Shown here piece by piece: positions 1 through 44,989 of a stretch of 44,989 bases of DNA. Numbering within the stretch: position 1 is the first letter of the stretch; each line of letters opens with the position of its first letter. The notes beneath the pieces were generated by a model that saw nothing but the letters and a program-made list of their open reading frames with translations, did not search any database and was not told the origin of the DNA. The DNA is from a virus, in IMG/VR virus record IMGVR_UViG_3300032180_000132, positions 1 through 44,989 of that record. One strand, 5' to 3'. The position numbers were made by a program, and so were the translations under genes.

Positions 1-1
1 T

Positions 2-73
2 ATCGAGGAGAAGCACTGGAAACAGACTGTGACTATTACCTACACCAATGCTCAACCTTTCTGCCGCCTCTAA
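2..73 (+). CDS. Possible 3' end of an upstream gene (partial)
   Basis: An open frame enters from the left window edge and stops at 71-73, giving about 23 residues (ending NAQPFCRL). It overlaps the start of the terminase gene by 26 bases. The terminase ATG has no clear ribosome binding site, which fits translational coupling to a gene in this frame. A small terminase subunit would be expected by gene order, but nothing in these residues identifies one. The fragment is too short for certainty. Confidence 0.3.
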   Translation: MEEKHWKQTVTITYTNAQPFCRL

Positions 74-1898
74 CCTGCTCCAGCACCTCCCGATACGCGA
101 CTGGGAATCGGGTGCCCTGGTCGACTTTCGCTTCCGCACCAACCAAGCCCACGCGATAACCGAGATCAACGAGAAGCAGGTCCTCCAGGGACTACCCATC
201 AGGGCCATAGTGTGTAAGAGCCGTAGAATGGGCAGCAGTAGCGTCTTTGCAGGCCTGGGCGTCACCCATTGCACCGAGCAGCCCAATGCCAGAGCTAAGC
301 TAGTCGCTCAACTCGACGAGACTGCTGTGGACCTCTTCAATGTTCCCCTGACACTGATCACTGGCCTTGATACTATCGGATATCACATCCCGAAGCCCAC
401 CAAGGAGAAGATTACCTTCCCCCATCCTGATGGCGACTCGCAGATGACCATCTCCACAGCGAAGAATGTCATCGGTGGCAGGGGGATGTCCTTCAGCTTC
501 CTGCTACTGTCAGAAGCAGCATATTACGTCTCCCTAGCTCCATTCACCTCTATGCTACCGGCTGTGGCCCCTCACCCGTCAACGGCCATCATCATCGAGT
601 CGACAGCCAACGGTAAGGTGGGTATTGGTGAGCCCTTCTACCAACTGTGGTGTGAGGCTGTGGCTGGCCGCAATGAGTTCCTCCCGATATTCATGGGCTG
701 GCTAGAGGACCGGTTATTCCGCCGCCCTGCTGAGGAGGCTGTCCGCGATTGTCCAGCCAATGACGATGAGAAGGACATTCTCCAGTATGTGGCCTGCCCC
801 GGTTACTGTGGCCGCTGTGAGAAGTGTCACAAGGCCCTAGAATGTGTGGCCTGGCGACGATGGGCCCTTGTCAATGTGGTCCAAGGGGACATAGACCAGT
901 TCCACCAGGAGTATCCTATCCATGCTGGTGAGGCCTTCATCACTCCTCACAATTCGGCGTTCACCCGTGAGGAGCAGCGCATTGCTAAGGTTCTTATCCG
1001 CGAGCCACTCTGCCGGGGTCGCCTAGAATTTGACCAATCACCAGCTAGGGTCGTCAGTAAGTCTGGAGTGGTGCTGGTCCCGGATCAGGCCAGCCCGCTA
1101 CATATCTGGGCTACTCCAGTAGAAGGAGCTAGATACTATGTTGGAGCTGATGCAGCGAGGGGGGAAGATAATAAGGATTTCGCTAGTGCCTACGTCTGGC
1201 GAGGTGAAACTGGAGAAGGTGTCGCCCGATATAATTCTCGTATCAATCCCGAGTCCCTTGCTGAACTACTTAACTTTCTTGGGCTGTATTATAACCGCGC
1301 GATGGTTGCCGTCGAACTCACTGGAAATCTTGGTCTGTGGACCCAGAAAGTCCTACGAGATACCCATCGCTACCCTAACCTTTACCGCTGGAAGGGTAGA
1401 GATGACCGACAACCTCTCGGCTATGTTCAAAGAACGAGCATTGGCTGGGAGACTACCTCAAGAACTCGCAATATGCTTCTTGATGCCTTCAGAACAGCCA
1501 TCAGATTTGGACGCTGCAAGCTCTACGACGACCAGCTTCTCGCTCAGATGCAGTCCGCCGAGATGATTGAGGGCAAGTGGACCGTCCGTGCTGGTCATGA
1601 CGACATCCTCATGGCCGCTATGATCGGCTGGCTTATCGGCGAGCAGTGGCACACTGGCGGGCTAGCTCCCATGTCATCGAAGGTACTCGACACCGAAGAT
1701 GCCGCTGACGACGTGAAGAAGGAAGCTAGCAGGCCTGACGACCTGGATGCCGATGACCTCAAGACCATCTATCGTGCTGACCCGGACGTACAAGGGGCTG
1801 TCCGTGCTCACTTCATGAAGGTCTGGAAGCAGACATATGGCAAGCGAGCCCCTGATGGGCGACTCTACACTGCTGCTACTAGAATGGACGGGATATGA
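48..1898 (+). CDS. terL: Phage terminase, large subunit
   Basis: This is the DNA-packaging motor: an ATPase plus endonuclease that cuts concatemeric DNA and pumps it through the portal. The 616 residues show a Walker A-like segment CKSRRMGSSS (about 56-65), a Walker B-like strand FLLLSEAAYY (151-160), a coupling motif IIIESTANG (181-189), and a RNase H-type nuclease domain with YYVGADAARGEDN (363-375), VAVELTGN (420-427) and a late GHDDILMAA (516-524). Length and motif order fit the family. An unusual Cys cluster (C250, C254, C257, C260, C266) lies between ATPase and nuclease and could bind zinc. The next gene overlaps its stop by 4 bases. Start is the ATG at 48; no strong ribosome binding site is seen. 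Confidence 0.93.
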   Translation: MLNLSAASNLLQHLPIRDWESGALVDFRFRTNQAHAITEINEKQVLQGLPIRAIVCKSRRMGSSSVFAGLGVTHCTEQPNARAKLVAQLDETAVDLFNVPLTLITGLDTIGYHIPKPTKEKITFPHPDGDSQMTISTAKNVIGGRGMSFSFLLLSEAAYYVSLAPFTSMLPAVAPHPSTAIIIESTANGKVGIGEPFYQLWCEAVAGRNEFLPIFMGWLEDRLFRRPAEEAVRDCPANDDEKDILQYVACPGYCGRCEKCHKALECVAWRRWALVNVVQGDIDQFHQEYPIHAGEAFITPHNSAFTREEQRIAKVLIREPLCRGRLEFDQSPARVVSKSGVVLVPDQASPLHIWATPVEGARYYVGADAARGEDNKDFASAYVWRGETGEGVARYNSRINPESLAELLNFLGLYYNRAMVAVELTGNLGLWTQKVLRDTHRYPNLYRWKGRDDRQPLGYVQRTSIGWETTSRTRNMLLDAFRTAIRFGRCKLYDDQLLAQMQSAEMIEGKWTVRAGHDDILMAAMIGWLIGEQWHTGGLAPMSSKVLDTEDAADDVKKEASRPDDLDADDLKTIYRADPDVQGAVRAHFMKVWKQTYGKRAPDGRLYTAATRMDGI

Positions 1899-2503
1899 AC
1901 CCCCTCATCGACCCACAAGGTCAGCCGATAGCAGCCTACTTGCTGCGTATCCTCACCACCATGGTCAAGAAGGCTGGTGGCGAACTGAAGATCGACGCTC
2001 TGGACATGCTCGACTCCCTGGATGGTGAGGGCCTGGTCAGGCACTATGATCCGGTACAGAAGCAGCTTGTTATCCGTCTCGCACCTATTGGCTCAGAGGC
2101 TTACTTCTTGCGTGGAGGTGAAGTACGTCAGATATCAGCAAGGACCTATCAGAGTCAGTCCATACCACCTCAACAACCAACCCTGACGAGAGCATCCGAA
2201 AGCCCGCTCGACGAAATCGAGCAGCGCATCGAGCCCCCGATAGTGTCCCGGCAGCGCCAGTCGACAGTCCTATCGGACGAGCGCCTGTACGAACTGGAGC
2301 AGCAGCGGGAGAGGGAGCGTCTCAGTCGTCAGGCGGAGAGGATAGTCCTGGACTTCCCCGAGAACCCTCAAGCTCAACCTCGCCCGACACGCCCGACCAG
2401 CCCATCCCCTGGTCTGAGGACGAGATCAGAGCCCTTGCGGCGGGTGCAGCCGTCACAGCCAGCGGACAGTCCGGGGCTCCAGGAGCAGTTCTTAAAGCGC
2501 TGA
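1895..2503 (+). CDS. Uncharacterised protein between terminase and portal
   Basis: A 202-residue protein whose ATG overlaps the terminase stop (ATGA), so it is probably translationally coupled. The first 75 residues look folded (helical, then a short beta segment around VQKQLVIRLAP). The rest is rich in Gln, Glu, Arg, Ser and Pro, with a charged helical run (LYELEQQRERERLSRQAERI) flanked by disordered Pro/Ser-rich sequence. I do not recognise the family. Position next to the terminase would allow a packaging accessory or a head-morphogenesis factor, but there is no motif for either. Confidence 0.75.
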   Translation: MNPLIDPQGQPIAAYLLRILTTMVKKAGGELKIDALDMLDSLDGEGLVRHYDPVQKQLVIRLAPIGSEAYFLRGGEVRQISARTYQSQSIPPQQPTLTRASESPLDEIEQRIEPPIVSRQRQSTVLSDERLYELEQQRERERLSRQAERIVLDFPENPQAQPRPTRPTSPSPGLRTRSEPLRRVQPSQPADSPGLQEQFLKR

Positions 2504-2784
2504 TGGAGCGATATGTCAACCTCAAGCGAGCTAGGGGAGCTAAGAAGGGCTGGCAACTCTGGGCCGAGGATGCTGCCCTAGCCGCCCATGTGATCTGCCC
2601 CGACATCATCCCCTATGATAATCTAATGAAGCTCATCATGGAGGTCGACACCACCATCCTGAAGGGTAATAGTGAGCAAGTCGGACGTACAGCCGAGCAA
2701 GCGCTACGCGAATTTCTCTCGGCTGGAACTGTAGGTGGAGAAATGCTTGACAACAGTGGGGTAGATGTGCCACACGTAGCCTAA
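2503..2784 (+). CDS. Uncharacterised small protein upstream of portal
   Basis: A 93-residue protein starting at an ATG that shares one base with the preceding TGA. It is basic at the N terminus (KRARGAKKGW) and mostly helical afterwards (AEDAALAAHVI, DTTILKGNSEQVGRTAEQAL). There are no cysteines, membrane segments or known motifs. It sits two bases before the portal gene in the packaging operon. Function unknown. Confidence 0.7.
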   Translation: MERYVNLKRARGAKKGWQLWAEDAALAAHVICPDIIPYDNLMKLIMEVDTTILKGNSEQVGRTAEQALREFLSAGTVGGEMLDNSGVDVPHVA

Positions 2785-2786
2785 CC

Positions 2787-4490
2787 ATGGCCCTCGTAAT
2801 ACGAACTGAGCGCAAGTCGCAGCCTGCCTACGACGCCGACCCCCGCGCCAAGGCCATCGACGAGCTACAGCGCATTGCTGGTGACCACCGGGATAAGTTC
2901 CTAGGCCAGAACTGGTTCCCCCAAGTGCGAGACTTCTACAACCTCGCCGGGGCCGGTCGCACCACCCCATCATTCCGCCCTAAGATCATGATCCCCCAGC
3001 TACAGGTCATGAACATCTCCGAAGCGACAGAGCTATCTGACTCCTCTCCCAAGGTCTACATATACAATCGTGAGGATGGCGGCGTTGATGAGGATCGCAC
3101 TAGGGCCTTCGACGAGCAGTGGCGACGTGCCTGGGTCAACTACTACCTGCTTCATGGCCTGCTCTGGTCACAGCTATCATCCATTGGATTCATCCAGGTT
3201 GGATATGACCCCACAGCCAATTATGGTGAGGGTGAGGTCTGGGCTCATCATCGTGACCCTGAAACCGCCTATGTAGACCCTGGTGCCAACAATGACGACG
3301 ACTGGCAGTTCCTTGTCCTCGAAGATCGTTACTATCCTGACCAGCAACTCGATTACTGGCCCGAAACTGGACAGGATATGGATGCTGAGCCGTATATGCC
3401 TGGAAGTTACCGTTCCCCCGAAGGCTTTGGCTTCCGGCTCCCAGAAGGTCCTATGTCAATTACTTCAGGACCAGTCGGGGGAGAAGTCCGTCATGGTGAC
3501 GCGCGAAACCGCACCCGGACGATATTCCTCTCTGATCATACGATTGAAGTTACGAAGGATGAAGCCGGGGGAGATTCGGCTGCGACTGTCGAGAGAGGCT
3601 TCGGGGCACCCAGTGGTAGTGTTCGACGAATGCCCCGTTATCCTAACAAACGGATGGTGGTTGAGTCTAACGGCAGGATTCTGGCCGACGGCGATAATCC
3701 GAATCCCAAGAAACGCTTCCCCCTCATACCCATCTATGCCCTTCCACCCCTCACAGACTTCTACCCGCCTCCTCCCGGAAGATTTACTAAGGACCTTCAG
3801 GACCTGGCTGGACGGATGCTGACCCAGACCTACGAGAATGCCGTCAGACTGAATAACGGCGTATGGTTCATTCCTGAGGAGACCGGCATCACGGCTGAGG
3901 CCTTCGGAGGCCTGCCGGGTGAGGTACAGATCACGGCTCCCAACTCACGCCCCCCGGTGCAAATATGGCCTAATCAGATGCCCCAGCACATGGTCCAATT
4001 GCCACAATACCTGCTTGCCCTCCAGAAGGAGCTACAGGGCTTCACTCAGGCCAGGGAAGGTCAGCCAGGTGCTGGCAACATTTCTCCTGAGCTATTCGAG
4101 GCCTCCCTCTACCAGTCCAAGACCCTCACCCGCTGCCGGGAGAGACTGCTAGCTAGGTCTGTCCATCGTCTCGCCGAGCAGATATTCGACCTCATGGTGG
4201 TCAACTATCGCGGCAAGCGGGCCTTCCCGACTGTCAATGAGAAGTTCATGACCATTCCGTGGCTACCAATGGCTGACGACAATAAGCTGGGACTGTATGT
4301 GGACCCAACCTCACTGCTGCCTATCAGCCGCAGCGCCATGAGGCAGATGGCCTTACCACTTCGGGAAGCAGGCGCGCTCGATATTCAAAGTTTTTTGGAG
4401 TACTTAGAGGTACCAAACGCGGCAGAAGTAGCAACCAAGATGAACCGCGAAATGCAGATCGCTGCCTTAGCGAAGTCGAGGAAGCGATGA
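2787..4490 (+). CDS. Phage portal protein
   Basis: The portal is the dodecameric ring at the capsid vertex through which the terminase packages DNA. The 567-residue length, the position two genes after the large terminase and before scaffold and capsid, and the sequence style fit. An N-terminal helical region (about 20-60) is followed by a beta segment with SSIGFIQVGYDP (about 132-143), then a long helical stem region in the C-terminal half with PQHMVQLPQYLLALQKELQ and GAGNISPELFEAS, and a basic C terminus (SRKR). No catalytic motif is expected. An alternative head-tail connector role is less likely given size and order. Confidence 0.8.
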   Translation: MALVIRTERKSQPAYDADPRAKAIDELQRIAGDHRDKFLGQNWFPQVRDFYNLAGAGRTTPSFRPKIMIPQLQVMNISEATELSDSSPKVYIYNREDGGVDEDRTRAFDEQWRRAWVNYYLLHGLLWSQLSSIGFIQVGYDPTANYGEGEVWAHHRDPETAYVDPGANNDDDWQFLVLEDRYYPDQQLDYWPETGQDMDAEPYMPGSYRSPEGFGFRLPEGPMSITSGPVGGEVRHGDARNRTRTIFLSDHTIEVTKDEAGGDSAATVERGFGAPSGSVRRMPRYPNKRMVVESNGRILADGDNPNPKKRFPLIPIYALPPLTDFYPPPPGRFTKDLQDLAGRMLTQTYENAVRLNNGVWFIPEETGITAEAFGGLPGEVQITAPNSRPPVQIWPNQMPQHMVQLPQYLLALQKELQGFTQAREGQPGAGNISPELFEASLYQSKTLTRCRERLLARSVHRLAEQIFDLMVVNYRGKRAFPTVNEKFMTIPWLPMADDNKLGLYVDPTSLLPISRSAMRQMALPLREAGALDIQSFLEYLEVPNAAEVATKMNREMQIAALAKSRKR

Positions 4491-4672
4491 GTCGATGGGA
4501 CGCTCAGAATAACTGGAAGAAACGCAACCGAGATAAGTATAGGGTCCTTTGCATGGACTGTAACTTCTCGCTTGGTGCTTGGGGCTATTGTCCTCACGAG
4601 ATAGAACGTCAGCAGTCTGTATCCAATCAATTAACCCCTCATGCTACTGCTCAGGAGGTGATAGTCCAGTGA
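4487..4672 (+). CDS. Cys-containing mini-protein
   Basis: A 61-residue protein overlapping the portal stop by 4 bases (ATGA). It carries CMDC around residues 22-25, then GYCPHE around 36-41, which could form a small zinc knuckle (C-x2-C plus C/H). The N terminus is basic and aromatic (MSRWDAQNNWKKRNRDKYR). It ends one base into the start of the next gene. Family not recognised. Confidence 0.6.
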   Translation: MSRWDAQNNWKKRNRDKYRVLCMDCNFSLGAWGYCPHEIERQQSVSNQLTPHATAQEVIVQ

Positions 4673-4926
4673 CAGCCTCACACATTCTGCTCACTGGTGA
4701 CTGGGTGAGTCCCAGGTACATAGCCCGACTCTGGAACCGCTCTACCCGCCAAGTAAGGCGCTGGTGCTGCAACAGTTACCTAGCTCATAGGGGCTGTGTA
4801 GTGTTCCAAGACCAGACTGGTCGGTGGTGGATTCGTCTCCCTGAGGACCCCTTGCAGCCTCCATCATCTCGCCGCCTCACGCGAGCCGATATGACCTCTA
4901 TGCTACCTAATGTCCCTGCTGCATAG
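4669..4926 (+). CDS. Small helix-turn-helix DNA-binding protein
   Basis: An 85-residue protein. I chose the GTG at 4669 because an AGGAGG box lies 10 bases upstream (4653-4658) and the codon overlaps the previous stop; a longer upstream frame (from 4579) has no such support. The sequence WVSPRYIARLWNRSTRQVRRW (split about 12-32) reads as a MerR/excisionase-type helix-turn-helix, followed by a wing-like VVFQDQTGRWWIRLP. It is the only apparent transcription-factor-like gene inside the packaging block, so it may tune late genes, though that is inference. Confidence 0.6.
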   Translation: MTASHILLTGDWVSPRYIARLWNRSTRQVRRWCCNSYLAHRGCVVFQDQTGRWWIRLPEDPLQPPSSRRLTRADMTSMLPNVPAA

Positions 4927-4979
4927 CCCACTATCATGTCACCTCGATAGCATCCCGGACTCGATTAACATCTCCCCCC

Positions 4980-5008
4980 TTGACAATACTACCCGAGTAG
5001 CATATCCC
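4980..5008 (+). promoter_or_regulatory. Possible sigma70-type promoter
   Basis: A perfect -35 hexamer TTGACA at 4980-4985 lies in an 89-base gap between genes. The -10 is weak: TATCCC at 5003-5008 after a 17-base spacer, matching 3 of 6. If used, transcription would start almost at the GTG of the next gene (5016), giving a nearly leaderless message. The good -35 is the only real support. Confidence 0.22.
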
Positions 5009-5015
5009 TGCCAGT

Positions 5016-5264
5016 GTGAAGGGTCTCGAAATAGGCATTGAGATACTGTCCTGGCCTGATGGAGCCGATTCATCCGGCTATAAGAACGTCCGTCTAGCTG
5101 TTGAGGGCAGACCTGTCAACTTCTCATTCCCAGTCGAGCACTTGCGAGGCTTCAGGACCGAGGCTGATCTGGGACAGTGGCTCTCTCGTGCTGCCCGCAC
5201 CACCCTGGACTGGGACCGAGACCACCACAACGATGAGGCATTGGCACAAGCCCTGGTGGACTGA
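5016..5264 (+). CDS. Uncharacterised acidic small protein
   Basis: An 82-residue protein starting at GTG 5016. It looks like a compact alpha/beta fold: a beta segment EIGIEILSW, a second strand KNVRLAVEG, then helices with WLSRAARTTLDWDRD and DEALAQALVD. No motif is recognised and the start lacks a clear ribosome binding site. Its stop TGA overlaps a possible ATG of the next frame. Confidence 0.6.
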   Translation: MKGLEIGIEILSWPDGADSSGYKNVRLAVEGRPVNFSFPVEHLRGFRTEADLGQWLSRAARTTLDWDRDHHNDEALAQALVD

Positions 5265-5326
5265 TGTTCAACTCCGGGGAGCGATTTGAGCAGTTTCGAG
5301 GTTTGACACCTTCTGGAGGGACGAAG

Positions 5327-5470
5327 ATGGCCGAGCGAAAAGGTTATACAGTCCATGAACCCAAGGAGGCCAAATCAGGCCCCAAGATTGGTCAACTGAA
5401 GCCCTCGCAGCACTTTGGCACCAGACATGCCGGTGGTGGGCGTCACGGGCGCAAATCGTCCCGGCACTAG
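5327..5470 (+). CDS. Small basic protein ending in R-x-S-S-R
   Basis: A 47-residue, Lys/Arg/Gly/His-rich protein. The ATG at 5327 has GGAGGG at 5315-5320, six bases upstream; an in-frame ATG at 5264 coupled to the previous stop would add 21 residues and cannot be excluded. It ends GRKSSRH, matching the C-terminal R-x-S-S-R found in four small proteins at 18.2-20.2 kb. The body is low complexity (HFGTRHAGGGRHGRK). A nucleic-acid-binding or capsid-internal role would fit the charge, but nothing proves it. Confidence 0.6.
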   Translation: MAERKGYTVHEPKEAKSGPKIGQLKPSQHFGTRHAGGGRHGRKSSRH

Positions 5471-5506
5471 ACATCCTAGCAGCACCATAGCTCAAGGAGA
5501 CTCGAT

Positions 5507-5692
5507 ATGGCCGATGACATGAAGCAGACAATGATCCACAACATGGAATCCCCTCTCAATGCTCAGAAGGACGCCCCTGAACATGGCCCCGCAGCCCCCA
5601 GTGGACTGCCGAACTGGCCCTCGAAGGACCCCCTCGGTATCATCCCAGATGGCGCTGGGGAATCTCATCCTGGACATCGCGGGAGAGGGTAA
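5507..5692 (+). CDS. Small Pro-rich protein
   Basis: A 61-residue protein with a good AAGGAGA box 6 bases before ATG 5507. It begins with a Met-rich acidic/amide stretch (MADDMKQTMIHNMES) and continues as a disordered Pro/Gly/His-rich chain (GPAAPSGLPNW, GESHPGHRGRG). It lies directly before the Gly/Pro-rich gene in the head operon. Probably a minor head protein or accessory; the family is not recognised. Confidence 0.55.
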   Translation: MADDMKQTMIHNMESPLNAQKDAPEHGPAAPSGLPNWPSKDPLGIIPDGAGESHPGHRGRG

Positions 5693-5707
5693 TCAGGTAA
5701 TCATCCA

Positions 5708-6280
5708 ATGGCAGCCGGTCCCAGCCCTCTACAAGCTCTACTGCTCCAGCAGATGATGGCTAGAATTGCCTCTGGAGCCGGTGGTGGTGGAGCGCCAGGT
5801 GGTGGTGGACCTCCTGGACTGCCCGGTGCTGGTGGACCTGGACCCGGTGGCCCTGATCCTATGGCTGCTCCCGGCATGGAGGGTCAACCTGGTAACGGCG
5901 CTCCCGGTGGTGGAGGCGGCATGACTGTCTCTAGCCCTGCCGACCAGCAAGGTGATGCCCTATCGAAGGAACTATCGGTCATGAGGGTAGCTGACCCTGG
6001 CATGGTCGCCCGAGAGATTGATGTCATCAACCGTAAGATCAATGCCCTCATAGCTCACACTGGATCATCTCTCCCTGGAGTAGCACTTGGTCTCTCGAAG
6101 GCCATGGCAGGTGTGCAGCGTGCTCTCTCTGAGGCCAATAAGGCCCATCAGGCTATGGCAGTAGCAGGACCTCCACTCAATATCTCAGCACTACCTCCGG
6201 CTGCAATGGCAACCGGCTCTGGCACCCCAGGCTCCCCAGGCATGACTGCTGGCGGAGGACCTCAGGGACCTCCAGCATAA
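5708..6280 (+). CDS. Gly/Pro-rich putative head protein
   Basis: A 190-residue protein. Residues 1-20 are helical (LQALLLQQMMARIAS). Residues 24-75 are almost entirely Gly, Pro and Ala with GGGGAPGGGG-type runs, a collagen-like disordered linker. Residues 80-155 are helical (SKELSVMRVADPGMVAREI, INALIAHTG, GVQRALSEANKAHQAMA), and the tail is again Gly/Pro-rich. The arrangement of helices around a flexible linker just before the scaffold-like gene suggests a minor capsid or internal head protein. Function unproven. Confidence 0.6.
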   Translation: MAAGPSPLQALLLQQMMARIASGAGGGGAPGGGGPPGLPGAGGPGPGGPDPMAAPGMEGQPGNGAPGGGGGMTVSSPADQQGDALSKELSVMRVADPGMVAREIDVINRKINALIAHTGSSLPGVALGLSKAMAGVQRALSEANKAHQAMAVAGPPLNISALPPAAMATGSGTPGSPGMTAGGGPQGPPA

Positions 6281-6292
6281 GGAGACTGACTC

Positions 6293-7135
6293 GTGGCCAC
6301 TCTAAAGGACATTCTCGCTGACAAGTCCATCAAGGACGACGTAGTGTTTACTCTGGCTAGCGGGCAGACAACCACCATCGGCGAGTTACGGGCCTTATCC
6401 GCCGAGAATCAATCTGCCCTCTCAAAGCGTGAAACGGACCTAGCTGCCAAGGAGAAGGCCTTCCAGGAGCAGCTAAAGAACCTCCAGCTAGCTCAGGCCG
6501 AGACCGCACGACTGTACAAGGAAGTCATGGAGGGCAAGGCCAAGGGTGGTGATGAAGGTCGCAATAACCAGCCCGAGGACCCCTTTAAGGGCCTCAATGA
6601 GTCAGACCCTGTGATTGGTCCGCTGATCAAGGCCCACAGGTCTCAGCAAGCAGCCTTCGAGAAGTTGCAGCGGGATGTTCTGGCTCCCCTGGTCAACTCT
6701 CAGGCTCAGATGGCCCGCAGCTACCTCGAAGATCGCCTAGAGCAGATGTACATGGACCTCGTGCCCGAAGCTAAGCGCACCGAGATCACCTACGACGGTC
6801 TACTCAAGGCCGCTAATGATAACAAGTATGTCACCCGTGGCGGGATTCCCGACCTGCGCCGCGCCTACCGAGACCTCACAACCAAGCCCATGACCCAGGC
6901 CGACATCGATGCGGCTGTGAAGGCTGCCGAGGAACGTGGTCGTGAAGCTGGCCGCAAGGAAGCTGCTCCGAGACTGCCTCGGCCTAGCGCCAATACCGGC
7001 TCGGTTCGTCTGGAGTCTCCTGATGGATTCCGTCCCAAGGCTCTCACCTCAGTCTCAGCGGCCCTTGACGAAGCTCTGGCTGCTGCGGCCAAGGACGACT
7101 CGATCTGGAAGAGTGTCGACAATCTGGCTAACTAG
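6293..7135 (+). CDS. Putative capsid scaffolding protein
   Basis: A 280-residue, highly charged helical protein immediately upstream of the capsid gene, the usual place of a scaffold. It starts at GTG 6293 behind AAGGAG (6280-6285). Features: a short N-terminal fold, a long coiled coil from about 40 to 85 (KRETDLAAKEKAFQEQLKNL), acidic and Gly-rich linker, more helices, then a disordered basic/Pro segment around 225-245 and a C-terminal helix (SAALDEALAAAAKDDSIWKS). Scaffolds share this composition rather than sequence, so the call rests on context. No protease motif is seen. Confidence 0.6.
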   Translation: MATLKDILADKSIKDDVVFTLASGQTTTIGELRALSAENQSALSKRETDLAAKEKAFQEQLKNLQLAQAETARLYKEVMEGKAKGGDEGRNNQPEDPFKGLNESDPVIGPLIKAHRSQQAAFEKLQRDVLAPLVNSQAQMARSYLEDRLEQMYMDLVPEAKRTEITYDGLLKAANDNKYVTRGGIPDLRRAYRDLTTKPMTQADIDAAVKAAEERGREAGRKEAAPRLPRPSANTGSVRLESPDGFRPKALTSVSAALDEALAAAAKDDSIWKSVDNLAN

Positions 7136-7169
7136 CTATCTAGCCAACTAGGTTCTACTGGAGGATGTC

Positions 7170-8291
7170 GTGGAAGATAATCTCAAGTATCAGACTCGCA
7201 TAATCTCGACGCGGGTTGTCATCGACATGGAGTCGATGCAGGTTGTCGAACGGGATAGCTATGAGTACACGGGTCCGGTTGACCTAGCTGCTGGCGTCGT
7301 GGGCATGGGCCTATCGAACCCGCCCACCCAGCTGGTCAATACACTCAACGCCATCACCCAGAAGTACATCATCCCCACCCTGGGTGACGTGACCTTCATT
7401 CCGTCGCCAGCATTCTGGGCCCTCACGCGAGAGGGGAAGAAGTTCGCGGGTGGTGAGATTGTCTACCCCGAGGTCACCCAGGAGGAGATGACTGGTGGTG
7501 CGTACTTCGGCGATCAATTGCTAGACACTGCCGTTGTGGACTCGGTAGTCCCTGCTAATCAACTGTGGCGCTTCTACCGCCAGTCGCTAGCCGTGCCCAT
7601 CACTGACATCATCCTCAATCGCGGTGGGTCTGGTGGATTGGACCTGCTCAAGACCAAGTTCGAGATCGCCAGTGCCAGCTTCCTTCAGAAGCTCTGTAGG
7701 GCACTATGGGGCACTTCGCCGCAGAATACTTCCCTCGACATTGACAGCATTGCTAGCTGGGTGATCTCCACGACTAACACTATCGCAGGTATCAACCGTA
7801 ACCTGGCTGCCAATGCCTACTGGAAGCCTCAAGCCAACGTAGCGCTAGGTGGCACTATCACCCCCACTCAGGTCGAGACGGGCTACCAGACAGGGGTATT
7901 CGGCTATGACGAGCCCGACACCCTGCTGATGACCAATGCCTGCTACGCTAGCTTCAAGAACAACTTCCTCGCTACTGCCTCAAACGCGGCAGGCATCATC
8001 CGGGCCGTGGACAACTTCCAGGACAAGCAGGCTGTCCAGGGTGGCATCCGGTATCACTTCCTGTTCAATAATGCGGTAGTGATACCTGATCGGTTCAACA
8101 CTGCCAATAACGTCCACCTGCTGAACTCGAAGTATCTCTACCCGGTGTTCCATGAGGCTGACTACTTCACCGTGGACCCCTTCATCAAGCCCTCTAACCA
8201 GCGTGTACTGGTTAGCTCGATCTACCTGGCATGGCAATTGATCTGCCGTAGCCCCAGAATGCAAGTTGGCTTCACTGGAGCACCTGCTTAA
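7170..8291 (+). CDS. Major capsid protein
   Basis: A 373-residue protein directly after the scaffold-like gene, of the length of HK97-fold coat proteins. GTG 7170 is preceded by GGAGG at 7160-7164. Sequence features fit a coat protein: an extended N-arm with charged strands, a central region with QTGVFGYDEPDTLLMTNAC, and a C-terminal beta-rich part (YHFLFNNAVVIPDRF, NVHLLNSKYLYPVFHEADYF). No protease or other enzymatic motif occurs. The next gene starts after an AAGGAG box that overlaps this stop. The call depends on order, size and style rather than a diagnostic motif. Confidence 0.8.
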   Translation: MEDNLKYQTRIISTRVVIDMESMQVVERDSYEYTGPVDLAAGVVGMGLSNPPTQLVNTLNAITQKYIIPTLGDVTFIPSPAFWALTREGKKFAGGEIVYPEVTQEEMTGGAYFGDQLLDTAVVDSVVPANQLWRFYRQSLAVPITDIILNRGGSGGLDLLKTKFEIASASFLQKLCRALWGTSPQNTSLDIDSIASWVISTTNTIAGINRNLAANAYWKPQANVALGGTITPTQVETGYQTGVFGYDEPDTLLMTNACYASFKNNFLATASNAAGIIRAVDNFQDKQAVQGGIRYHFLFNNAVVIPDRFNTANNVHLLNSKYLYPVFHEADYFTVDPFIKPSNQRVLVSSIYLAWQLICRSPRMQVGFTGAPA

Positions 8292-8301
8292 GGAGATAAC
8301 G

Positions 8302-8748
8302 ATGCACAGAATGATGAACCTGTTTCAATCGCTTCTGTTCTCGGCGGGGCTTATTGGCATGGCCATCGTCAACTCAGTTAAGACCGTGCTTCAGTTTGGC
8401 AATCCGACTGAGTATGTGAACCTGCTTGCTCAGAACGTGCCCATCAACGCCACTACTACCTTCGCGCTCACTGGCTTTGTCAACTATGTGCGCTCGGGCA
8501 AGGTCAGATTCAAGGTCACTGCGGCCCCGGCCTCCTCGCAGATCACTGGTATCAAGATCACTGCGACCGATGGCACGACCACTGTGACCCTCTACCAGGA
8601 CGCCACGGCCCGCACAGCCGCTGAGCTTGTAGACTTGCTGTTCTCGTTCATCAGCGAGCTTAACCTGACCACGGTAAACGTCCTTGTGACGCTGGCTAAT
8701 GCTGGGTCGGCCATGACTGCTGACCTAGAGATCACTGGCAACCCCTGA
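8302..8748 (+). CDS. Putative head-associated beta protein
   Basis: A 148-residue protein. ATG 8302 is chosen because AAGGAGA (8290-8296) is placed correctly; an upstream in-frame start at 8266 would overlap the capsid gene. The N terminus has a hydrophobic run LFQSLLFSAGLIGMAIV (7-23), while the rest is Thr/Val-rich beta sequence (GKVRFKVTAAPASSQITGIKI, split around 70-90). Location after the capsid suggests a decoration or head-completion protein. The hydrophobic start is odd for a soluble decoration protein and could anchor it in a membrane or a core. Confidence 0.55.
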   Translation: MHRMMNLFQSLLFSAGLIGMAIVNSVKTVLQFGNPTEYVNLLAQNVPINATTTFALTGFVNYVRSGKVRFKVTAAPASSQITGIKITATDGTTTVTLYQDATARTAAELVDLLFSFISELNLTTVNVLVTLANAGSAMTADLEITGNP

Positions 8749-8769
8749 GGCCTGCTGCGAGGGTACACG

Positions 8770-8985
8770 ATGGCAGTCCCGGTCAGATCGACATTTGGAG
8801 GACATCTTCAGACACTAATGAAGGTGATCCTCAGCAACTGGAGTGTCAACCTATCCCTGTCGCAGTTCAATGGGATGATTGCCCACATCCAGCAGCAGAT
8901 CGTGACTGACTCTGCGACTGTGATAGCCGATTGCACTAACGATCTGGCAGTATGGGTCGAGCCTCCTCAGACCCGTCATACTTAG
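8770..8985 (+). CDS. Small helical protein, tandem pair A, copy 1
   Basis: A 71-residue protein that aligns without gaps to the next gene for about 66 residues with roughly 21 identities: MAV at the N terminus, then shared NL..SQ (27-32), TDSA (46-49), IA (52-53) and PP (65-66). The pair looks like a tandem duplication. The predicted fold is two or three helices. Family and role unknown; head-tail joining or a small connector are possibilities from position only. Confidence 0.65.
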   Translation: MAVPVRSTFGGHLQTLMKVILSNWSVNLSLSQFNGMIAHIQQQIVTDSATVIADCTNDLAVWVEPPQTRHT

Positions 8986-8997
8986 TAGGAGAGGTCC

Positions 8998-9210
8998 ATG
9001 GCAGTGGGAGCAGCATCACAATTCAGGCTGGACCTGATCGCAGCCGTCTCAGCCCGTCTATCTGCTCAAGGTCACAACCTTAATGGTAGCCAGCTTAGTG
9101 CTCTAGTTGACGATATCGAGACCACCATCAACACCGACTCAGCCTTCGCAATAGCGCAGTCGGCATCGGATATGGGGATATTCTCCGACCCCCCAGTGTC
9201 AGGGCAATAG
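8998..9210 (+). CDS. Small helical protein, tandem pair A, copy 2
   Basis: A 70-residue paralogue of the preceding gene, with AGGAGAGG before ATG 8998. Shared landmarks are MAV, LS.....NL..SQ, TDSA and DPP near the end (here FSDPPVSGQ). The two copies have diverged outside these positions, so the duplication is not recent. A stoichiometric pair forming a hetero-oligomer would be one explanation. Confidence 0.65.
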   Translation: MAVGAASQFRLDLIAAVSARLSAQGHNLNGSQLSALVDDIETTINTDSAFAIAQSASDMGIFSDPPVSGQ

Positions 9211-9218
9211 GAGGGACA

Positions 9219-9464
9219 GTGACCGCTGATACTATAGTAACCAGCCCAGCGAAGAAGGTCGATTATCGCCCTGCCGTGAAGCGCCTCCTTGATCATCACT
9301 TCGAGGCTATGGGCATCCGTCCCACTGTTAGAGAGTTTGCAGATATCCAATCGTCCATCGTTCATCTGCTTGACACAGGCTCTCAGCATCCTGACATTAC
9401 TGCCGCCGACGAGCGCATCAAGAAGGACCTTGAAGATCGAGCGAACGCGGGCAAGCCACGATAG
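9219..9464 (+). CDS. Small helical protein, tandem pair B, copy 1
   Basis: An 81-residue protein from GTG 9219 with AGGAGGG upstream (9209-9215). It shares with the next gene an ungapped block of about 55 residues: K..L...F..MGI.P, then a later A.E.IK. About 12 positions are identical. Like pair A it is short and helical and may descend from the same ancestor (all four share a helix - NL/IP loop - helix layout), but that wider relation is weak. No known motif. Confidence 0.6.
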   Translation: MTADTIVTSPAKKVDYRPAVKRLLDHHFEAMGIRPTVREFADIQSSIVHLLDTGSQHPDITAADERIKKDLEDRANAGKPR

Positions 9465-9476
9465 AGGATAGCAGCT

Positions 9477-9788
9477 ATGTCCGATGCCGATAAGCTGCTC
9501 CTCAAGCAGATTCTCCAATACAACTTCATGCTCATGGGGATAACCCCTGGCAATGTCGACGTAGGTAACCTTCTCACTGACCTGCAATACTTTATCGACA
9601 ACCGGCAGTTACCAGTCCATATGATCGTAGCTGCCGAGTCAATCAAGCAGGAACAGGATTGGCTTCATGGGCAGCGCTTGGAAGTTCTCCAGAAGCGCAT
9701 CTACCAGGCTCAGGCAGATTATGACGCAGAACTAAGACGCATGGGTCAGCCAGTATCGGGACCGGCAGCAGGACCAGTAGCGAGTTAA
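9477..9788 (+). CDS. Small helical protein, tandem pair B, copy 2
   Basis: A 103-residue protein with a GAGGAT box before ATG 9477. Residues 5-60 align with the preceding protein (LLKQIL...F..MGITP, VAAESIKQE). It then adds a charged coiled-coil-like extension (WLHGQRLEVLQKRIYQAQAD) and a flexible Pro/Gly/Ala tail. The extension is absent from its neighbour. Role unknown. Confidence 0.6.
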   Translation: MSDADKLLLKQILQYNFMLMGITPGNVDVGNLLTDLQYFIDNRQLPVHMIVAAESIKQEQDWLHGQRLEVLQKRIYQAQADYDAELRRMGQPVSGPAAGPVAS

Positions 9789-9800
9789 GGGAGATGAGAC

Positions 9801-11057
9801 TTGCTCATAGGCGATGTCATTGTAGGCGCGAGAGAGTTATTCCCGGACCTGCCTAGAGGGCTGTCTCTATCGAGTAATATCTCCATCGCTGCTGCCCAGA
9901 CTGCCATAGCCAGTACCCTTCCACCAGGACAGTACTACCTCATCTTCTGCTTCACCAACCAGTGGGGGCAGACCCTCGGCACTGCTGAATTTGGCCCCAT
10001 CTCGGTAGATGCTGCTCACTCAATCCAGGTCACCGGGCCCCTCATCTCAGCCGTCCCTGGAGCTACTGCGGCCAATATCTACTTCGGCATCGGCCAAGGT
10101 GGTGAGAACCAGTTCGTCAGCGTCACAGCACTGCCTGTCACCATCTCAGCCCCTGGAGTCCCTGGCCTGCCGCCGACTCGCAATACCTCATTTTACCCTG
10201 ATGCTGATGGGCAGCGCATCTCAGCCTTCACGCTCTATCGCTGGCTAAATACCGCACTAGAGCAAGCCTCTAAGATAGTTGGTGGTATCCCGGACATGAC
10301 CGGCCTACCTACAGTCAACACCCAGGCCATGTATCAGGTCCCAGGGCTATGGACCAAGTTCGATCATGGCTGGTGGGACGGCTACATTATCGCTCTGGGT
10401 GGGCGCGATACCTTGTTCTATCGCAATGTGGTGCCAGGGGTTGTGCGTATAGGCGTCCTTCAGCAGTCAGCAGATCGCATAATCGTCGAGCTTCAGCCTC
10501 AGCCCAATAGGTCAGGAGCGGTTACAACCCTGGCTAATCCTGCTGCTGCGACTGATACCACCCTGACCTTGACCGACGTGTCAGGCTTCAAGCTACCATT
10601 CGGGATGCTGCTACTGGGGTCCATTAGCGGGGCCTATGAGGTAGTAGCGTTCTCCACGATCTCAGCGTCAGTCTTAGGTGGAGTGCAGCGAGGTCTGGGT
10701 GGGACTGTCCCGCAATCCTGGCTAGCTGGTGCTGCTGCCTCGGAGTCCAATCTCAGGCTAGCTGGTTTGCGAGTATTCAATAATCCCACCTATCAGGTGG
10801 GCATGGCTGCCCTCAATCTGCCCATCCCGGCTGGCTGGCGAGACCCTATAATCGACTACCTAGTAGGCAGATTCCGCGAGGCCACTAATAATCTCCAGGA
10901 ATATCGGGCCAAGATGCAGTCGTTCGAGAAGGCACTGCGGGATAATGCTCGTGGCAATAAGCTCGTAGCCGGTCCTCGTCAGGTAGGGACTCCTGGCTCT
11001 GGTGGAATGGATACGTGGCCCTCAGCAGATCACACCTTTGGCATAATCGTCTCCTGA
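9801..11057 (+). CDS. Putative head-to-tail adaptor (tail-tubular-A-like) with inserted beta domain
   Basis: A 418-residue protein starting at TTG 9801, supported by AAGGGAG at 9786-9792; no in-frame ATG or GTG is as well placed. The N-terminal helix (LIGDVIVGARELFPD), the helix around FTLYRWLNTALEQASKIVGG (about 146-165) and the C-terminal helices (WRDPIIDYLVGRFREATNNL, then a charged helix) resemble helical-bundle adaptors of short-tailed phages. Between them lie two beta regions: an Ig-like stretch at about 20-140 and another at about 235-310. It lies just before the gp10-like protein, as expected for a short-tail adaptor. Assignment is by architecture and order. Confidence 0.5.
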   Translation: MLIGDVIVGARELFPDLPRGLSLSSNISIAAAQTAIASTLPPGQYYLIFCFTNQWGQTLGTAEFGPISVDAAHSIQVTGPLISAVPGATAANIYFGIGQGGENQFVSVTALPVTISAPGVPGLPPTRNTSFYPDADGQRISAFTLYRWLNTALEQASKIVGGIPDMTGLPTVNTQAMYQVPGLWTKFDHGWWDGYIIALGGRDTLFYRNVVPGVVRIGVLQQSADRIIVELQPQPNRSGAVTTLANPAAATDTTLTLTDVSGFKLPFGMLLLGSISGAYEVVAFSTISASVLGGVQRGLGGTVPQSWLAGAAASESNLRLAGLRVFNNPTYQVGMAALNLPIPAGWRDPIIDYLVGRFREATNNLQEYRAKMQSFEKALRDNARGNKLVAGPRQVGTPGSGGMDTWPSADHTFGIIVS

Positions 11058-11064
11058 GGCCCCT

Positions 11065-13449
11065 ATGCCCCCAGTCACACAGCGCACATTCATCAAGGGC
11101 CTAGATGCCAGCACATCCAAATACGATCAGCCAAGGGGCTCGCTACCCCGGCTGAGCAACTTTCTCTTCACACGCCGGGGCAGCCTACTTGCCTGTGATG
11201 GCTCTAGGGTGATAGGTAGTGCCAATCAACTTAATGCTGCTCCGATACCCAGCAATGGTAATGGGCCGATAGTAGCCATCCAGCAGTTCTTCAAGCCCTC
11301 TAACCAAGCCTTGGACCAAGCCATTCTCTACCTCCAAATGCCCAAGCCAGATCACAGCCAAGCCCTGCTTGATCCAACTGGGACTGCTCTAGTCCAAGGT
11401 GGTGGCGGGGCCATGCTCAATGGGTCATATGACTATTACATTCAGACCCTAGACGCAGCTTCAGATGTGGGCAGGCACTCGTCTGGTGCCAGTGGCCCGT
11501 TTACGATAGTCGTTGCTGGTGGTGGCGGGGTAGCGTCAGTCCAGTTGACCTGGAATGTTGTAGCCGGGGCTGGGGGATACGCTGTCTACCGAGGACCAAC
11601 TGGAGGGGGGCTAGGTGCTACAAGTCTCATAGCCATTGTCGTGCAGCCGGATTATCAGCAATCCGGCGGGGTGGTCCTAGGTGGCGCTACAGCCACATTC
11701 ACCGATATCGGCAACAGTCTGTCAGTCAATCAGAGCGTGGTGCTATTGTCGACCTCAGTAGGGCCCCTGAGGCTGATGATAATGACGGTATTCACCCAGG
11801 CTGGTGATGGCCCAGTATACAACGCTCCTACGCTGCTAGGGCTATTTCCCAAGATAGTCACTGGCAACATCATCGGCCTAGGCCCCAATGGAGACTATGG
11901 CTTCCACAGCAATAACAGTAGCGGAGGTCTCCCTGGCACTAGCCAGCCCTCACCAATGATGCTTGAGTTTGCCGGGTCTATTGTCATAGCCCTAGGTAGC
12001 GGTGTGAGGCCACAATACACCGATGGCACTACGGTATTCCCTCTCACGAACACCTTCACAGCACAGTACATCAATTGGCAGGCCTCTACTACATACCTAG
12101 TTAATGATCAGATTCAAGCTACAGTCTCGGGGACTGCCTACCTGTTCACCTGTAAGCAGCAAGGGCAATCTCAGACTCCAGGGCCACCAGCCTTCTCAGC
12201 TACTCTAGGTCAGATCACCATTGACGGACAGGTTGTCTGGGTCAATAGTGGGCCTGTAACCACCTCTCCAGCCCCTCGTGGTGGGGCACATCTCGCCAAT
12301 CATGCTGGGTCACTGTGGATATTCAACACCAATCCAGTCGACACTGCTGACCTACTCGATGGCCCCACTGCCATAAGGATGTCTGACATCAACAACCTAT
12401 CATCATGGAATCCACTCAACATGGGCTTTATTGCCAAGGATGACGGTAGCGATGGGATGTCCATGGCCTCCTTCACGATTGCCGAGCTAGGGATCGCACC
12501 ACTAGGCTCGCTGATTGTCAACAAGGACTTCTCTACCTACCAGATTGTGGGGGTATTTGGTAGCCCTAATTTCGCCATCCAGCAGATGCAGACTGACATG
12601 GGAAACTTCGCCCCCAGGAGTGCTCGCTTCATCCCTGGATTTGGCATCATCAGACTCACACATCTGGGATTCGCGGTTATCGACGGAGTGCGCGACCGTC
12701 TCATCAGCGAGCAGATCAGACCCTACCTGTTTGGCAGCCCTTCTACTGGGTCACCGGGATTCCCAGCCATCAATGGCGTGTTCTGGCCCAGTGTGGCCTT
12801 CGCGCGGGGGGAGTTGATCAGCAACCCGCCTATGTACGTGTGTGCGGTACCGGTAGCACCTCAGCCTGCTGACAACTTCCTCACACGCCTATTCTGCTTC
12901 GACCTGGTGCTGCGGGCCTGGACAGTGATAGACCTGCCCAATACATTCGTCAATGGAGTCTCACCGACATCCTACATCAATTCCATCTACCAGCTTAGGT
13001 CGTCAGAAGCCCTCCCGCTGACAGTGGTAGGTGGCTATGACGACGGGGCGATAAAGACCCTCCAGAACGGTGATGCCCAGTGGGGGGCAGTCCAGACCAA
13101 TAAGGCCCCGCTGACACTCATCCCGGTAGCCTGGGCAGTCTCAACCCCTGAGGTTTATAACTCCCAGGACACTCTAGCCCCAATTCATGCTGGACAATTG
13201 TTCATCAAGGGTGTTAATCTCGACGGCCAGCCGATCAAGGTCACAGTCAACTTGCAGACTGAGGCTGGGTGGATAGCGGACACACGGGTCTATGCTATCG
13301 GTGCTGGAGAGTTCGAGCTTGTAGTGGGCATCAACGAGGAAGTGATGAGCGCTAATGCCCTCATATCTGGGACTGGCCGGGTCGAGCTGGAGTCCTTCGT
13401 GTGGGACGTGGCCCCGTTGCCTAGTATGGTGCCGTATAGGATCACATGA
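11065..13449 (+). CDS. P22 gp10-like tail hub/stabilisation protein
   Basis: A 794-residue protein of the short-tail hub type (P22 gp10, T7 gp12 functional class), which forms the nozzle plugging the portal-adaptor channel. Support: an N-terminal motif RTFIKGLDASTSKYDQPRGS followed by LPRLSNFLFTRRGSL (inner-channel type), and in the centre HLANHAGSLWIFNTN, SDINNLSSWNPL, LIVNKDFSTYQI and GFAVIDGVRDRLISEQI, the repeated 'start-of-data, energise, check' style of gp10 beta-propellers. An Ig/FN3-like insertion (about 130-180) has VQLTWNVVAGAGGYAVYRG. It overlaps the next gene by 4 bases. Confidence 0.65.
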   Translation: MPPVTQRTFIKGLDASTSKYDQPRGSLPRLSNFLFTRRGSLLACDGSRVIGSANQLNAAPIPSNGNGPIVAIQQFFKPSNQALDQAILYLQMPKPDHSQALLDPTGTALVQGGGGAMLNGSYDYYIQTLDAASDVGRHSSGASGPFTIVVAGGGGVASVQLTWNVVAGAGGYAVYRGPTGGGLGATSLIAIVVQPDYQQSGGVVLGGATATFTDIGNSLSVNQSVVLLSTSVGPLRLMIMTVFTQAGDGPVYNAPTLLGLFPKIVTGNIIGLGPNGDYGFHSNNSSGGLPGTSQPSPMMLEFAGSIVIALGSGVRPQYTDGTTVFPLTNTFTAQYINWQASTTYLVNDQIQATVSGTAYLFTCKQQGQSQTPGPPAFSATLGQITIDGQVVWVNSGPVTTSPAPRGGAHLANHAGSLWIFNTNPVDTADLLDGPTAIRMSDINNLSSWNPLNMGFIAKDDGSDGMSMASFTIAELGIAPLGSLIVNKDFSTYQIVGVFGSPNFAIQQMQTDMGNFAPRSARFIPGFGIIRLTHLGFAVIDGVRDRLISEQIRPYLFGSPSTGSPGFPAINGVFWPSVAFARGELISNPPMYVCAVPVAPQPADNFLTRLFCFDLVLRAWTVIDLPNTFVNGVSPTSYINSIYQLRSSEALPLTVVGGYDDGAIKTLQNGDAQWGAVQTNKAPLTLIPVAWAVSTPEVYNSQDTLAPIHAGQLFIKGVNLDGQPIKVTVNLQTEAGWIADTRVYAIGAGEFELVVGINEEVMSANALISGTGRVELESFVWDVAPLPSMVPYRIT

Positions 13450-13850
13450 TCACAGCCACTGCTGAAGCTCGTACCTTGAGAACTGGGGAGATATTGCCCA
13501 CGAGCCTCAATACTGGCTTTGACAGTGTGAGTCAGATTGACCCTGCTTGGATATGGGTGATTGATGGCGAGAGGGGCATCGAATCGGCCCTGGTTGCTGC
13601 ACCGGCTCATGGCCTAGTGGTCCTGTTGAGGGTGGCAGCATTCCCTTGGGCCAAGCCAGCTAATCTTGTGAAGCTGCTCAGGCGGGTGATGCATGACTGT
13701 CATGATCGCGGATATGGTACCTATATGGTCAATGTCGACACTAACGACCATAATGCTGCTGCTCTGATCAGGATTATCACTAGGGCAGGCGGGCGCATTT
13801 TTGCTCAGACGACGGTATTTGGTGGCAGCACAAACATTGGGAGCCTATAA
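13446..13850 (+). CDS. GNAT-like (acetyltransferase-fold) protein
   Basis: A 134-residue protein overlapping the gp10-like gene (ATGA). The arrangement AWIWVIDGERGIESALVA, then VLLRVAAFPWAK, a helix LVKLLRRVMHDCHDRGYG, and the closing strand-helix VDTNDHNAAALIRIITRAGG is typical of the GNAT fold, with N-D-H-N-A-A-L-I matching the usual C-terminal acetyl-CoA-side helix. Proteins of this fold are known among internal or structural genes of short-tailed phages (T7 gp13 region). Whether it is catalytic is unknown; the usual R/Q-x-x-G-x-G/A loop is not obvious. Confidence 0.5.
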   Translation: MITATAEARTLRTGEILPTSLNTGFDSVSQIDPAWIWVIDGERGIESALVAAPAHGLVVLLRVAAFPWAKPANLVKLLRRVMHDCHDRGYGTYMVNVDTNDHNAAALIRIITRAGGRIFAQTTVFGGSTNIGSL

Positions 13851-14350
13851 TGCCTCAGATCATCCCAATACTGACTTCCATTGGAAGTTGGCTGGCTGCT
13901 AATTCTGGGGCTATTGCTGCTGGGTCGGCTATTGCTGGGGCTGGGACCACAATCGGATCGACTATTGCTAATGCGGTCTCGGGGTCATCTGACCAATCCG
14001 GGCAGCCTGGGCAAGGTCAGAACGCCCCAGCGGCCACACCTACTCCTCCTGACCCTTCTCAGGCGGCTGGGGTGGAGTCGGCCAACCGGGCCAAGCAAGC
14101 TCTGATTGCTCGTGGACAGCTACCTGGTCTACAAGATCAAACAGGTGGATCGCTGAGCCCAGACTACTATAACACTATGGCACAGGAGTTCTCTGGGGGA
14201 TTCGGTGCTAATCCAGGGACGACAAATCCAGGAGCCAATCTGCTCGACATAGCATCATCAGCCCCTGCTGGTCCTAACAACCTGCCAGCCCTTCTCCAGC
14301 AGCTTCAGGGAATGCAGGGACTGACAACAGGGGCCAGCATCACAGGTTGA
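13850..14350 (+). CDS. Putative ejection/internal virion protein 1
   Basis: A 166-residue protein whose ATG overlaps the previous stop by one base. Residues 1-45 are hydrophobic and glycine-rich (IGSWLAANSGAIAAGSAIAG), resembling a membrane-active segment; the rest is Gln/Gly/Pro/Ala-rich and probably disordered, with a C-terminal helix LPALLQQLQGMQGL. Small membrane-active proteins followed by coiled-coil and lytic transglycosylase proteins are typical of short-tailed phage ejection modules, which is the basis for the call. Confidence 0.5.
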   Translation: MPQIIPILTSIGSWLAANSGAIAAGSAIAGAGTTIGSTIANAVSGSSDQSGQPGQGQNAPAATPTPPDPSQAAGVESANRAKQALIARGQLPGLQDQTGGSLSPDYYNTMAQEFSGGFGANPGTTNPGANLLDIASSAPAGPNNLPALLQQLQGMQGLTTGASITG

Positions 14351-14363
14351 GGGAGGTGTCTAA

Positions 14364-15041
14364 GTGGATGCCATAAGTAGTATCGGACATATTGCCGGGA
14401 AGCTATCACCCCTATTCAGCCTGGGTGCTGCCGGGGCTGGCACTGTTGGCAATGTCATGGCCAACCGCCTACGCAACCAGCCCCTGGAGCAGCAACTGGC
14501 CCTTCAGCAGAAGTATGCCAACATGACCCCGGACCAATTCGCGCAGGGCATCCAGAGCTTTCTTAGGCCCATGTCGGGAGCGCTGACCAGTAGCGTGGGT
14601 AATGCCGTTCAGGCCAACATGGGCGAGCGCGGTCTCGCTCAGGCCCCAGGGATATTCTCCGAGACTCTGGCTCAGGGCCTAGCACCGTTCCAGACTCAGT
14701 TGCAACAACAGGCTATCAATGCTTACTTCCAGTCTCTGGGGCTACCTGTCGAGGCTGCTGCACGATTCTTACCTTATCCTCAAGGTGGCTCGACTGCTTC
14801 CCTGTGGCAGAACTTCTTCCGCCAGCTTGGTGGCCCGCAGATGCAGGGGCTGACAACTAATCCCCAGTTCCCAAATAATACCAACATCGGCAGGACTCCA
14901 ATGCCAGGGACAGTCCCTGGGGGCAGCATTGACCTAGGGCCAGGGACATTAACGCCCCCCTCTACTGACACCACAGGCAGTGATGCTGGTACGATGCCCT
15001 TTGACTGGATGCAGATGGGCCAACAGGGAGCACTTGCATGA
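14364..15041 (+). CDS. Putative ejection/internal virion protein 2
   Basis: A 225-residue protein starting at GTG 14364 with GGGAGG at 14351-14356; the nearby ATG at 14368 is out of frame. It has a Gly/Ala-rich amphipathic N terminus (SLGAAGAGTVGNVMANRLRN), a long Gln-rich helical centre (QPLEQQLALQQKYANM, APFQTQLQQQAINAYFQSLG) and a Pro/Gly/Thr-rich C terminus. The style matches proteins ejected to form a trans-envelope channel. Overlaps the next gene by 4 bases. Confidence 0.5.
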   Translation: MDAISSIGHIAGKLSPLFSLGAAGAGTVGNVMANRLRNQPLEQQLALQQKYANMTPDQFAQGIQSFLRPMSGALTSSVGNAVQANMGERGLAQAPGIFSETLAQGLAPFQTQLQQQAINAYFQSLGLPVEAAARFLPYPQGGSTASLWQNFFRQLGGPQMQGLTTNPQFPNNTNIGRTPMPGTVPGGSIDLGPGTLTPPSTDTTGSDAGTMPFDWMQMGQQGALA

Positions 15042-16144
15042 GCCTAACCGGACCACTGTTACAAGGTATCGGCGAGGCCGGTGAGGACATCGGCAAGGGT
15101 GCTGAGGCTAATGTCCTCCAACAGCATCAGTTCACCATGGACTACCTTGCCAATCAGGCTCGCAATAGACAGCTGGGTCTTGAGCAGCAGAACCTCGATC
15201 AGCAGAATCAAATAGCTCATTCTCAGTTGCAGCTAGAGGGCAACCGCCAAGACCTGGAGCGCCAACAGTTCGAGCGCCAAGGACTACAGTATGCCGGGGC
15301 GGTGTCAGACGCTGATGGAAACTACTACCGTTCGTACATGGACCCTCTACGTGGCACCTCTATCAGGATGCCCTACCCGCCTGGGGTAGTACCGATAGAT
15401 AGCCCTGCTGGTCAGGCCAATGCTCGCAAGGTCATGATCGCTGCTGGGTTTCCCGAGCAGGCTGTTGACCAAGCCCTATTACACATAAGCTCTACTGGTG
15501 ACCCAACCGAGCGGTTATCAACCTGGCTTGCTTATGCTAAGGCCTCTGGGGCCATCCCTTCTGAGATAGCTGGCAATAAGGCCAAGGAGTTCGCGTGGGG
15601 AATCCAGGGTATCAAGGAAATCCAGGGTGGGTTCAATCCCTTCGACCCCCTTGCAGCAGGTGGTGGCATGACTCCTTCTGAGGCTGCTGAGTACAATCAA
15701 CTCGTCACCCAGCCCCTTAAGGAAGCTCAGGACACTTACAAGAATCAGATGGCTGGATACACTGATAGGATCAACAAGATACCCGTTGCCAATCCATACC
15801 TGGAGAAGCTATATCCGACTGTCCCTGCTCCGATGTATCCAGGGCAGGCTCCTATACCTGGAAGCAATCCCCCTGCATATCGCAATAGCCCCAGCGAGGG
15901 CGAGAGGGCTAAGGCTGAGACTCTTCGCCAGAGTGCTGAGGATGCTCATAAGCAGGCCATGGATCAATACACTCGCTTGGGGCAACAGTTGACGATGACC
16001 TACAATGCTCGTCATGGTCAAGGGCCATTCAGGTCGTCAGGCCCAGCAGTGCAGAAGTTCACTGTGGGAGATGAAGTCTACAATATCCCTACTGATCTTG
16101 TAGACGCGTTCAAGGCGGCTCATCCCAATGCCCAACAACAATAA
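15038..16144 (+). CDS. Putative ejection/internal virion protein 3 (coiled coil)
   Basis: A 368-residue protein. Residues 25-85 form a Gln-rich coiled coil (NRQLGLEQQNLDQQNQIAHS and QLEGNRQDLERQQFERQ). A folded middle portion follows, then a second helical region (SEGERAKAETLRQSAEDAHK) and a C-terminal segment ending in Gln. It lies between the other ejection-type proteins and the transglycosylase and overlaps the latter by 17 bases. No enzymatic motif. Confidence 0.5.
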   Translation: MSLTGPLLQGIGEAGEDIGKGAEANVLQQHQFTMDYLANQARNRQLGLEQQNLDQQNQIAHSQLQLEGNRQDLERQQFERQGLQYAGAVSDADGNYYRSYMDPLRGTSIRMPYPPGVVPIDSPAGQANARKVMIAAGFPEQAVDQALLHISSTGDPTERLSTWLAYAKASGAIPSEIAGNKAKEFAWGIQGIKEIQGGFNPFDPLAAGGGMTPSEAAEYNQLVTQPLKEAQDTYKNQMAGYTDRINKIPVANPYLEKLYPTVPAPMYPGQAPIPGSNPPAYRNSPSEGERAKAETLRQSAEDAHKQAMDQYTRLGQQLTMTYNARHGQGPFRSSGPAVQKFTVGDEVYNIPTDLVDAFKAAHPNAQQQ

Positions 16145-18206
16145 CACTGCTACCAATGCTGCTGACGAGTGGGAACAGTACAAGGTTACCCCAGCAGCGT
16201 CCAGTGTACCATCCAGCTTCTCGACTGGGATATCAGGACCCAACCAGTCTCAGCCCAGTTATCAGGATATGGCCCCTTATTACGCGCTCAAGTACAATCT
16301 CGATCCTGACATCTTCAGTAAGATGATCGAGACTGAATCGAACTGGAATCCTTCTGCTATATCACCTAAGGGTGCTATCGGCCTAGGCCAGTTAATGCCT
16401 GGAACAGCATCCGACATGCAGGTGGACCCCCTTGATCCTGCTGCCAATTTGGAAGGATCAGCCAAGTACCTATCTCAGTTATATCAGAAGTATGGTAGCT
16501 ATGACAAGGCCTTGGCTGCCTATAACGCTGGCCCTGGGCGAGTGGAGGCCGGTGGAGACCTTCCTGCTGAGACCCAAGCCTATGTGTCTAAGATTCTAGG
16601 GCAGCAGCAGGATGAGTGGGCTCAGTATAAGGCACCTAGGGCCGGGACTACTGCCCCAGCCACGACTCCACCTGCTGCTTCTGGCGCTCAGACTGTCCCT
16701 GCTGCTCCTAGTGGCCCTGGAGCCATCAATCGCTTCGAGTCCTCAGCTACCAACACCTTCGGGCTGCCTGCTGATGTCCGAGACTGGCCTGCTGCTTTCC
16801 GCGATATGGTCAGCAAGGGCATACCTATCAGCAACATCCCCAATACTCCAGGAGGGATAGCTGCTAAGGGCATGTTCGGCACTGCCAATGCCCTGGGTAA
16901 CATGATCAAGGGTATTGCTGAGAACTCTCGTGCTGCTAGCCAGGAGGGTCTGGACCTGATGAAGCAGCCTGGATATGGTGCTAAAATTGGTGGTGTGGAG
17001 CGCTTCATACTCGGTGGCATCCCGCAATATGGCCCCTTGCTGGTCAAGTGGGCAGATCAGCTAGAGAAGGGCGATGTAGCCGGGTCAATGGGGACTATAG
17101 CAGGCATGGGGCTACAGGGATTCATGTCCATGCCCGATACTGTAGCTGCCAAGCTCCAGGGGGCTTCGCAATATCTGATGGCCAAGTCTCGCGTGCAAGA
17201 AACCATCCTCGCATCAGAGACCCAGCATATGCTCAACTCGACTGAAGCCTCGGCGCGTGCTCAGGGTCATTCTCTATTCCCTTCTACTGACCAGAACCTC
17301 TCCGGGGCCACAGTAGCTGGTATTGCCCGGAAGGCCATCGACGACAACATCCGTGGGACTCCAGCTACCCCTCGCCCTCTTGGGTCAATGCTAGAGCCTG
17401 AGGAGTTCAAGAAGCTCGGGTCCATCGAGACTCCTGAGAGCAACCTGATGGAGATTTACCGTCGCATGACCTCTGGCGATGACATCCCAGCTAATGAGGT
17501 ACAGGGTTACCGGAGCGAGATTGGCCGCATTATGGCTCGTGGAGGGCTAGAGGGAGACGTGTATAGCACTCTTAAGCAGACCTATAATGGCCTGACTGGG
17601 GAACTCGACAAGCTCTATGCCAGTGAGGGTAAGTCTGCCCAATGGGAAGATGCCAATGTCAACTGGAAGAGATTGGCTACTACTTGGTGGGACAAGGATA
17701 GCCCCCTAGCGCAATCTATGAACGCCCGTGATGCCACAGCCATCCTCAAGCCACTGCTAGATGACCAGTCTGAGCGTGCTACTCAATATTTGAAGGACTA
17801 TCGCAACCATGGTGCTGATCCTGGTGCTGTCCAGGCCGCCCAGACCTTCTACAAGGGCATGAACCGGATGCAGTTTCGGGGCCTATGGAGAGCAGCAGGG
17901 CCGCTCATGGTCGCAGTACCACTCGGATATGCTGCTGGAGTACCTTACTCGGCTACCATGGGGGCTGTGATCGTCCCACTCATAATGGCCAAGATGGGCC
18001 TCGGCTGGGGTGAGACCCGCCCGTCGATGATCAAGATACTGTCCAATGAGCCGCCGACGGTACCAGGACAGCCTTGGATTCCACGTCAATCACCATTCAC
18101 ACCTTATCGGCCAACTAACATATTTCCTAGCTCAGTTCAAGCTCCTCCTGGGGCTCCTTCAGTTATACCCAAGGAGGCGCAAGACATCTTGGAAGGGTTA
18201 CAGTAA
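16128..18206 (+). CDS. Virion lytic transglycosylase fused to large internal protein
   Basis: A 692-residue protein that likely cleaves peptidoglycan locally during DNA entry. Residues 45-158 are a soluble lytic transglycosylase (Slt/LysM-type family 23) domain: IETESNWNP with catalytic Glu70, GAIGLGQLMPGTA (83-95), and AYNAGPGRV (131-139). A short motif DEWEQYK (13-19) recurs as DEWAQYK (162-168), bracketing the catalytic domain. The remaining 500 residues are helical with a Gly/Ala/Met hydrophobic segment near 605-650 (MVAVPLGYAAGVPYSATMGA). The fusion resembles T7 gp16-type internal proteins in concept, without sequence proof. Confidence 0.8.
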   Translation: MPNNNNTATNAADEWEQYKVTPAASSVPSSFSTGISGPNQSQPSYQDMAPYYALKYNLDPDIFSKMIETESNWNPSAISPKGAIGLGQLMPGTASDMQVDPLDPAANLEGSAKYLSQLYQKYGSYDKALAAYNAGPGRVEAGGDLPAETQAYVSKILGQQQDEWAQYKAPRAGTTAPATTPPAASGAQTVPAAPSGPGAINRFESSATNTFGLPADVRDWPAAFRDMVSKGIPISNIPNTPGGIAAKGMFGTANALGNMIKGIAENSRAASQEGLDLMKQPGYGAKIGGVERFILGGIPQYGPLLVKWADQLEKGDVAGSMGTIAGMGLQGFMSMPDTVAAKLQGASQYLMAKSRVQETILASETQHMLNSTEASARAQGHSLFPSTDQNLSGATVAGIARKAIDDNIRGTPATPRPLGSMLEPEEFKKLGSIETPESNLMEIYRRMTSGDDIPANEVQGYRSEIGRIMARGGLEGDVYSTLKQTYNGLTGELDKLYASEGKSAQWEDANVNWKRLATTWWDKDSPLAQSMNARDATAILKPLLDDQSERATQYLKDYRNHGADPGAVQAAQTFYKGMNRMQFRGLWRAAGPLMVAVPLGYAAGVPYSATMGAVIVPLIMAKMGLGWGETRPSMIKILSNEPPTVPGQPWIPRQSPFTPYRPTNIFPSSVQAPPGAPSVIPKEAQDILEGLQ

Positions 18207-18219
18207 GGGAGGACTCGAT

Positions 18220-18471
18220 ATGGCACTCGGCATCAGCGTCAGGGCTCCACGCGCCAAACCAGCAGGGCAGACCTCGAAGCCCAAGGTCGCCACCTCGCGT
18301 ATCAAGGGGCTTCGTGTCCCTGGAGTGGCTAATCCCAATCAGCAAGATAGCCCCCTCGGCCCTCAACTAGGTGGCATGGGCCTCACCATGGGCATGAAGC
18401 GAGGGATTCGCAACCAGGCTCTCAAGGGGGCAGGGGCCAGGGTCAGCAATCGTCAGTCTAGCAGGGACTGA
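18220..18471 (+). CDS. Small basic protein ending in R-x-S-S-R
   Basis: An 83-residue protein. ATG 18220 follows AAGGGAGG (18205-18212). Strongly basic (RAPRAKPAG, SRIKGLRVPG, MKRGIRNQALKGAGAR) with no hydrophobic core, so probably unstructured or nucleic-acid binding. It ends SNRQSSRD, the first of four adjacent proteins (18.2-20.2 kb) sharing the R-x-S-S-R tail; a fifth is at 5.3-5.5 kb. Family not recognised. Confidence 0.65.
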   Translation: MALGISVRAPRAKPAGQTSKPKVATSRIKGLRVPGVANPNQQDSPLGPQLGGMGLTMGMKRGIRNQALKGAGARVSNRQSSRD

Positions 18472-18496
18472 TAGTGTCCCTGTTGCTAGCTATAAG
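18468..18496 (+). promoter_or_regulatory. Possible promoter for the basic/secreted cassette
   Basis: CTGATA at 18468-18473 (4 of 6 to the -35 consensus) and TATAAG at 18491-18496 (5 of 6 to the -10) are separated by 17 bases. They lie in a 51-base gap, one of few gaps in this operon, just before the next gene (ATG 18523). Expression of the cassette apart from the structural genes would explain it. Evidence is sequence match only. Confidence 0.3.
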
Positions 18497-18522
18497 TATT
18501 CTGCTGTAGAAGGACATTGACA

Positions 18523-18711
18523 ATGGCCAAGAAGCATGGTAGGTCCCTAGTCAGTCAGAAGATATCGGTGCTACGGCATGAGGGTACGCCACAACGACAG
18601 GCTGTGGCTGAAGCGATTAGCATGGGCCGTGCTGGTCGGCTGCGTCAGGGCGGAGTATACGTTAGAGCTAAGGGTAAGAAGTCTAATCGGGCATCTTCTA
18701 GGAGGTCTTAG
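18523..18711 (+). CDS. Small basic protein (HEGxPQxQA type) ending in R-x-S-S-R
   Basis: A 62-residue protein from ATG 18523 (AAGGA at 18510-18514); a TTG two codons earlier is less likely. The core KISVLRHEGTPQRQAVAEAI followed by SMGRAGRLRQGGVYVR resembles, from memory, a widespread small phage protein with 'EG.P.kQA.AIA....R' (DUF6496-like). It ends SNRASSRRS, sharing the R-x-S-S-R tail. Strongly basic. Its stop overlaps the next start by one base. Confidence 0.65.
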   Translation: MAKKHGRSLVSQKISVLRHEGTPQRQAVAEAISMGRAGRLRQGGVYVRAKGKKSNRASSRRS

Positions 18712-19556
18712 TGCTTAGACCATTCACACTCCTCATACTTATAGCAATCTTGCTGCTAGCATCCATGACTGCCTTGGCCCAATCCACTACCGTCACTGGC
18801 ACTGTCGCAGATCAGGTAAGTGGTCAACCCTATGCTGGGGGCACCGGTCAAGCCATATTCGTCCCTGGGGCCGGTGGGCAGCTATCCCTAGAAGGTGGCA
18901 CATCGACCTTCCAGCAGATTGTCCCAATAACCAGCATGACGGCAGCCGGGACATTCAGCGTGGTAGTGACCGACAATACCCAGATTCAGCCCTCTGGCAG
19001 CCAGTGGAAGTTTACCTTCTGCGATTCTACCAGGGCCTTCTGCTTCACGACAGCAGCCATCACGATCAGCGGCAGTAGCCAGTCCATCACCTCCAATATC
19101 AACTCGGTGGTGCTACCCCTGCCCCGCAGGCCGCAGACAGTCCAGTACGTAACCGCAGACGTATCCAACTCGACTGTCACCCCGGCAGCCATTACCGGAC
19201 TATCGTTTCCGGTAGTTGCCAATCAGAACTACACTCTAGAATGCAATATTATCTATCAGGCTGCTTCAACTGGGGGACTGGTCGTATCGTTCACTGGCCC
19301 AGCCTCGCCCACACAGGTATCGTACTCGCTCAACGAGGGCCTGTCAGCTACAACCTCGGGGTTCTCTGCCACGACTGGGACAACCTTCGCTACTACCCTA
19401 GGCGGGGTAGTGACCACTGCTGCAACCAACTTCCCAGCCTATCTGGAAATGGCCGTGGAGAATGGTGCCACTGCTGGGACTGTCCAGGTTATGTTCCAAT
19501 CGGCTGCTGCTGTTGCTACGACTGTGAAGAGGGGCTCGTACTGTACACTTCAATAG
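18711..19556 (+). CDS. Secreted beta-rich protein with shared DNTQI/QW[KR]F domain
   Basis: A 281-residue protein from GTG 18711 overlapping the previous stop. It begins with a Sec-type signal peptide (FTLLILIAILLLASMTALAQ, cut after ALA about residue 22). Residues 25-140 form a domain shared with the proteins at 21444 and 27894: TVTGTVADQ, TDNTQI, QWKFTFCDSTRAFCF, then SGSSQSITS. Two conserved Cys suggest a periplasmic disulfide. The C-terminal 130 residues are Thr/Ser/Gly beta sequence ending RGSYCTLQ, as in fibre tips. A receptor-binding or surface-displayed protein is likely; the signal peptide is unexpected for a virion part. Confidence 0.65.
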   Translation: MLRPFTLLILIAILLLASMTALAQSTTVTGTVADQVSGQPYAGGTGQAIFVPGAGGQLSLEGGTSTFQQIVPITSMTAAGTFSVVVTDNTQIQPSGSQWKFTFCDSTRAFCFTTAAITISGSSQSITSNINSVVLPLPRRPQTVQYVTADVSNSTVTPAAITGLSFPVVANQNYTLECNIIYQAASTGGLVVSFTGPASPTQVSYSLNEGLSATTSGFSATTGTTFATTLGGVVTTAATNFPAYLEMAVENGATAGTVQVMFQSAAAVATTVKRGSYCTLQ

Positions 19557-19566
19557 GAGGGGTTAT

Positions 19567-19764
19567 ATGGCTAAGATAGCTGAGGAACGTGCTGGCTGTA
19601 GCGAGAATATGTCCCTAGACCCTCGCAACACAGCCAAGTGTGGTCACGATGGTGGTCTGCGGGCCGATGACCTTCACCTGGAGACCTATTGTCTGCATCC
19701 TGAGCCCAAGGGTAACGCTCATCCGCCGTCCTGGGCAGGAGGTCACAGGGGCCGTCATGGCTGA
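19567..19764 (+). CDS. Small Cys/His-containing protein
   Basis: A 65-residue protein from ATG 19567 with AGGAGGGG at 19555-19562. It has CSEN near residue 11, KCGHDGG near 24 and YCLHPEP near 42, so three Cys with adjacent His that could bind a metal. The C terminus is Gly/His/Arg-rich (GGHRGRHG). It overlaps the next gene by 8 bases. Family unknown. Confidence 0.55.
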   Translation: MAKIAEERAGCSENMSLDPRNTAKCGHDGGLRADDLHLETYCLHPEPKGNAHPPSWAGGHRGRHG

Positions 19765-19966
19765 GCATGAGGTCAAACTGGGCAAAAAGGGCTCGTTTAA
19801 GGTTCATGAGGGTGCGCTACATCGTGCCCTGGGCGTTGCTGAGGGCAAGAAGATTCCAGCGTCTAAGATGAAGGGGCATCATAGCGGTCACCTGGGCAGG
19901 ATGATAGCCAGCGCTCGGGGATTGAAGGCCATGCACCATGGCTCTCGCAAGTCTAGTCGGAGGTAG
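19757..19966 (+). CDS. Small basic protein (LHRALGVxxGKKIP type) ending in R-x-S-S-R
   Basis: A 69-residue protein from ATG 19757. The segment LHRALGVAEGKKIPASKM followed by GHLGRMIASARGLKAM resembles, from memory, a common small phage protein pattern (LHxxLGIxxGxKIP...M...A). It ends HHGSRKSSRR, the R-x-S-S-R tail. Very basic. The cellular role of the whole group is unknown. Confidence 0.65.
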   Translation: MAEHEVKLGKKGSFKVHEGALHRALGVAEGKKIPASKMKGHHSGHLGRMIASARGLKAMHHGSRKSSRR

Positions 19967-19971
19967 TCCTG

Positions 19972-20166
19972 ATGGCTGCTAATGAGGTCCGCTACGAGAA
20001 GGCCGATGACGGTAGCTTCATCTCCCACACCCATCACGAAGATGGCAAGGATGGCAAGTACATCAAGCCTAGTGTCAATACTCACAGCAGTTTACAGGAC
20101 GCTGCGGCTCACCTGACCAGGGCATTCAAGAGGAAGCTATCTAGGCGCTCGTCGAGGAGGGGCTGA
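19972..20166 (+). CDS. Small basic protein ending in R-x-S-S-R
   Basis: A 64-residue protein with GGAGG before ATG 19972. The N-terminal part is mixed-charge and beta-like (NEVRYEKADDGSFISHTHHE), with His/Asp clusters (HTHHEDGKDGKY) that may bind metal; the C-terminal part is a basic helix ending KRKLSRRSSRRG. Apart from the tail it does not resemble its neighbours, so the motif is shared between otherwise unrelated chains. Its stop overlaps the next ATG. Confidence 0.65.
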   Translation: MAANEVRYEKADDGSFISHTHHEDGKDGKYIKPSVNTHSSLQDAAAHLTRAFKRKLSRRSSRRG

Positions 20167-20615
20167 TGAACCTGATAAAACGATATCTGCTATTAGCCAT
20201 ACTTATCACATCCCTGGGGATTGCTGCCCCGGCGTCAGTCTACAACACCACCACCCCTATCAATCTCGCTCCAGGTCAGACGGGCATCGTCTGGAATGCC
20301 GAGACCCCCACTCCAGGTAATGGCACCACTGCTGCCAGCCAGCAGGTAGCCCTAGCCCCAGGTCAGGGCACTACCCCATTTAGTGTCGATGGCCACTTCT
20401 CGGGGGCCCCTGGCGCGTTTGAGGTTGATGTGCAGATAGCCTCGAATGATGCCGATACAGACTATCAGACCTGCTCAAATTGCAACATAACCACTGTGGA
20501 CGCTACCAATCAGACCTTCCACCTGGATGCAGGGCTGGCTGTGGCGCATTACGTGAGGTTGCTCATGAGGTCGCGCACTAACTCAGTCACAATAACCGCT
20601 AGGATCAGCCGATGA
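20166..20615 (+). CDS. Secreted small beta protein
   Basis: A 149-residue protein with a Sec signal peptide (KRYLLLAILITSLGIAAPA, cut near residue 23). The mature part is a beta sandwich type (GQTGIVWNAETPTPG, HFSGAPGAFEVDVQIAS) with a vicinal CSNC pair near residues 99-102, and a C-terminal strand pattern VRLLMRSRTNSVTITARISR. ATG 20166 overlaps the previous stop. Probably a fibre-associated or surface protein; no enzyme motif. Confidence 0.6.
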   Translation: MNLIKRYLLLAILITSLGIAAPASVYNTTTPINLAPGQTGIVWNAETPTPGNGTTAASQQVALAPGQGTTPFSVDGHFSGAPGAFEVDVQIASNDADTDYQTCSNCNITTVDATNQTFHLDAGLAVAHYVRLLMRSRTNSVTITARISR

Positions 20616-21118
20616 AGAGATATCTGTTACCCATAATCGTTCTCATGCTCGCTATTGTCGGGGTTACATGGCCCCAGAGCCCTGGAGGGTCGTATAGCTC
20701 CCCAGGAGTCAATAATCTCCAGACAGTCACCAATTACAATGGTCAGGCTACAGCAGGTCAGGGCGTCGCACCAATCTTGGCCTATAATGCCACCACCCCC
20801 ACTACCCCAGTAGGCTCCACTTCCATTCTAACTGCTGCTCCTGCTGGAGCTTACCGGATCAGCGTGTATTATGTGGTGACCACGGCTGGCACGGTAGGTA
20901 CGGCAATCACCATGAATATAACCTACACCGATGCTCAGCAAGCACAGACAATCTCCACCATAACCTCTTCTGGTCTCGTCCAGGGGCAGTTTGTAACCGG
21001 CACCCTGTTCATCCAACAGCAGGCTAGTGGCAATATCAACTACACGATCACCGAAACTGGCAGCTTCACCGTCCATCCAGTCCTCGCGCTCAAGATTGCG
21101 CTGGAGAGGATAAATTGA
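20612..21118 (+). CDS. Secreted stand-alone copy of a fibre C-terminal domain
   Basis: A 168-residue protein overlapping the previous gene (ATGA). An N-terminal hydrophobic segment (RYLLPIIVLMLAIVGVTW) looks like a signal peptide or anchor. Residues 60-168 (GAYRISVYYVVTTAG, NITYTDAQQAQ, ALKIALERIN) align with the C-terminal domain of the beta-helix protein at 27894-29915 (GMYRVCSYEIVTQQA, VNVLWTDLDTN, ALHMRLEFLG). So a terminal module exists both as a domain and as a separate exported protein. Likely trimeric, fibre-tip-like beta fold by style. Confidence 0.6.
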   Translation: MKRYLLPIIVLMLAIVGVTWPQSPGGSYSSPGVNNLQTVTNYNGQATAGQGVAPILAYNATTPTTPVGSTSILTAAPAGAYRISVYYVVTTAGTVGTAITMNITYTDAQQAQTISTITSSGLVQGQFVTGTLFIQQQASGNINYTITETGSFTVHPVLALKIALERIN

Positions 21119-21444
21119 GGCGGCTTCTACTACTGCTATTGCTCATTCTGGGCCAACAGGGCTCTACTGGGACTAACTATGTCCCAATAATGACTGCCAC
21201 AACCGGCAGCATTGGTGGTAGTGCCCTCCTGGCTGGGGCATGTTCTAGCGGGACTGTGGCCGTAACGGGGGCGCAACCTGGGCAACCTGTTGTAGTCTCA
21301 GCGGCAGATGGTACGAACATCCCAGCGCTTGGGGTCAGCTTATCCGGCACCGTGACATCAGCCGGGACGGTTACAGTCAGTGTTTGTGCCCTCATAGGGC
21401 TCACGCCTACAGCCAAGACTTACTCGGTGAGGGTGATCCCTTGA
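21115..21444 (+). CDS. Secreted small Gly/Thr/Val-rich protein
   Basis: A 109-residue protein from TTG 21115, whose codon overlaps the previous TGA; GGAGAGGA lies just upstream. The N terminus RRLLLLLLLILGQQG is an extreme poly-Leu signal-peptide-like segment. The mature part is Thr/Gly/Val beta sequence with two Cys (AGACSSGTV, SVCALIG). No family recognised. Part of the continuous chain of exported-looking genes. Confidence 0.55.
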   Translation: MRRLLLLLLLILGQQGSTGTNYVPIMTATTGSIGGSALLAGACSSGTVAVTGAQPGQPVVVSAADGTNIPALGVSLSGTVTSAGTVTVSVCALIGLTPTAKTYSVRVIP

Positions 21445-24068
21445 TGCGGAGATTACTGCTAGTATTGGCCGGATTGGGATTCATACTTGTAGCTAGTCCA
21501 GTCTCGGCTCAAGTGGGCTTCACGACCGTCACAGCCCAGGTGATCGACCCCAATGGGAACAATTACGCCAACTGCTCTGTCAATACAACCTATGTCCCGG
21601 CCCCCACTGCTACAACTGTTCTGCCCACTCTAGCTGGGGTGCTGGTCAGGGCCCCTGGAGCTACCTACTGCGACGGGAATGGCAACCTGATTGTCACTGT
21701 GGCCGATAACACCCAGATTATGGATGGCCATGTCACTGGTGGGGCTACTTCCCAGTGGCGATTCACCATCTGCGCCCTGTCAGGGGCACCATGTTTTGCC
21801 TACTCCACAGCCGTTAGCGGGTCAAGCCAGAACCTGAGTGCTGCCATCCAGGCCGTAGCACCACTTTTGATAGCTATACCTAACAGTCTACTGGGCTCAC
21901 TGGGGGCTAATGGCCGCTGCCCTACGTCCAACGGTGCCCTGGTGGTCTGGGCTACTTGTGGTAGTGGCGGCGGGACTCCTGGAGGCTCTAATGGGCAGCC
22001 TCAGTATAACAATAACAACGTGTTTGCAGGCTTCACATTCGGCGGGGATTGTACATTCCTGGTGCCCAATCTGACCTGCACCAAGACTGCTGGCACACCA
22101 TTTGCCTCCAGTGCCACCACTGACACGACCAATGCTAGTAACATATCAAGTGGTACCCTGGCTGCTGCTCGCCTGCCAACCAGTGTGCCTACCTCGACAG
22201 TCAACGACACCAATGTCCTGGCGACGATAGTGAACAATGTCCTGACCATGGGGTGGACCAATCAGTTATCAGTCCCCAGGGGGGGTACTGGTCAGGGGTC
22301 GTTCACATCCCATGGGCCCATAGTAGGCGAGGCTGGAAGCCCATTTATATCAATCACCCCTGGGGCTAGCGGGACCTGTTTTATGTCCAATGGGGCTGCT
22401 GCTGACCCGTCATACCAGTCCTGCCCTAGCAGCACGGGATTTGCCAATCCCATGACCACCCTGGGTGACATAATCTTTGAGACTACTCCTCCTGGCCCTG
22501 CTCGATTGCCTGGGCCTACAGCACAGAACATCCCCTATGTGCTGACCAATACCCCCACTGCTGGGGTAGCTCAGGCACCTGCATGGTCTCTGCCTGGAGT
22601 CCCGTTCGATGCTCAACCGTGTACAGGTAATGCCTTCACCATTGGCAATAACGACCGGGAGAACCTAGTCACGATCAATGATGCCTCACCTTGCGCTATT
22701 ACACTCCCTCAGGCTGGGGCAGGGAACTTCACTAACAATTTCAACTTTGCTATCTGCAACATCGGTGCTGGCCTTGTGACCATGACGCCTACGACCTCCA
22801 CATTCAACGGTCTAGCGTCACAGATTCTGCCTAATCATTGGTGCTCTTATCCCTACAGTGACAATGCTAATTATCGCGCTCTGACCACCCCAGACTTTGC
22901 TGCCTATCCGTCATGCCCAACTGGGGCCTTGGGATTCAACACTGCTACTGGGGTTATCCCTTGCAATACCTTCGCTACCCTGGCACCGACCCCTATCCGT
23001 GCTGGGGACATCATCTACTGGAATGGTTCTGCCTGGATCGACCTGGCTGGCAATAATGGCAGTACAGGCTTCCTCCAGGAAACCGGTGCTGGAGTCCCAA
23101 GCTGGGCTGCCAGCGCCAACACCACTGCGTGGAGCGCCATAATCAATCCCACTACTAATCTCTCACTCACCATGGCAGCCTTCACCACTCTGTTCACCTT
23201 CAATGCTGCTACGGGGGCTGGAGTAGACCTATTCAAGTGGACCGATACCACCAATAACACTGGCACTGGCATCCTGGGGCATTTCACCACAGCCAGCGGG
23301 TCAGTACTCATCCCCTGGCAGGCAGACTTCAATGGTGTGGGATGGCGGGTAAATGCAGCAGGGAATCTATTCCCAGTGTCGACTGGCTCCCTAGCTATCC
23401 CTGGGACTGCTCATGGGGTAGTAGTCAGTGAGGGCGCGGCCACACCAGTAGCTGTCACGAATCCTGGGACCGCTAAGCAGATATTCACGTCAGGTGGTGC
23501 TGGGGCTGACCCGGTATACATAGACTTCCCTGATGTCAAGATCATTCCTCTGGCTAATTGTAATGCTGGGACTGCTGGTGCGGGGCCTGACATCCCATCT
23601 GCCAATGGATTCGCAGCAGCCTGTGTGGGCACTACAACAGTCAAGGGGGCATTACAAGGGACACCTAATGCTGGTACCAGTGTATTCTTCACGATTGATG
23701 GATATGCTCTGACCAAGGACTGGGACACTGCCAACCAGCCATTTGTCAGCGTAGAGTATGGCTCAGGCACGAATGCGTCCGGGACGGTTATCTGGACTGT
23801 CTCTGACGGGTGCACTAAGCTAGATGGCTCGGTGACTGACGACCCCGCGCTGAACGCCGAGTCAGCCATGGCCACTCAGACCATGACCACTGCCTCACGC
23901 TCATGGGGTCAGAACATGCAATTGGCACAGTTAACCAGTGGTAATAACTGTATCGTGGGCAGCCCTGTGAGCCTCAAGTTTACCTTGTCTGGTACAGCCT
24001 CAGCATTCATCAATGCTTATCGGGTAGTCATTACTCAGCCCCGACTGTTGACGGTGCAGGCGAACTGA
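21444..24068 (+). CDS. Large secreted tail-fibre-like protein
   Basis: An 874-residue protein from ATG 21444, which shares one base with the previous stop. Signal peptide RRLLLVLAGLGFILVASPVS ending VSA|Q. Residues 25-140 carry the shared domain (TTVTAQV, ADNTQI, QWRFTICALSGAPCF, SGSSQNLS). After a Gly/Pro linker near 195 come fibre-like repeats: NASNISSGTLAAARLP, then VPRGGTGQGSFTSHGPIVG, a pattern common in phage tail fibres. Long Asn/Thr/Gly beta regions lead to a C-terminal domain (VSVEYGSGTNAS, INAYRVVITQP). It is probably a receptor-binding fibre or a host-derived secreted adhesin. Confidence 0.65.
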   Translation: MRRLLLVLAGLGFILVASPVSAQVGFTTVTAQVIDPNGNNYANCSVNTTYVPAPTATTVLPTLAGVLVRAPGATYCDGNGNLIVTVADNTQIMDGHVTGGATSQWRFTICALSGAPCFAYSTAVSGSSQNLSAAIQAVAPLLIAIPNSLLGSLGANGRCPTSNGALVVWATCGSGGGTPGGSNGQPQYNNNNVFAGFTFGGDCTFLVPNLTCTKTAGTPFASSATTDTTNASNISSGTLAAARLPTSVPTSTVNDTNVLATIVNNVLTMGWTNQLSVPRGGTGQGSFTSHGPIVGEAGSPFISITPGASGTCFMSNGAAADPSYQSCPSSTGFANPMTTLGDIIFETTPPGPARLPGPTAQNIPYVLTNTPTAGVAQAPAWSLPGVPFDAQPCTGNAFTIGNNDRENLVTINDASPCAITLPQAGAGNFTNNFNFAICNIGAGLVTMTPTTSTFNGLASQILPNHWCSYPYSDNANYRALTTPDFAAYPSCPTGALGFNTATGVIPCNTFATLAPTPIRAGDIIYWNGSAWIDLAGNNGSTGFLQETGAGVPSWAASANTTAWSAIINPTTNLSLTMAAFTTLFTFNAATGAGVDLFKWTDTTNNTGTGILGHFTTASGSVLIPWQADFNGVGWRVNAAGNLFPVSTGSLAIPGTAHGVVVSEGAATPVAVTNPGTAKQIFTSGGAGADPVYIDFPDVKIIPLANCNAGTAGAGPDIPSANGFAAACVGTTTVKGALQGTPNAGTSVFFTIDGYALTKDWDTANQPFVSVEYGSGTNASGTVIWTVSDGCTKLDGSVTDDPALNAESAMATQTMTTASRSWGQNMQLAQLTSGNNCIVGSPVSLKFTLSGTASAFINAYRVVITQPRLLTVQAN

Positions 24069-25645
24069 TGCGACGGATAGCCGTGATATGGGCTCTGGTT
24101 GCCATTGAGGCAGTGTTCCTGTGCAATCTGGGTCAGAGGACTGTTAGGGCAGCCGGTCCAACCACGCCCACGTTCATAGACGCCAGCGCTCATATGAGCA
24201 CTAGCGGGGTGACGAACTCAGTCAGTGATTACGTCATATACTTGCTCAACACGAATATTGCTGGTAATTCTATTGTCGTAGGCTGCTCATGGAGCGCCAG
24301 TGGCAACCCTACAATGACAGTAACTGATGACGCCGGTGACTCGTTTACCACTGGGCCGACTAATAACGATGCTAATCAGATAGTCCAGATGTGGTGGGCG
24401 GTTAACACTGTCGGTGGTGCAACCAAGGTAACGGTCCATTCAAGTGTGACTGGTGTACTGCACAAAGGTTGTACATACGCGCAATATGCTGGCCTGGGCA
24501 ATCTGACCAATGATGGTACCTGCAACGCCAATGTCGCTAACGGGACCTTGGCTTGTGGTAGCTTTACAACCACCCACAATGGAGACCTGATCATCCATTT
24601 TTGGCAGTGCGATAGTCCGACTGGAGCCGGGAGCAATGCGTCAGTAGGAAGCCCAGGTGGTAGCTTTAGTAATGTCTCAATAAACTCCATGGAGTCATAC
24701 GGGTTCGACGCAGAGGTACAAGTCACTGCTGGTGCAGTCAATCCAACTGAAACGGTAACCAATTGCAGTGCAGGGCTTAGCGTTGGGGTGGCTTTGCAGG
24801 CGTCGGCTGGAGGCTCTGGTGCTACGATCAGTGGCCTCTATCTCCAGTGTATTGCTGTAGAAAATTTCCCAAATGCAATCTCCTCTACACAAGCGTTCCA
24901 GATGCCATGCGGAGACAGTTCTGGTAACCTGATCACTTGGACTGGCAATTTCAACTGTACGTCGGCCTGTACCGGGGCGGGCACAGACATAACCGCCGTA
25001 AGTGATGGGACAAATAGCTATCAGTTCGTTACTGGCACTGGTATAGGGGGTAGTACGGCGGGCTGTGCTGCGATCATGACGGCTAGCAATACCGGCCTCT
25101 GTCTGGGTTATGCTTGTAATGCCACGATTGCAAGCTCGACGCGGCTAACATTCACGTGGACCGGCAGTGATGCCAACATGCTCGTCGCTATGGCCGTTTG
25201 GAAGGGAGCAAAAACTGGCAGCAGTACTGCCTGCTTTGATAAAGCTGCATTGACTACGAGTACATGTACAGCCTCTCCAGCGTGTGTACCGCCTTCTGGA
25301 GCATCGTTACCATTGAGCGGCCCAACGCTTACTCCCTCAGTAGCGAATGAGGGTGCATATGGTTACCAGCAGGAAGATGCTCAAGCCGTCACTGGAACAG
25401 GCTCTAATGTTGGAACCCCGCACTTCGAGGATATAGACTTTAAGTTCTATGGTAGCAATGAACTGGAGCAGGATGGAGGACTGTTTCACATCTACCTGAC
25501 CACTACTGCTGCTGTCACGCCTACGTTCTCATACTCGAATTACGATGCTGGTCAGACGGTCCAGGGATATGGCTCGATCATGGCTCTATTCCTGCCAGCG
25601 GTTGGGGCCCCTGCTGTCCATAACGCTATCCCGCAGGTGCTGTGA
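24068..25645 (+). CDS. Secreted beta-sandwich protein
   Basis: A 525-residue protein with a signal peptide (AVIWALVAIEAVFLCNLGQ, likely cut after VRA near residue 28). The mature protein shows two related beta regions: SIVVGCSWSASGNPTMTVTDD with WWAVNTVGGATKVTVHS, and later RLTFTWTGSDANMLVAMAVW. Many Cys pairs suggest oxidised export. Only two CTAG tetranucleotides occur in 1.58 kb, fewer than in most late genes, so recent acquisition is possible. No fibre repeat is seen; a surface adhesin-like role is guessed. Overlaps both neighbours by one to four bases. Confidence 0.6.
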   Translation: MRRIAVIWALVAIEAVFLCNLGQRTVRAAGPTTPTFIDASAHMSTSGVTNSVSDYVIYLLNTNIAGNSIVVGCSWSASGNPTMTVTDDAGDSFTTGPTNNDANQIVQMWWAVNTVGGATKVTVHSSVTGVLHKGCTYAQYAGLGNLTNDGTCNANVANGTLACGSFTTTHNGDLIIHFWQCDSPTGAGSNASVGSPGGSFSNVSINSMESYGFDAEVQVTAGAVNPTETVTNCSAGLSVGVALQASAGGSGATISGLYLQCIAVENFPNAISSTQAFQMPCGDSSGNLITWTGNFNCTSACTGAGTDITAVSDGTNSYQFVTGTGIGGSTAGCAAIMTASNTGLCLGYACNATIASSTRLTFTWTGSDANMLVAMAVWKGAKTGSSTACFDKAALTTSTCTASPACVPPSGASLPLSGPTLTPSVANEGAYGYQQEDAQAVTGTGSNVGTPHFEDIDFKFYGSNELEQDGGLFHIYLTTTAAVTPTFSYSNYDAGQTVQGYGSIMALFLPAVGAPAVHNAIPQVL

Positions 25646-27891
25646 TGAGATGCTTGATGCGATACTTCTCACTGTTGTTGGCAATGCTCATCTGGTGTGG
25701 GACAGCCCTCGCCCAGACAACCGATGGCCCAGCTACTCTCCCTACTGGATTCAGCACCACCAACGGGGTGTTCAGCACGGCCTTCCCTAACACCACCGGC
25801 TACACGATAGCAACTGTTCCAGGCACTTATCCCGACTATCAGACAGCACTCAACTCGGTAGCCTGCAACACGATCATCAAGCTAGCTGCTGGATCGACCT
25901 ATACAGGTTCCTTCAATCTTGTGAGGACCTGCCCAGCGGGACAGTGGCGCATCACCATGGTCAGTACCTGCAATAACGATGGTACCTGTCCGGTGGCATC
26001 AGGACTCCCCAGCCAGGGTACACGGGTCACGACAGGTGAAGCAGGCTCGATGGCTAAACTTGTAGCTTGTTCGTCGAACTGTAATAACGTGCCTACCCTG
26101 AACGTGGCTGGCAACTATGGCACATCTGGTCTAGCAGCATCAGGCTACTGGTTCGGGCCAGGGATTGAGATTCTGCCTCCAGCAGATGCTTCATGTAGTG
26201 GAAGCGGGGGGAGTGTAACCTGTACATCATTCCAACAGGGTGGGCTTGTTCTGGACAATCACGCCTCGGCTCTCTCGATCAGCAATATCGTTTATGACCG
26301 TGTTCTCGGGATGTGCCCGTCGAACGCCGAATGCGCCAGGATCATCGCTACTTCCGGGGACCATGAAGCTATTGTTGATTCTGTTTTGATCGGTGCCCAC
26401 GGCGGTCCTGATTCTCAACAAGCGCAAGCCTGGTGGGAAGGTGAAGGTGTTGGCCCCTACAAGGTCGTTAACAACGAACTCGGCGGCAGCGGCATGGGCA
26501 GCTTGGCTGGTGGGGCGGGCTGTCCTGCCAACTCCGGCTTGCCGCCGCATGATCTCGAATACGCTGGAAACTATGTTCACTACGATCTGGGAACCGGCTC
26601 CATCCTTTCGTTCTGGGCTGCCGCCAATGTGGGCAATACGCGTGCCATCCTGGAAATGAAAGAAGGCCTCCGCTGGCTGGTTCAAGGAAATTACATGGAT
26701 GGCGGGGCCGTAGCGCAGAATGCGCCCAATGGCACTGCCTTTGCTTACGGAATCCTGGAACGCGCAAGCGACAACCCGGGCAATGGCGGATGCACCACCA
26801 ACTATACGCAGGACGTGACCACTCGATTCAACAAGATTCTTCACCCTGCCATCGCCATCGATTTGCAGGGCGGCAACGATCAGGCCGCGGCACCTTTCTT
26901 CAAGAACTTCAGCGTGCACGACAACATGGCCGACGACATCAACCGTGTGAACGGCACGAGCGACAGCACGGCGGGCACGGCCATGACCATCGATACGTTC
27001 AGTTCCCCGCCCAGCCAGAATATCCTCATCAATCACAACACCTTCATCTCGTCTACCACTGGGCACTCTTGGATGGATATTCAGTGCCCTGCTGCCCCGT
27101 TTCTTCCGACCTTTGTTATCACTAACAATATTGCCCTAGAGAACTCCTTCGGATTCTCGGCCTTCATTTTCGCCGGGGGCCAGTTCACGACTACTTATAC
27201 AGGGGGCAACGGCTGGGAACCTAACTGCTTCAACACCCCATTCCAGGATGTGGTTAGCTCGAACCTGTCTATAGGTACAGTCCAAGCAACATGGAAGCCT
27301 GGAAATACGACTGGTATAGCGATTGCTAGCGTAGGCTTCACGAATTACAATGGCGGCAACGGTGGCAATTACCAACTCCTAGGCACTAGTCCCTATATCA
27401 CCGCAGCGAGTGATGGTGGCCCACTTGGAGTGTCGAACTGGTCCTGCCTCAACTCCATGACTGCGGCAGCCTTCAATGGGACCTACACCGAGCTAATAGG
27501 AGCCTGTGCCAGTGGAGGGGGGAGTGTTGCTCCAGTAGTGGTGATTACCCCAGTGACCATAACCCTGGGCAATTCTCAGCAGGGTAATGCTGGTGGTATG
27601 GCAACAGCCACTGTGACCAATAGTGGCACTGCTACACTTGTACTCAACACCCCATACTTTAACATATCAGGGTCTAATCCCCTAGACTTCTCCAATCTGG
27701 GTACAGGTACCTGTGCTAATGGGGCCTCTGTGGGGATAGGGCTAAGCTGTACTGTGAACCTACAATTCACCCCCGCACTGGCTAGTTCCGAATCCGCAAC
27801 CTTGAACATTCTCGGTAATGCCAACGGGTCGGCCTCGATGACAGGGACTGGTACAGCTAGAGGGATAGCTAGGGGGATGTCAGTAAGGTAG
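25645..27891 (+). CDS. Secreted right-handed beta-helix protein with anchor-D-like C-terminus
   Basis: A 748-residue protein from ATG 25645 (GTG 25642 is possible and overlaps the prior stop). Signal peptide MRYFSLLLAMLIWCGTALAQ, cut ALA|Q. Residues 35-600 read as a right-handed parallel beta-helix (pectate-lyase-like): YPDYQTALNSVACNTIIKLA, ALSISNIVYDRVLGM, GLRWLVQGNYMDGG, SVHDNMADD, ILINHNTFISS. Residues about 630-735 resemble an anchor-D/HYDIN-like Ig domain (SQQGNAGGMATATVTNSGTA, SCTVNLQFTP). Either a depolymerase-type tailspike or a host-derived secreted enzyme; no catalytic residues can be assigned. The middle third has different base use (see findings). Confidence 0.65.
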   Translation: MRCLMRYFSLLLAMLIWCGTALAQTTDGPATLPTGFSTTNGVFSTAFPNTTGYTIATVPGTYPDYQTALNSVACNTIIKLAAGSTYTGSFNLVRTCPAGQWRITMVSTCNNDGTCPVASGLPSQGTRVTTGEAGSMAKLVACSSNCNNVPTLNVAGNYGTSGLAASGYWFGPGIEILPPADASCSGSGGSVTCTSFQQGGLVLDNHASALSISNIVYDRVLGMCPSNAECARIIATSGDHEAIVDSVLIGAHGGPDSQQAQAWWEGEGVGPYKVVNNELGGSGMGSLAGGAGCPANSGLPPHDLEYAGNYVHYDLGTGSILSFWAAANVGNTRAILEMKEGLRWLVQGNYMDGGAVAQNAPNGTAFAYGILERASDNPGNGGCTTNYTQDVTTRFNKILHPAIAIDLQGGNDQAAAPFFKNFSVHDNMADDINRVNGTSDSTAGTAMTIDTFSSPPSQNILINHNTFISSTTGHSWMDIQCPAAPFLPTFVITNNIALENSFGFSAFIFAGGQFTTTYTGGNGWEPNCFNTPFQDVVSSNLSIGTVQATWKPGNTTGIAIASVGFTNYNGGNGGNYQLLGTSPYITAASDGGPLGVSNWSCLNSMTAAAFNGTYTELIGACASGGGSVAPVVVITPVTITLGNSQQGNAGGMATATVTNSGTATLVLNTPYFNISGSNPLDFSNLGTGTCANGASVGIGLSCTVNLQFTPALASSESATLNILGNANGSASMTGTGTARGIARGMSVR

Positions 27892-27893
27892 GG

Positions 27894-29915
27894 ATGGTAA
27901 CTATGAGACCTAGATTGCTTAGACTACTGAAATTGCTACCTGCATTGTTGCTAGCCCTGTCATGGGCTATAACGGTCAGGGCTCAGACTGGCTACACATC
28001 CGTCACAGCCGTTGTGCAGGACTCGTTTGGCACTGTATATCAGAATGCTCCCTACACGGTAACCTTCTTTGATCCTGGCATATCAGGGAAGCTACCCACG
28101 CTGACCAACGGTAGCACCTTTCAACAGTTCTATGCTGGGTATGCTACCGACAGCAGCGGCAACCTGTCAATCATGTTGCCTGATAATAACACCATCGCTG
28201 CTGCCTCTGGTGCGACTGGGACTCAATGGCGCTTCAGCATCTGCTCCAATATCCAGGTCAGCAATCCCCCTCAGTGCTTCAGTGTGCTGCTGACCATCAC
28301 TGGGACTAGCCAGAATATCACTAGCGCCTTATCGGCTGCTGCGGCTCTATTGCCCCCTACGGCACAGTCACAGGCACTGAAGCCCAAACCGTCTGATGCC
28401 ATACAGTTTGTATCTGCCAGTGGTAATGACTTGAACGATGGGCGTAGTATGGGATCGGCAAAGCTGACGTGGCAGGCAGGAGCTACCGCCGCATGTGTTG
28501 GACAGACTGGGCATGTGTACATAGCAGCAGGAGTCTATCCTGCCACTAGCGATGTCAATCTGACCGGCTTAACCTCTGGCTGTGTGATCGAGGGTGTAGC
28601 ATCCTTTGCCACTACTCCAGGGGCGACTCTCTACAACGGAACTGTTCTACAAGTGAGTTTCACAGGGGCCAACACGGTTGGAGTTGATATTTCTTCAGTG
28701 AACTCACTGACCCTTCGCAATCTAGTGATTTCCTGTGGCACCTCTACGGCGAATTCACCAACCATCTGTCTGCTGCACGGTCGAAGCTCTGGTTCAAACG
28801 GGATTCAGGATACCTTCGACCATTTGTTCGTGGTCGGCTATAGCCCTTGGATTTATTACAACTATCATGGCGAGCAACTATCAGCGATTGATTGCCTATT
28901 CGGTGAGTATGCTACAACGGGGACACCTATAACGCTTAGTGAGGTTAACACAGCAGGGATCACAAGCCCGAATGTTACCTTCGGAGGAGTCAATTCTGAA
29001 ACAGTCTTTGCCTTTGAGGGCGGGACTACTTCGGTTACAAGTCAGGCTACTGCTGCTGGGTCTAAGCTATTATATCTGGATGAGGGCTCAGCAAGTATCC
29101 AGAGTGTTCGCTTTCGGGGATTCGCTAACCTATCTGCGGCAAATGAGGTATTCGTAGGTGATACGTCTGGAGCTACCGGGGCTATTCAGGATGTGACTAT
29201 AGAAGTGACAGCACAAGATTCCACCCCTGGCAGCAACTCCATGACCTCCATTGCTGGAACCGCAGATTCTTGGCATATCACTGGGCTTCAGACTTCAGGT
29301 GCAACCACAACGCCGTTCGTATTCTCTACCTTGGTTCGCCATTCGTTCATCGACTTCTCTGTAGGAGTAGTGACTGGATCATGCTTCACAGCCAGCGGGG
29401 ATGCGATTGCCAGTACTATAATACTCGACTTCGCCTGTGGTGGGCATGTCACAGCACCTGGGGCCTTTATCTCTACGAGCAGTGTACAGAGTCCTGTAGT
29501 TGCTGAAGTCAATCTCACGACTCAGGCAGCCAATATCGGCGCGACGACACTCTATATCGTGCCTGCTAGCGGGGCAGGGATGTATCGTGTCTGCTCTTAT
29601 GAGATTGTCACTCAGCAAGCTACTACCTCATCTACGCTTCCCCAAGTCAACGTGCTCTGGACTGATCTTGATACCAATACTGTTCCCTCAGCCGGTCTAG
29701 GAGCAATCATTGAGCAGAGCGGTATAGGTGGCTCTAATCCAGCAGTAGGCACAGTGGCGAGCTATGTTAACGGCCTTGCGGCAAACGTAGCTTGTTTGGC
29801 TATTGATGCTAGGGCCAGTACCAACATCCAGTATTCAACAACACTTTACGCTAGCTCTGGTGCGACACCAATGCTGTACGCGCTCCACATGCGGCTGGAG
29901 TTCCTAGGACCGTGA
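27894..29915 (+). CDS. Secreted tailspike-like beta-helix protein with shared N- and C-terminal domains
   Basis: A 673-residue protein from ATG 27894 (ATG 27903 also possible). Signal peptide KLLPALLLALSWAITVRAQ, cut VRA|Q. Residues 36-155 are the shared domain (YTSVTAVVQD, PDNNTI, QWRFSICSN, QCF, TGTSQNITS). FVSASGNDLNDGRSMGSAK (about 172-190) is the typical entry of a pectate-lyase-like beta-helix, continuing to about 540. Residues 550-673 match the stand-alone protein at 20612. The layout of anchor domain, helix and terminal domain is that of a tailspike; the export signal is anomalous. Its last 12 bases overlap the reverse-strand gene that follows. Confidence 0.65.
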   Translation: MVTMRPRLLRLLKLLPALLLALSWAITVRAQTGYTSVTAVVQDSFGTVYQNAPYTVTFFDPGISGKLPTLTNGSTFQQFYAGYATDSSGNLSIMLPDNNTIAAASGATGTQWRFSICSNIQVSNPPQCFSVLLTITGTSQNITSALSAAAALLPPTAQSQALKPKPSDAIQFVSASGNDLNDGRSMGSAKLTWQAGATAACVGQTGHVYIAAGVYPATSDVNLTGLTSGCVIEGVASFATTPGATLYNGTVLQVSFTGANTVGVDISSVNSLTLRNLVISCGTSTANSPTICLLHGRSSGSNGIQDTFDHLFVVGYSPWIYYNYHGEQLSAIDCLFGEYATTGTPITLSEVNTAGITSPNVTFGGVNSETVFAFEGGTTSVTSQATAAGSKLLYLDEGSASIQSVRFRGFANLSAANEVFVGDTSGATGAIQDVTIEVTAQDSTPGSNSMTSIAGTADSWHITGLQTSGATTTPFVFSTLVRHSFIDFSVGVVTGSCFTASGDAIASTIILDFACGGHVTAPGAFISTSSVQSPVVAEVNLTTQAANIGATTLYIVPASGAGMYRVCSYEIVTQQATTSSTLPQVNVLWTDLDTNTVPSAGLGAIIEQSGIGGSNPAVGTVASYVNGLAANVACLAIDARASTNIQYSTTLYASSGATPMLYALHMRLEFLGP

Positions 29916-30260
29916 TCGTGTGTATAGGTAGCCAGCTAGGCCTAGTGAGCCCTGTATGGCTGAAGGTAGCCACCACATGTGTCTTATGACCCTATTGCGG
30001 GACTGTCTCATGCGATGGCCCAGAGCGGCTGACAGTAGGGTTGCTGTGATTGCTGCCCCGTACTCTATTGCTGGATGCGACACAAACGGGTGAGATAGTG
30101 GATTATACTCTTGAAACTGGTGGCCATCATGTAGCAGCCTCTCAGTCTGGTGGATGTCGGCAATCGAGGCTGAGAGCCCGAGAGCAGCAAGGGTCACGAC
30201 AGGCTTGTCCCTGACTGTGTGACATAGGCTAGCAGTGAGCAGTACACATTCTATCACCAC
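29904..30260 (-). CDS. Reverse-oriented small membrane protein (moron-like)
   Basis: A 118-residue protein on the strand opposite to its neighbours. I chose GTG 30260 because GGAGG (30271-30267) stands six bases before it. Three hydrophobic stretches: VVIECVLLTASL, VVTLAALGLSASIADI, and AAITATLLSAALG, plus a late WWLPSAIQGSLGLAGYLY. The core DIHQTERLLHDGHQFQEYNP and RMRQSRNRVIRHMWWLP resembles, from memory, small membrane proteins of Acidobacteria-type genomes with D..xT...E.NP. A promoter-like pair lies at 30326-30298. Function unknown; superinfection or host-membrane modification is possible. Confidence 0.6.
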   Translation of the reverse strand: MVIECVLLTASLCHTVRDKPVVTLAALGLSASIADIHQTERLLHDGHQFQEYNPLSHPFVSHPAIEYGAAITATLLSAALGHRMRQSRNRVIRHMWWLPSAIQGSLGLAGYLYTRSRS

Positions 30261-30273
30261 GAGGAGCCTCCAG

Positions 30274-30492
30274 ATGAATGAAGCACTTAAGCAGACTCTT
30301 ATCGTCGCAGCCAAGAACGCAGTCAACGCAGCTATCCTGGCCGGGATACAGGTCTATCATGACCCAATGGACAACAACTGGCATACTCGTCATGGGCTAT
30401 ATGGCATCGCCTGGATTATTGGGTCAGCAATAGTAGCCAGGGAGGGGATGATCTGGATTCCCAAGCTGCTGAAGTGGTCCACGACTCCATGA
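30274..30492 (+). CDS. Small membrane protein, holin candidate
   Basis: A 72-residue protein with GAGGAG (30261-30266) seven bases before ATG 30274. Two hydrophobic stretches: LIVAAKNAVNAAILAGIQVY (9-28) and LYGIAWIIGSAIVA (42-55), with basic residues at the C terminus (PKLLKWSTTP). It heads a three-gene group with another membrane protein and a cell-wall enzyme fold, the pattern of a lysis cassette. It overlaps the next gene by 4 bases. Holin assignment is contextual. Confidence 0.5.
   Translation: MNEALKQTLIVAAKNAVNAAILAGIQVYHDPMDNNWHTRHGLYGIAWIIGSAIVAREGMIWIPKLLKWSTTP
30298..30326 (-). promoter_or_regulatory. Promoter-like sequence for the reverse-oriented gene
   Basis: On the - strand TTGACT (30326-30321) and GATAAG (30303-30298) are spaced 17 bases (5 of 6 and 4 of 6 to consensus). 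Predicted transcription would begin near 30291, about 30 bases before GTG 30260 and its GGAGG. The elements lie inside the coding start of the divergent gene at 30274, so they serve the reverse gene only if used. Confidence 0.4.
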
Positions 30493-30716
30493 CGGAGGAG
30501 CCCAGAGAATGTCAGGCTGCCCTGGAGGTCAGAGTGGCTGTCCTAGAGGCTCGCCTTGAGGAGCGCACTGGAGCGGCCAAGGAGGCCCTCAGAGTAGCCG
30601 AGGACCATGCCAAGTCACTCAGGAATGCTGTATACTCGCTAGCCATAGCCCTGATTATGGCTGTTGTGGGATTGATGGGGACTGTGATTGCTGCCTTTGG
30701 ATGGCCACACAAGTAG
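30489..30716 (+). CDS. Coiled-coil protein with C-terminal membrane segment, holin/XhlA-like
   Basis: A 75-residue protein. ATG 30489 overlaps the preceding TGA. Residues 10-45 are a charged coiled coil (EVRVAVLEARLEERTGAAKE), then a single membrane helix LAIALIMAVVGLMGTVIAAFG (50-70) and PHK tail. XhlA-type lysis accessory proteins share this coiled-coil plus C-terminal TM layout. An accessory or second holin is plausible. Confidence 0.5.
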   Translation: MTEEPRECQAALEVRVAVLEARLEERTGAAKEALRVAEDHAKSLRNAVYSLAIALIMAVVGLMGTVIAAFGWPHK

Positions 30717-30722
30717 AGGGTT

Positions 30723-31127
30723 ATGATGTGGGTCTACGAGCAGATAGCTGGCCGCATATCGCAGAACAACGTCACCCTGACCGATACTGCCTACTCGGGC
30801 CACCAGCCGCATGTCAACGATCCTGCTGCTGAGAATATACCCTTCGAGGGGCCTATCCCACGAGGGCTATACACAATCACAGGCATGGAGGACAGTCCTC
30901 ACACAGGTCCGATGACACTGATCCTGACTCCTGACCCTAGCAATGAGATGTTCGGTCGCAAGGACTTCAGGATTCATGGCGATGACATCCACAAGCCCGG
31001 TCAACATTGTGCTAGTGATGGATGTATAGTAGCTGGTCCCGGGCCTAGGATGACGATGTGGAATAGCCCTGATCACCTGGTACAAGTGGTTGACACTCTC
31101 AAGACCGAGAGCGACTTGTGGCCTTGA
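30723..31127 (+). CDS. L,D-transpeptidase-fold (YkuD/DUF2778-like) protein, putative cell-wall enzyme
   Basis: A 134-residue protein after two membrane proteins. It contains GPIPRGLYTITGM (43-55), then GRKDFRIHGDDIH with His85 and ASDGCIVAGPGPR with Cys101, matching the H-G-x(n)-S-x-G-C catalytic signature of L,D-transpeptidase/Tlde1-like proteins. These enzymes act on peptide stems of peptidoglycan as transpeptidases or carboxypeptidases. In a lysis position it may be the endolysin equivalent or modify the wall. No signal peptide, so it would need holin help. Starts ATG 30723 or 30726. Its 3' end overlaps the reverse gene by 29 bases. Confidence 0.65.
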   Translation: MMWVYEQIAGRISQNNVTLTDTAYSGHQPHVNDPAAENIPFEGPIPRGLYTITGMEDSPHTGPMTLILTPDPSNEMFGRKDFRIHGDDIHKPGQHCASDGCIVAGPGPRMTMWNSPDHLVQVVDTLKTESDLWP

Positions 31128-31347
31128 TGGGGATACTGGGAGGGGTGATGTTGGTCACAGCATAAAGCTGATAGGTACTCAACTTGGTAGGCTCTTTGAC
31201 CATCACCGTAATCTCGTACACACTGCCGCAATAGACACACTTCACATCCTGGACTGCCCCTAGGGGAATGCTATCGCCGACCCGAGGCTGACGCTTGAAC
31301 TGCGGCTGGGGTATGGCCAGTGGATGATTGCAGTAATAGCACACCAT
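31099..31347 (-). CDS. Zinc-ribbon protein
   Basis: An 82-residue protein with AGGAG six bases before ATG 31347. CYYC (residues 3-6) and CVYC (about 37-40) are a typical four-Cys zinc ribbon, with a basic central segment FKRQPRVG. The C terminus is TSRSRS. It is the last gene of the - strand operon and its 3' end overlaps the + strand wall enzyme gene by 29 bases, the convergence of both operons. Confidence 0.6.
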   Translation of the reverse strand: MVCYYCNHPLAIPQPQFKRQPRVGDSIPLGAVQDVKCVYCGSVYEITVMVKEPTKLSTYQLYAVTNITPPSIPIKATSRSRS

Positions 31348-31458
31348 GATGGTCTCCTACACAAGTGGGAGCCACCGGTCTTTGTTATCCAGTGGCCCCT
31401 AGCGCCTACTATCGCACCCTTCCCATTGTGATCGCTTAGGCCTCCTATCTGCCCCTGT

Positions 31459-32295
31459 CTACCAGGGCTTGCCCAGGTGCTGCATCATCAAGTCCCAGAC
31501 CATTGTGGAGGCCAGTTGCTGGAAGCTCATCAGGAAGTCCCCGCCCTTGCCCCATGACGACCCCCAGCTATTGCGCCCAATGACCACTCCTGTACACCCA
31601 TCAGGGTGAATGATGGTCCTGTCATAATCGAACAGCTTGACCTGATGCCCACCTTGAACTGTCTCACTGGGGCCTGGGGTGGGGACGAAGCCTGTTGAGG
31701 GGGTATCAAAGAAGCTATTGTAGACCGCAAATCCCATGGAGACTACATATCCGCTAGCCAGTGACGACAGCACATCCCCCACATAGGCCAGAGCGTGATA
31801 AGCACCACCGGTGTTCTTGAGGGCGGCAGCGACCTGACTATCAGTAGGTATCTGGTCAAACTGCCCTGGAATGGTGGGGAACTCAGTCTCTAGACACACC
31901 CCAAGCTGCTGTAGGGCTCTGGCAGTCGAGCGGCCATCAGCGCCACAATCACCTTGGTCTAGGGTCCCAGCCAGCTTACGGGTGTTGTAGTAGAGGTCCT
32001 GAGCCGAGAACACTGGCGGGGTGATATACTTGGTGGGGAAGAAGCTGGGGAACTTGCGAGCTAGATATTCCTGGGTCTCCTTGCCGTCATGGGCAGTACA
32101 ATCCCCCTCGTTGCCTTGGTCCCAGACTGGGGGCATGAACTCCACATTGCTGGTCCTAGGTGGCTGGATGGACATGCCCAGAGCATACCTGATGACCTCG
32201 GTAGGGGTAGCCTCGTGTAGCAGCGGATAGTCCCGGTGATCAGGGGGATTAGCTATGTACCCTAGCCTACGACCCTGTACTAGCTCCAGCGTCAT
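31459..32295 (-). CDS. Papain-fold (C1-type) cysteine protease
   Basis: A 278-residue protein with the papain catalytic set in order: oxyanion Gln60 and Cys66 in WDQGNEGDCTAHDGKE, His217 in GGHQVKLFDYD, Asn242 in GRNSWGSSWGKGGDF. It has a short N-terminal extension (LGYIANPPDHRDYP) that resembles pro-regions of bacterial C1 peptidases, and no signal peptide. It lies at the end of the - strand operon near the lysis genes. Possible roles: processing of virion or host proteins, or inactivation of a host defence protein. Start ATG 32295, GAGAGG seven bases upstream; overlaps the next upstream gene by 29 bases. Confidence 0.72.
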   Translation of the reverse strand: MTLELVQGRRLGYIANPPDHRDYPLLHEATPTEVIRYALGMSIQPPRTSNVEFMPPVWDQGNEGDCTAHDGKETQEYLARKFPSFFPTKYITPPVFSAQDLYYNTRKLAGTLDQGDCGADGRSTARALQQLGVCLETEFPTIPGQFDQIPTDSQVAAALKNTGGAYHALAYVGDVLSSLASGYVVSMGFAVYNSFFDTPSTGFVPTPGPSETVQGGHQVKLFDYDRTIIHPDGCTGVVIGRNSWGSSWGKGGDFLMSFQQLASTMVWDLMMQHLGKPW

Positions 32296-32467
32296 GGCGC
32301 ATCCTCTCTACAATCTCGAATGATTCCTTGACTAGGTACTGGTAGCCACTCTTCATGATGATGACAGAGCCCCCAGCAACAGTGGAGTTTTCTAGGACAG
32401 CTTCTATACTGCTGGGGTCAATGTCGATTGGTCCCTCGTTGACATCGAGGGCATTCGTCAGTCGCAC
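32267..32467 (-). CDS. FlbD-like small protein
   Basis: A 66-residue protein from GTG 32467 (AGGGAG about 10 bases upstream). MRLTN, then IDIDPSSIEAVLEN, GGSVIIMKSGYQYLVKES and FEIVERMRHD match the FlbD family style (L-T......N/D-P..I..I......I.L.nG..y.VkEs.eev.e). FlbD belongs to flagellar/FliX-FlbD regulation; in phages its role is unknown. The 3' end overlaps the protease gene. Confidence 0.5.
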   Translation of the reverse strand: MRLTNALDVNEGPIDIDPSSIEAVLENSTVAGGSVIIMKSGYQYLVKESFEIVERMRHDAGASTGS

Positions 32468-32481
32468 CGGCTGCTGGCTCC

Positions 32482-33108
32482 CTATTGTCTCCGCTGAGCC
32501 TTCTCCAGGTCACGTTGGCGTTTGGCTGCTCGACGGGCCGCCCGCTTCTGCAAGAACGCTAGCGATGGATGGCTGGGGAAGGTCAGATAGATGCCTGTAG
32601 CTACATTCTTGATATTGGACAGGCTCGTGTGACCATTGGGGATGATGGTTGACCCTAGAAGGGTGAAGTCAATAGCCCTGATCGTAAGGGTGTCATTGAC
32701 CTTATAATCCAATCCGGCTCCGATGGCCCAGGCTGGCTTGGTAGCCCCAGAGGGATTCTTGACTACCCCACCACCGGCATTGACAAAGGGCAGCATCCTT
32801 GCTGTGTCCAGGAACTCATTGCCCTTGACCAGATGCGACAATGCGGCTTGAGCCTGAGCACGTCCGGTTGAGGCTAGCAGTCCCCCACCGAATGTGAAGG
32901 CATCCAGGCGAGCGTTGAAGTAGTCGTTGATGTGATACTCGACTGTCTCGACTGAGCCGTCGTTGGTAGCGCCACCAGTGGTGTTGTAGGTGGCTCCGAC
33001 TGCGATGACGTAGGTGCCCTCGGGTGGGGTAGGGGGTACCTGGGCATGGACGGCTGTGACTGACAGAAGCAGTGCGATTACAGCTAATCCTAGTTTTGCA
33101 AGTTTCAT
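32482..33108 (-). CDS. Secreted outer-membrane beta-barrel-like protein
   Basis: A 208-residue protein with a clean signal peptide (LGLAVIALLLSVTAVHAQ, cut VHA|Q) and AGGAGG before ATG 33108. The mature part alternates beta strands with turns (YVIAVGATYNTTGGATN, DGSVETVEYHIND, ARLDAFTFGGG, AWAIGAGLDYKVNDTLTIRA), typical of a small 8-strand-type porin-like barrel, ending ATGIYLTFP near 183. A 20-residue basic tail (LQKRAARRAAKRQRDLEKAQ) follows and would sit outside the barrel in the periplasm or outside. Phage-encoded OMP-like proteins can block superinfection or alter receptors. It lies behind a near-consensus promoter. Confidence 0.55.
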   Translation of the reverse strand: MKLAKLGLAVIALLLSVTAVHAQVPPTPPEGTYVIAVGATYNTTGGATNDGSVETVEYHINDYFNARLDAFTFGGGLLASTGRAQAQAALSHLVKGNEFLDTARMLPFVNAGGGVVKNPSGATKPAWAIGAGLDYKVNDTLTIRAIDFTLLGSTIIPNGHTSLSNIKNVATGIYLTFPSHPSLAFLQKRAARRAAKRQRDLEKAQRRQ

Positions 33109-33126
33109 GTGGCCTCCTAAGCCGGG

Positions 33127-33155
33127 ACAATATACCTCGTCGATGGGGATGTCAA
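33127..33155 (-). promoter_or_regulatory. Near-consensus promoter upstream of the secreted barrel-like gene
   Basis: On the - strand a perfect TTGACA (33155-33150) is followed by TATATT (33134-33129, spacer 15) or TATTGT (33132-33127, spacer 17). AGGAGG and the ATG (33108) follow within 20 bases. It is among the strongest promoter-like sites in the window and would express the barrel-like gene independently of the helicase operon. Confidence 0.55.
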
Positions 33156-33168
33156 GCGGATAATATAG

Positions 33169-33300
33169 CTACCTTCCACGACGTTTGTAGTATATGCCAA
33201 GGCTGAATACTGCTATCCCCATCACAAGGAACCATCCTAGAAGTGCAAGGGTCTGCATGATGCTAGGATTGAATGGCCCTGGTGGCACCATCATAGCCAT
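33169..33300 (-). CDS. Small single-pass membrane protein
   Basis: A 43-residue frame below usual size cut-offs. Its ATG (33300) lies inside the end of the helicase gene and the second codon after it overlaps that stop (ATGA), with GAGGT seven bases upstream. Sequence MAMMVPPGPFNPSIMQTLAL then LGWFLVMGIAVFSLGIYYKRRGR: a single membrane helix with a basic C-terminal end. It is followed by the barrel-gene promoter. Likely real; function unknown. Confidence 0.55.
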   Translation of the reverse strand: MAMMVPPGPFNPSIMQTLALLGWFLVMGIAVFSLGIYYKRRGR

Positions 33301-35066
33301 CGTAGTACCTCAGGATGCACCTTCACCCGCTCAGCCAGCAGATCAGGAGTCCCGACAATTCGTAGCCCCTGTGGTGTCCTGGCTCGGGATATTGCCACAT
33401 AGGCCATCGCCGGGGCCCCGAAGAAGTGATTGTAGCAGTCGATCTGCACAGCATCCAGGGACAGTCCCTGGGTCTTATGCACAGTCGACGCATAGGCCAG
33501 CCTCAGCGGGTAGTACTTGATCCCCCCTGTGATGTAGCGATGCTTCTTCACATTGAAGTATATTATCCCGAATGGAGGGTCCTCATCACGGGGATGGTAC
33601 TGCGGGATGTCGTCAATCTGCTCTCTGGTCAGGCCGCTGCCTATCATGTCCTTCTGCTGATACTCCCTCACGATGGGGCCGATAGGTACAATCTGCTCAG
33701 TTCGCTTGAGCTTGATATAGTATATTCCCCTGGTGCTATCATAGTCCTCAATGTGCCCCAGGTCGCCATTGACATAGCTGAATACTGGCGTGTCATTGTT
33801 GAGGATCATCACGAGAGCACCGATCTTAAGCTCCAGTGTAGGGGGGATGGTACCTATGCGCTTGCCCTTGAACATCTCCCACTTCCATTCTGACCTCAAG
33901 CGGCCCCAGCGCTCGTTGGTTACGCGGGTCATGGCTCCGGTTAGCCTACTCTGACTGGTGAAGTTGAAGTTGTCTACCATCTCGTTCTTGGCGATGATGG
34001 TAGTGCCGTCGAATCCCACCTGGGCATTGGGGACGAACTCTACCATATTACGCAAGAGGTCAGCACCGGCCCTACCGTCACCCTTCCTGATGAGGTTGAT
34101 GGCATCCAGGAACTTCTGGTCATCCTGCCTCCAGCACTTGGTCAGCCGGGTGGTATTGGCTTCAAACTGAGGCCAGCAATCTGCCTTGAAGCACCATTCG
34201 GCCTTCACAGGCGGTAGCTGGCAGAAGTCACCTGTCAGCACGAGCCCCAGTGGTTCTTGCTGCTTCCAATCTCGGCGCTCATTGACCAGCTTCAGTGACT
34301 GGTAGAGCAGGTCTAGTTGACGTTTATCGAGCATGGATACCTCATCGACGATGAGGTTCTTAGCCCCAGTATCAGCTAGCTCTCTCAGGCGGCGCTCTAG
34401 CTGCCCCTTGTTGAAGGCATCCTCCATGCTTTCAGTATCAAAATACCCCAGCAGGCTGTTAATAGTAATAGTGCCAAGATTGATAGCAGCAATGCCAGTA
34501 GTGGCTACAGTTTGACCATAATCGGGGTCCTCAGCCTGTCGACGCAGAATCTCATGGGTCTTGCCGGTACCAGCAGCGCCGGTGAGTAGCCCGCAGGGGA
34601 CGGTAGCACCCTGTCCCATTCCAGAAATGTCTGAACGGTCAAGGATGACTGCTTCACGATGATGAGTAGGGACAGCAGTAGGAGGTTCGCTACATCGGAC
34701 TTCTTCACTTTCTTCACTGAAGGGCAATTCGCTGGTTAGCTCTACCACCCCTCCATCTTCATCACTCACCTTTAGGATGAGGTCGACATCATATCCCAGC
34801 CCCTCTAGCTGCTTGCGATACTTCCTGACGAGGTGATAGGCTTGCTGCCCCTGGCCCTCAGATAGCCCCCTGTCACCCCAGGCCGCTGCGAGATCATTGT
34901 AGATGGGTACGTCGAACTTGCCAAATCCAACTCCATCCAAGCTCTGGGCTCCGTCACATCTCATGGCTATCACGAGGAGGGCATTCATGAGCCTGTCCTC
35001 TAGCGACAGCCCCTGCCACTTTTCAGCTTCAGGCCTGAGTCGAAATGGTGCTGGTTCGGGGCTCAC
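33291..35066 (-). CDS. Pif1/Dda-like superfamily 1 helicase
   Basis: A 591-residue DNA helicase; I use GTG 35066, six bases after AGGAGG, rather than the longer TTG start. Near the middle it has Walker A GAAGTGKT (163-170 counting from this start), Walker B IVDEVSML (about 239-246), motif III TGDFCQLPPV (about 278-287), and near the C terminus STVHKTQGLSLD and YVAISRA. An N-terminal region with RCDGAQSLDGVGFGKFD resembles, from memory, a domain seen in several phage replication-type proteins. Probably loads on or drives replication or recombination-dependent replication with the pol A downstream in the genome. Stops just inside the next small gene. Confidence 0.82.
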   Translation of the reverse strand: MSPEPAPFRLRPEAEKWQGLSLEDRLMNALLVIAMRCDGAQSLDGVGFGKFDVPIYNDLAAAWGDRGLSEGQGQQAYHLVRKYRKQLEGLGYDVDLILKVSDEDGGVVELTSELPFSEESEEVRCSEPPTAVPTHHREAVILDRSDISGMGQGATVPCGLLTGAAGTGKTHEILRRQAEDPDYGQTVATTGIAAINLGTITINSLLGYFDTESMEDAFNKGQLERRLRELADTGAKNLIVDEVSMLDKRQLDLLYQSLKLVNERRDWKQQEPLGLVLTGDFCQLPPVKAEWCFKADCWPQFEANTTRLTKCWRQDDQKFLDAINLIRKGDGRAGADLLRNMVEFVPNAQVGFDGTTIIAKNEMVDNFNFTSQSRLTGAMTRVTNERWGRLRSEWKWEMFKGKRIGTIPPTLELKIGALVMILNNDTPVFSYVNGDLGHIEDYDSTRGIYYIKLKRTEQIVPIGPIVREYQQKDMIGSGLTREQIDDIPQYHPRDEDPPFGIIYFNVKKHRYITGGIKYYPLRLAYASTVHKTQGLSLDAVQIDCYNHFFGAPAMAYVAISRARTPQGLRIVGTPDLLAERVKVHPEVLRWL

Positions 35067-35277
35067 GGGTGTCCTCCTCAATGACTCTCTCTACCCCATA
35101 GATCACAACAGAGGGCTTCGGGGCTCGTCTGATGTGTTTGTTAGCAGCAGATTTCCAGGCCCCATAGACCCTATCGAAAGTGAGGTTAGCTATCCTCACT
35201 GCTTCATCGAGGGTGGTTATGATGCCTCCCTGAAGGTACTCCATGTGACCATGACGGATGCTTATCCGATAACTCAT
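35029..35277 (-). CDS. Uncharacterised small protein
   Basis: An 82-residue protein whose ATG (35277) overlaps the previous stop by 4 bases. Alternating strands and helices: SYRISIRHGHMEYLQGG, IITTLDEAVRIANLTFDRVY, then a basic segment NKHIRRAPKPSVVIYGVERV. Its 3' end overlaps the helicase start by 38 bases and holds that gene's ribosome binding site. No known family. Confidence 0.6.
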   Translation of the reverse strand: MSYRISIRHGHMEYLQGGIITTLDEAVRIANLTFDRVYGAWKSAANKHIRRAPKPSVVIYGVERVIEEDTREPRTSTISTQA

Positions 35278-35723
35278 GGATGTCTTCTTACAACTCGCAC
35301 AATTTTATCGTTAACTGGCCTCTTTTTGATGAGCCTAGCAAGGGAACTCTCAATCATCTTATCAGATATCTTGGAGGCAACATTCTCAATCTTTTCTTCC
35401 AAAGACCCTAAGCAATCCGATATCACAAAGTCTAGGGTGCCCTTAAGCTGGTCCTTGGCCCATTCTTTATCCTCTAGAGACATCATCATGTCCCATTGGA
35501 CATCAGCATCGGTCATCTCGATAGTATCTCTTCCTTCACTGCAAAATCCATCCTCCCAGCAAATGGGCTTACCTGATAAGACTATCATGAAGTTACCTTC
35601 AGAGACTGTTATCTCGGCTTGCATGACCATCTGTTCTCCGCATTTGGGGCACTTGAAGTCCTCATGACGCAGGAAGGCAACATCTTTTAGTGTGACTGGC
35701 TCAGGGCGTGGCTTTGGCCTCAT
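35274..35723 (-). CDS. Uncharacterised protein with Cys-x2-Cys
   Basis: A 149-residue protein. It contains CPKC (residues 25-28) followed by GKPICWEDGFC, which could be a zinc ribbon with four cysteines, then a charged helical region (SLEDKEWAKDQLKGTLDFVI) and basic C terminus (KKRPVNDKIVRVVRRHP). It overlaps both neighbours by 4 bases (ATGA). Function unknown. Confidence 0.6.
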   Translation of the reverse strand: MRPKPRPEPVTLKDVAFLRHEDFKCPKCGEQMVMQAEITVSEGNFMIVLSGKPICWEDGFCSEGRDTIEMTDADVQWDMMMSLEDKEWAKDQLKGTLDFVISDCLGSLEEKIENVASKISDKMIESSLARLIKKRPVNDKIVRVVRRHP

Positions 35724-35911
35724 GGAGCTAACTCCTTCAACAGCGAATGGAGCCTACTAGAGAACTCCTTATAGGCTGCTGCATAACCATCTCTGAAGGC
35801 TGTCTTAGTGATGGACAGGTACTGTGCCATTGATCCATTCTCGACAGACCCATGCCATCTGACCATAGCTGCCAACTTGGCCCGCTCATGACGGCGCTTC
35901 TTGGATATCAT
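35720..35911 (-). CDS. Uncharacterised small basic protein
   Basis: A 63-residue protein with ATG 35911 overlapping the stop of a 42-residue upstream gene and its own stop overlapping the next ATG. Helical, with a basic N terminus (SKKRRHERAKLAAMVRW) and a C-terminal helix AAAYKEFSSRLHSLLKELAP. No motif recognised. Confidence 0.55.
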   Translation of the reverse strand: MISKKRRHERAKLAAMVRWHGSVENGSMAQYLSITKTAFRDGYAAAYKEFSSRLHSLLKELAP

Positions 35912-36036
35912 GCCGGTACCTTCACAGGTTGCTTGGCCGGTGATGGTTCAGCCGGAACCTCCCGCTCAACCTTCCTCGGGACTGGACTCCTCACTGGCTC
36001 CGAGGTTCCCCTGCGAGTCTGCTTCCCAGTATCCAT
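35908..36036 (-). CDS. Small Pro/Arg/Lys-rich protein
   Basis: A 42-residue frame with GGAGGG before ATG 36036 and its stop overlapping the next ATG (ATGA). Composition is Pro/Val/Lys/Arg/Glu-rich (TSEPVRSPVPRKVEREVPAE), surely disordered. The coupling at both ends supports expression; role unknown. About 125 bases upstream of it (36037-36160) I see no convincing gene, only short dyads CCCTT-AAC-AAGGG and ACAAG-AG-CTTGT. Confidence 0.5.
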   Translation of the reverse strand: MDTGKQTRRGTSEPVRSPVPRKVEREVPAEPSPAKQPVKVPA

Positions 36037-36160
36037 CCTACCCTCCTAGCTCTCTCGATCCTTCTTCTATCCTGACAAATAGCACAAGCTCTTGTACCCT
36101 TATACAGATAAACCCTTGTTAAGGGATGGCCATTGATGATGGCTTGGGATTGGGCCGTCC

Positions 36161-36967
36161 TTATTGACCTTCTCCCAAAATCTCTCTTCTGGAGTTCTCA
36201 TAGTTGTCATACCCATCCTCAGATGGGTCGTAGATTGTCAACGGTTGTGCAATCGTTATCGGCACTCGATAGGCTTTCAGGGGCTCTATCAACTCGACCT
36301 GATGCTGTGACAGGTAGAAGCTCTTGGGGTAGGCCCACTGCGCTCGCCAGCCCTTGTTGCCACGGACGTAGCGGCCCCAACCGTAGACCTCACCAATGAT
36401 GCACGAATCGTCGTTGGGGGTTGAGTACTCCCTGCCACCATCTAGGGCATAGATTCCACAGGTACAGTTGTCATTAGGAGGTTTCTTACATCCCCTGGCT
36501 CTAATAGGGTCACACTGGGCCATAAGTGGTATCAGGTAGGGCCAGTAGTCCTCAATATTGATCGACGACAGAATCACCTTGCCATTATGCCGTCCCTTCT
36601 CGTCCTTGAGCTTGATGACATGCCACCATCTCCAGCCGACCAGTGGCTCGGTCAGGTTGACCTCGTAATCCTCTTCGGCTGGGGCTGGTTCTGGATCGGC
36701 TACGTCCGTGAAGGATGCGTGGGCACTGATCCACCCTAGTCCGTGTAGGATCTTTAGATTCACATAGTTAGTAGGCAGCCACAGGTCACCGTAATAGGTC
36801 ATATCACTCATCATCAGATCAAACTGTGACGGCATAGGGATGAGGCTGCTATTGTCCTCAGTCAGCAGGATGGACCTGGCCTGAGAGAGTCCAAGCGCTA
36901 CCTCTACCGGATCAGCGTCAGTCCTAGCATAGGTCTCTAGCAACCCCTTCAGTATCACCGGGTCCAT
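36161..36967 (-). CDS. Uncharacterised protein with CxCGIYA and GWRAQWAYP motifs
   Basis: A 268-residue protein whose ATG shares one base with the polymerase stop. Aromatic and Cys-rich core: GWRWWHVIKL (about 111-120), CDPIRARGCKKPP, NCTCGIYAL, GEVYGWGRYVRGNKGWRAQW then AYPKSFYL. From memory this 'W..W.v ... C.CGIYA ... G.V.GWG.v..h..GwRA..AyP' pattern occurs in small uncharacterised phage and actinobacterial proteins. The Cys could bind metal. Downstream of the polymerase, so possibly replication-linked; no further evidence. Confidence 0.6.
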   Translation of the reverse strand: MDPVILKGLLETYARTDADPVEVALGLSQARSILLTEDNSSLIPMPSQFDLMMSDMTYYGDLWLPTNYVNLKILHGLGWISAHASFTDVADPEPAPAEEDYEVNLTEPLVGWRWWHVIKLKDEKGRHNGKVILSSINIEDYWPYLIPLMAQCDPIRARGCKKPPNDNCTCGIYALDGGREYSTPNDDSCIIGEVYGWGRYVRGNKGWRAQWAYPKSFYLSQHQVELIEPLKAYRVPITIAQPLTIYDPSEDGYDNYENSRREILGEGQ

Positions 36968-39732
36968 TAAGCAGCCTCCTCCACAACCTGCATCTCCCTC
37001 ATACCTGCTGCATTAGTCTCAGCATCATACCTACCGAAGTTCTGCCCACAAGAGGTCTCAGCACCGATCGACAGCAGCGAGCCATCTTTCATCGGTAGCT
37101 CGGGTATCGGGCGGGTCATCTCGACGTGTAGCGCGGTAGCAGCATACTCCACATCCCGCTCGGGTACAACCATCATGATGCTGTCGTGGACAACCAATCT
37201 GAGGTAATCGAGCAGCCGGTCGTACCCCTCAACCAGTCGCAGTACCACCTCAGTCTGGATAGCACTCGCGTCACTCTGAGGCACGAACGCCACTGCTCTC
37301 TTGGCGTCATCGTCGAGCACGTCCATCTTCTTCTTGTTGTCCCACTTGAATACACTATAGAAGTAGTGCTTGTATTGGAAGTGGTTGAGCAGATGCCGCT
37401 TCTCAGCAGCCATCATCATTTTGACGTGCTGCCAAGTCCGTACCTCTTTACCTGGCTCGGTTGAATAGATGAAGTCCTGAAGCTGCTTAGCGTGGGCTAC
37501 GTCACGGAACTCGTTTGGATACTCTTCCCATATCTTCTCAGGAGTGCCCATGTAGTTGCTGAGGTGACCGACTCGCTTCAGGACCTCGTAATCGAGAGGA
37601 TAGTCCCTCTTAGCCTTCTTACATAGCTTCCTTAGTTCGTCGAAGGGCATGTCGAAGGGGAGGAACTGGCCATGATAGGCTAGGGTAGTCCAGCCATGGA
37701 GCCCAGCCTTGGCCAGCTTGATGTATCGCTCGCTGCCAGCATCATACCCCACCAGCACTGCCTCTATCGCCGAGGCGTCACTGCTGACAATGTAGTGCCC
37801 TGGCGGGGCGATGATCATCTTGCAGAACTCGTCGGCCAGGTCTGAGCGCTTGGGGATGACCTGAAGGTTGTAGTTCCGCATAGACTTGCGAAGGGTAGAG
37901 GGATGGTATCCGATAGTGTAGTGTACCTTTCCCTCAGCATCAAGAGTCCAGTTGTAGCCTGTGATCAGCTTGGTCCTCTTGCGATGCTCCAAGATGTCCA
38001 GGAATATCCTGTGCTTCTTGGCGAACCGCCTGAGGTACTTGGCCTCGGTGGTCTCAGCATCATCATCACCTTCAGCGGCACCCTTCTTCCGAGGTGGCTT
38101 CAGATTGAGAGCATACATGAGGTCTACGACCTGATCACTCGACTCAGGATTGAAAGGTAGCACTTTCATGTACTTATAAGGGTTCTTGAGGTCATTAATC
38201 CGCTTACGAGCAGCCTTGTACTCCTTCTCGGTGACAGTGTTCCTGGCCGCCACGACCATGGCCATGGCAGCCTTGTAATCCATCTCGGGGGCACTCACAC
38301 GGCTGTCGCGCTCGATCTCGGTCACCCCGGTCATGTCCTTGGGGGGCTTCTTCCAGCGAGCAATGGGCTTCACATTAGGGGGGACTGTTGACTGTAAGCG
38401 GGCGTCGAGGTCATCGAGGTCCTTGCCGATTGTCCCCATGAAGCCCTCGTACACCTCACCCTTAACGTACCTGCCCCGCTGCTGCCGGTCGATCAGCACC
38501 CCTTCGTGGCCCATCCTGACATATATACGGTCAGCATCAACACAGTGTCTAAGGAACCTGTCTAGCCTGCCTTCTTGCCTAAGAGCCTGGATAGCACCCG
38601 TCGTACACAGCCTGCCGATGACTTGGTCACAGGCGTTGTAGAAGGGCTGATTGATCCCTGATAGATGCTTCCAAGGGGGTCCTGAATAATAAAATGGAGC
38701 GACAAACCCAAGCCCCTTCAACAGGTCTGACTGTAAGAAGTGCCACGCCCACATGCCACTAAGTACCCGTCCGGGAATGTCAATGCTAGCTGCTCTAAGT
38801 CGTCGGGAGTCAAAATGATTGTCTGCCCATTCCGCAAATGTGTGAGCATGATTGATTGCCTCCTGGAGGATGGCTGTGTAGGGCTCTCGGAAGGGGAAAC
38901 TGATCCCCTCATTGTCGCAGCAGGACCATCCGGCTCTAGTGATTTCATAGCTCAGCCCAGCCTCCTCCAGGTCCTCCTCATCCACCTTGTCACTCTCGGG
39001 TGTCTCAATATCCACCAGCAGTAGGTCAAACCGACCACCATGACGAACCAGATGATCAGCGAGATATCGACGAGCCTCATCTGGGCTGGGATCAGTAACC
39101 AGCTTAAGGGGAGTAGGTCGATATGTTCCACTGGCGATCTCCTGGGCTCGACGCAGCGAGAATAACAAGCTGGGGCAGAACTTGTGATGGTTCTGCATTA
39201 AGTATGACGGATGGAAGCTAGCTATGGTGGGAATGCCCCATGGCCCCTCATGTACATAGCCGTGGCGCTGCTCCAGGGTGGTCTTAGGTGGGGTATTGAG
39301 CAGCCTCTTCATGGCCACCTTGCCCAGAGCTACTAGTACCTTGGGTCGCCGCTGCTCGATTAGCTCATCGAGATATGGAGCACAGTGATTGAGGGCTCGC
39401 TGGGACTCGGGATATCGCTCGGGGTGGTCGGTCCAGCCCAGATGAGGTGGCTGGCACCACATCGAATTGGCAATGGTCAACGTGGGACGGTCAATCCCCA
39501 GTCGCCTCAGGACCTTCTCGTTTAGGTACCACCCGGCTGACCCAGCGAATACCTTCCCAGCTAGAATCTCTTGCTTCCACGGCGAGTCCCCTACAATCAT
39601 GATGCCCGATGATCCAGTACCATCAGGGAGTATCCTGCGGCGACCGTTATGGCGATTGGGACAGTCCCCACACAGGGGGCCTTCTGGGAAGGTCGGCAAG
39701 GGGGAGGAGGGGAACGCAGGTACAGTTGTCAT
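36967..39732 (-). CDS. polA: Family-4 uracil-DNA glycosylase / DNA polymerase A fusion
   Basis: A 921-residue replication polymerase with an extra N-terminal domain. Residues 20-200 are family-4 UDG-like: GDSPWKQEILAGKVFAGSAG (48-67), SFHPSYL (172-178) and the four [4Fe-4S] cysteines C21, C24, C93, C117. A 3'-5' exonuclease follows: DIET (241-244), NHFD (305-308), YNACD (365-369). Family A polymerase motifs: A DASAIEAVL (652-660), B-like KRVGHLSNYMG (719-729) where the canonical Lys is absent, and C VHDSIMM (848-854), Ser in place of the usual Glu. A similar UDG-polymerase arrangement is known in SPO1. Upstream gene gap 25 bases. Confidence 0.88.
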   Translation of the reverse strand: MTTVPAFPSSPLPTFPEGPLCGDCPNRHNGRRRILPDGTGSSGIMIVGDSPWKQEILAGKVFAGSAGWYLNEKVLRRLGIDRPTLTIANSMWCQPPHLGWTDHPERYPESQRALNHCAPYLDELIEQRRPKVLVALGKVAMKRLLNTPPKTTLEQRHGYVHEGPWGIPTIASFHPSYLMQNHHKFCPSLLFSLRRAQEIASGTYRPTPLKLVTDPSPDEARRYLADHLVRHGGRFDLLLVDIETPESDKVDEEDLEEAGLSYEITRAGWSCCDNEGISFPFREPYTAILQEAINHAHTFAEWADNHFDSRRLRAASIDIPGRVLSGMWAWHFLQSDLLKGLGFVAPFYYSGPPWKHLSGINQPFYNACDQVIGRLCTTGAIQALRQEGRLDRFLRHCVDADRIYVRMGHEGVLIDRQQRGRYVKGEVYEGFMGTIGKDLDDLDARLQSTVPPNVKPIARWKKPPKDMTGVTEIERDSRVSAPEMDYKAAMAMVVAARNTVTEKEYKAARKRINDLKNPYKYMKVLPFNPESSDQVVDLMYALNLKPPRKKGAAEGDDDAETTEAKYLRRFAKKHRIFLDILEHRKRTKLITGYNWTLDAEGKVHYTIGYHPSTLRKSMRNYNLQVIPKRSDLADEFCKMIIAPPGHYIVSSDASAIEAVLVGYDAGSERYIKLAKAGLHGWTTLAYHGQFLPFDMPFDELRKLCKKAKRDYPLDYEVLKRVGHLSNYMGTPEKIWEEYPNEFRDVAHAKQLQDFIYSTEPGKEVRTWQHVKMMMAAEKRHLLNHFQYKHYFYSVFKWDNKKKMDVLDDDAKRAVAFVPQSDASAIQTEVVLRLVEGYDRLLDYLRLVVHDSIMMVVPERDVEYAATALHVEMTRPIPELPMKDGSLLSIGAETSCGQNFGRYDAETNAAGMREMQVVEEAA

Positions 39733-39757
39733 CTGGCTCCTCCCCCTCTAAGGCTGA

Positions 39758-39985
39758 CTAGGCTGCCGAGGCTGGGGACACTGTTGACGGTGATGGTGCT
39801 GGGGGATATGGATTCTGGCATCCAGTGATGAATATCCCTGGCTTGCCATCATCACGGACATTGCGGGTGAAGTGATCGGAGAACTCCTTGCCAGTGTTGA
39901 ATGTCTGGTTGCAGTCACGGCAGGTGAATCCTCCTCGGTGATGGTCTGAGTCCCGCTGCACGACTACGGCCTGCGATGGTGACAT
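39758..39985 (-). CDS. Zinc-finger protein
   Basis: A 75-residue protein. FTCRDCNQTFNTGKEFSDHF (20-39) is a C2H2-like finger: C-x2-C then F-x(n)-H with a late Cys in FITGC. The rest is Pro/Ser-rich. It lies two bases after the preceding gene and 25 bases before the polymerase. Possibly a DNA-binding accessory of replication. Confidence 0.65.
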   Translation of the reverse strand: MSPSQAVVVQRDSDHHRGGFTCRDCNQTFNTGKEFSDHFTRNVRDDGKPGIFITGCQNPYPPAPSPSTVSPASAA

Positions 39986-39987
39986 GC

Positions 39988-40332
39988 CTACTCCACCGCC
40001 GCAGCCATCACCTGATTGTCGTGCTGATGGCCGACGCGACGCCCTCGCTGAGCCGGAATCTGCTCGGCTACTTCCCGCTGCACATTCGGATCAGCAGTGA
40101 CCGGTGCCGGTGAGGCCTGCTCGTTCTGTTGCTCGTGACCAGCGACAGCAGCCTTCTTCTTACCGATGCTCTTGCGAGCCTTGGCCAGTCGAGCGCTCAG
40201 AGCGGCCTTCTTGCCCTCTGCTTCGGCGATTTCCTTCTCGGCCAGTTGCAGCACGAGTTCCCGCATTTCAGCCGGGAGGCCCTTGAGATAGTCGATTACT
40301 TCCCTGTGGGTGACCTTTGTTGCAGTTGCCAT
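39988..40332 (-). CDS. Basic coiled-coil protein
   Basis: A 114-residue protein from ATG 40332 (AGGAGGG about 8 bases upstream); a 14-codon longer frame lacks a ribosome binding site. Mostly helical and charged (VIDYLKGLPAEMRELVLQLA, KKAALSARLAKARKSIGKKK) with a Gln/Pro-rich tail. No catalytic motif. Behind a strong promoter-like site and first gene of the polymerase operon. Confidence 0.6.
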   Translation of the reverse strand: MATATKVTHREVIDYLKGLPAEMRELVLQLAEKEIAEAEGKKAALSARLAKARKSIGKKKAAVAGHEQQNEQASPAPVTADPNVQREVAEQIPAQRGRRVGHQHDNQVMAAAVE

Positions 40333-40360
40333 GATGTAGGCCCTCCTAAGGCCTATAGAG

Positions 40361-40390
40361 ATTATTAAGTACAACCTGGTGATCTGTCAA
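40361..40390 (-). promoter_or_regulatory. Strong promoter-like site for the polymerase operon
   Basis: TTGACA (40390-40385) and AATAAT (40366-40361), spacer 18, on the - strand: 6 of 6 and 5 of 6. Start of transcription near 40354, with AGGAGGG and ATG 40332 following. The -35 overlaps the last codons of the HTH gene upstream. Confidence 0.6.
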
Positions 40391-40578
40391 GGCCTGGTTT
40401 CCACCTTATGAGCGTCGAGGTATGCTTCTATGTCCTTGCGACGATAACGAACCAGCTTCCCGATCTTGAGGAATCTTGGTCCCTGTCGCTTCCTACGAGC
40501 CCGTCGAAGGTATGGAATGGTGAATCCATACTCTTGTTCTACCTCACGCTCATTCAGGACAAGTCTGTCAATGTTCAT
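40387..40578 (-). CDS. Excisionase/AlpA-like helix-turn-helix protein
   Basis: A 63-residue protein starting ATG 40578 behind AAAGG. LNEREVEQEYGFTIPYLRRA then FLKIGKLVRYRRKDIEAYLD is the standard MerR/excisionase-family winged helix-turn-helix (HTH_17 type). No integrase is visible in the window, so a transcriptional or replication-control role is as likely as excision. Upstream is the interrupted tRNA region. Confidence 0.75.
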   Translation of the reverse strand: MNIDRLVLNEREVEQEYGFTIPYLRRARRKRQGPRFLKIGKLVRYRRKDIEAYLDAHKVETRP

Positions 40579-40593
40579 GGTTGCCTTTAGAGG

Positions 40594-40713
40594 TCGGGCA
40601 CCGGCCCCCCAGGTGGCTGACAACTGAGGCCTGATTGCGAGAGCCAATGCACGGTATGGGTGTTTAGCTCTCTAAGGCCAGTGCTAATCAGTTTACCAGA
40701 GAGTGGTGCCCGA
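40594..40713 (-). repeat. 9-bp inverted repeat enclosing 102 bases
   Basis: TCGGGCACC (40594-40602 on the + strand) is the exact reverse complement of GGTGCCCGA (40705-40713). If transcribed it would close a 120-base RNA with smaller internal complementary stretches (AGAGAG/CTCTCT). It lies just downstream of the tRNA on the - strand. A structured RNA or protein-binding dyad is possible; chance cannot be excluded. Confidence 0.3.
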
Positions 40714-40734
40714 TTGTGCGCGATATGCTGCCAC

Positions 40735-40860
40735 TGATGAAGGGCAGGACTCGAACCTGCAACCTCGTGGTCCGGTGCGGCTACAACCGGCATACATTTG
40801 CCCCGCCGGAAGCAAGAACGCCCGGTGCCACGCGCTCTATCCAATTGAGCTACCCTCATC
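40735..40860 (-). tRNA. tRNA-Arg(CCG)-like gene interrupted in the anticodon loop
   Basis: On the - strand a complete cloverleaf is recognisable: acceptor GATGAGG paired with CTTCATC, D arm GCTC...GAGC, anticodon stem CGTGG/CCACG, T arm GCAGG-TTCGAGT-CCTGC, discriminator A, no encoded CCA. The gene spans 126 bases because 50 bases are inserted in the anticodon loop. A 7-bp direct repeat GCACCGG flanks the insert (offset 50); removing one copy plus the spacer gives a 76-base tRNA with loop CACCGGA, anticodon CCG, but A instead of U at position 33. The insert has a small hairpin GGCA-AATGTA-TGCC. Splicing, pseudogene or attachment-site explanations remain open. Confidence 0.6.
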
Positions 40861-40877
40861 AGCAGCAACCTCGATGG

Positions 40878-40940
40878 CAGCAGCAGCCTGAGAAGGTGAC
40901 TCCTCTTCTCCTCACCCACAGCATGGGCAGGCTGCTGCTG
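40878..40940. repeat. 13-bp perfect inverted repeat (hairpin)
   Basis: CAGCAGCAGCCTG at 40878-40890 is the reverse complement of CAGGCTGCTGCTG at 40928-40940; loop 37 bases. GC-rich and stable, 18 bases from the tRNA 5' end. There is no U-run on either side, so a simple intrinsic terminator is unlikely; RNA processing or origin structure is possible. Confidence 0.5.
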
Positions 40941-41092
40941 CTGAAACTTAGAGGAAAGGAGGTTAAGCCGCAACCCCCGCTGACCAACCGATTTGCCTCC
41001 GGGGCCGTTGACAGAGTTAAGTTTCTATCCCGGACTTCGGTGGGCCGTTGCCCCACTTGGCGTCTGCCGATAGTCGATTGATCAACTTCCAC

Positions 41093-41146
41093 GGGATTAC
41101 CCATGCATTCCACGCGGGATTACCCATGCACGGGATTACCCCATGG
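41093..41146. repeat. Three direct repeats of GGGATTACCCATG
   Basis: Copies at 41093-41107 (GGGATTACCCATGCA), 41116-41130 (identical) and 41132-41146 (GGGATTACCCCATGG), so spacings of 23 and 16 bases. Each unit has a partial dyad GGG-ATTA-CCC. The cluster lies upstream of the tRNA on the - strand. Iterons of a replication origin or an operator array are the natural hypotheses. Confidence 0.6.
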
Positions 41147-41234
41147 CGCTCCTATGGCACATTTTCGACCATTGCTGGCCCTGGCTGACGGCCATAACCA
41201 GTTGCGTCGGCTTTTCCCTCTCCGAGATCGTCAT
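41136..41234 (-). CDS. Possible 32-residue gene
   Basis: A frame starting at ATG 41234, two bases after the stop of the upstream gene, encoding MTISEREKPTQLVMAVSQGQ and a short Cys/His-containing end. Its stop falls within the third direct repeat. No family or strong ribosome binding site (only AGG). Weak evidence. Confidence 0.3.
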   Translation of the reverse strand: MTISEREKPTQLVMAVSQGQQWSKMCHRSAMG

Positions 41235-41236
41235 GG

Positions 41237-41521
41237 TCAATCTGCATACCTGCGATTGCCATAATGTCGCATCCTCAGGGCATCCTCGAACGCATCCCGC
41301 AGCTTCTCATCGGGAGCAGTTTCGATGTTCTCCATGAGCCAGAACATTATCGTTCTGGCCGCGGTGATGTCCTGAGCGACGAGGGTGAAGGTCTGCTGGC
41401 CCCTGGAACGAGCTTTGACAAAGCATACCTCATCTTTGGTAGGCAGGGGGCCATCCTCAATCCTTCTCAGTCCCTGAGCCATCGCCTCCAGACTCATCAT
41501 CTCATCTGGTGATGGACTCAT
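41237..41521 (-). CDS. Uncharacterised small protein
   Basis: A 94-residue protein overlapping the next upstream gene's stop by 4 bases (ATGA). Pattern: a helical Met-rich N terminus (DEMMSLEAMAQGLRRIEDG), a beta-hairpin-like CFVKARSRGQQTFTLVAQD, then helices TAARTIMFWLMENIETAPD and KLRDAFEDALRMR. This is a compact alpha/beta fold. No known function; linked to the replication operon. Confidence 0.65.
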   Translation of the reverse strand: MSPSPDEMMSLEAMAQGLRRIEDGPLPTKDEVCFVKARSRGQQTFTLVAQDITAARTIMFWLMENIETAPDEKLRDAFEDALRMRHYGNRRYAD

Positions 41522-42213
41522 GCCGCAGCCCCCGCCGAGATGGCATGGACCCGGATGACCTTCTCGCGCCCGTACTGCTTCTGGTCGTTGGGATTCTTGG
41601 GGTTCGATACCATGGGATCGAAGCTGCCGTCAGCCGACCGGGGCCACTTGATCTCCCCTCGCTTGACCCTGGCCACAGTGCTGACCCTGGTCTCAGTACT
41701 CTTGAAGTAGGTCTCCCAGGCTATCTCACCCTTGAGCGTGACTTGCCCGTTGACCTTCCGAACCTCGTCACGAATGGCGGCTGGAGTCATGGCACCGGAG
41801 ATGCGGATGCCTATCGACCTGAGTAGCTCAGCGCCGAACGATATCTGCATGTTGTCGTTCTTGAAGAAGCTGAACTTCTGGAAGCGGATAACTGGCAACT
41901 CGCTCCCTGGCTCGGGTGTGTAGGGATTGCCGTCCTTGTCACCGATGACCTGGAACTCCGGCTGGATGACGAGGAAGGACTTCTTGACCTGCTCTCCATT
42001 GACCATGAGCGGCTTACCCTTCTCGGGGCCATTGTCATGCTTCAATCCAACATCCTGCTTATCGAACCAGTTGGTCTCGGACTCGGGCATCCTGAACAGC
42101 AGGGTATAGGTACCCGGTGTGACTTGCGGAGGGAAGCTCCCGGATTCAGGAGCATCCCAGTCTACGGCTGGTGTTGCTTCTTCACTTAGGTTAAGCTCTG
42201 ACAGATCAGGCAT
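41518..42213 (-). CDS. Putative ssDNA-binding-type replication protein
   Basis: A 231-residue protein with AAGGAGA nine bases before ATG 42213. The core VTPGTYTLLFRMPESETN, VIQPEFQVIGDKDGNPYTP, LPVIRFQKFSFFKND, VNGQVTLKGEIAWETYF has the beta-rich style of phage OB-fold or single-strand binding proteins, with acidic N terminus and a basic loop (RVKRGEIKWPR). Position between an ATPase and the polymerase operon supports a replication role. No defining motif; it could instead be a recombination mediator. Confidence 0.35.
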   Translation of the reverse strand: MPDLSELNLSEEATPAVDWDAPESGSFPPQVTPGTYTLLFRMPESETNWFDKQDVGLKHDNGPEKGKPLMVNGEQVKKSFLVIQPEFQVIGDKDGNPYTPEPGSELPVIRFQKFSFFKNDNMQISFGAELLRSIGIRISGAMTPAAIRDEVRKVNGQVTLKGEIAWETYFKSTETRVSTVARVKRGEIKWPRSADGSFDPMVSNPKNPNDQKQYGREKVIRVHAISAGAAA

Positions 42214-42228
42214 TGCTATAGTTCTCCT

Positions 42229-43386
42229 TTATTGTGGACGTTTTATGGATATCTTGGGTGGAGTGAATGCTACCTTACCTGGCTGCGGGGTCGCTGGGGC
42301 CTGTGTTAGTGATACAGTTCCTGGTACACTCATGACCTCAGATATCTTGACTGGCTCCGGTGCTGGTGGAGGACTGGTGACATGCTGGGCCCCGATCTCA
42401 GCTAGCTTGTCAGTCTCCCGAAAGCCAGCTACCTGTACGCGCTGTTTCTTCTCCCGAATGATGGCGTCCATCCTCTCAGTCATGACATCGAGTCGACGAT
42501 AGAGATCAGCCATATCAGGAGGGTCCAGATAGTTAGGTAGTTCAGAAGCGAACTGAAAGGGGGCTCGCGTGCCACAAGGAAATGGTATATTTGTAAGAGG
42601 GTCAGCATGAGTACGAAGATACATAACAGGCCTTTCCACGATATCAACCTGCTTGGTCTCGGCATTAGGCTTCCTCTCAACTAGTTGCTCGATATGGACG
42701 CAGTTACCGAACCACTGAGGGGCCTTGCCGATGGACTTCTTACCAGCAATGGCAGGACCATAGGTAGGTGCTCGGCTACCCTCCTCTTCACCACGGCCTT
42801 CTAGGGCTGTCCATAGCACCTTCTCACAAGGTAGCATGTGGCTCTTTATCACGAAGTCATATAGCTGGTCCTGGACATTGCCATAGTAGGATTGGTTGCC
42901 ACCCGAGTAGCTGATGGTCTTGCTAGATCGCTTGCCGTCAACCTCCACGTCGACAGCCTGTTCAGCATAGGTATAGGAGGGGTCCTGGCTCAAGTGAGCC
43001 TTGTCAGCCTTCAGTTGTCGCAGGAAGCTATCTCCACCACTTGTCAGGCCCTCGACGGCTGTGAAGCCGATATCCTCCCAGACTGCTGCTGAGGGTGGGA
43101 TGAGCGGCGATAGTGGGTCATCGGGCTCCTTGGGCCACCATCCCTGACAGGCCAGGTCAATCGTCGAGATGGTGAACTTCGGTCGAGCTATTGGGAACCA
43201 GGGGACCACTATCCCCTCGTTGACCAGCGATATGATGGGGTCATACCCCCCACCATCGAGGGTGATGAGCCTGGTGCGCTTGTGGTACTTCTCATAGATG
43301 TAGAGCGCTATAAGGCCGACGTTAGAGGTCTTGCGGGTCTTGCTGGCACTGTATATGAGGTCGGCCTTGGGCTTAATATGTAGCAT
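42229..43386 (-). CDS. RecA/AAA-type phage ATPase with degenerate P-loop
   Basis: A 385-residue protein. IYSASKTRKTSNVG (11-24) occupies the Walker A place, but the usual Gly before Lys19-Thr20 is Arg18 and the first Gly is Ser. Later LITLDGGGY, VLWTALEGRGEEEG and TYGPAIAGKKSIGKAPQWFG fit, from memory, the AAA_24/RecA-like phage nucleotide-binding family. The last 90 residues are Pro-rich and disordered. It probably acts with the neighbouring ssDNA-binding-type protein in recombination or replication. Stop 15 bases before the next gene. Confidence 0.55.
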   Translation of the reverse strand: MLHIKPKADLIYSASKTRKTSNVGLIALYIYEKYHKRTRLITLDGGGYDPIISLVNEGIVVPWFPIARPKFTISTIDLACQGWWPKEPDDPLSPLIPPSAAVWEDIGFTAVEGLTSGGDSFLRQLKADKAHLSQDPSYTYAEQAVDVEVDGKRSSKTISYSGGNQSYYGNVQDQLYDFVIKSHMLPCEKVLWTALEGRGEEEGSRAPTYGPAIAGKKSIGKAPQWFGNCVHIEQLVERKPNAETKQVDIVERPVMYLRTHADPLTNIPFPCGTRAPFQFASELPNYLDPPDMADLYRRLDVMTERMDAIIREKKQRVQVAGFRETDKLAEIGAQHVTSPPPAPEPVKISEVMSVPGTVSLTQAPATPQPGKVAFTPPKISIKRPQ

Positions 43387-43387
43387 C

Positions 43388-43756
43388 CTACTTGACTCCT
43401 GTGGGCTTGGGTACCCTCAGCGGTCGAGGGCTATTGCGATCTGGCTCGGACTTCAGAGTGTCCTCAAATCTGGGGCGGGCAGGAGGCTGCTCTACTATTT
43501 CTGATTCTCCGCTAGCCACAGTACGTACAGCAGAACCATCAGAAGCAGTATCGGTACTATCATCAGTAGCCTCCTCTGGCTGGGGGCTCCACATGACCAC
43601 CCCACCTCGCATGTAAGCCCCCTTGGCTCCGATGGCCTTGGTACCGTTAATGGGTACAAAGGACTTCTTCAGCACTTCATTGATCCATTCACGGGGCCCG
43701 TGCATCTCGATCAGCCGGGTGATGGTTACGAAATTGTTGCTATCACTATCGGCCAT
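43388..43756 (-). CDS. Uncharacterised protein, helical head and disordered tail
   Basis: A 122-residue protein with GAGGGG before ATG 43756, one base from the ATPase gene. Residues 1-55 look folded (FVTITRLIEMHGPREWINEV, KSFVPINGTKAIGAKGAYM); the rest is Asp/Ser/Thr/Pro-rich and disordered. The start overlaps the upstream membrane gene by 11 bases. Role unknown; could be an accessory of the ATPase. Confidence 0.6.
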   Translation of the reverse strand: MADSDSNNFVTITRLIEMHGPREWINEVLKKSFVPINGTKAIGAKGAYMRGGVVMWSPQPEEATDDSTDTASDGSAVRTVASGESEIVEQPPARPRFEDTLKSEPDRNSPRPLRVPKPTGVK

Positions 43757-43892
43757 CGCTACCCCTCAGCAATCGAGCTAGGTTCAAGCCAGCTAGGCCG
43801 AATAATGCCCCGCAGAGGACTATCCCTACCCAGTTAGGGAATAAGGCAAGTTGAAATACTCCAGCTACTGGATAGAGTATAATCTTCATCAT
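43746..43892 (-). CDS. Small membrane protein
   Basis: A 48-residue frame beginning at ATG 43892 (a second ATG follows). MMKIILYPVAGVFQLALFPN then WVGIVLCGALFGLAGLNLAR: two hydrophobic stretches and a basic end (RLLRGSDGR). It overlaps the next gene by 11 bases and lies between two annotated genes in the same operon. The ribosome binding site is weak (AGG adjacent). Probably real, function unknown. Confidence 0.5.
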   Translation of the reverse strand: MMKIILYPVAGVFQLALFPNWVGIVLCGALFGLAGLNLARLLRGSDGR

Positions 43893-43899
43893 CCTGATG

Positions 43900-44094
43900 T
43901 CATCTAGTAGAGCCATTGGACCTCGCTCGCTTGGCCACTGCTCTGGCCATTACCTGCTCCCGGTTGACCTGCCACCTTCTACCTACTCGGCTGGCCAGTA
44001 GCCGCCTTGACCTGATCAAGCGGTAGACCTCATCAACGCGCACCCCTAGTTCTATGGCAGCTTCTGAGGGGGTCATGGTGAGGGTCGTGGGCAT
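43900..44094 (-). CDS. Small excisionase-like helix-turn-helix protein
   Basis: A 64-residue protein: MTPSEAAIELGVRVDEVYRL then RLLASRVGRRWQVNREQV is a compact MerR/excisionase helix-turn-helix with wing. Third such protein in the window. The start is ATG 44094, six bases after the upstream stop with a weak ribosome binding site, so translational re-initiation is likely. Regulator of the early operon is one reading. Confidence 0.65.
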   Translation of the reverse strand: MPTTLTMTPSEAAIELGVRVDEVYRLIRSRRLLASRVGRRWQVNREQVMARAVAKRARSNGSTR

Positions 44095-44100
44095 GGGTGT

Positions 44101-44292
44101 CTAGTGTATGATTTCCGGGACAAGTTCTAGCCAGGTCCCTGATATGATAACTATCAACCCGACCATGTGATCCTTGCCTTGCAGGACGACCATTCCAGGT
44201 GCTCCTGGGACCATCTCTATGGATGTCACATCATTGAACTCTACCAGGACCTTGACTCCATCAGGGGTGTAGGCCTTCATTTGATACTTCAT
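44101..44292 (-). CDS. Uncharacterised small beta protein
   Basis: A 63-residue protein overlapping the NADAR gene stop by 4 bases. Two strand-rich halves: MKYQMKAYTPDGVKVLVEFN and MVVLQGKDHMVGLIVIISGT. It has the layout of small OB or SH3-like folds but no diagnostic residues. Unknown. Confidence 0.6.
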   Translation of the reverse strand: MKYQMKAYTPDGVKVLVEFNDVTSIEMVPGAPGMVVLQGKDHMVGLIVIISGTWLELVPEIIH

Positions 44293-44723
44293 CCTCGTGC
44301 CTCCTTGCGAACCTGCATAAGAATCTTACCAAGATGGTTGAGCCCTGCCCCTGCACACTCAGGCCTGCCACAGTTACAATCCCCCCAGAAGTTGTCATGC
44401 CAATAGTTGCCCTCACACAGGTCCTCATCTCCAGTATCCAGCAGAAACTCTCTGAGGGTAGGTATGGAGAACTTCTGGCGCACTAGCATTGTCATGAGCG
44501 GCAGAGTCTTAGTTCTCCAGTCGGGGCCCCCTACCCCATGCCCCTTCTTCTTGGCACCGCCAGCACTCATGCTGAGAGATGTAAACTGCTCTCGCTCCTC
44601 AGGGGGGAACTTGGCTGCCTGATAGGCATGTTCCACTGACGGGTAGAGTATGTTCTCATGGATCACCGGGCTGCCAAAGAAATTGGACAGAAACGTATAC
44701 CTACCCCTGAAACTGTTGATCAT
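44289..44723 (-). CDS. NADAR (YbiA/DUF1768) family protein
   Basis: A 144-residue protein with the family signature: FRGRYTFLSNFFGSPV (5-20), YPSVEHAYQAAKF (27-39), MSAGGAKKKG (52-61), W...T, LLDTGDEDLCEGNYWHDNFWG and GLNHLGKILMQVR. NADAR proteins cleave N-glycosidic bonds of ADP-ribose or riboflavin intermediates and some reverse ADP-ribosylation of DNA or other targets. In a phage a counter-defence role against ADP-ribosylating or NAD-derived defences is plausible. Odd feature: a Cys cluster insert CNCGRPECAG (115-124) that may bind metal. Start ATG 44723, no strong ribosome binding site checked. Confidence 0.85.
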   Translation of the reverse strand: MINSFRGRYTFLSNFFGSPVIHENILYPSVEHAYQAAKFPPEEREQFTSLSMSAGGAKKKGHGVGGPDWRTKTLPLMTMLVRQKFSIPTLREFLLDTGDEDLCEGNYWHDNFWGDCNCGRPECAGAGLNHLGKILMQVRKEARG

Positions 44724-44730
44724 CTCGTCC

Positions 44731-44989
44731 TCACTTGAACATCCCTACACTGATAATGGGCATACCTACCTGCTTAGGGCGAGGGCCAGGTACTGGAACA
44801 GGCTCCACGCTAGCAGGCTCCCTGCCAGGGCTATCCAGATTATCAGAGGGATTATCGCTAGTAAGTGGTCCAAGCGCTGCCTCTTCAAGCTCTGTCTCAG
44901 TCGCTGCCACATGCTCTACACCATCCTTCATAGGTCGACCGCAATAGCCACAGTACACATCCTCTGGCTCAGCTACCTGCCCACACTCA
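44731..44989 (-). CDS. Zinc-ribbon protein, 5'-truncated by the window edge
   Basis: Reading from the right edge: ECGQVAEPEDVYCGYCGRPM, so one Cys pair ending at the edge and one C-x2-C, a zinc ribbon. An internal GTG at 44958 could start a 75-residue version, but the upstream frame stays open to the edge with ribbon-like residues, so the gene is probably longer. The C-terminal half is Pro/Gly/Ser-rich (PVPVPGPRPKQVG). Eight bases separate its stop from the NADAR start. Confidence 0.6.
   Translation of the reverse strand, partial: ECGQVAEPEDVYCGYCGRPMKDGVEHVAATETELEEAALGPLTSDNPSDNLDSPGREPASVEPVPVPGPRPKQVGMPIISVGMFK

Follow-up and report, generated by a model that had tools for sequence, protein, structure and literature searches.

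Serine-spaced basic C-terminal tails recur on unrelated small proteins of particle-building genes in a family of tailed phages

The window and its five C-terminal ends

The stretch of DNA analysed here (the window) is a virus record of 44,989 bases with the gene plan of a tailed phage, having DNA polymerase and helicase genes on the opposite strand. The landmark genes, the five small proteins under study (p1 to p5) and their tails are as follows.

48-1898: terminase
2787..4490 (+): portal protein, landmark (PHROGs portal profile, 2.6e-09); its own end is AKSRKR
5327..5470 (+): p1, gene call, 47 aa, end HGRKSSRH; its homologue in G007 has the tail HSRKSSRK
5450..5467 (+): p1 tail, RKSSRH
7170..8291 (+): major capsid protein, landmark (PHROGs major head protein, 1.1e-17)
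16128..18206 (+): transglycosylase-bearing virion protein (Pfam SLT, 4.9e-23; PHROGs tail and internal virion profiles), adjoining p2
18220..18471 (+): p2, gene call, 83 aa, end SNRQSSRD
18451..18468 (+): p2 tail, RQSSRD
18523..18711 (+): p3, gene call, 62 aa, two-helix body (model) and basic tail, end SNRASSRRS; 14-row alignment
18688..18708 (+): p3 tail, RASSRRS; an internal AGGAGG precedes the start at 18711
19757..19966 (+): p4, 69 aa, GALHRALGVAEGKKIP-type body plus the extension SRKSSRR; homologues L251-L260 are without the extension
19946..19963 (+): p4 tail, RKSSRR
19972..20166 (+): p5, gene call, 64 aa, end LSRRSSRRG
20143..20163 (+): p5 tail, RRSSRRG; an internal AGGAGG precedes the start at 20166

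The original prediction that the proteins ending at 5470, 18471, 18711, 19966 and 20166 share an R-x-S-S-R end was confirmed in the sequence for all five, and so was its claim that the bodies differ while the ends are alike, no similarity of the bodies to each other being detected. All five ORFs were accepted as genes by the dicodon gene caller; for p4 the caller starts at 19667, and homologues place the likely start at 19757. The genes of p2 to p5 are placed directly past that of the transglycosylase-bearing protein, and p1 falls in the interval from the portal gene to the capsid gene. Searches of PHROGs and Pfam with the five proteins gave nothing below E 0.09. Also, neither p2 nor p5 as query found a homologue in viral_contigs, and queries with p3, p4, p5 and the portal gave nothing useful in the named phage collection.

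The tails are written in different codons, with Arg as CGC, CGT, CGG or AGG and the Ser-Ser pair as TCG TCC, TCT AGC, TCT TCT, TCT AGT or TCG TCG. Pairwise comparison of the five tails shows identical codons at a rate compatible with chance (9 of 40, expected 7.1, P 0.25), and therefore copying of the tail as a recent DNA repeat was rejected.

The bodies of p3 and p4 are predicted to be small and partly helical, and model confidence drops at the tail (47 in the last block of p4, 58 and 53 in the last blocks of p3), the p4 model being weak overall with a mean of 68.6. From these two models only, we infer that the tails may be flexible. Searching the PDB for folds similar to the p3 model gave a best E value of 4.5.

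Relatives and tail patterns

The motif was picked after viewing the window, and therefore the relatives without the window are the real test. Relatives (kin) were collected from IMG/VR, first with a terminase alignment and next with one of portals; as a single-sequence query in viral_contigs the portal gave nothing useful, likewise the transglycosylase-bearing protein, and the terminase as sole query gave one distant locus only. The capsid protein of the window was found in all 36 kin records searched. Genes were called with our own dicodon model in the window and 80 kin contigs (81 in all), giving 3187 proteins in 1495 clusters, or 1469 clusters without the window. Clustering used blastp at E 1e-3 over half of the shorter protein, under which very short proteins may sit in separate clusters. 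Redundancy of the kin was removed in part only; L121, L127 and others were kept although near-identical to retained contigs. Identical ORFs are present in contigs of different records (L156/L162, L160/L169 and L120/L121/L127) and would inflate counts per contig, so for the most part protein clusters were counted. Neither the family set nor the control set includes L007 and L011, two contigs with portal similarity to the family. For the tail patterns, residues were recoded to classes (B for Arg or Lys) and the count of each five-residue pattern among the nine C-terminal residues was compared with shuffles of the last 15.

In the window, [RK]xSSR lies in the last nine residues of 5 of the 65 called genes, where 0.116 is expected on shuffling the tails. 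The remaining five of the ten matches listed in ORFs of at least 30 aa start 33-70 residues before the C-terminus, and the gene caller did not accept the ORFs that contain them. Unsupervised ranking of patterns in the kin without the window put basic-x-Ser-basic-basic (B.SBB) at the top, with 21 seen and 4.4 expected; its Poisson P of 1e-8 is for a single pattern, and 8943 patterns were seen, 1043 of them at least four times. B..SB, BSSBB, BB.SB and BBSSB are also near the top, together with one unrelated acidic pattern, J..OG. For [RK]xSSR, with one random member per cluster, 8 were seen in the kin without the window against 0.62 expected, it being noted that the random draw makes pattern counts vary by a few between runs; averaging up to three members in each of the 1469 clusters gave 6.7 against 0.69.

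Replacing the serine left the counts flat over all kin clusters (B.ABB 6 vs 4.9 expected, B.TBB 2 vs 1.9, B.LBB 4 vs 2.9), and with an acid in its place only 1 was seen against 5.3 expected. The glycine form is raised in the same clusters (B.GBB 19 vs 5.6). None of the patterns occurs in the 314 clusters of proteins longer than 150 aa, taking one random member each, and some portals have them. The kin tails are mostly looser (KRTSRR, RKSARR, RRMSKRA), and against the five RxSSR ends of the window genome each other contig above 38 kb has none or one.

Composition bias of basic proteins had been raised as the main alternative when the ends were first noticed. The shuffles keep composition and still yield too few, and together with the residue controls they led us to reject chance or composition as the cause, the motif itself having first been chosen in the window. 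A control set of 76 contigs with only distant terminase similarity (879 clusters) gave 1 B.SBB against 1.4 expected, 1 [RK].SSR against 0.14 and 7 of the glycine form against 2.1. That random basic small phage proteins carry such ends at the same rate was thus false in this 76-contig set.

Conservation of the tails among orthologues

Between p1 and its G007 homologue, six of the last eight residues are shared, five of them with changed codons (body 20/35); in their common RKSSR, four of the five codons are different, including a switch between two serine codon families. Similarly, the tails of L158 and L160 share all eight residues, three with changed codons (body 19/38). Because the residues of these orthologous tails stay alike while their codons change, selection of the tail at the protein level is supported in some orthologue groups.

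Other groups are less uniform. In the 14-row alignment of the p3 group, most members have a basic tail and only some have SSR or SSK. The body type of p3 may be common to phrog_2423, a group of small phage proteins of unknown function of which the tail is not a defining feature; p3 itself scores only E 0.098 against it, and its kin G023 and G037, from the same alignment, match at 1.7e-19 and 2.5e-17. In ten other viral contigs, p4 homologues (closest 73% identical) end immediately ahead of SRKSSRR, and the two of them that have longer basic ends differ in sequence there. The tail was therefore either gained in the window lineage or lost elsewhere. In four viral contigs (L251, L252, L254 and L256) the p4-type domain adjoins a small protein of 'MPFxSKAQ' type, which suggests that the two genes are a travelling pair.

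Strict conservation of R-x-S-S-R was rejected, as p3 orthologues vary and p4 orthologues are without the tail. Homologues lacking the tail, which the original prediction had named as telling against it, were thus found for p4 and part of the p3 group and not for p1. What stands of the proposed common R-x-S-S-R address is the occurrence above chance, the selection at the protein level, the unrelated bodies and the assembly cluster; the peptide is not fixed, as is seen in p3, p4 and the kin.

Position in the genome

The landmark was the capsid gene; 49 of the 80 kin contigs had it among their called genes, and only these contigs were counted, with the window excluded. The module was defined as the block on the capsid strand that starts 4.5 kb upstream of this gene and reaches 15 kb downstream of it, and the clusters were those of proteins of up to 100 aa. 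Serine tails were found in 19 of 137 clusters in the module against 11 of 778 outside, and basic tails in 43 of 137 against 36 of 778. When only basic-tailed clusters are compared, the serine pattern shows no clear excess inside the module (17 of 43 vs 7 of 36, P 0.085), and therefore the link with position belongs to basic tails in general. With the window included, 5 of 516 small genes on the opposite strand are tailed and 42 of 773 on the capsid strand. On a terminase-based measure, basic tails downstream of the terminase in the family stand at 39/163 vs 12/355; the controls show a weaker lean of 13/138 vs 15/354, and the position effect is therefore partly general.

Relative to the capsid gene, many of the tails fall roughly 2 kb upstream, roughly 2 kb downstream or roughly 11-13 kb downstream, and in different phages these three places are filled by unrelated bodies, for example a 64-residue ferritin-like protein ending KRTSRR. 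There are also non-homologous neighbours that share the tail type (14787-14972 and 14973-15167 in G029; 33322-33453 and 33456-33608 in G026). The protein ending KRTSRR (L223 14973-15167, of G029) has a ferritin-like/rubrerythrin profile (Pfam PF02915, E 6.5e-07), and a 64-residue counterpart at L145 17437-17631 ends KRGSRR.

Possible roles of the tails

The relatives show that these tails are a recurring, selected feature of small proteins among particle-building genes. Short flexible Arg/Lys chains with small spacers bind polyanions. Because of this, and because of the place of the tails among head and ejection genes, recruitment to DNA or to an acidic partner is the simplest reading, and we infer both the binding of the tails to polyanions and the presence of the proteins in the particle. 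We give about an even chance to the tail being a flexible charged C-terminus by which late small proteins would bind DNA or an acidic assembly partner. Arg and Lys spaced by serine (by glycine in kin) would form a short, flexible, positive tail, recurring in this phage family on unrelated small proteins of the head and ejection genes. Acting by charge, it may anchor the small protein to the DNA of the phage or to an acidic assembly protein (scaffold or coat, for example), and the anchoring could bring late proteins to the assembling particle or keep them in it.

A charge hold of this kind exists in the P22 scaffold, where the basic C-terminal residues R293 and K296 hold an internal protein on the acidic coat (PMC9965877). 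The likeness is in the basic C-terminal residues and the charge-based hold; the difference is that P22 uses a folded helix-loop-helix of a large scaffold, whereas here there are ends of 6-10 residues on proteins of 30-100 aa. In protamines and baculovirus P6.9, Arg clusters with serine or glycine spacers condense DNA. The spacing of Arg clusters by serine or glycine is alike, but most of the chain is basic there and only the tail is basic in the window proteins, the bodies of p4 and p5 being rich in acidic and neutral residues.

Charge alone does not explain the preference for Ser-Arg order over shuffled order or the five RxSSR ends of one genome. The definite order exceeds the shuffled order, and a specific partner may thus be involved. 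A single partner from the phage (scaffold, coat, portal or packaging factor) might recognise B-B-x-S-B-B and collect the tagged proteins. This would fit a residue order that matters beyond composition, tails conserved at the protein level, the same gene positions with unrelated bodies, one genome with five near-identical ends, and a tail on the p4 body in the window only; the broad variation inside orthologue groups and the enrichment of glycine forms as well count against it. On these sequence comparisons we regard such an address as rather unlikely; a strict one-partner form is possible and not favoured. Similarly doubtful is the idea that B-B-x-S-B-B is a modular C-terminal sorting peptide which an entire family of uncultured phages would use to load unrelated small proteins into the particle, cargo genes being recruited by gaining the tail.

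Such a tag would be the C-terminal counterpart of the capsid targeting sequence (CTS) of T4 internal proteins, which encapsidates virtually any attached protein (PMC7697877) and shows that ten residues are enough to address many proteins. Both cases have a peptide of about ten residues common to different proteins, but the T4 tag is N-terminal and is removed by the head protease, whereas the window tails are looser and basic with serine, and all five are C-terminal, on bodies that differ. In the portions of the open-access literature available, we recognised no description of such tails.

In tailed phage genomes the structural genes are interspersed with genes for many very small basic proteins of unknown function. 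A selected terminal pattern that runs through a family and is tied to the morphogenesis cluster predicts which small proteins are associated with the particle, and it supplies a testable tag. Should this tag prove sufficient to package a protein, phages would have a further, new means of loading protein cargo.

Flexible basic tails would suit RNA equally well, and the proteins could have a late role in the host cell, e.g. on nucleic acid or ribosomes, with tails unrelated to the particle. Against this are the concentration in the morphogenesis cluster (19/137 vs 11/778) and the few cases on the opposite strand (5/516 vs 42/773), and we consider a host-cell role unlikely.

Another explanation takes the tails as a by-product of ribosome-binding sites, together with the basic bias of small phage proteins. 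In the packed kin genomes the AGGAGG of the next gene often sits in the last codons and reads Arg-Arg. Such a site is within the tail in 39 of 92 distinct tails, including those of p3, p4 (as CGGAGG) and p5. However, p1 and p2 have no coupled gene, composition-keeping shuffles give too few such ends, and the B.SBB excess persists where the next gene is at least 15 bases away (13 vs 2.4 expected), it being noted that in this non-coupled subset the controls rise too (B.ABB 6 vs 2.3, B.LBB 4 vs 1.6). With the non-coupled excess equally large and only 39 of 92 tails having the site, a coded ribosome-binding site was rejected as the general cause, and the by-product explanation is very unlikely. 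Neutral read-through extensions of small domains, functionless as tails, would agree with p4 orthologues stopping before the tail, but orthologous tails keep their residues through synonymous change and a definite pattern recurs, so this explanation is hardly credible.

Other observations

The C-termini of the family portals are basic and short, some with Ser or Gly (AKSRKR, RSGRK, KGSRK, KGGKK, SRKGK), as seen in the window (4490), G035, G039, L101 and G028, and may be an instance of this feature in a head protein of known role. No host was identified because the major capsid protein and portal alignments had no relative among the bacterial and archaeal genomes of genome_contigs. Several late proteins of the window, at 18711-29915 (+) and 32482-33108 (-), have N-termini resembling Sec signal peptides, with starts at 18711, 20166, 20612, 24068 and 27894 and, on the opposite strand, at 32482. 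A crude rule assigns Sec-like starts to 58 of 131 kin proteins of at least 100 aa at 10-25 kb past the capsid gene, against 41 of 1233 elsewhere. Exported spike-like proteins would be unusual for a phage. The tailed small genes are interleaved with these Sec-like late genes.

Follow-up and report, generated by a model that had tools for sequence, protein, structure and literature searches.

Candidate Sec-exported, disulfide-bonded fibre proteins in the late virion module of a phage

A signal-bearing block beside the tail genes

The window, which is the whole 44,989-nucleotide stretch of DNA analysed (IMG/VR virus record IMGVR_UViG_3300032180_000132), carries on its plus strand a block of eight signal-bearing genes that adjoins tail and internal virion genes in a late virion module. 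The final virion-body gene ahead of this block (16128..18206, 692 aa) encodes an SLT transglycosylase internal virion or lytic tail protein (PHROG lytic tail protein, E 5.5e-31; Pfam SLT, E 4.9e-23) with no cysteine and no signal peptide. The block itself opens with predicted exported fibre protein 1 (18711..19556, 281 aa, GTG start, 4 Cys), whose cleavage site ALA-Q lies at residues 23/24 and whose N-domain (18780..19120) carries the cysteine pair 98/115 of alignment A5. A small predicted exported protein follows (20166..20615, 149 aa, APA-S, 2 Cys), together with two further small proteins (20612..21118, 168 aa, no cysteine; 21115..21444, 109 aa, TTG start, 2 Cys), both with strongly hydrophobic N termini but cleavage sites that are poor under our strict rule; the latter has a C-terminal relative in contig G040. 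Fibre protein 2 (21444..24068, 874 aa, VSA-Q, 20 Cys) contains a GGTG motif of tail-fibre type and an N-domain (21507..21935) with both cysteine pairs, modelled by AlphaFold2 at pLDDT 86.6.

The distal part of the block encodes two more predicted exported proteins and a third fibre. The first (24068..25645, 525 aa) has 17 cysteines, one of them within the signal peptide, and its relatives in G016 and G034 are likewise signal-bearing; the second (25645..27891, 748 aa, ALA-Q, 18 Cys after the signal) ends in a choice-of-anchor D domain. Fibre protein 3 (27894..29915, 673 aa, VRA-Q) has an odd number of cysteines (11), an N-domain (27984..28364) with pair 98/115, and a C-terminal part in common with the protein at 37063 of G005; AlphaFold2, run on it with no alignment, gave a low-quality model (pLDDT 39), which was set aside. 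A beta-sandwich N-domain is thus common to the three fibre proteins of the window.

The first-pass annotation had described eight Sec-type signal starts in a tightly coupled unit. All eight are real open reading frame starts, with AGGAGG upstream of 18711 and 20166, and the four cleavage sites it quoted (those of 18711, 21444, 25645 and 27894) are as it gave them. The coupling holds for the most part: between 19972 and 25645 neighbouring genes overlap by 1, 4, 4, 1, 1 and 1 bases, but 18711-19556 is set apart from 20166 by gaps of 10 and 207 bases, among which lie small signal-free genes, and 27894 starts after a gap of 2 bases.

Signal peptides and cysteine pairing

Signal peptides were called with a rule made for this analysis, which combines h-region hydropathy, N-terminal charge and the -3/-1 site, and its strict form is passed by six of the eight block genes, 20612 and 21115 being the exceptions. 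For 24068 the rule scores LVA-IE, while VRA-AG at residue 28 appears likelier by eye. Two long proteins of the window, scanned directly, returned no relatives, so relatives were traced through the capsid and a tail protein; 21 of 42 were read, two of them in part (G027, 60,000 of 77,872; G042, 40,000 of 41,370), and G001 and G036 stop ahead of the block. The fibre list was hand-curated by position and signal only, with cysteine counts visible in some source outputs. It omits G041 32-2866, which begins at a contig edge, small signal genes lying beyond the block and the majority of genes below 250 aa, among them the small genes of G005, G012 and G034; the seven small genes kept all come from the window, G035 and G040.

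Among the relatives (20 contigs), the signal rule is passed by 51 of 54 genes that lie at the fibre position and encode at least 250 aa, compared with 3/351 other open reading frames of at least 250 aa, 1/5374 internal M/V/L positions of the fibre proteins and 3/190 homologues of 14 virion-body genes. Five isolates contributed 11 proteins annotated as tail or fibre, none of which passes, in agreement with the earlier statement that tail fibres usually lack export signals. Two genes of G012 and one of G008 have no signal and count against the exported-fibre reading. At the predicted cleavage sites Ala occupies -1 in 45 and -3 in 32 of 58 proteins. Gln stands at +1 in 47/58, a count inflated because the rule rewards Gln; with that bonus removed 48/58 are called, half of them (24/48) with Gln at +1. 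A comparison with Granulicella plasmid open reading frames yielded just two usable frames and was uninformative. In their n-regions, h-regions and -3/-1 residues, the block proteins read as predicted substrates of Sec and signal peptidase I. The rule is home-made rather than a trained predictor and the list was curated by hand, which leaves room for an artefact in which starts are wrong or hydrophobic fibre N termini are mistaken for signals; given the false-positive counts among internal positions and other reading frames, and the fact that other lineages, as well as isolates annotated by their authors, repeat the effect, we consider this explanation extremely improbable.

The cysteines provide a second line of evidence. 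For the N-domain cysteine pairs, the numbers of domains with both, one, the other or neither residue are 11/0/0/9, 16/0/0/4 and 2/0/0/18, that is, the residues are gained and lost pairwise. The exported fibres contain about 2% cysteine, and the count is even in 50 of 57 mature proteins compared with 39 of 57 precursors, the optimum being reached when about 25 residues are cut from the N terminus. An even bias is absent from other open reading frames (183/406) and from terL, portal, capsid and tail homologues (36/102), while it persists with a single protein per cluster (28/31) and in other phage lineages (14/16). Where the signal itself holds an odd number of cysteines (n=13), 12 proteins are odd as precursors and 12 even when mature. 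Seven of the 57, including 27894 and, by the rule's cleavage site, 24068, are odd when mature and count against the pattern. A G012 fibre with the same N-domain but no signal has no cysteine in 445 aa.

Both cysteine results point to removal of the signals and to oxidation of the proteins beyond the cytoplasm. The claim of export made at first pass is backed by the N termini and more strongly by cysteine covariation and parity, and with cysteines that are paired and even-numbered, as predicted of disulfide-bonded exported proteins, export and oxidation of the block proteins are strongly supported at the level of sequence. The first-pass annotation had also offered the hydrophobic N termini as anchors in the membrane or tail, a reading to which the long h-regions and poor sites of 20612 and 21115 would be suited. 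We find it highly improbable because parity becomes even only once some 25 N-terminal residues are removed, implying cleavage; moreover, most N termini carry an A-x-A-type site at -3/-1 and the segment is missing in G012.

Probable fibre identity of the exported proteins

The relatives occupy the tail-fibre slot, with the N-domain in common and C-terminal parts that vary. One signal-bearing relative, L101, matches tail-fibre PHROGs at 1e-46 as well as annotated isolate tail-fibre proteins, and two others match tail fiber (L137, 8.3e-12) and tail spike (L128, 4.3e-10) families. Across the 48 signal-bearing proteins scanned, individual Pfam, PHROGs and NCBIfam families were each matched by one or two, and most had no known family, which counts against the fibre reading; the window's own scanned proteins matched no tail fibre or spike family. 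By structure, Foldseek paired the N-domain model with the tail fiber protein of Podoviridae sp. ctIlO27 (E 8.5e-5, TM 0.59, rmsd 2.3). Matches to the cyanophage A-1(L) neck fibre 8keg (Z 7.5) and the Bxb1 tail tip (Z 6.8) fall below the caution line of Z 8, and unrelated transthyretin-like domains, which form the top rows of the same comparison, match equally well or better. A PDB search with the N-domain gave no match reaching E 0.001.

Sequence searches beyond the relatives returned little: two signal-bearing window proteins had no match among isolate phages, a third signal-bearing protein had none among plasmids, the C-terminal half of 18711 found at best a Streptomyces phage at E 0.04, and N-domain and capsid patterns run against genome contigs gave no prophage or host genome.

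Three cultured phages of Acidobacteriota, Tunturi 1, 2 and 5, repeat the signal and cysteine pattern, and their signal-bearing proteins are annotated, by prediction only, as tail fiber, tail spike or virion structural protein; the main text of PMC11924767 contains no occurrence of "mass spectrometry" or "fiber". Isolates searched with one Tunturi 5 and one Tunturi 2 fibre yielded Tunturi records alone. The pattern is absent from Tunturi 3 and 4, whose fibres lack signals, and this counts against the exported-fibre reading; Tunturi 3 shares strain X5P2 with Tunturi 1 and 2, so export would not be demanded by the host. Profile alignments (hhalign) of the N-domain with Tunturi 3 gp15 (in register, E 0.094) and Tunturi 2 gp17 (E 0.29) were too weak for homology to be claimed. 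More widely, the lineages with such candidate exported fibres include podovirus-like phages, long-tailed phages with a tape measure and jumbo myoviruses. For the window phage, Acidobacteriota are a putative host group, judged by the parallel with Tunturi and by its choice-of-anchor D domain.

The first-pass suggestion of host-derived proteins that reshape the cell surface sits poorly with relatives that occupy the tail-fibre slot and in some cases match tail-fibre or tail-spike families. A broader form of it deserves more weight. Since signals and cysteine pairing need export only, the proteins may be free or surface adhesins and depolymerases that are exported and disulfide-bonded yet never join a virion, coating the cell, blocking superinfection or clearing matrix polysaccharide, a role in keeping with the choice-of-anchor D and pectate-lyase-like domains among them, with the GDSL lipase and laminin-G-like domains of Tunturi 5 gp342, and with the export by Bdellovibrio of phage-fibre-like MAT proteins, as described in the available part of PMC10769870. 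In contrast, the proteins occupy the fibre slot and appear to be the sole receptor-binding candidates in these genomes, the L101 body is of tail-fibre type, the Tunturi counterparts bear the virion annotations given above, and G012 has the same slot and N-domain with no signal. A surface or secreted role without virion involvement is therefore a tentative alternative, which we take seriously but would not favour. We infer instead that the exported fibres are incorporated into virions.

A possible split assembly route and its known parallels

Our preferred reading, to which we assign a probability of roughly 0.55, is that these fibres and spikes are exported by Sec, stapled by disulfides in the periplasm and docked on the virion at lysis. 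As Sec substrates they would cross the inner membrane, lose the signal peptide to signal peptidase I and fold in the oxidising periplasm, where their many cysteines would form disulfides, while heads, tail tubes and internal virion proteins, with few or no cysteines, would assemble in the cytoplasm. Breach of the inner membrane at lysis would bring fibres and particles together; attachment to the tail would be through the mature N-domain, which several fibres of a phage have in common, leaving the variable part to bind or degrade the host surface. Given the export signals and the apparent sulphur-bridged build of the fibres in this soil phage, its relatives and some cultured phages, the host-binding arms probably mature in a compartment of their own, away from the remaining particle; docking at or after lysis is the least supported step. 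We hold at even odds the wider proposition that tailed-phage morphogenesis is split in this manner in several lineages, some infecting Acidobacteriota, with Sec-precursor fibres, periplasmic stapling and joining at or after lysis, and that the trait switches on and off between homologous fibres, the full set of cysteines coming or going with it.

Standard teaching places the assembly of tailed phages in the cytoplasm. If the proposed route is correct, the host-binding parts of whole lineages would mature in the periplasm and assembly would have to end at lysis, phage infectivity would depend on oxidative folding by the host, and recombinant work on these fibres would require oxidising conditions. 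Caution would also be due in labelling auxiliary metabolic genes, as signal-bearing genes of soil viruses may be spikes. The question is testable now because one strain supports both Tunturi 1 and 2, with predicted exported fibres, and Tunturi 3, whose fibres are ordinary. Our literature search found no description of Sec-exported, disulfide-stapled tailed-phage fibres that dock at lysis.

Each known system shares part of this pattern. Fibres and tailspikes of tailed phages (T7 gp17, P22 gp9, N4-type) resemble the exported fibres in their slot after tail and internal virion genes, their conserved N-terminal domain and mosaic C-terminal parts, their GGTG motifs and pectate-lyase-like parts, and in the tail-fibre PHROG matches among the relatives. 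Textbook tail fibres are cytoplasmic, however, whereas those described here have a signal and a high content of even, paired cysteines. The minor coat adhesion protein pIII of filamentous phages is exported by Sec, disulfide-bonded and later joined to the virion, but these phages are non-tailed and are extruded through the membrane without lysis.

Among late proteins of tailed phages, the signal-peptide endolysin Lys44 of phage fOg44 is likewise exported by host Sec and has its signal removed, although such endolysins are lysis enzymes rather than adhesion proteins (PMC6116005, in the part available). Lom of lambda bears a signal peptide and is encoded between genes for a tail spike and a tail fibre, but it is one outer-membrane beta-barrel, which inserts into the membrane of the host, and is no fibre (PMC12309495, likewise in part). 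A similar architecture is that of the Bdellovibrio MATs, in which, according to the available part of PMC10769870, a signal peptide and a beta-rich domain of about 130 aa precede a phage-fibre-like body with diverse tips. The autoproteolytic C-terminal domain S74, present in 13 of 21 MATs, is not among the Pfam families listed for the 48 signal-bearing proteins, and 8 MATs in that part of the report likewise lack it. MATs are there described as bacterial genes displayed by the predator cell without a phage particle, whereas the proteins of the window sit in a phage virion module.

Signal peptides in the fibre block and its relatives

The late module of the 44,989-base virus record is podovirus-like. 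It encodes a terminase (48-1898) and a portal (2787-4490), then the major head protein (7170-8291), tail proteins identified by their location and by weak matches (9801-13449) and, after these, an internal virion protein carrying a transglycosylase domain (16128-18206). This last gene is followed by the block of eight genes (starts 18711, 20166, 20612, 21115, 21444, 24068, 25645 and 27894), to all of which the first-pass annotation assigned Sec signal peptides. Each does begin with a hydrophobic, signal-like N terminus, and six of the eight pass a strict home-made rule combining h-region hydropathy, N-terminal charge and the -3/-1 site, while 20612 and 21115 fail on the cleavage site alone. 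The four cleavage sites originally quoted are present in the sequence as described, and the tight coupling claimed for the block holds for most junctions (overlaps of 1-4 bases), with gaps ahead of 20166 and 27894. Outside the block, a 208-aa protein on the opposite strand (32482-33108, minus) has a clear signal peptide (VHA|Q) and no cysteine, and right after the fibre block lies a Tlde1-domain, L,D-transpeptidase-like protein (30723-31127, plus; Pfam E 9.8e-14), possibly a lysis protein, whose N terminus has by-eye counterparts in three related contigs (G005, G006 and G034).

A search with the head protein returned 80 related loci at 53-89% identity; 42 records were probed, the portal was also present in 41, and 21 were read. 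Gene order is kept, from terminase through portal, scaffold, capsid and tail proteins to two cysteine-free internal proteins and then a series of large genes. G001 and G036 stop short of the fibre block; in the other 20 of the 22 contigs, window included, a hand-curated list of fibre-position genes has 54 members with a length of 250 aa or more, and 51 of these pass the signal rule. By comparison, 3/351 other ORFs in the same length class pass, as do 3/190 homologues of virion-body genes and, within the fibre proteins themselves, 1/5374 internal M/V/L positions. Signal-bearing genes also occupy a second site, between capsid and tail genes, right after the capsid or first tail gene (G005, G010, G016, G002 and G038), and several of these share the N-terminal domain of the fibres. 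Small genes judged by eye to be lipoprotein-like or twin-arginine-like recur near the lysis region of this phage family (G005 44370, G007 38807, G033 42432 and G041 12117, in re-oriented contigs). The G034 portal gene contains one internal TGA stop, from an assembly error or else from recoding or a frameshift.

A shared N-terminal domain on variable bodies

The products of 18711, 21444 and 27894 have in common a domain (N-domain) following the signal peptide that has no match in Pfam. It recurs in the relatives joined to quite different C-terminal parts, as would be expected of a tail-fibre anchor domain. L101, a relative composed of signal, N-domain and body, matches many tail-fibre PHROGs, the best at 1e-46, as well as annotated tail-fibre proteins of isolates, and other signal-bearing relatives match tail fiber, tail spike and tail protein families. 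GGTG motifs, which are typical of fibres, occur in several signal-bearing proteins including 21444.

For the N-domain of 21444, the AlphaFold2 model (pLDDT 86.6, from 20 sequences) is a transthyretin-like beta sandwich, and a tail fiber protein ranks second among its viral matches (E 8.5e-5, rmsd 2.3). The fold is also seen in solved phage structures such as the cyanophage A-1(L) neck fibre and the Bxb1 tail tip; unrelated domains score equally or higher, and the fold taken by itself is no proof. The model also resembles intradiol dioxygenases, for example a soil "phage catechol 1,2-dioxygenase" (9yh9, Z 7.4, 8% identity), and soil-virus genes assigned by this fold may deserve a check for fibre N-domains.

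Cysteine pairing and parity

Among 20 aligned N-domains, 11 have cysteine at both columns 26 and 60 and nine at neither, while 16 have it at both 98 and 115 and four at neither; two of these four carry a third pair at 121 and 147. No row is discordant for any pair (Fisher values for the first two, 6e-6 and 2e-4, overstate independence because the rows are related). Among signal-bearing proteins with cysteine, an even count is found in 39/57 precursors and in 50/57 mature forms, with the signal taken off (p 2.1e-9); when each homology cluster is reduced to one member, the values are 21/31 for precursors and 28/31 for mature forms (p 2.3e-6). When a fixed cut is moved along the proteins, evenness climbs to 50/57 at residue 25 and is back at chance level by residue 45-70. 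The controls, with even counts in 183/406 other ORFs and 36/102 body-protein homologues, have no even bias. In thirteen proteins the signal itself contains an odd number of cysteines; 12 of these proteins are odd as precursors and 12 even as mature forms. Odd mature counts remain in 7/57, 27894 among them, and the count of 24068 becomes even at a likelier cleavage site chosen by eye.

Judged from sequence, this parity has no easy explanation other than loss of the signal and disulfide pairing of the remainder outside the cytoplasm, and it conflicts with the reading that the hydrophobic N termini stay uncleaved as anchors. A 445-aa fibre in G012, in which the N-domain starts directly at the start codon without signal or cysteine, is in sequence terms a natural experiment. 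The three fibre-position genes that lack a signal together hold six cysteines in 1703 aa, and those with a signal hold 966 in 46,877 aa. The internal virion proteins (14364-18206 in the window, and relatives) and a neighbouring 206-aa family, with no cysteine in 3936, 736 and 3746 aa, are the opposite of the fibres.

The body motif of the G012 fibre also picked up five contigs of other lineages (L157-L161), none of which matched the window-type portal. Their fibre genes carry signals, one of the five being missed by the strict rule and judged by eye, and 14/16 mature forms are even versus 9/16 precursors, L158 and L161 being partly near-duplicates. In L158, three signal-bearing fibres lie near a large cysteine-free protein, read by eye as a tape measure.

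Cultured phages and known exported proteins

Tunturi 1-5 are isolates of Acidobacteriota (Tunturiibacter) (PMC11924767). In Tunturi 2 the signal rule accepts gp12, gp13 (tail fiber), gp14 (pectin lyase), gp16 and gp17 (virion structural) and rejects the 20 other genes checked; Tunturi 1 is similar, its gp14 annotated as tail spike. Mature cysteine counts are 20, 10, 20, 1 and 32 in Tunturi 1 and 20, 10, 20, 1 and 34 in Tunturi 2. The jumbo Tunturi 5 has signals on gp337, gp338, gp341 and gp342 (three annotated tail fiber, one virion structural), with mature counts of 18, 6, 14 and 12. No gene passes among 24 checked in Tunturi 3 and 20 in Tunturi 4, whose fibre or tail proteins are cysteine-poor; since Tunturi 3 was grown on the strain shared with Tunturi 1 and 2, export would be a phage strategy and not a host need. 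Tunturi 1, 2 and 5 are also exactly the isolates reported with an iPHoP-predicted host, Tunturi 3 and 4 having none, which may be coincidence; the main text of that report does not contain the words fiber, fibre, spike or mass spectrometry (PMC11924767).

We propose that the fibre proteins are exported by Sec, lose the signal peptide after export, fold in the periplasm with disulfides as stabilisers and, at lysis, would use the N-domain to dock onto particles. We place export and oxidation at a probability of about 0.9; presence on the virion is reasonably probable, and docking at or after lysis is a tentative step, put slightly below even odds. Exported phage proteins described so far include lysis enzymes (PMC6116005) and lambda Lom (PMC12309495). 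For signal peptides on tailed-phage tail fibres no report was found by full-text searching, subscription journals and preprints aside, which is weak evidence of absence. The main rival is that these are exported adhesins or depolymerases that do not belong to the virion, and it gains from the Bdellovibrio MAT proteins, described as phage-like fibres that can bear a signal peptide (PMC10769870). The window fibres and MAT are alike in architecture, a signal peptide followed by a domain, which in MAT spans about 130 aa (PMC10769870).

Follow-up and report, generated by a model that had tools for sequence, protein, structure and literature searches.

A tRNA-like element with a predicted closed anticodon arm in an uncultured phage, and families of small inserts in phage tRNAs

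Genomic context of the element

The window (the whole stretch of DNA that we analysed: 44,989 nt, positions 1 to 44,989 of IMG/VR virus record IMGVR_UViG_3300032180_000132) belongs to an uncultured phage, and the tRNA-like element described here is known from this single metagenomic contig. The element and its neighbours are listed in Table 1. It is found between polymerase-linked genes conserved in comparison loci L122-L124 and a block consisting of the HTH gene and the UDG-polymerase gene; as it is on the strand of this leftward replication operon, it is presumably co-transcribed with it.

The UDG-polymerase has relatives at 40-49% identity in L122-L125, and isolates give weak partial tblastn matches only. 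The putative SSB-like gene is conserved together with the polymerase in L122-L124; PHROGs and Pfam searches gave no match for the P-loop-like gene, and a search by the upstream 231-aa protein found no relatives. The preliminary description had proposed a comparison of related phages for versions with and without the insert: no comparable tRNA was found upstream of polA in L122-L125, so the element has been gained or lost. Among the window ORFs scanned (a set that leaves out some small ORFs) there is no integrase by PHROGs or Pfam, and no ligase or splicing endonuclease by Pfam.

Two further observations concern this neighbourhood. Upstream of the element, the 13-nt sequence CACGGGATTACCC occurs in three iteron-like copies (41090-41141, with 16-23-nt spacing). 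A NADAR-domain protein (PF08719; this family is tied to NAD/ADP-ribose biology) is encoded at 44289-44723.

Table 1. Positions in the window of the tRNA-like element, its parts and the neighbouring features
Feature	Position	Strand	Basis
UDG-DNA polymerase A fusion, UDG domain N-terminal	36967..39732	-	Pfam UDG and DNA_pol_A
Downstream gene, HTH / excisionase-like	40387..40647	-	phrog_66, E 1.5e-6; HTH_17 below cut-off
Predicted hairpin downstream, GGCCTTAGAGAGC.../GGCTCTCGCAATCAGGCC, ends approximate	40624..40680	-	Fold
3' flank extending acceptor helix (first base C73), CAGTGGCAGC	40727..40736	-	10 contiguous extra pairs
tRNA-like element, G-1 through base after C73	40735..40860	-	ARAGORN -i; Rfam tRNA 47.8 bits
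Acceptor helix, 3' strand CCTTCATC, no CCA after it	40736..40743	-	Sequence reading, Rfam
T arm, GCAGG-TTCGAGT-CCTGC	40744..40760	-	Sequence reading, ARAGORN, Rfam
Anticodon stem, 3' strand CCACG	40766..40770	-	Fold, ARAGORN
57-nt sequence in place of 7-nt anticodon loop; rod CCGGGCG/CGC-A-CCGG, UUGC/GUAG, CCGGC/GCCGG	40771..40827	-	Predicted fold
Direct repeat GCACCGG, copy 2	40772..40778	-	Sequence reading
Direct repeat GCACCGG, copy 1	40822..40828	-	Sequence reading; boundary ambiguity 7 nt
Anticodon stem, 5' strand CGTGG	40828..40832	-	Paired with CCACG 40766-40770
D arm, GCTC-AATTGGATA-GAGC, with G18G19	40834..40850	-	Sequence reading, ARAGORN, Rfam
Acceptor helix, 5' strand, G-1 to nt 7 (GATGAGGG)	40853..40860	-	Paired with 40736-40743
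5' flank extending acceptor helix (first base G-1), GTTGCTGCTG	40860..40869	-	10 contiguous extra pairs
Hairpin immediately upstream, 14-bp perfect arms GCAGCAGCAGCCTG/CAGGCTGCTGCTGC, 37 nt between	40877..40941	-	Repeat and fold search
Terminator-like hairpin, then TTTCCT	40958..40978	-	Consensus match only
Upstream gene, SSB-like by position (putative)	41518..42213	-	tblastn 30-34% identity, L122-L124
Upstream gene, P-loop-like, Sak4-type by inspection only	42229..43386	-	tblastn 30-45% to L122-L124

Cloverleaf, insert and acceptor helix

ARAGORN makes no call for the element when run without introns; in intron mode it returns c[40735,40860], a tRNA-Arg(ccg) with a 50-nt insert and the same boundaries as the element. 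Rfam RF00005 matches a local 146-base stretch with 47.8 bits (E 9e-10; gathering 29) and with every arm paired. Whole-window Rfam scans did not return it, evidently because of speed filters, and standard annotation (ARAGORN without introns and whole-window Rfam, both empty) thus overlooks the element. By direct sequence reading, the acceptor has 7 bp plus G-1:C73, the D stem 4 of 4 pairs, and the anticodon and T stems 5 of 5 each; the variable loop is AGGTT. The cloverleaf at 40860-40735 is therefore real and no chance fold, and the preliminary description was right both about its intact, properly paired arms and about the 50 bases between the two halves of its anticodon stem. The element is the sole tRNA found in the 45-kb record, a count to be read with the observation that this element and the one in phage record L260 both escape a genome-wide tRNA search, whose filters can miss such genes.

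The body of the element is Arg-like: phage-encoded tRNA-Arg genes, such as that of Phaeobacter phage MD18 (MT270409), share its D arm, T arm and body (94% match over 38% of the element), but have no insert, an ordinary acceptor and a decoding anticodon. The earlier identification as a tRNA-Arg gene holds for the body, whereas a decoding tRNA is unlikely (A33, prolonged acceptor).

The 57 nt that separate the halves of the anticodon stem correspond to 50 nt plus a 7-nt loop, CACCGGA. The 7-bp direct repeats GCACCGG reported before are present, and they allow eight equivalent junction registers; the product of the deletion has anticodon CCG and A33 in all eight, which bears out the earlier statement that it would lack U33. 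Boundary repeats of this length are unusual (0-3 nt in 192 of the 194 other split tRNAs that we collected; see below). The CCGG inside the repeat, however, is palindromic and can pair with the CCGG of the other copy; because it forms the helix at the rod base, four of the seven repeated bases do not call for a target-site duplication. The insert is predicted to fold as an extension of the anticodon stem with one rod on top, and the window's anticodon arm alone has a modest excess of stability over shuffled inserts (z -2.1; 14 out of 500 shuffles are equally stable), weaker still for the L260 rod (z -1.5).

No second copy of the insert is present in the window, the comparison loci, or the phage and plasmid collections; blastn of the region against the phage collection and pattern searches of viral and genome contigs, for this insert or one of Arg type, did not find it either. 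This speaks against a mobile element, and together with the largely palindromic repeat it weakens the earlier suggestion of a mobile-element or recombination scar with target duplication. It also means that conservation of the window rod cannot be demonstrated, as no collection searched holds a homologue with the same insert.

A feature that we add to the earlier account is the prolonged acceptor helix: acceptor and flanks form 17 contiguous pairs (GUUGCUGCUGAUGAGGG/CCUUCAUCAGUGGCAGC), three of them G-U. At least 10 extra pairs arose in 13 out of 200,000 flank shuffles (P about 6.5e-5). Among 847 full-cloverleaf tRNAs and tRNA-like genes of the comparison loci, 845 have 0-6 extra pairs, and the two exceptions are the window (10 pairs) and L260 (nine); at least three extra pairs are found in nine of 726 ordinary tRNAs. 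Since three of the 17 pairs are G-U, selection at the RNA level fits better than a DNA palindrome.

Several known systems resemble the element in part. A group I intron has a P3-P8 ribozyme core and takes about 200 nt or more; the insert has 50 nt, and no Rfam intron family matches the window or the element, so that the insert is indeed too small for such an intron, as had been stated. Bacterial group I introns in tRNA anticodon loops likewise interrupt the tRNA there, but are far longer ribozymes (PMC3984707), and according to the same 2014 review every phage intron then known was in a protein gene, despite the many phage tRNA genes (PMC3984707). Archaeal and eukaryotic bulge-helix-bulge (BHB) introns are small inserts near the anticodon, as in the element (PMC4090602); the window has no 2-4-2 BHB of matching length, again in agreement with the preliminary description, and an archaeal-type tRNA intron is rejected. 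A hammerhead was considered as CUGAUGAG at the 5' end recalls its core, and rejected as inspection by eye did not show the remaining part of the core. The bacterial Y RNA YrlA consists of a tRNA-like module on a long helix of joined 5' and 3' ends, a design shared with the element; RF02553 scores 14.6 bits (cut-off 69) in a neighbouring stretch and does not match the element itself. Phage tRNAs can evade tRNA-targeting defences: specific phage tRNAs are reported to be expressed to evade retrons (PMC11555353). These genes, too, have a use outside routine decoding, and the element differs from them in having no anticodon loop. The open-access literature that we searched contained no small phage tRNA introns and no tRNA-like phage RNAs or small tRNA-gene insertions.

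Small inserts in the tRNAs of other phages

Split tRNAs were collected by pattern searches: a pattern of tRNA D and T arms separated by 58-88 nt matched at least 120 viral contigs, a second D-arm variant also at least 120, and two further patterns 64 and 96. Filters for a paired acceptor and a paired T stem left 165 distinct split tRNAs at one stage and about 194 finally. In this survey, phage tRNAs with inserts of 30-60 nt formed two populations. Most of the split tRNAs come from tRNA-array phages (e.g. L118, L270 and L009, with 39, 27 and 13 tRNAs), whose inserts fall into conserved families; their removal restores a stem of 5 bp and, in most cases, a loop with U33. In the best register, that is, the one chosen to favour U33, this base is found in 69 of 83 split tRNAs with the family A motif, 23 of 25 in family A2 and 75 of 87 others.

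Family A inserts (39-57 nt) are located after nt 28 or 29, within the 5' strand of the anticodon stem. They contain a hairpin followed by the motif ACAGCAA, and their 3' part completes the stem and provides a canonical loop, typically of the form CUNNNAA. Each of the six consensus pairs shows changes on both sides in an alignment of 49 examples, and the covariation score is 0.75, against 0.22 after shuffling and no more than 0.18 in slid controls. Members include L021, L030, L057, L075, L101, L104, L118, L127 (a Clostridia MAG contig with two adjacent copies) and L387. The isolated Vibrio phage D482 has four copies (OZ195769, 216131-218756), and the three that we checked are annotated tRNAs of 110-123 nt. 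A rough grouping, family A2 (L013, L026, L130, L139, L151, L156, L176, L218, L264 and L287), has 50-57-nt inserts at about the same junction, with another conserved hairpin and a 3' GGUUAC/GUUAUC.

Family B inserts follow position 36 (junction 36/37) in tRNAs with U33, and have an internal T-arm hairpin with a 7-nt T-loop; loci include L011:4245-4311, L034:3060-3131, L041:7038-7106, L044:3664-3737 and L147:837-903. The insert resembles a mini-tRNA: it has a T-arm and a helix that starts at the 5' junction and is followed by NCCA-like bases (ACCA in L147 and L034, UCCA in L011). This likeness suggests cutting by tRNA-processing enzymes. Two other RNAs were seen near family B split tRNAs: a ROOL RNA (RF03087, 311.7 bits) at L102:4179-4758, on a phage contig, and a permuted tmRNA (RF04321, 74.5 bits) at L044:828-1125, on a viral contig.

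Multiple insert-bearing tRNAs, sometimes adjacent, are found in one genome (L101, L104, L118, L126, L127, L009, L013, L026 and D482), which suggests insert spread or a dedicated splicing activity. Judging from their sequences, the families are probably small introns, seemingly undescribed and of two or more independent kinds, that would be removed by splicing; none of the 194 phage split tRNAs has a BHB with matching excision. Phage tRNAs thus frequently carry small inserts in the anticodon arm. These inserts fall into conserved RNA families, of which one is also present in an isolated Vibrio phage, and they make phage tRNA splicing, and its enzyme, a directly testable question. The insert families, ahead of the window element, are the most surprising general result of this analysis.

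The window insert belongs to neither insert family: it scores -0.6 bits with the family A model R1 (members score 32-48 bits) and is not among the matches of the family B motif search. The novel intervening sequence that the preliminary description offered as one option is therefore a good description of many other phage tRNAs, but the window insert does not match their families.

Interpretation of the element and solitary tRNA-like genes

We give a probability of roughly 50% to the reading that the element is a non-decoding tRNA-mimic domain within the replication-operon transcript, rather than a pre-tRNA awaiting splicing. It has the cloverleaf stems of a decoding tRNA-Arg, but a 7-nt U33 loop is found neither directly nor after excision, and the 7-bp acceptor with unpaired leader and trailer is replaced by one with 10 further contiguous pairs. 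Cleavage by RNase P and the 3' processing enzymes depends on unpaired ends, and translation on an anticodon loop. Transcribed with the leftward replication operon, the RNA would fold into a tRNA-like L in which, by sequence and covariance model, the D and T arms, the elbow and the acceptor/T stack are retained, a predicted closed rod takes the place of the anticodon loop, and the 10-bp acceptor extension would deny the processing enzymes single-stranded ends. With unpaired ends and anticodon loop both missing, the RNA would not be released from the operon transcript but form a tRNA-shaped domain within it, with the upstream genes (41237-43386) on one side and the HTH/polymerase genes on the other.

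The most economical, and most likely, role of such a domain would be that its nuclease-resistant tRNA-like fold punctuates or protects the polycistronic transcript; alternatively, it may bind a host tRNA-recognising protein. The decoy tRNA proposed earlier is possible only in a broad sense: the loop cut by anticodon nucleases is absent from the predicted folded RNA. If the element is a tRNA mimic, the tRNA fold serves phages beyond decoding, and phage tRNA counts are less informative on codon supply than assumed.

It is rather unlikely that the element is instead the functionless relic of a tRNA-Arg(CCG) gene that was damaged when an insertion or slippage added 50 bp and duplicated 7 bp, with U33 changed to A as well. 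The expected loop of tRNA-Arg(CCG) is CUCCGGA, from which CACCGGA differs by U33A alone, and the long boundary repeat and the polymerase relatives that have no such tRNA upstream of polA also agree with damage. However, every stem and elbow base is intact, which argues against a decaying pseudogene; a prolonged acceptor is unexpected in a former decoding tRNA, no second insert copy exists in the collections searched, and the CCGG of the repeat is accounted for by the palindromic helix.

We regard it as improbable that the 50 nt are a small intron, excised before the halves are joined into tRNA-Arg(CCG), in the way that is likely for the inserts of the array phages. It is common for phage tRNAs to have small inserts that restore a canonical anticodon arm, and the 36/37 junction of other inserts falls inside the ambiguous junction range of the window; but the spliced product would carry A33, the acceptor is prolonged, the insert has neither a family A score, a family B T-loop arm nor a BHB of fitting length, and the Pfam scan described above gave no ligase or splicing endonuclease. 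A DNA-level element (an attachment site or part of a replication origin, with palindromes that merely look RNA-like) is very improbable: tRNA genes are usual att sites, an HTH/excisionase-like ORF is adjacent, and the intergenic region has the three 13-nt repeats and several hairpins, but that ORF is all that accompanies the attachment-like site considered earlier, as the ORFs scanned include no integrase, the acceptor has three G-U pairs, which matter to RNA alone, and the T-loop and D-loop bases are those of a tRNA.

The second population of our survey bears on the tRNA mimic. It consists of a few phages of 39-68 kb, that of the window among them, each with one solitary tRNA-like gene, usually without U33: in L260, L244 and L110 (phage records of 39-48 kb) this gene is the sole tRNA found, and L380 (68 kb) has one Rfam tRNA match. 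The predicted anticodon arm is branched in L380 and a closed, GC-rich rod in the other four (the window, L260, L110 and L244); L244, L110 and L380 were chosen as GC-rich rods, so that only their acceptors and solitary status are independent observations. The options at position 33 are A only (window and L380), C only (L260) and A or C (L110), with U possible in L244. The acceptor has three extra pairs in L110 and in L244, and none in L380.

If a class is defined by a sole tRNA found, no U33 option, an extended anticodon arm and an acceptor prolonged by at least three pairs, the window, L260 and L110 (the last with exactly three pairs) have all of these features; L244, with its possible U33, and L380, without prolongation, have some. 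The L244 and L260 elements are found among recombination/replication genes (PD-(D/E)XK, AAA_24, SNF2, DUF2800, Enc34 SSB and VapE): that of L244 adjoins PD-(D/E)XK, AAA_24 and SNF2 helicase genes, and that of L260, which has a U-run at its end, fills the gap from the stop codon of one gene to the beginning of a DUF2800 gene. No gene similarity was detected between the window and L260. We tentatively propose, as a possibility short of an even chance, a class of solitary non-decoding tRNA mimics in the replication modules of otherwise tRNA-less 40-50-kb phages, with a role outside translation. Its members would have a closed rod in place of the anticodon loop and an acceptor stem joined to a flanking helix, and might serve to punctuate transcripts, to stabilise RNA or to capture a host protein that binds or cuts tRNAs.

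Two minor likenesses were also seen. The rods of the window and L244 look alike by eye (CCGGC...TATGC...CCGG), which we do not claim as homology. Perfect 13-14-bp hairpins with 37-42 nt between the arms are found near the elements of the window (40877-40941), L244 (L244:5899-5963) and L110 (L110:5369-5436), and the latter two both start with GGGAG.
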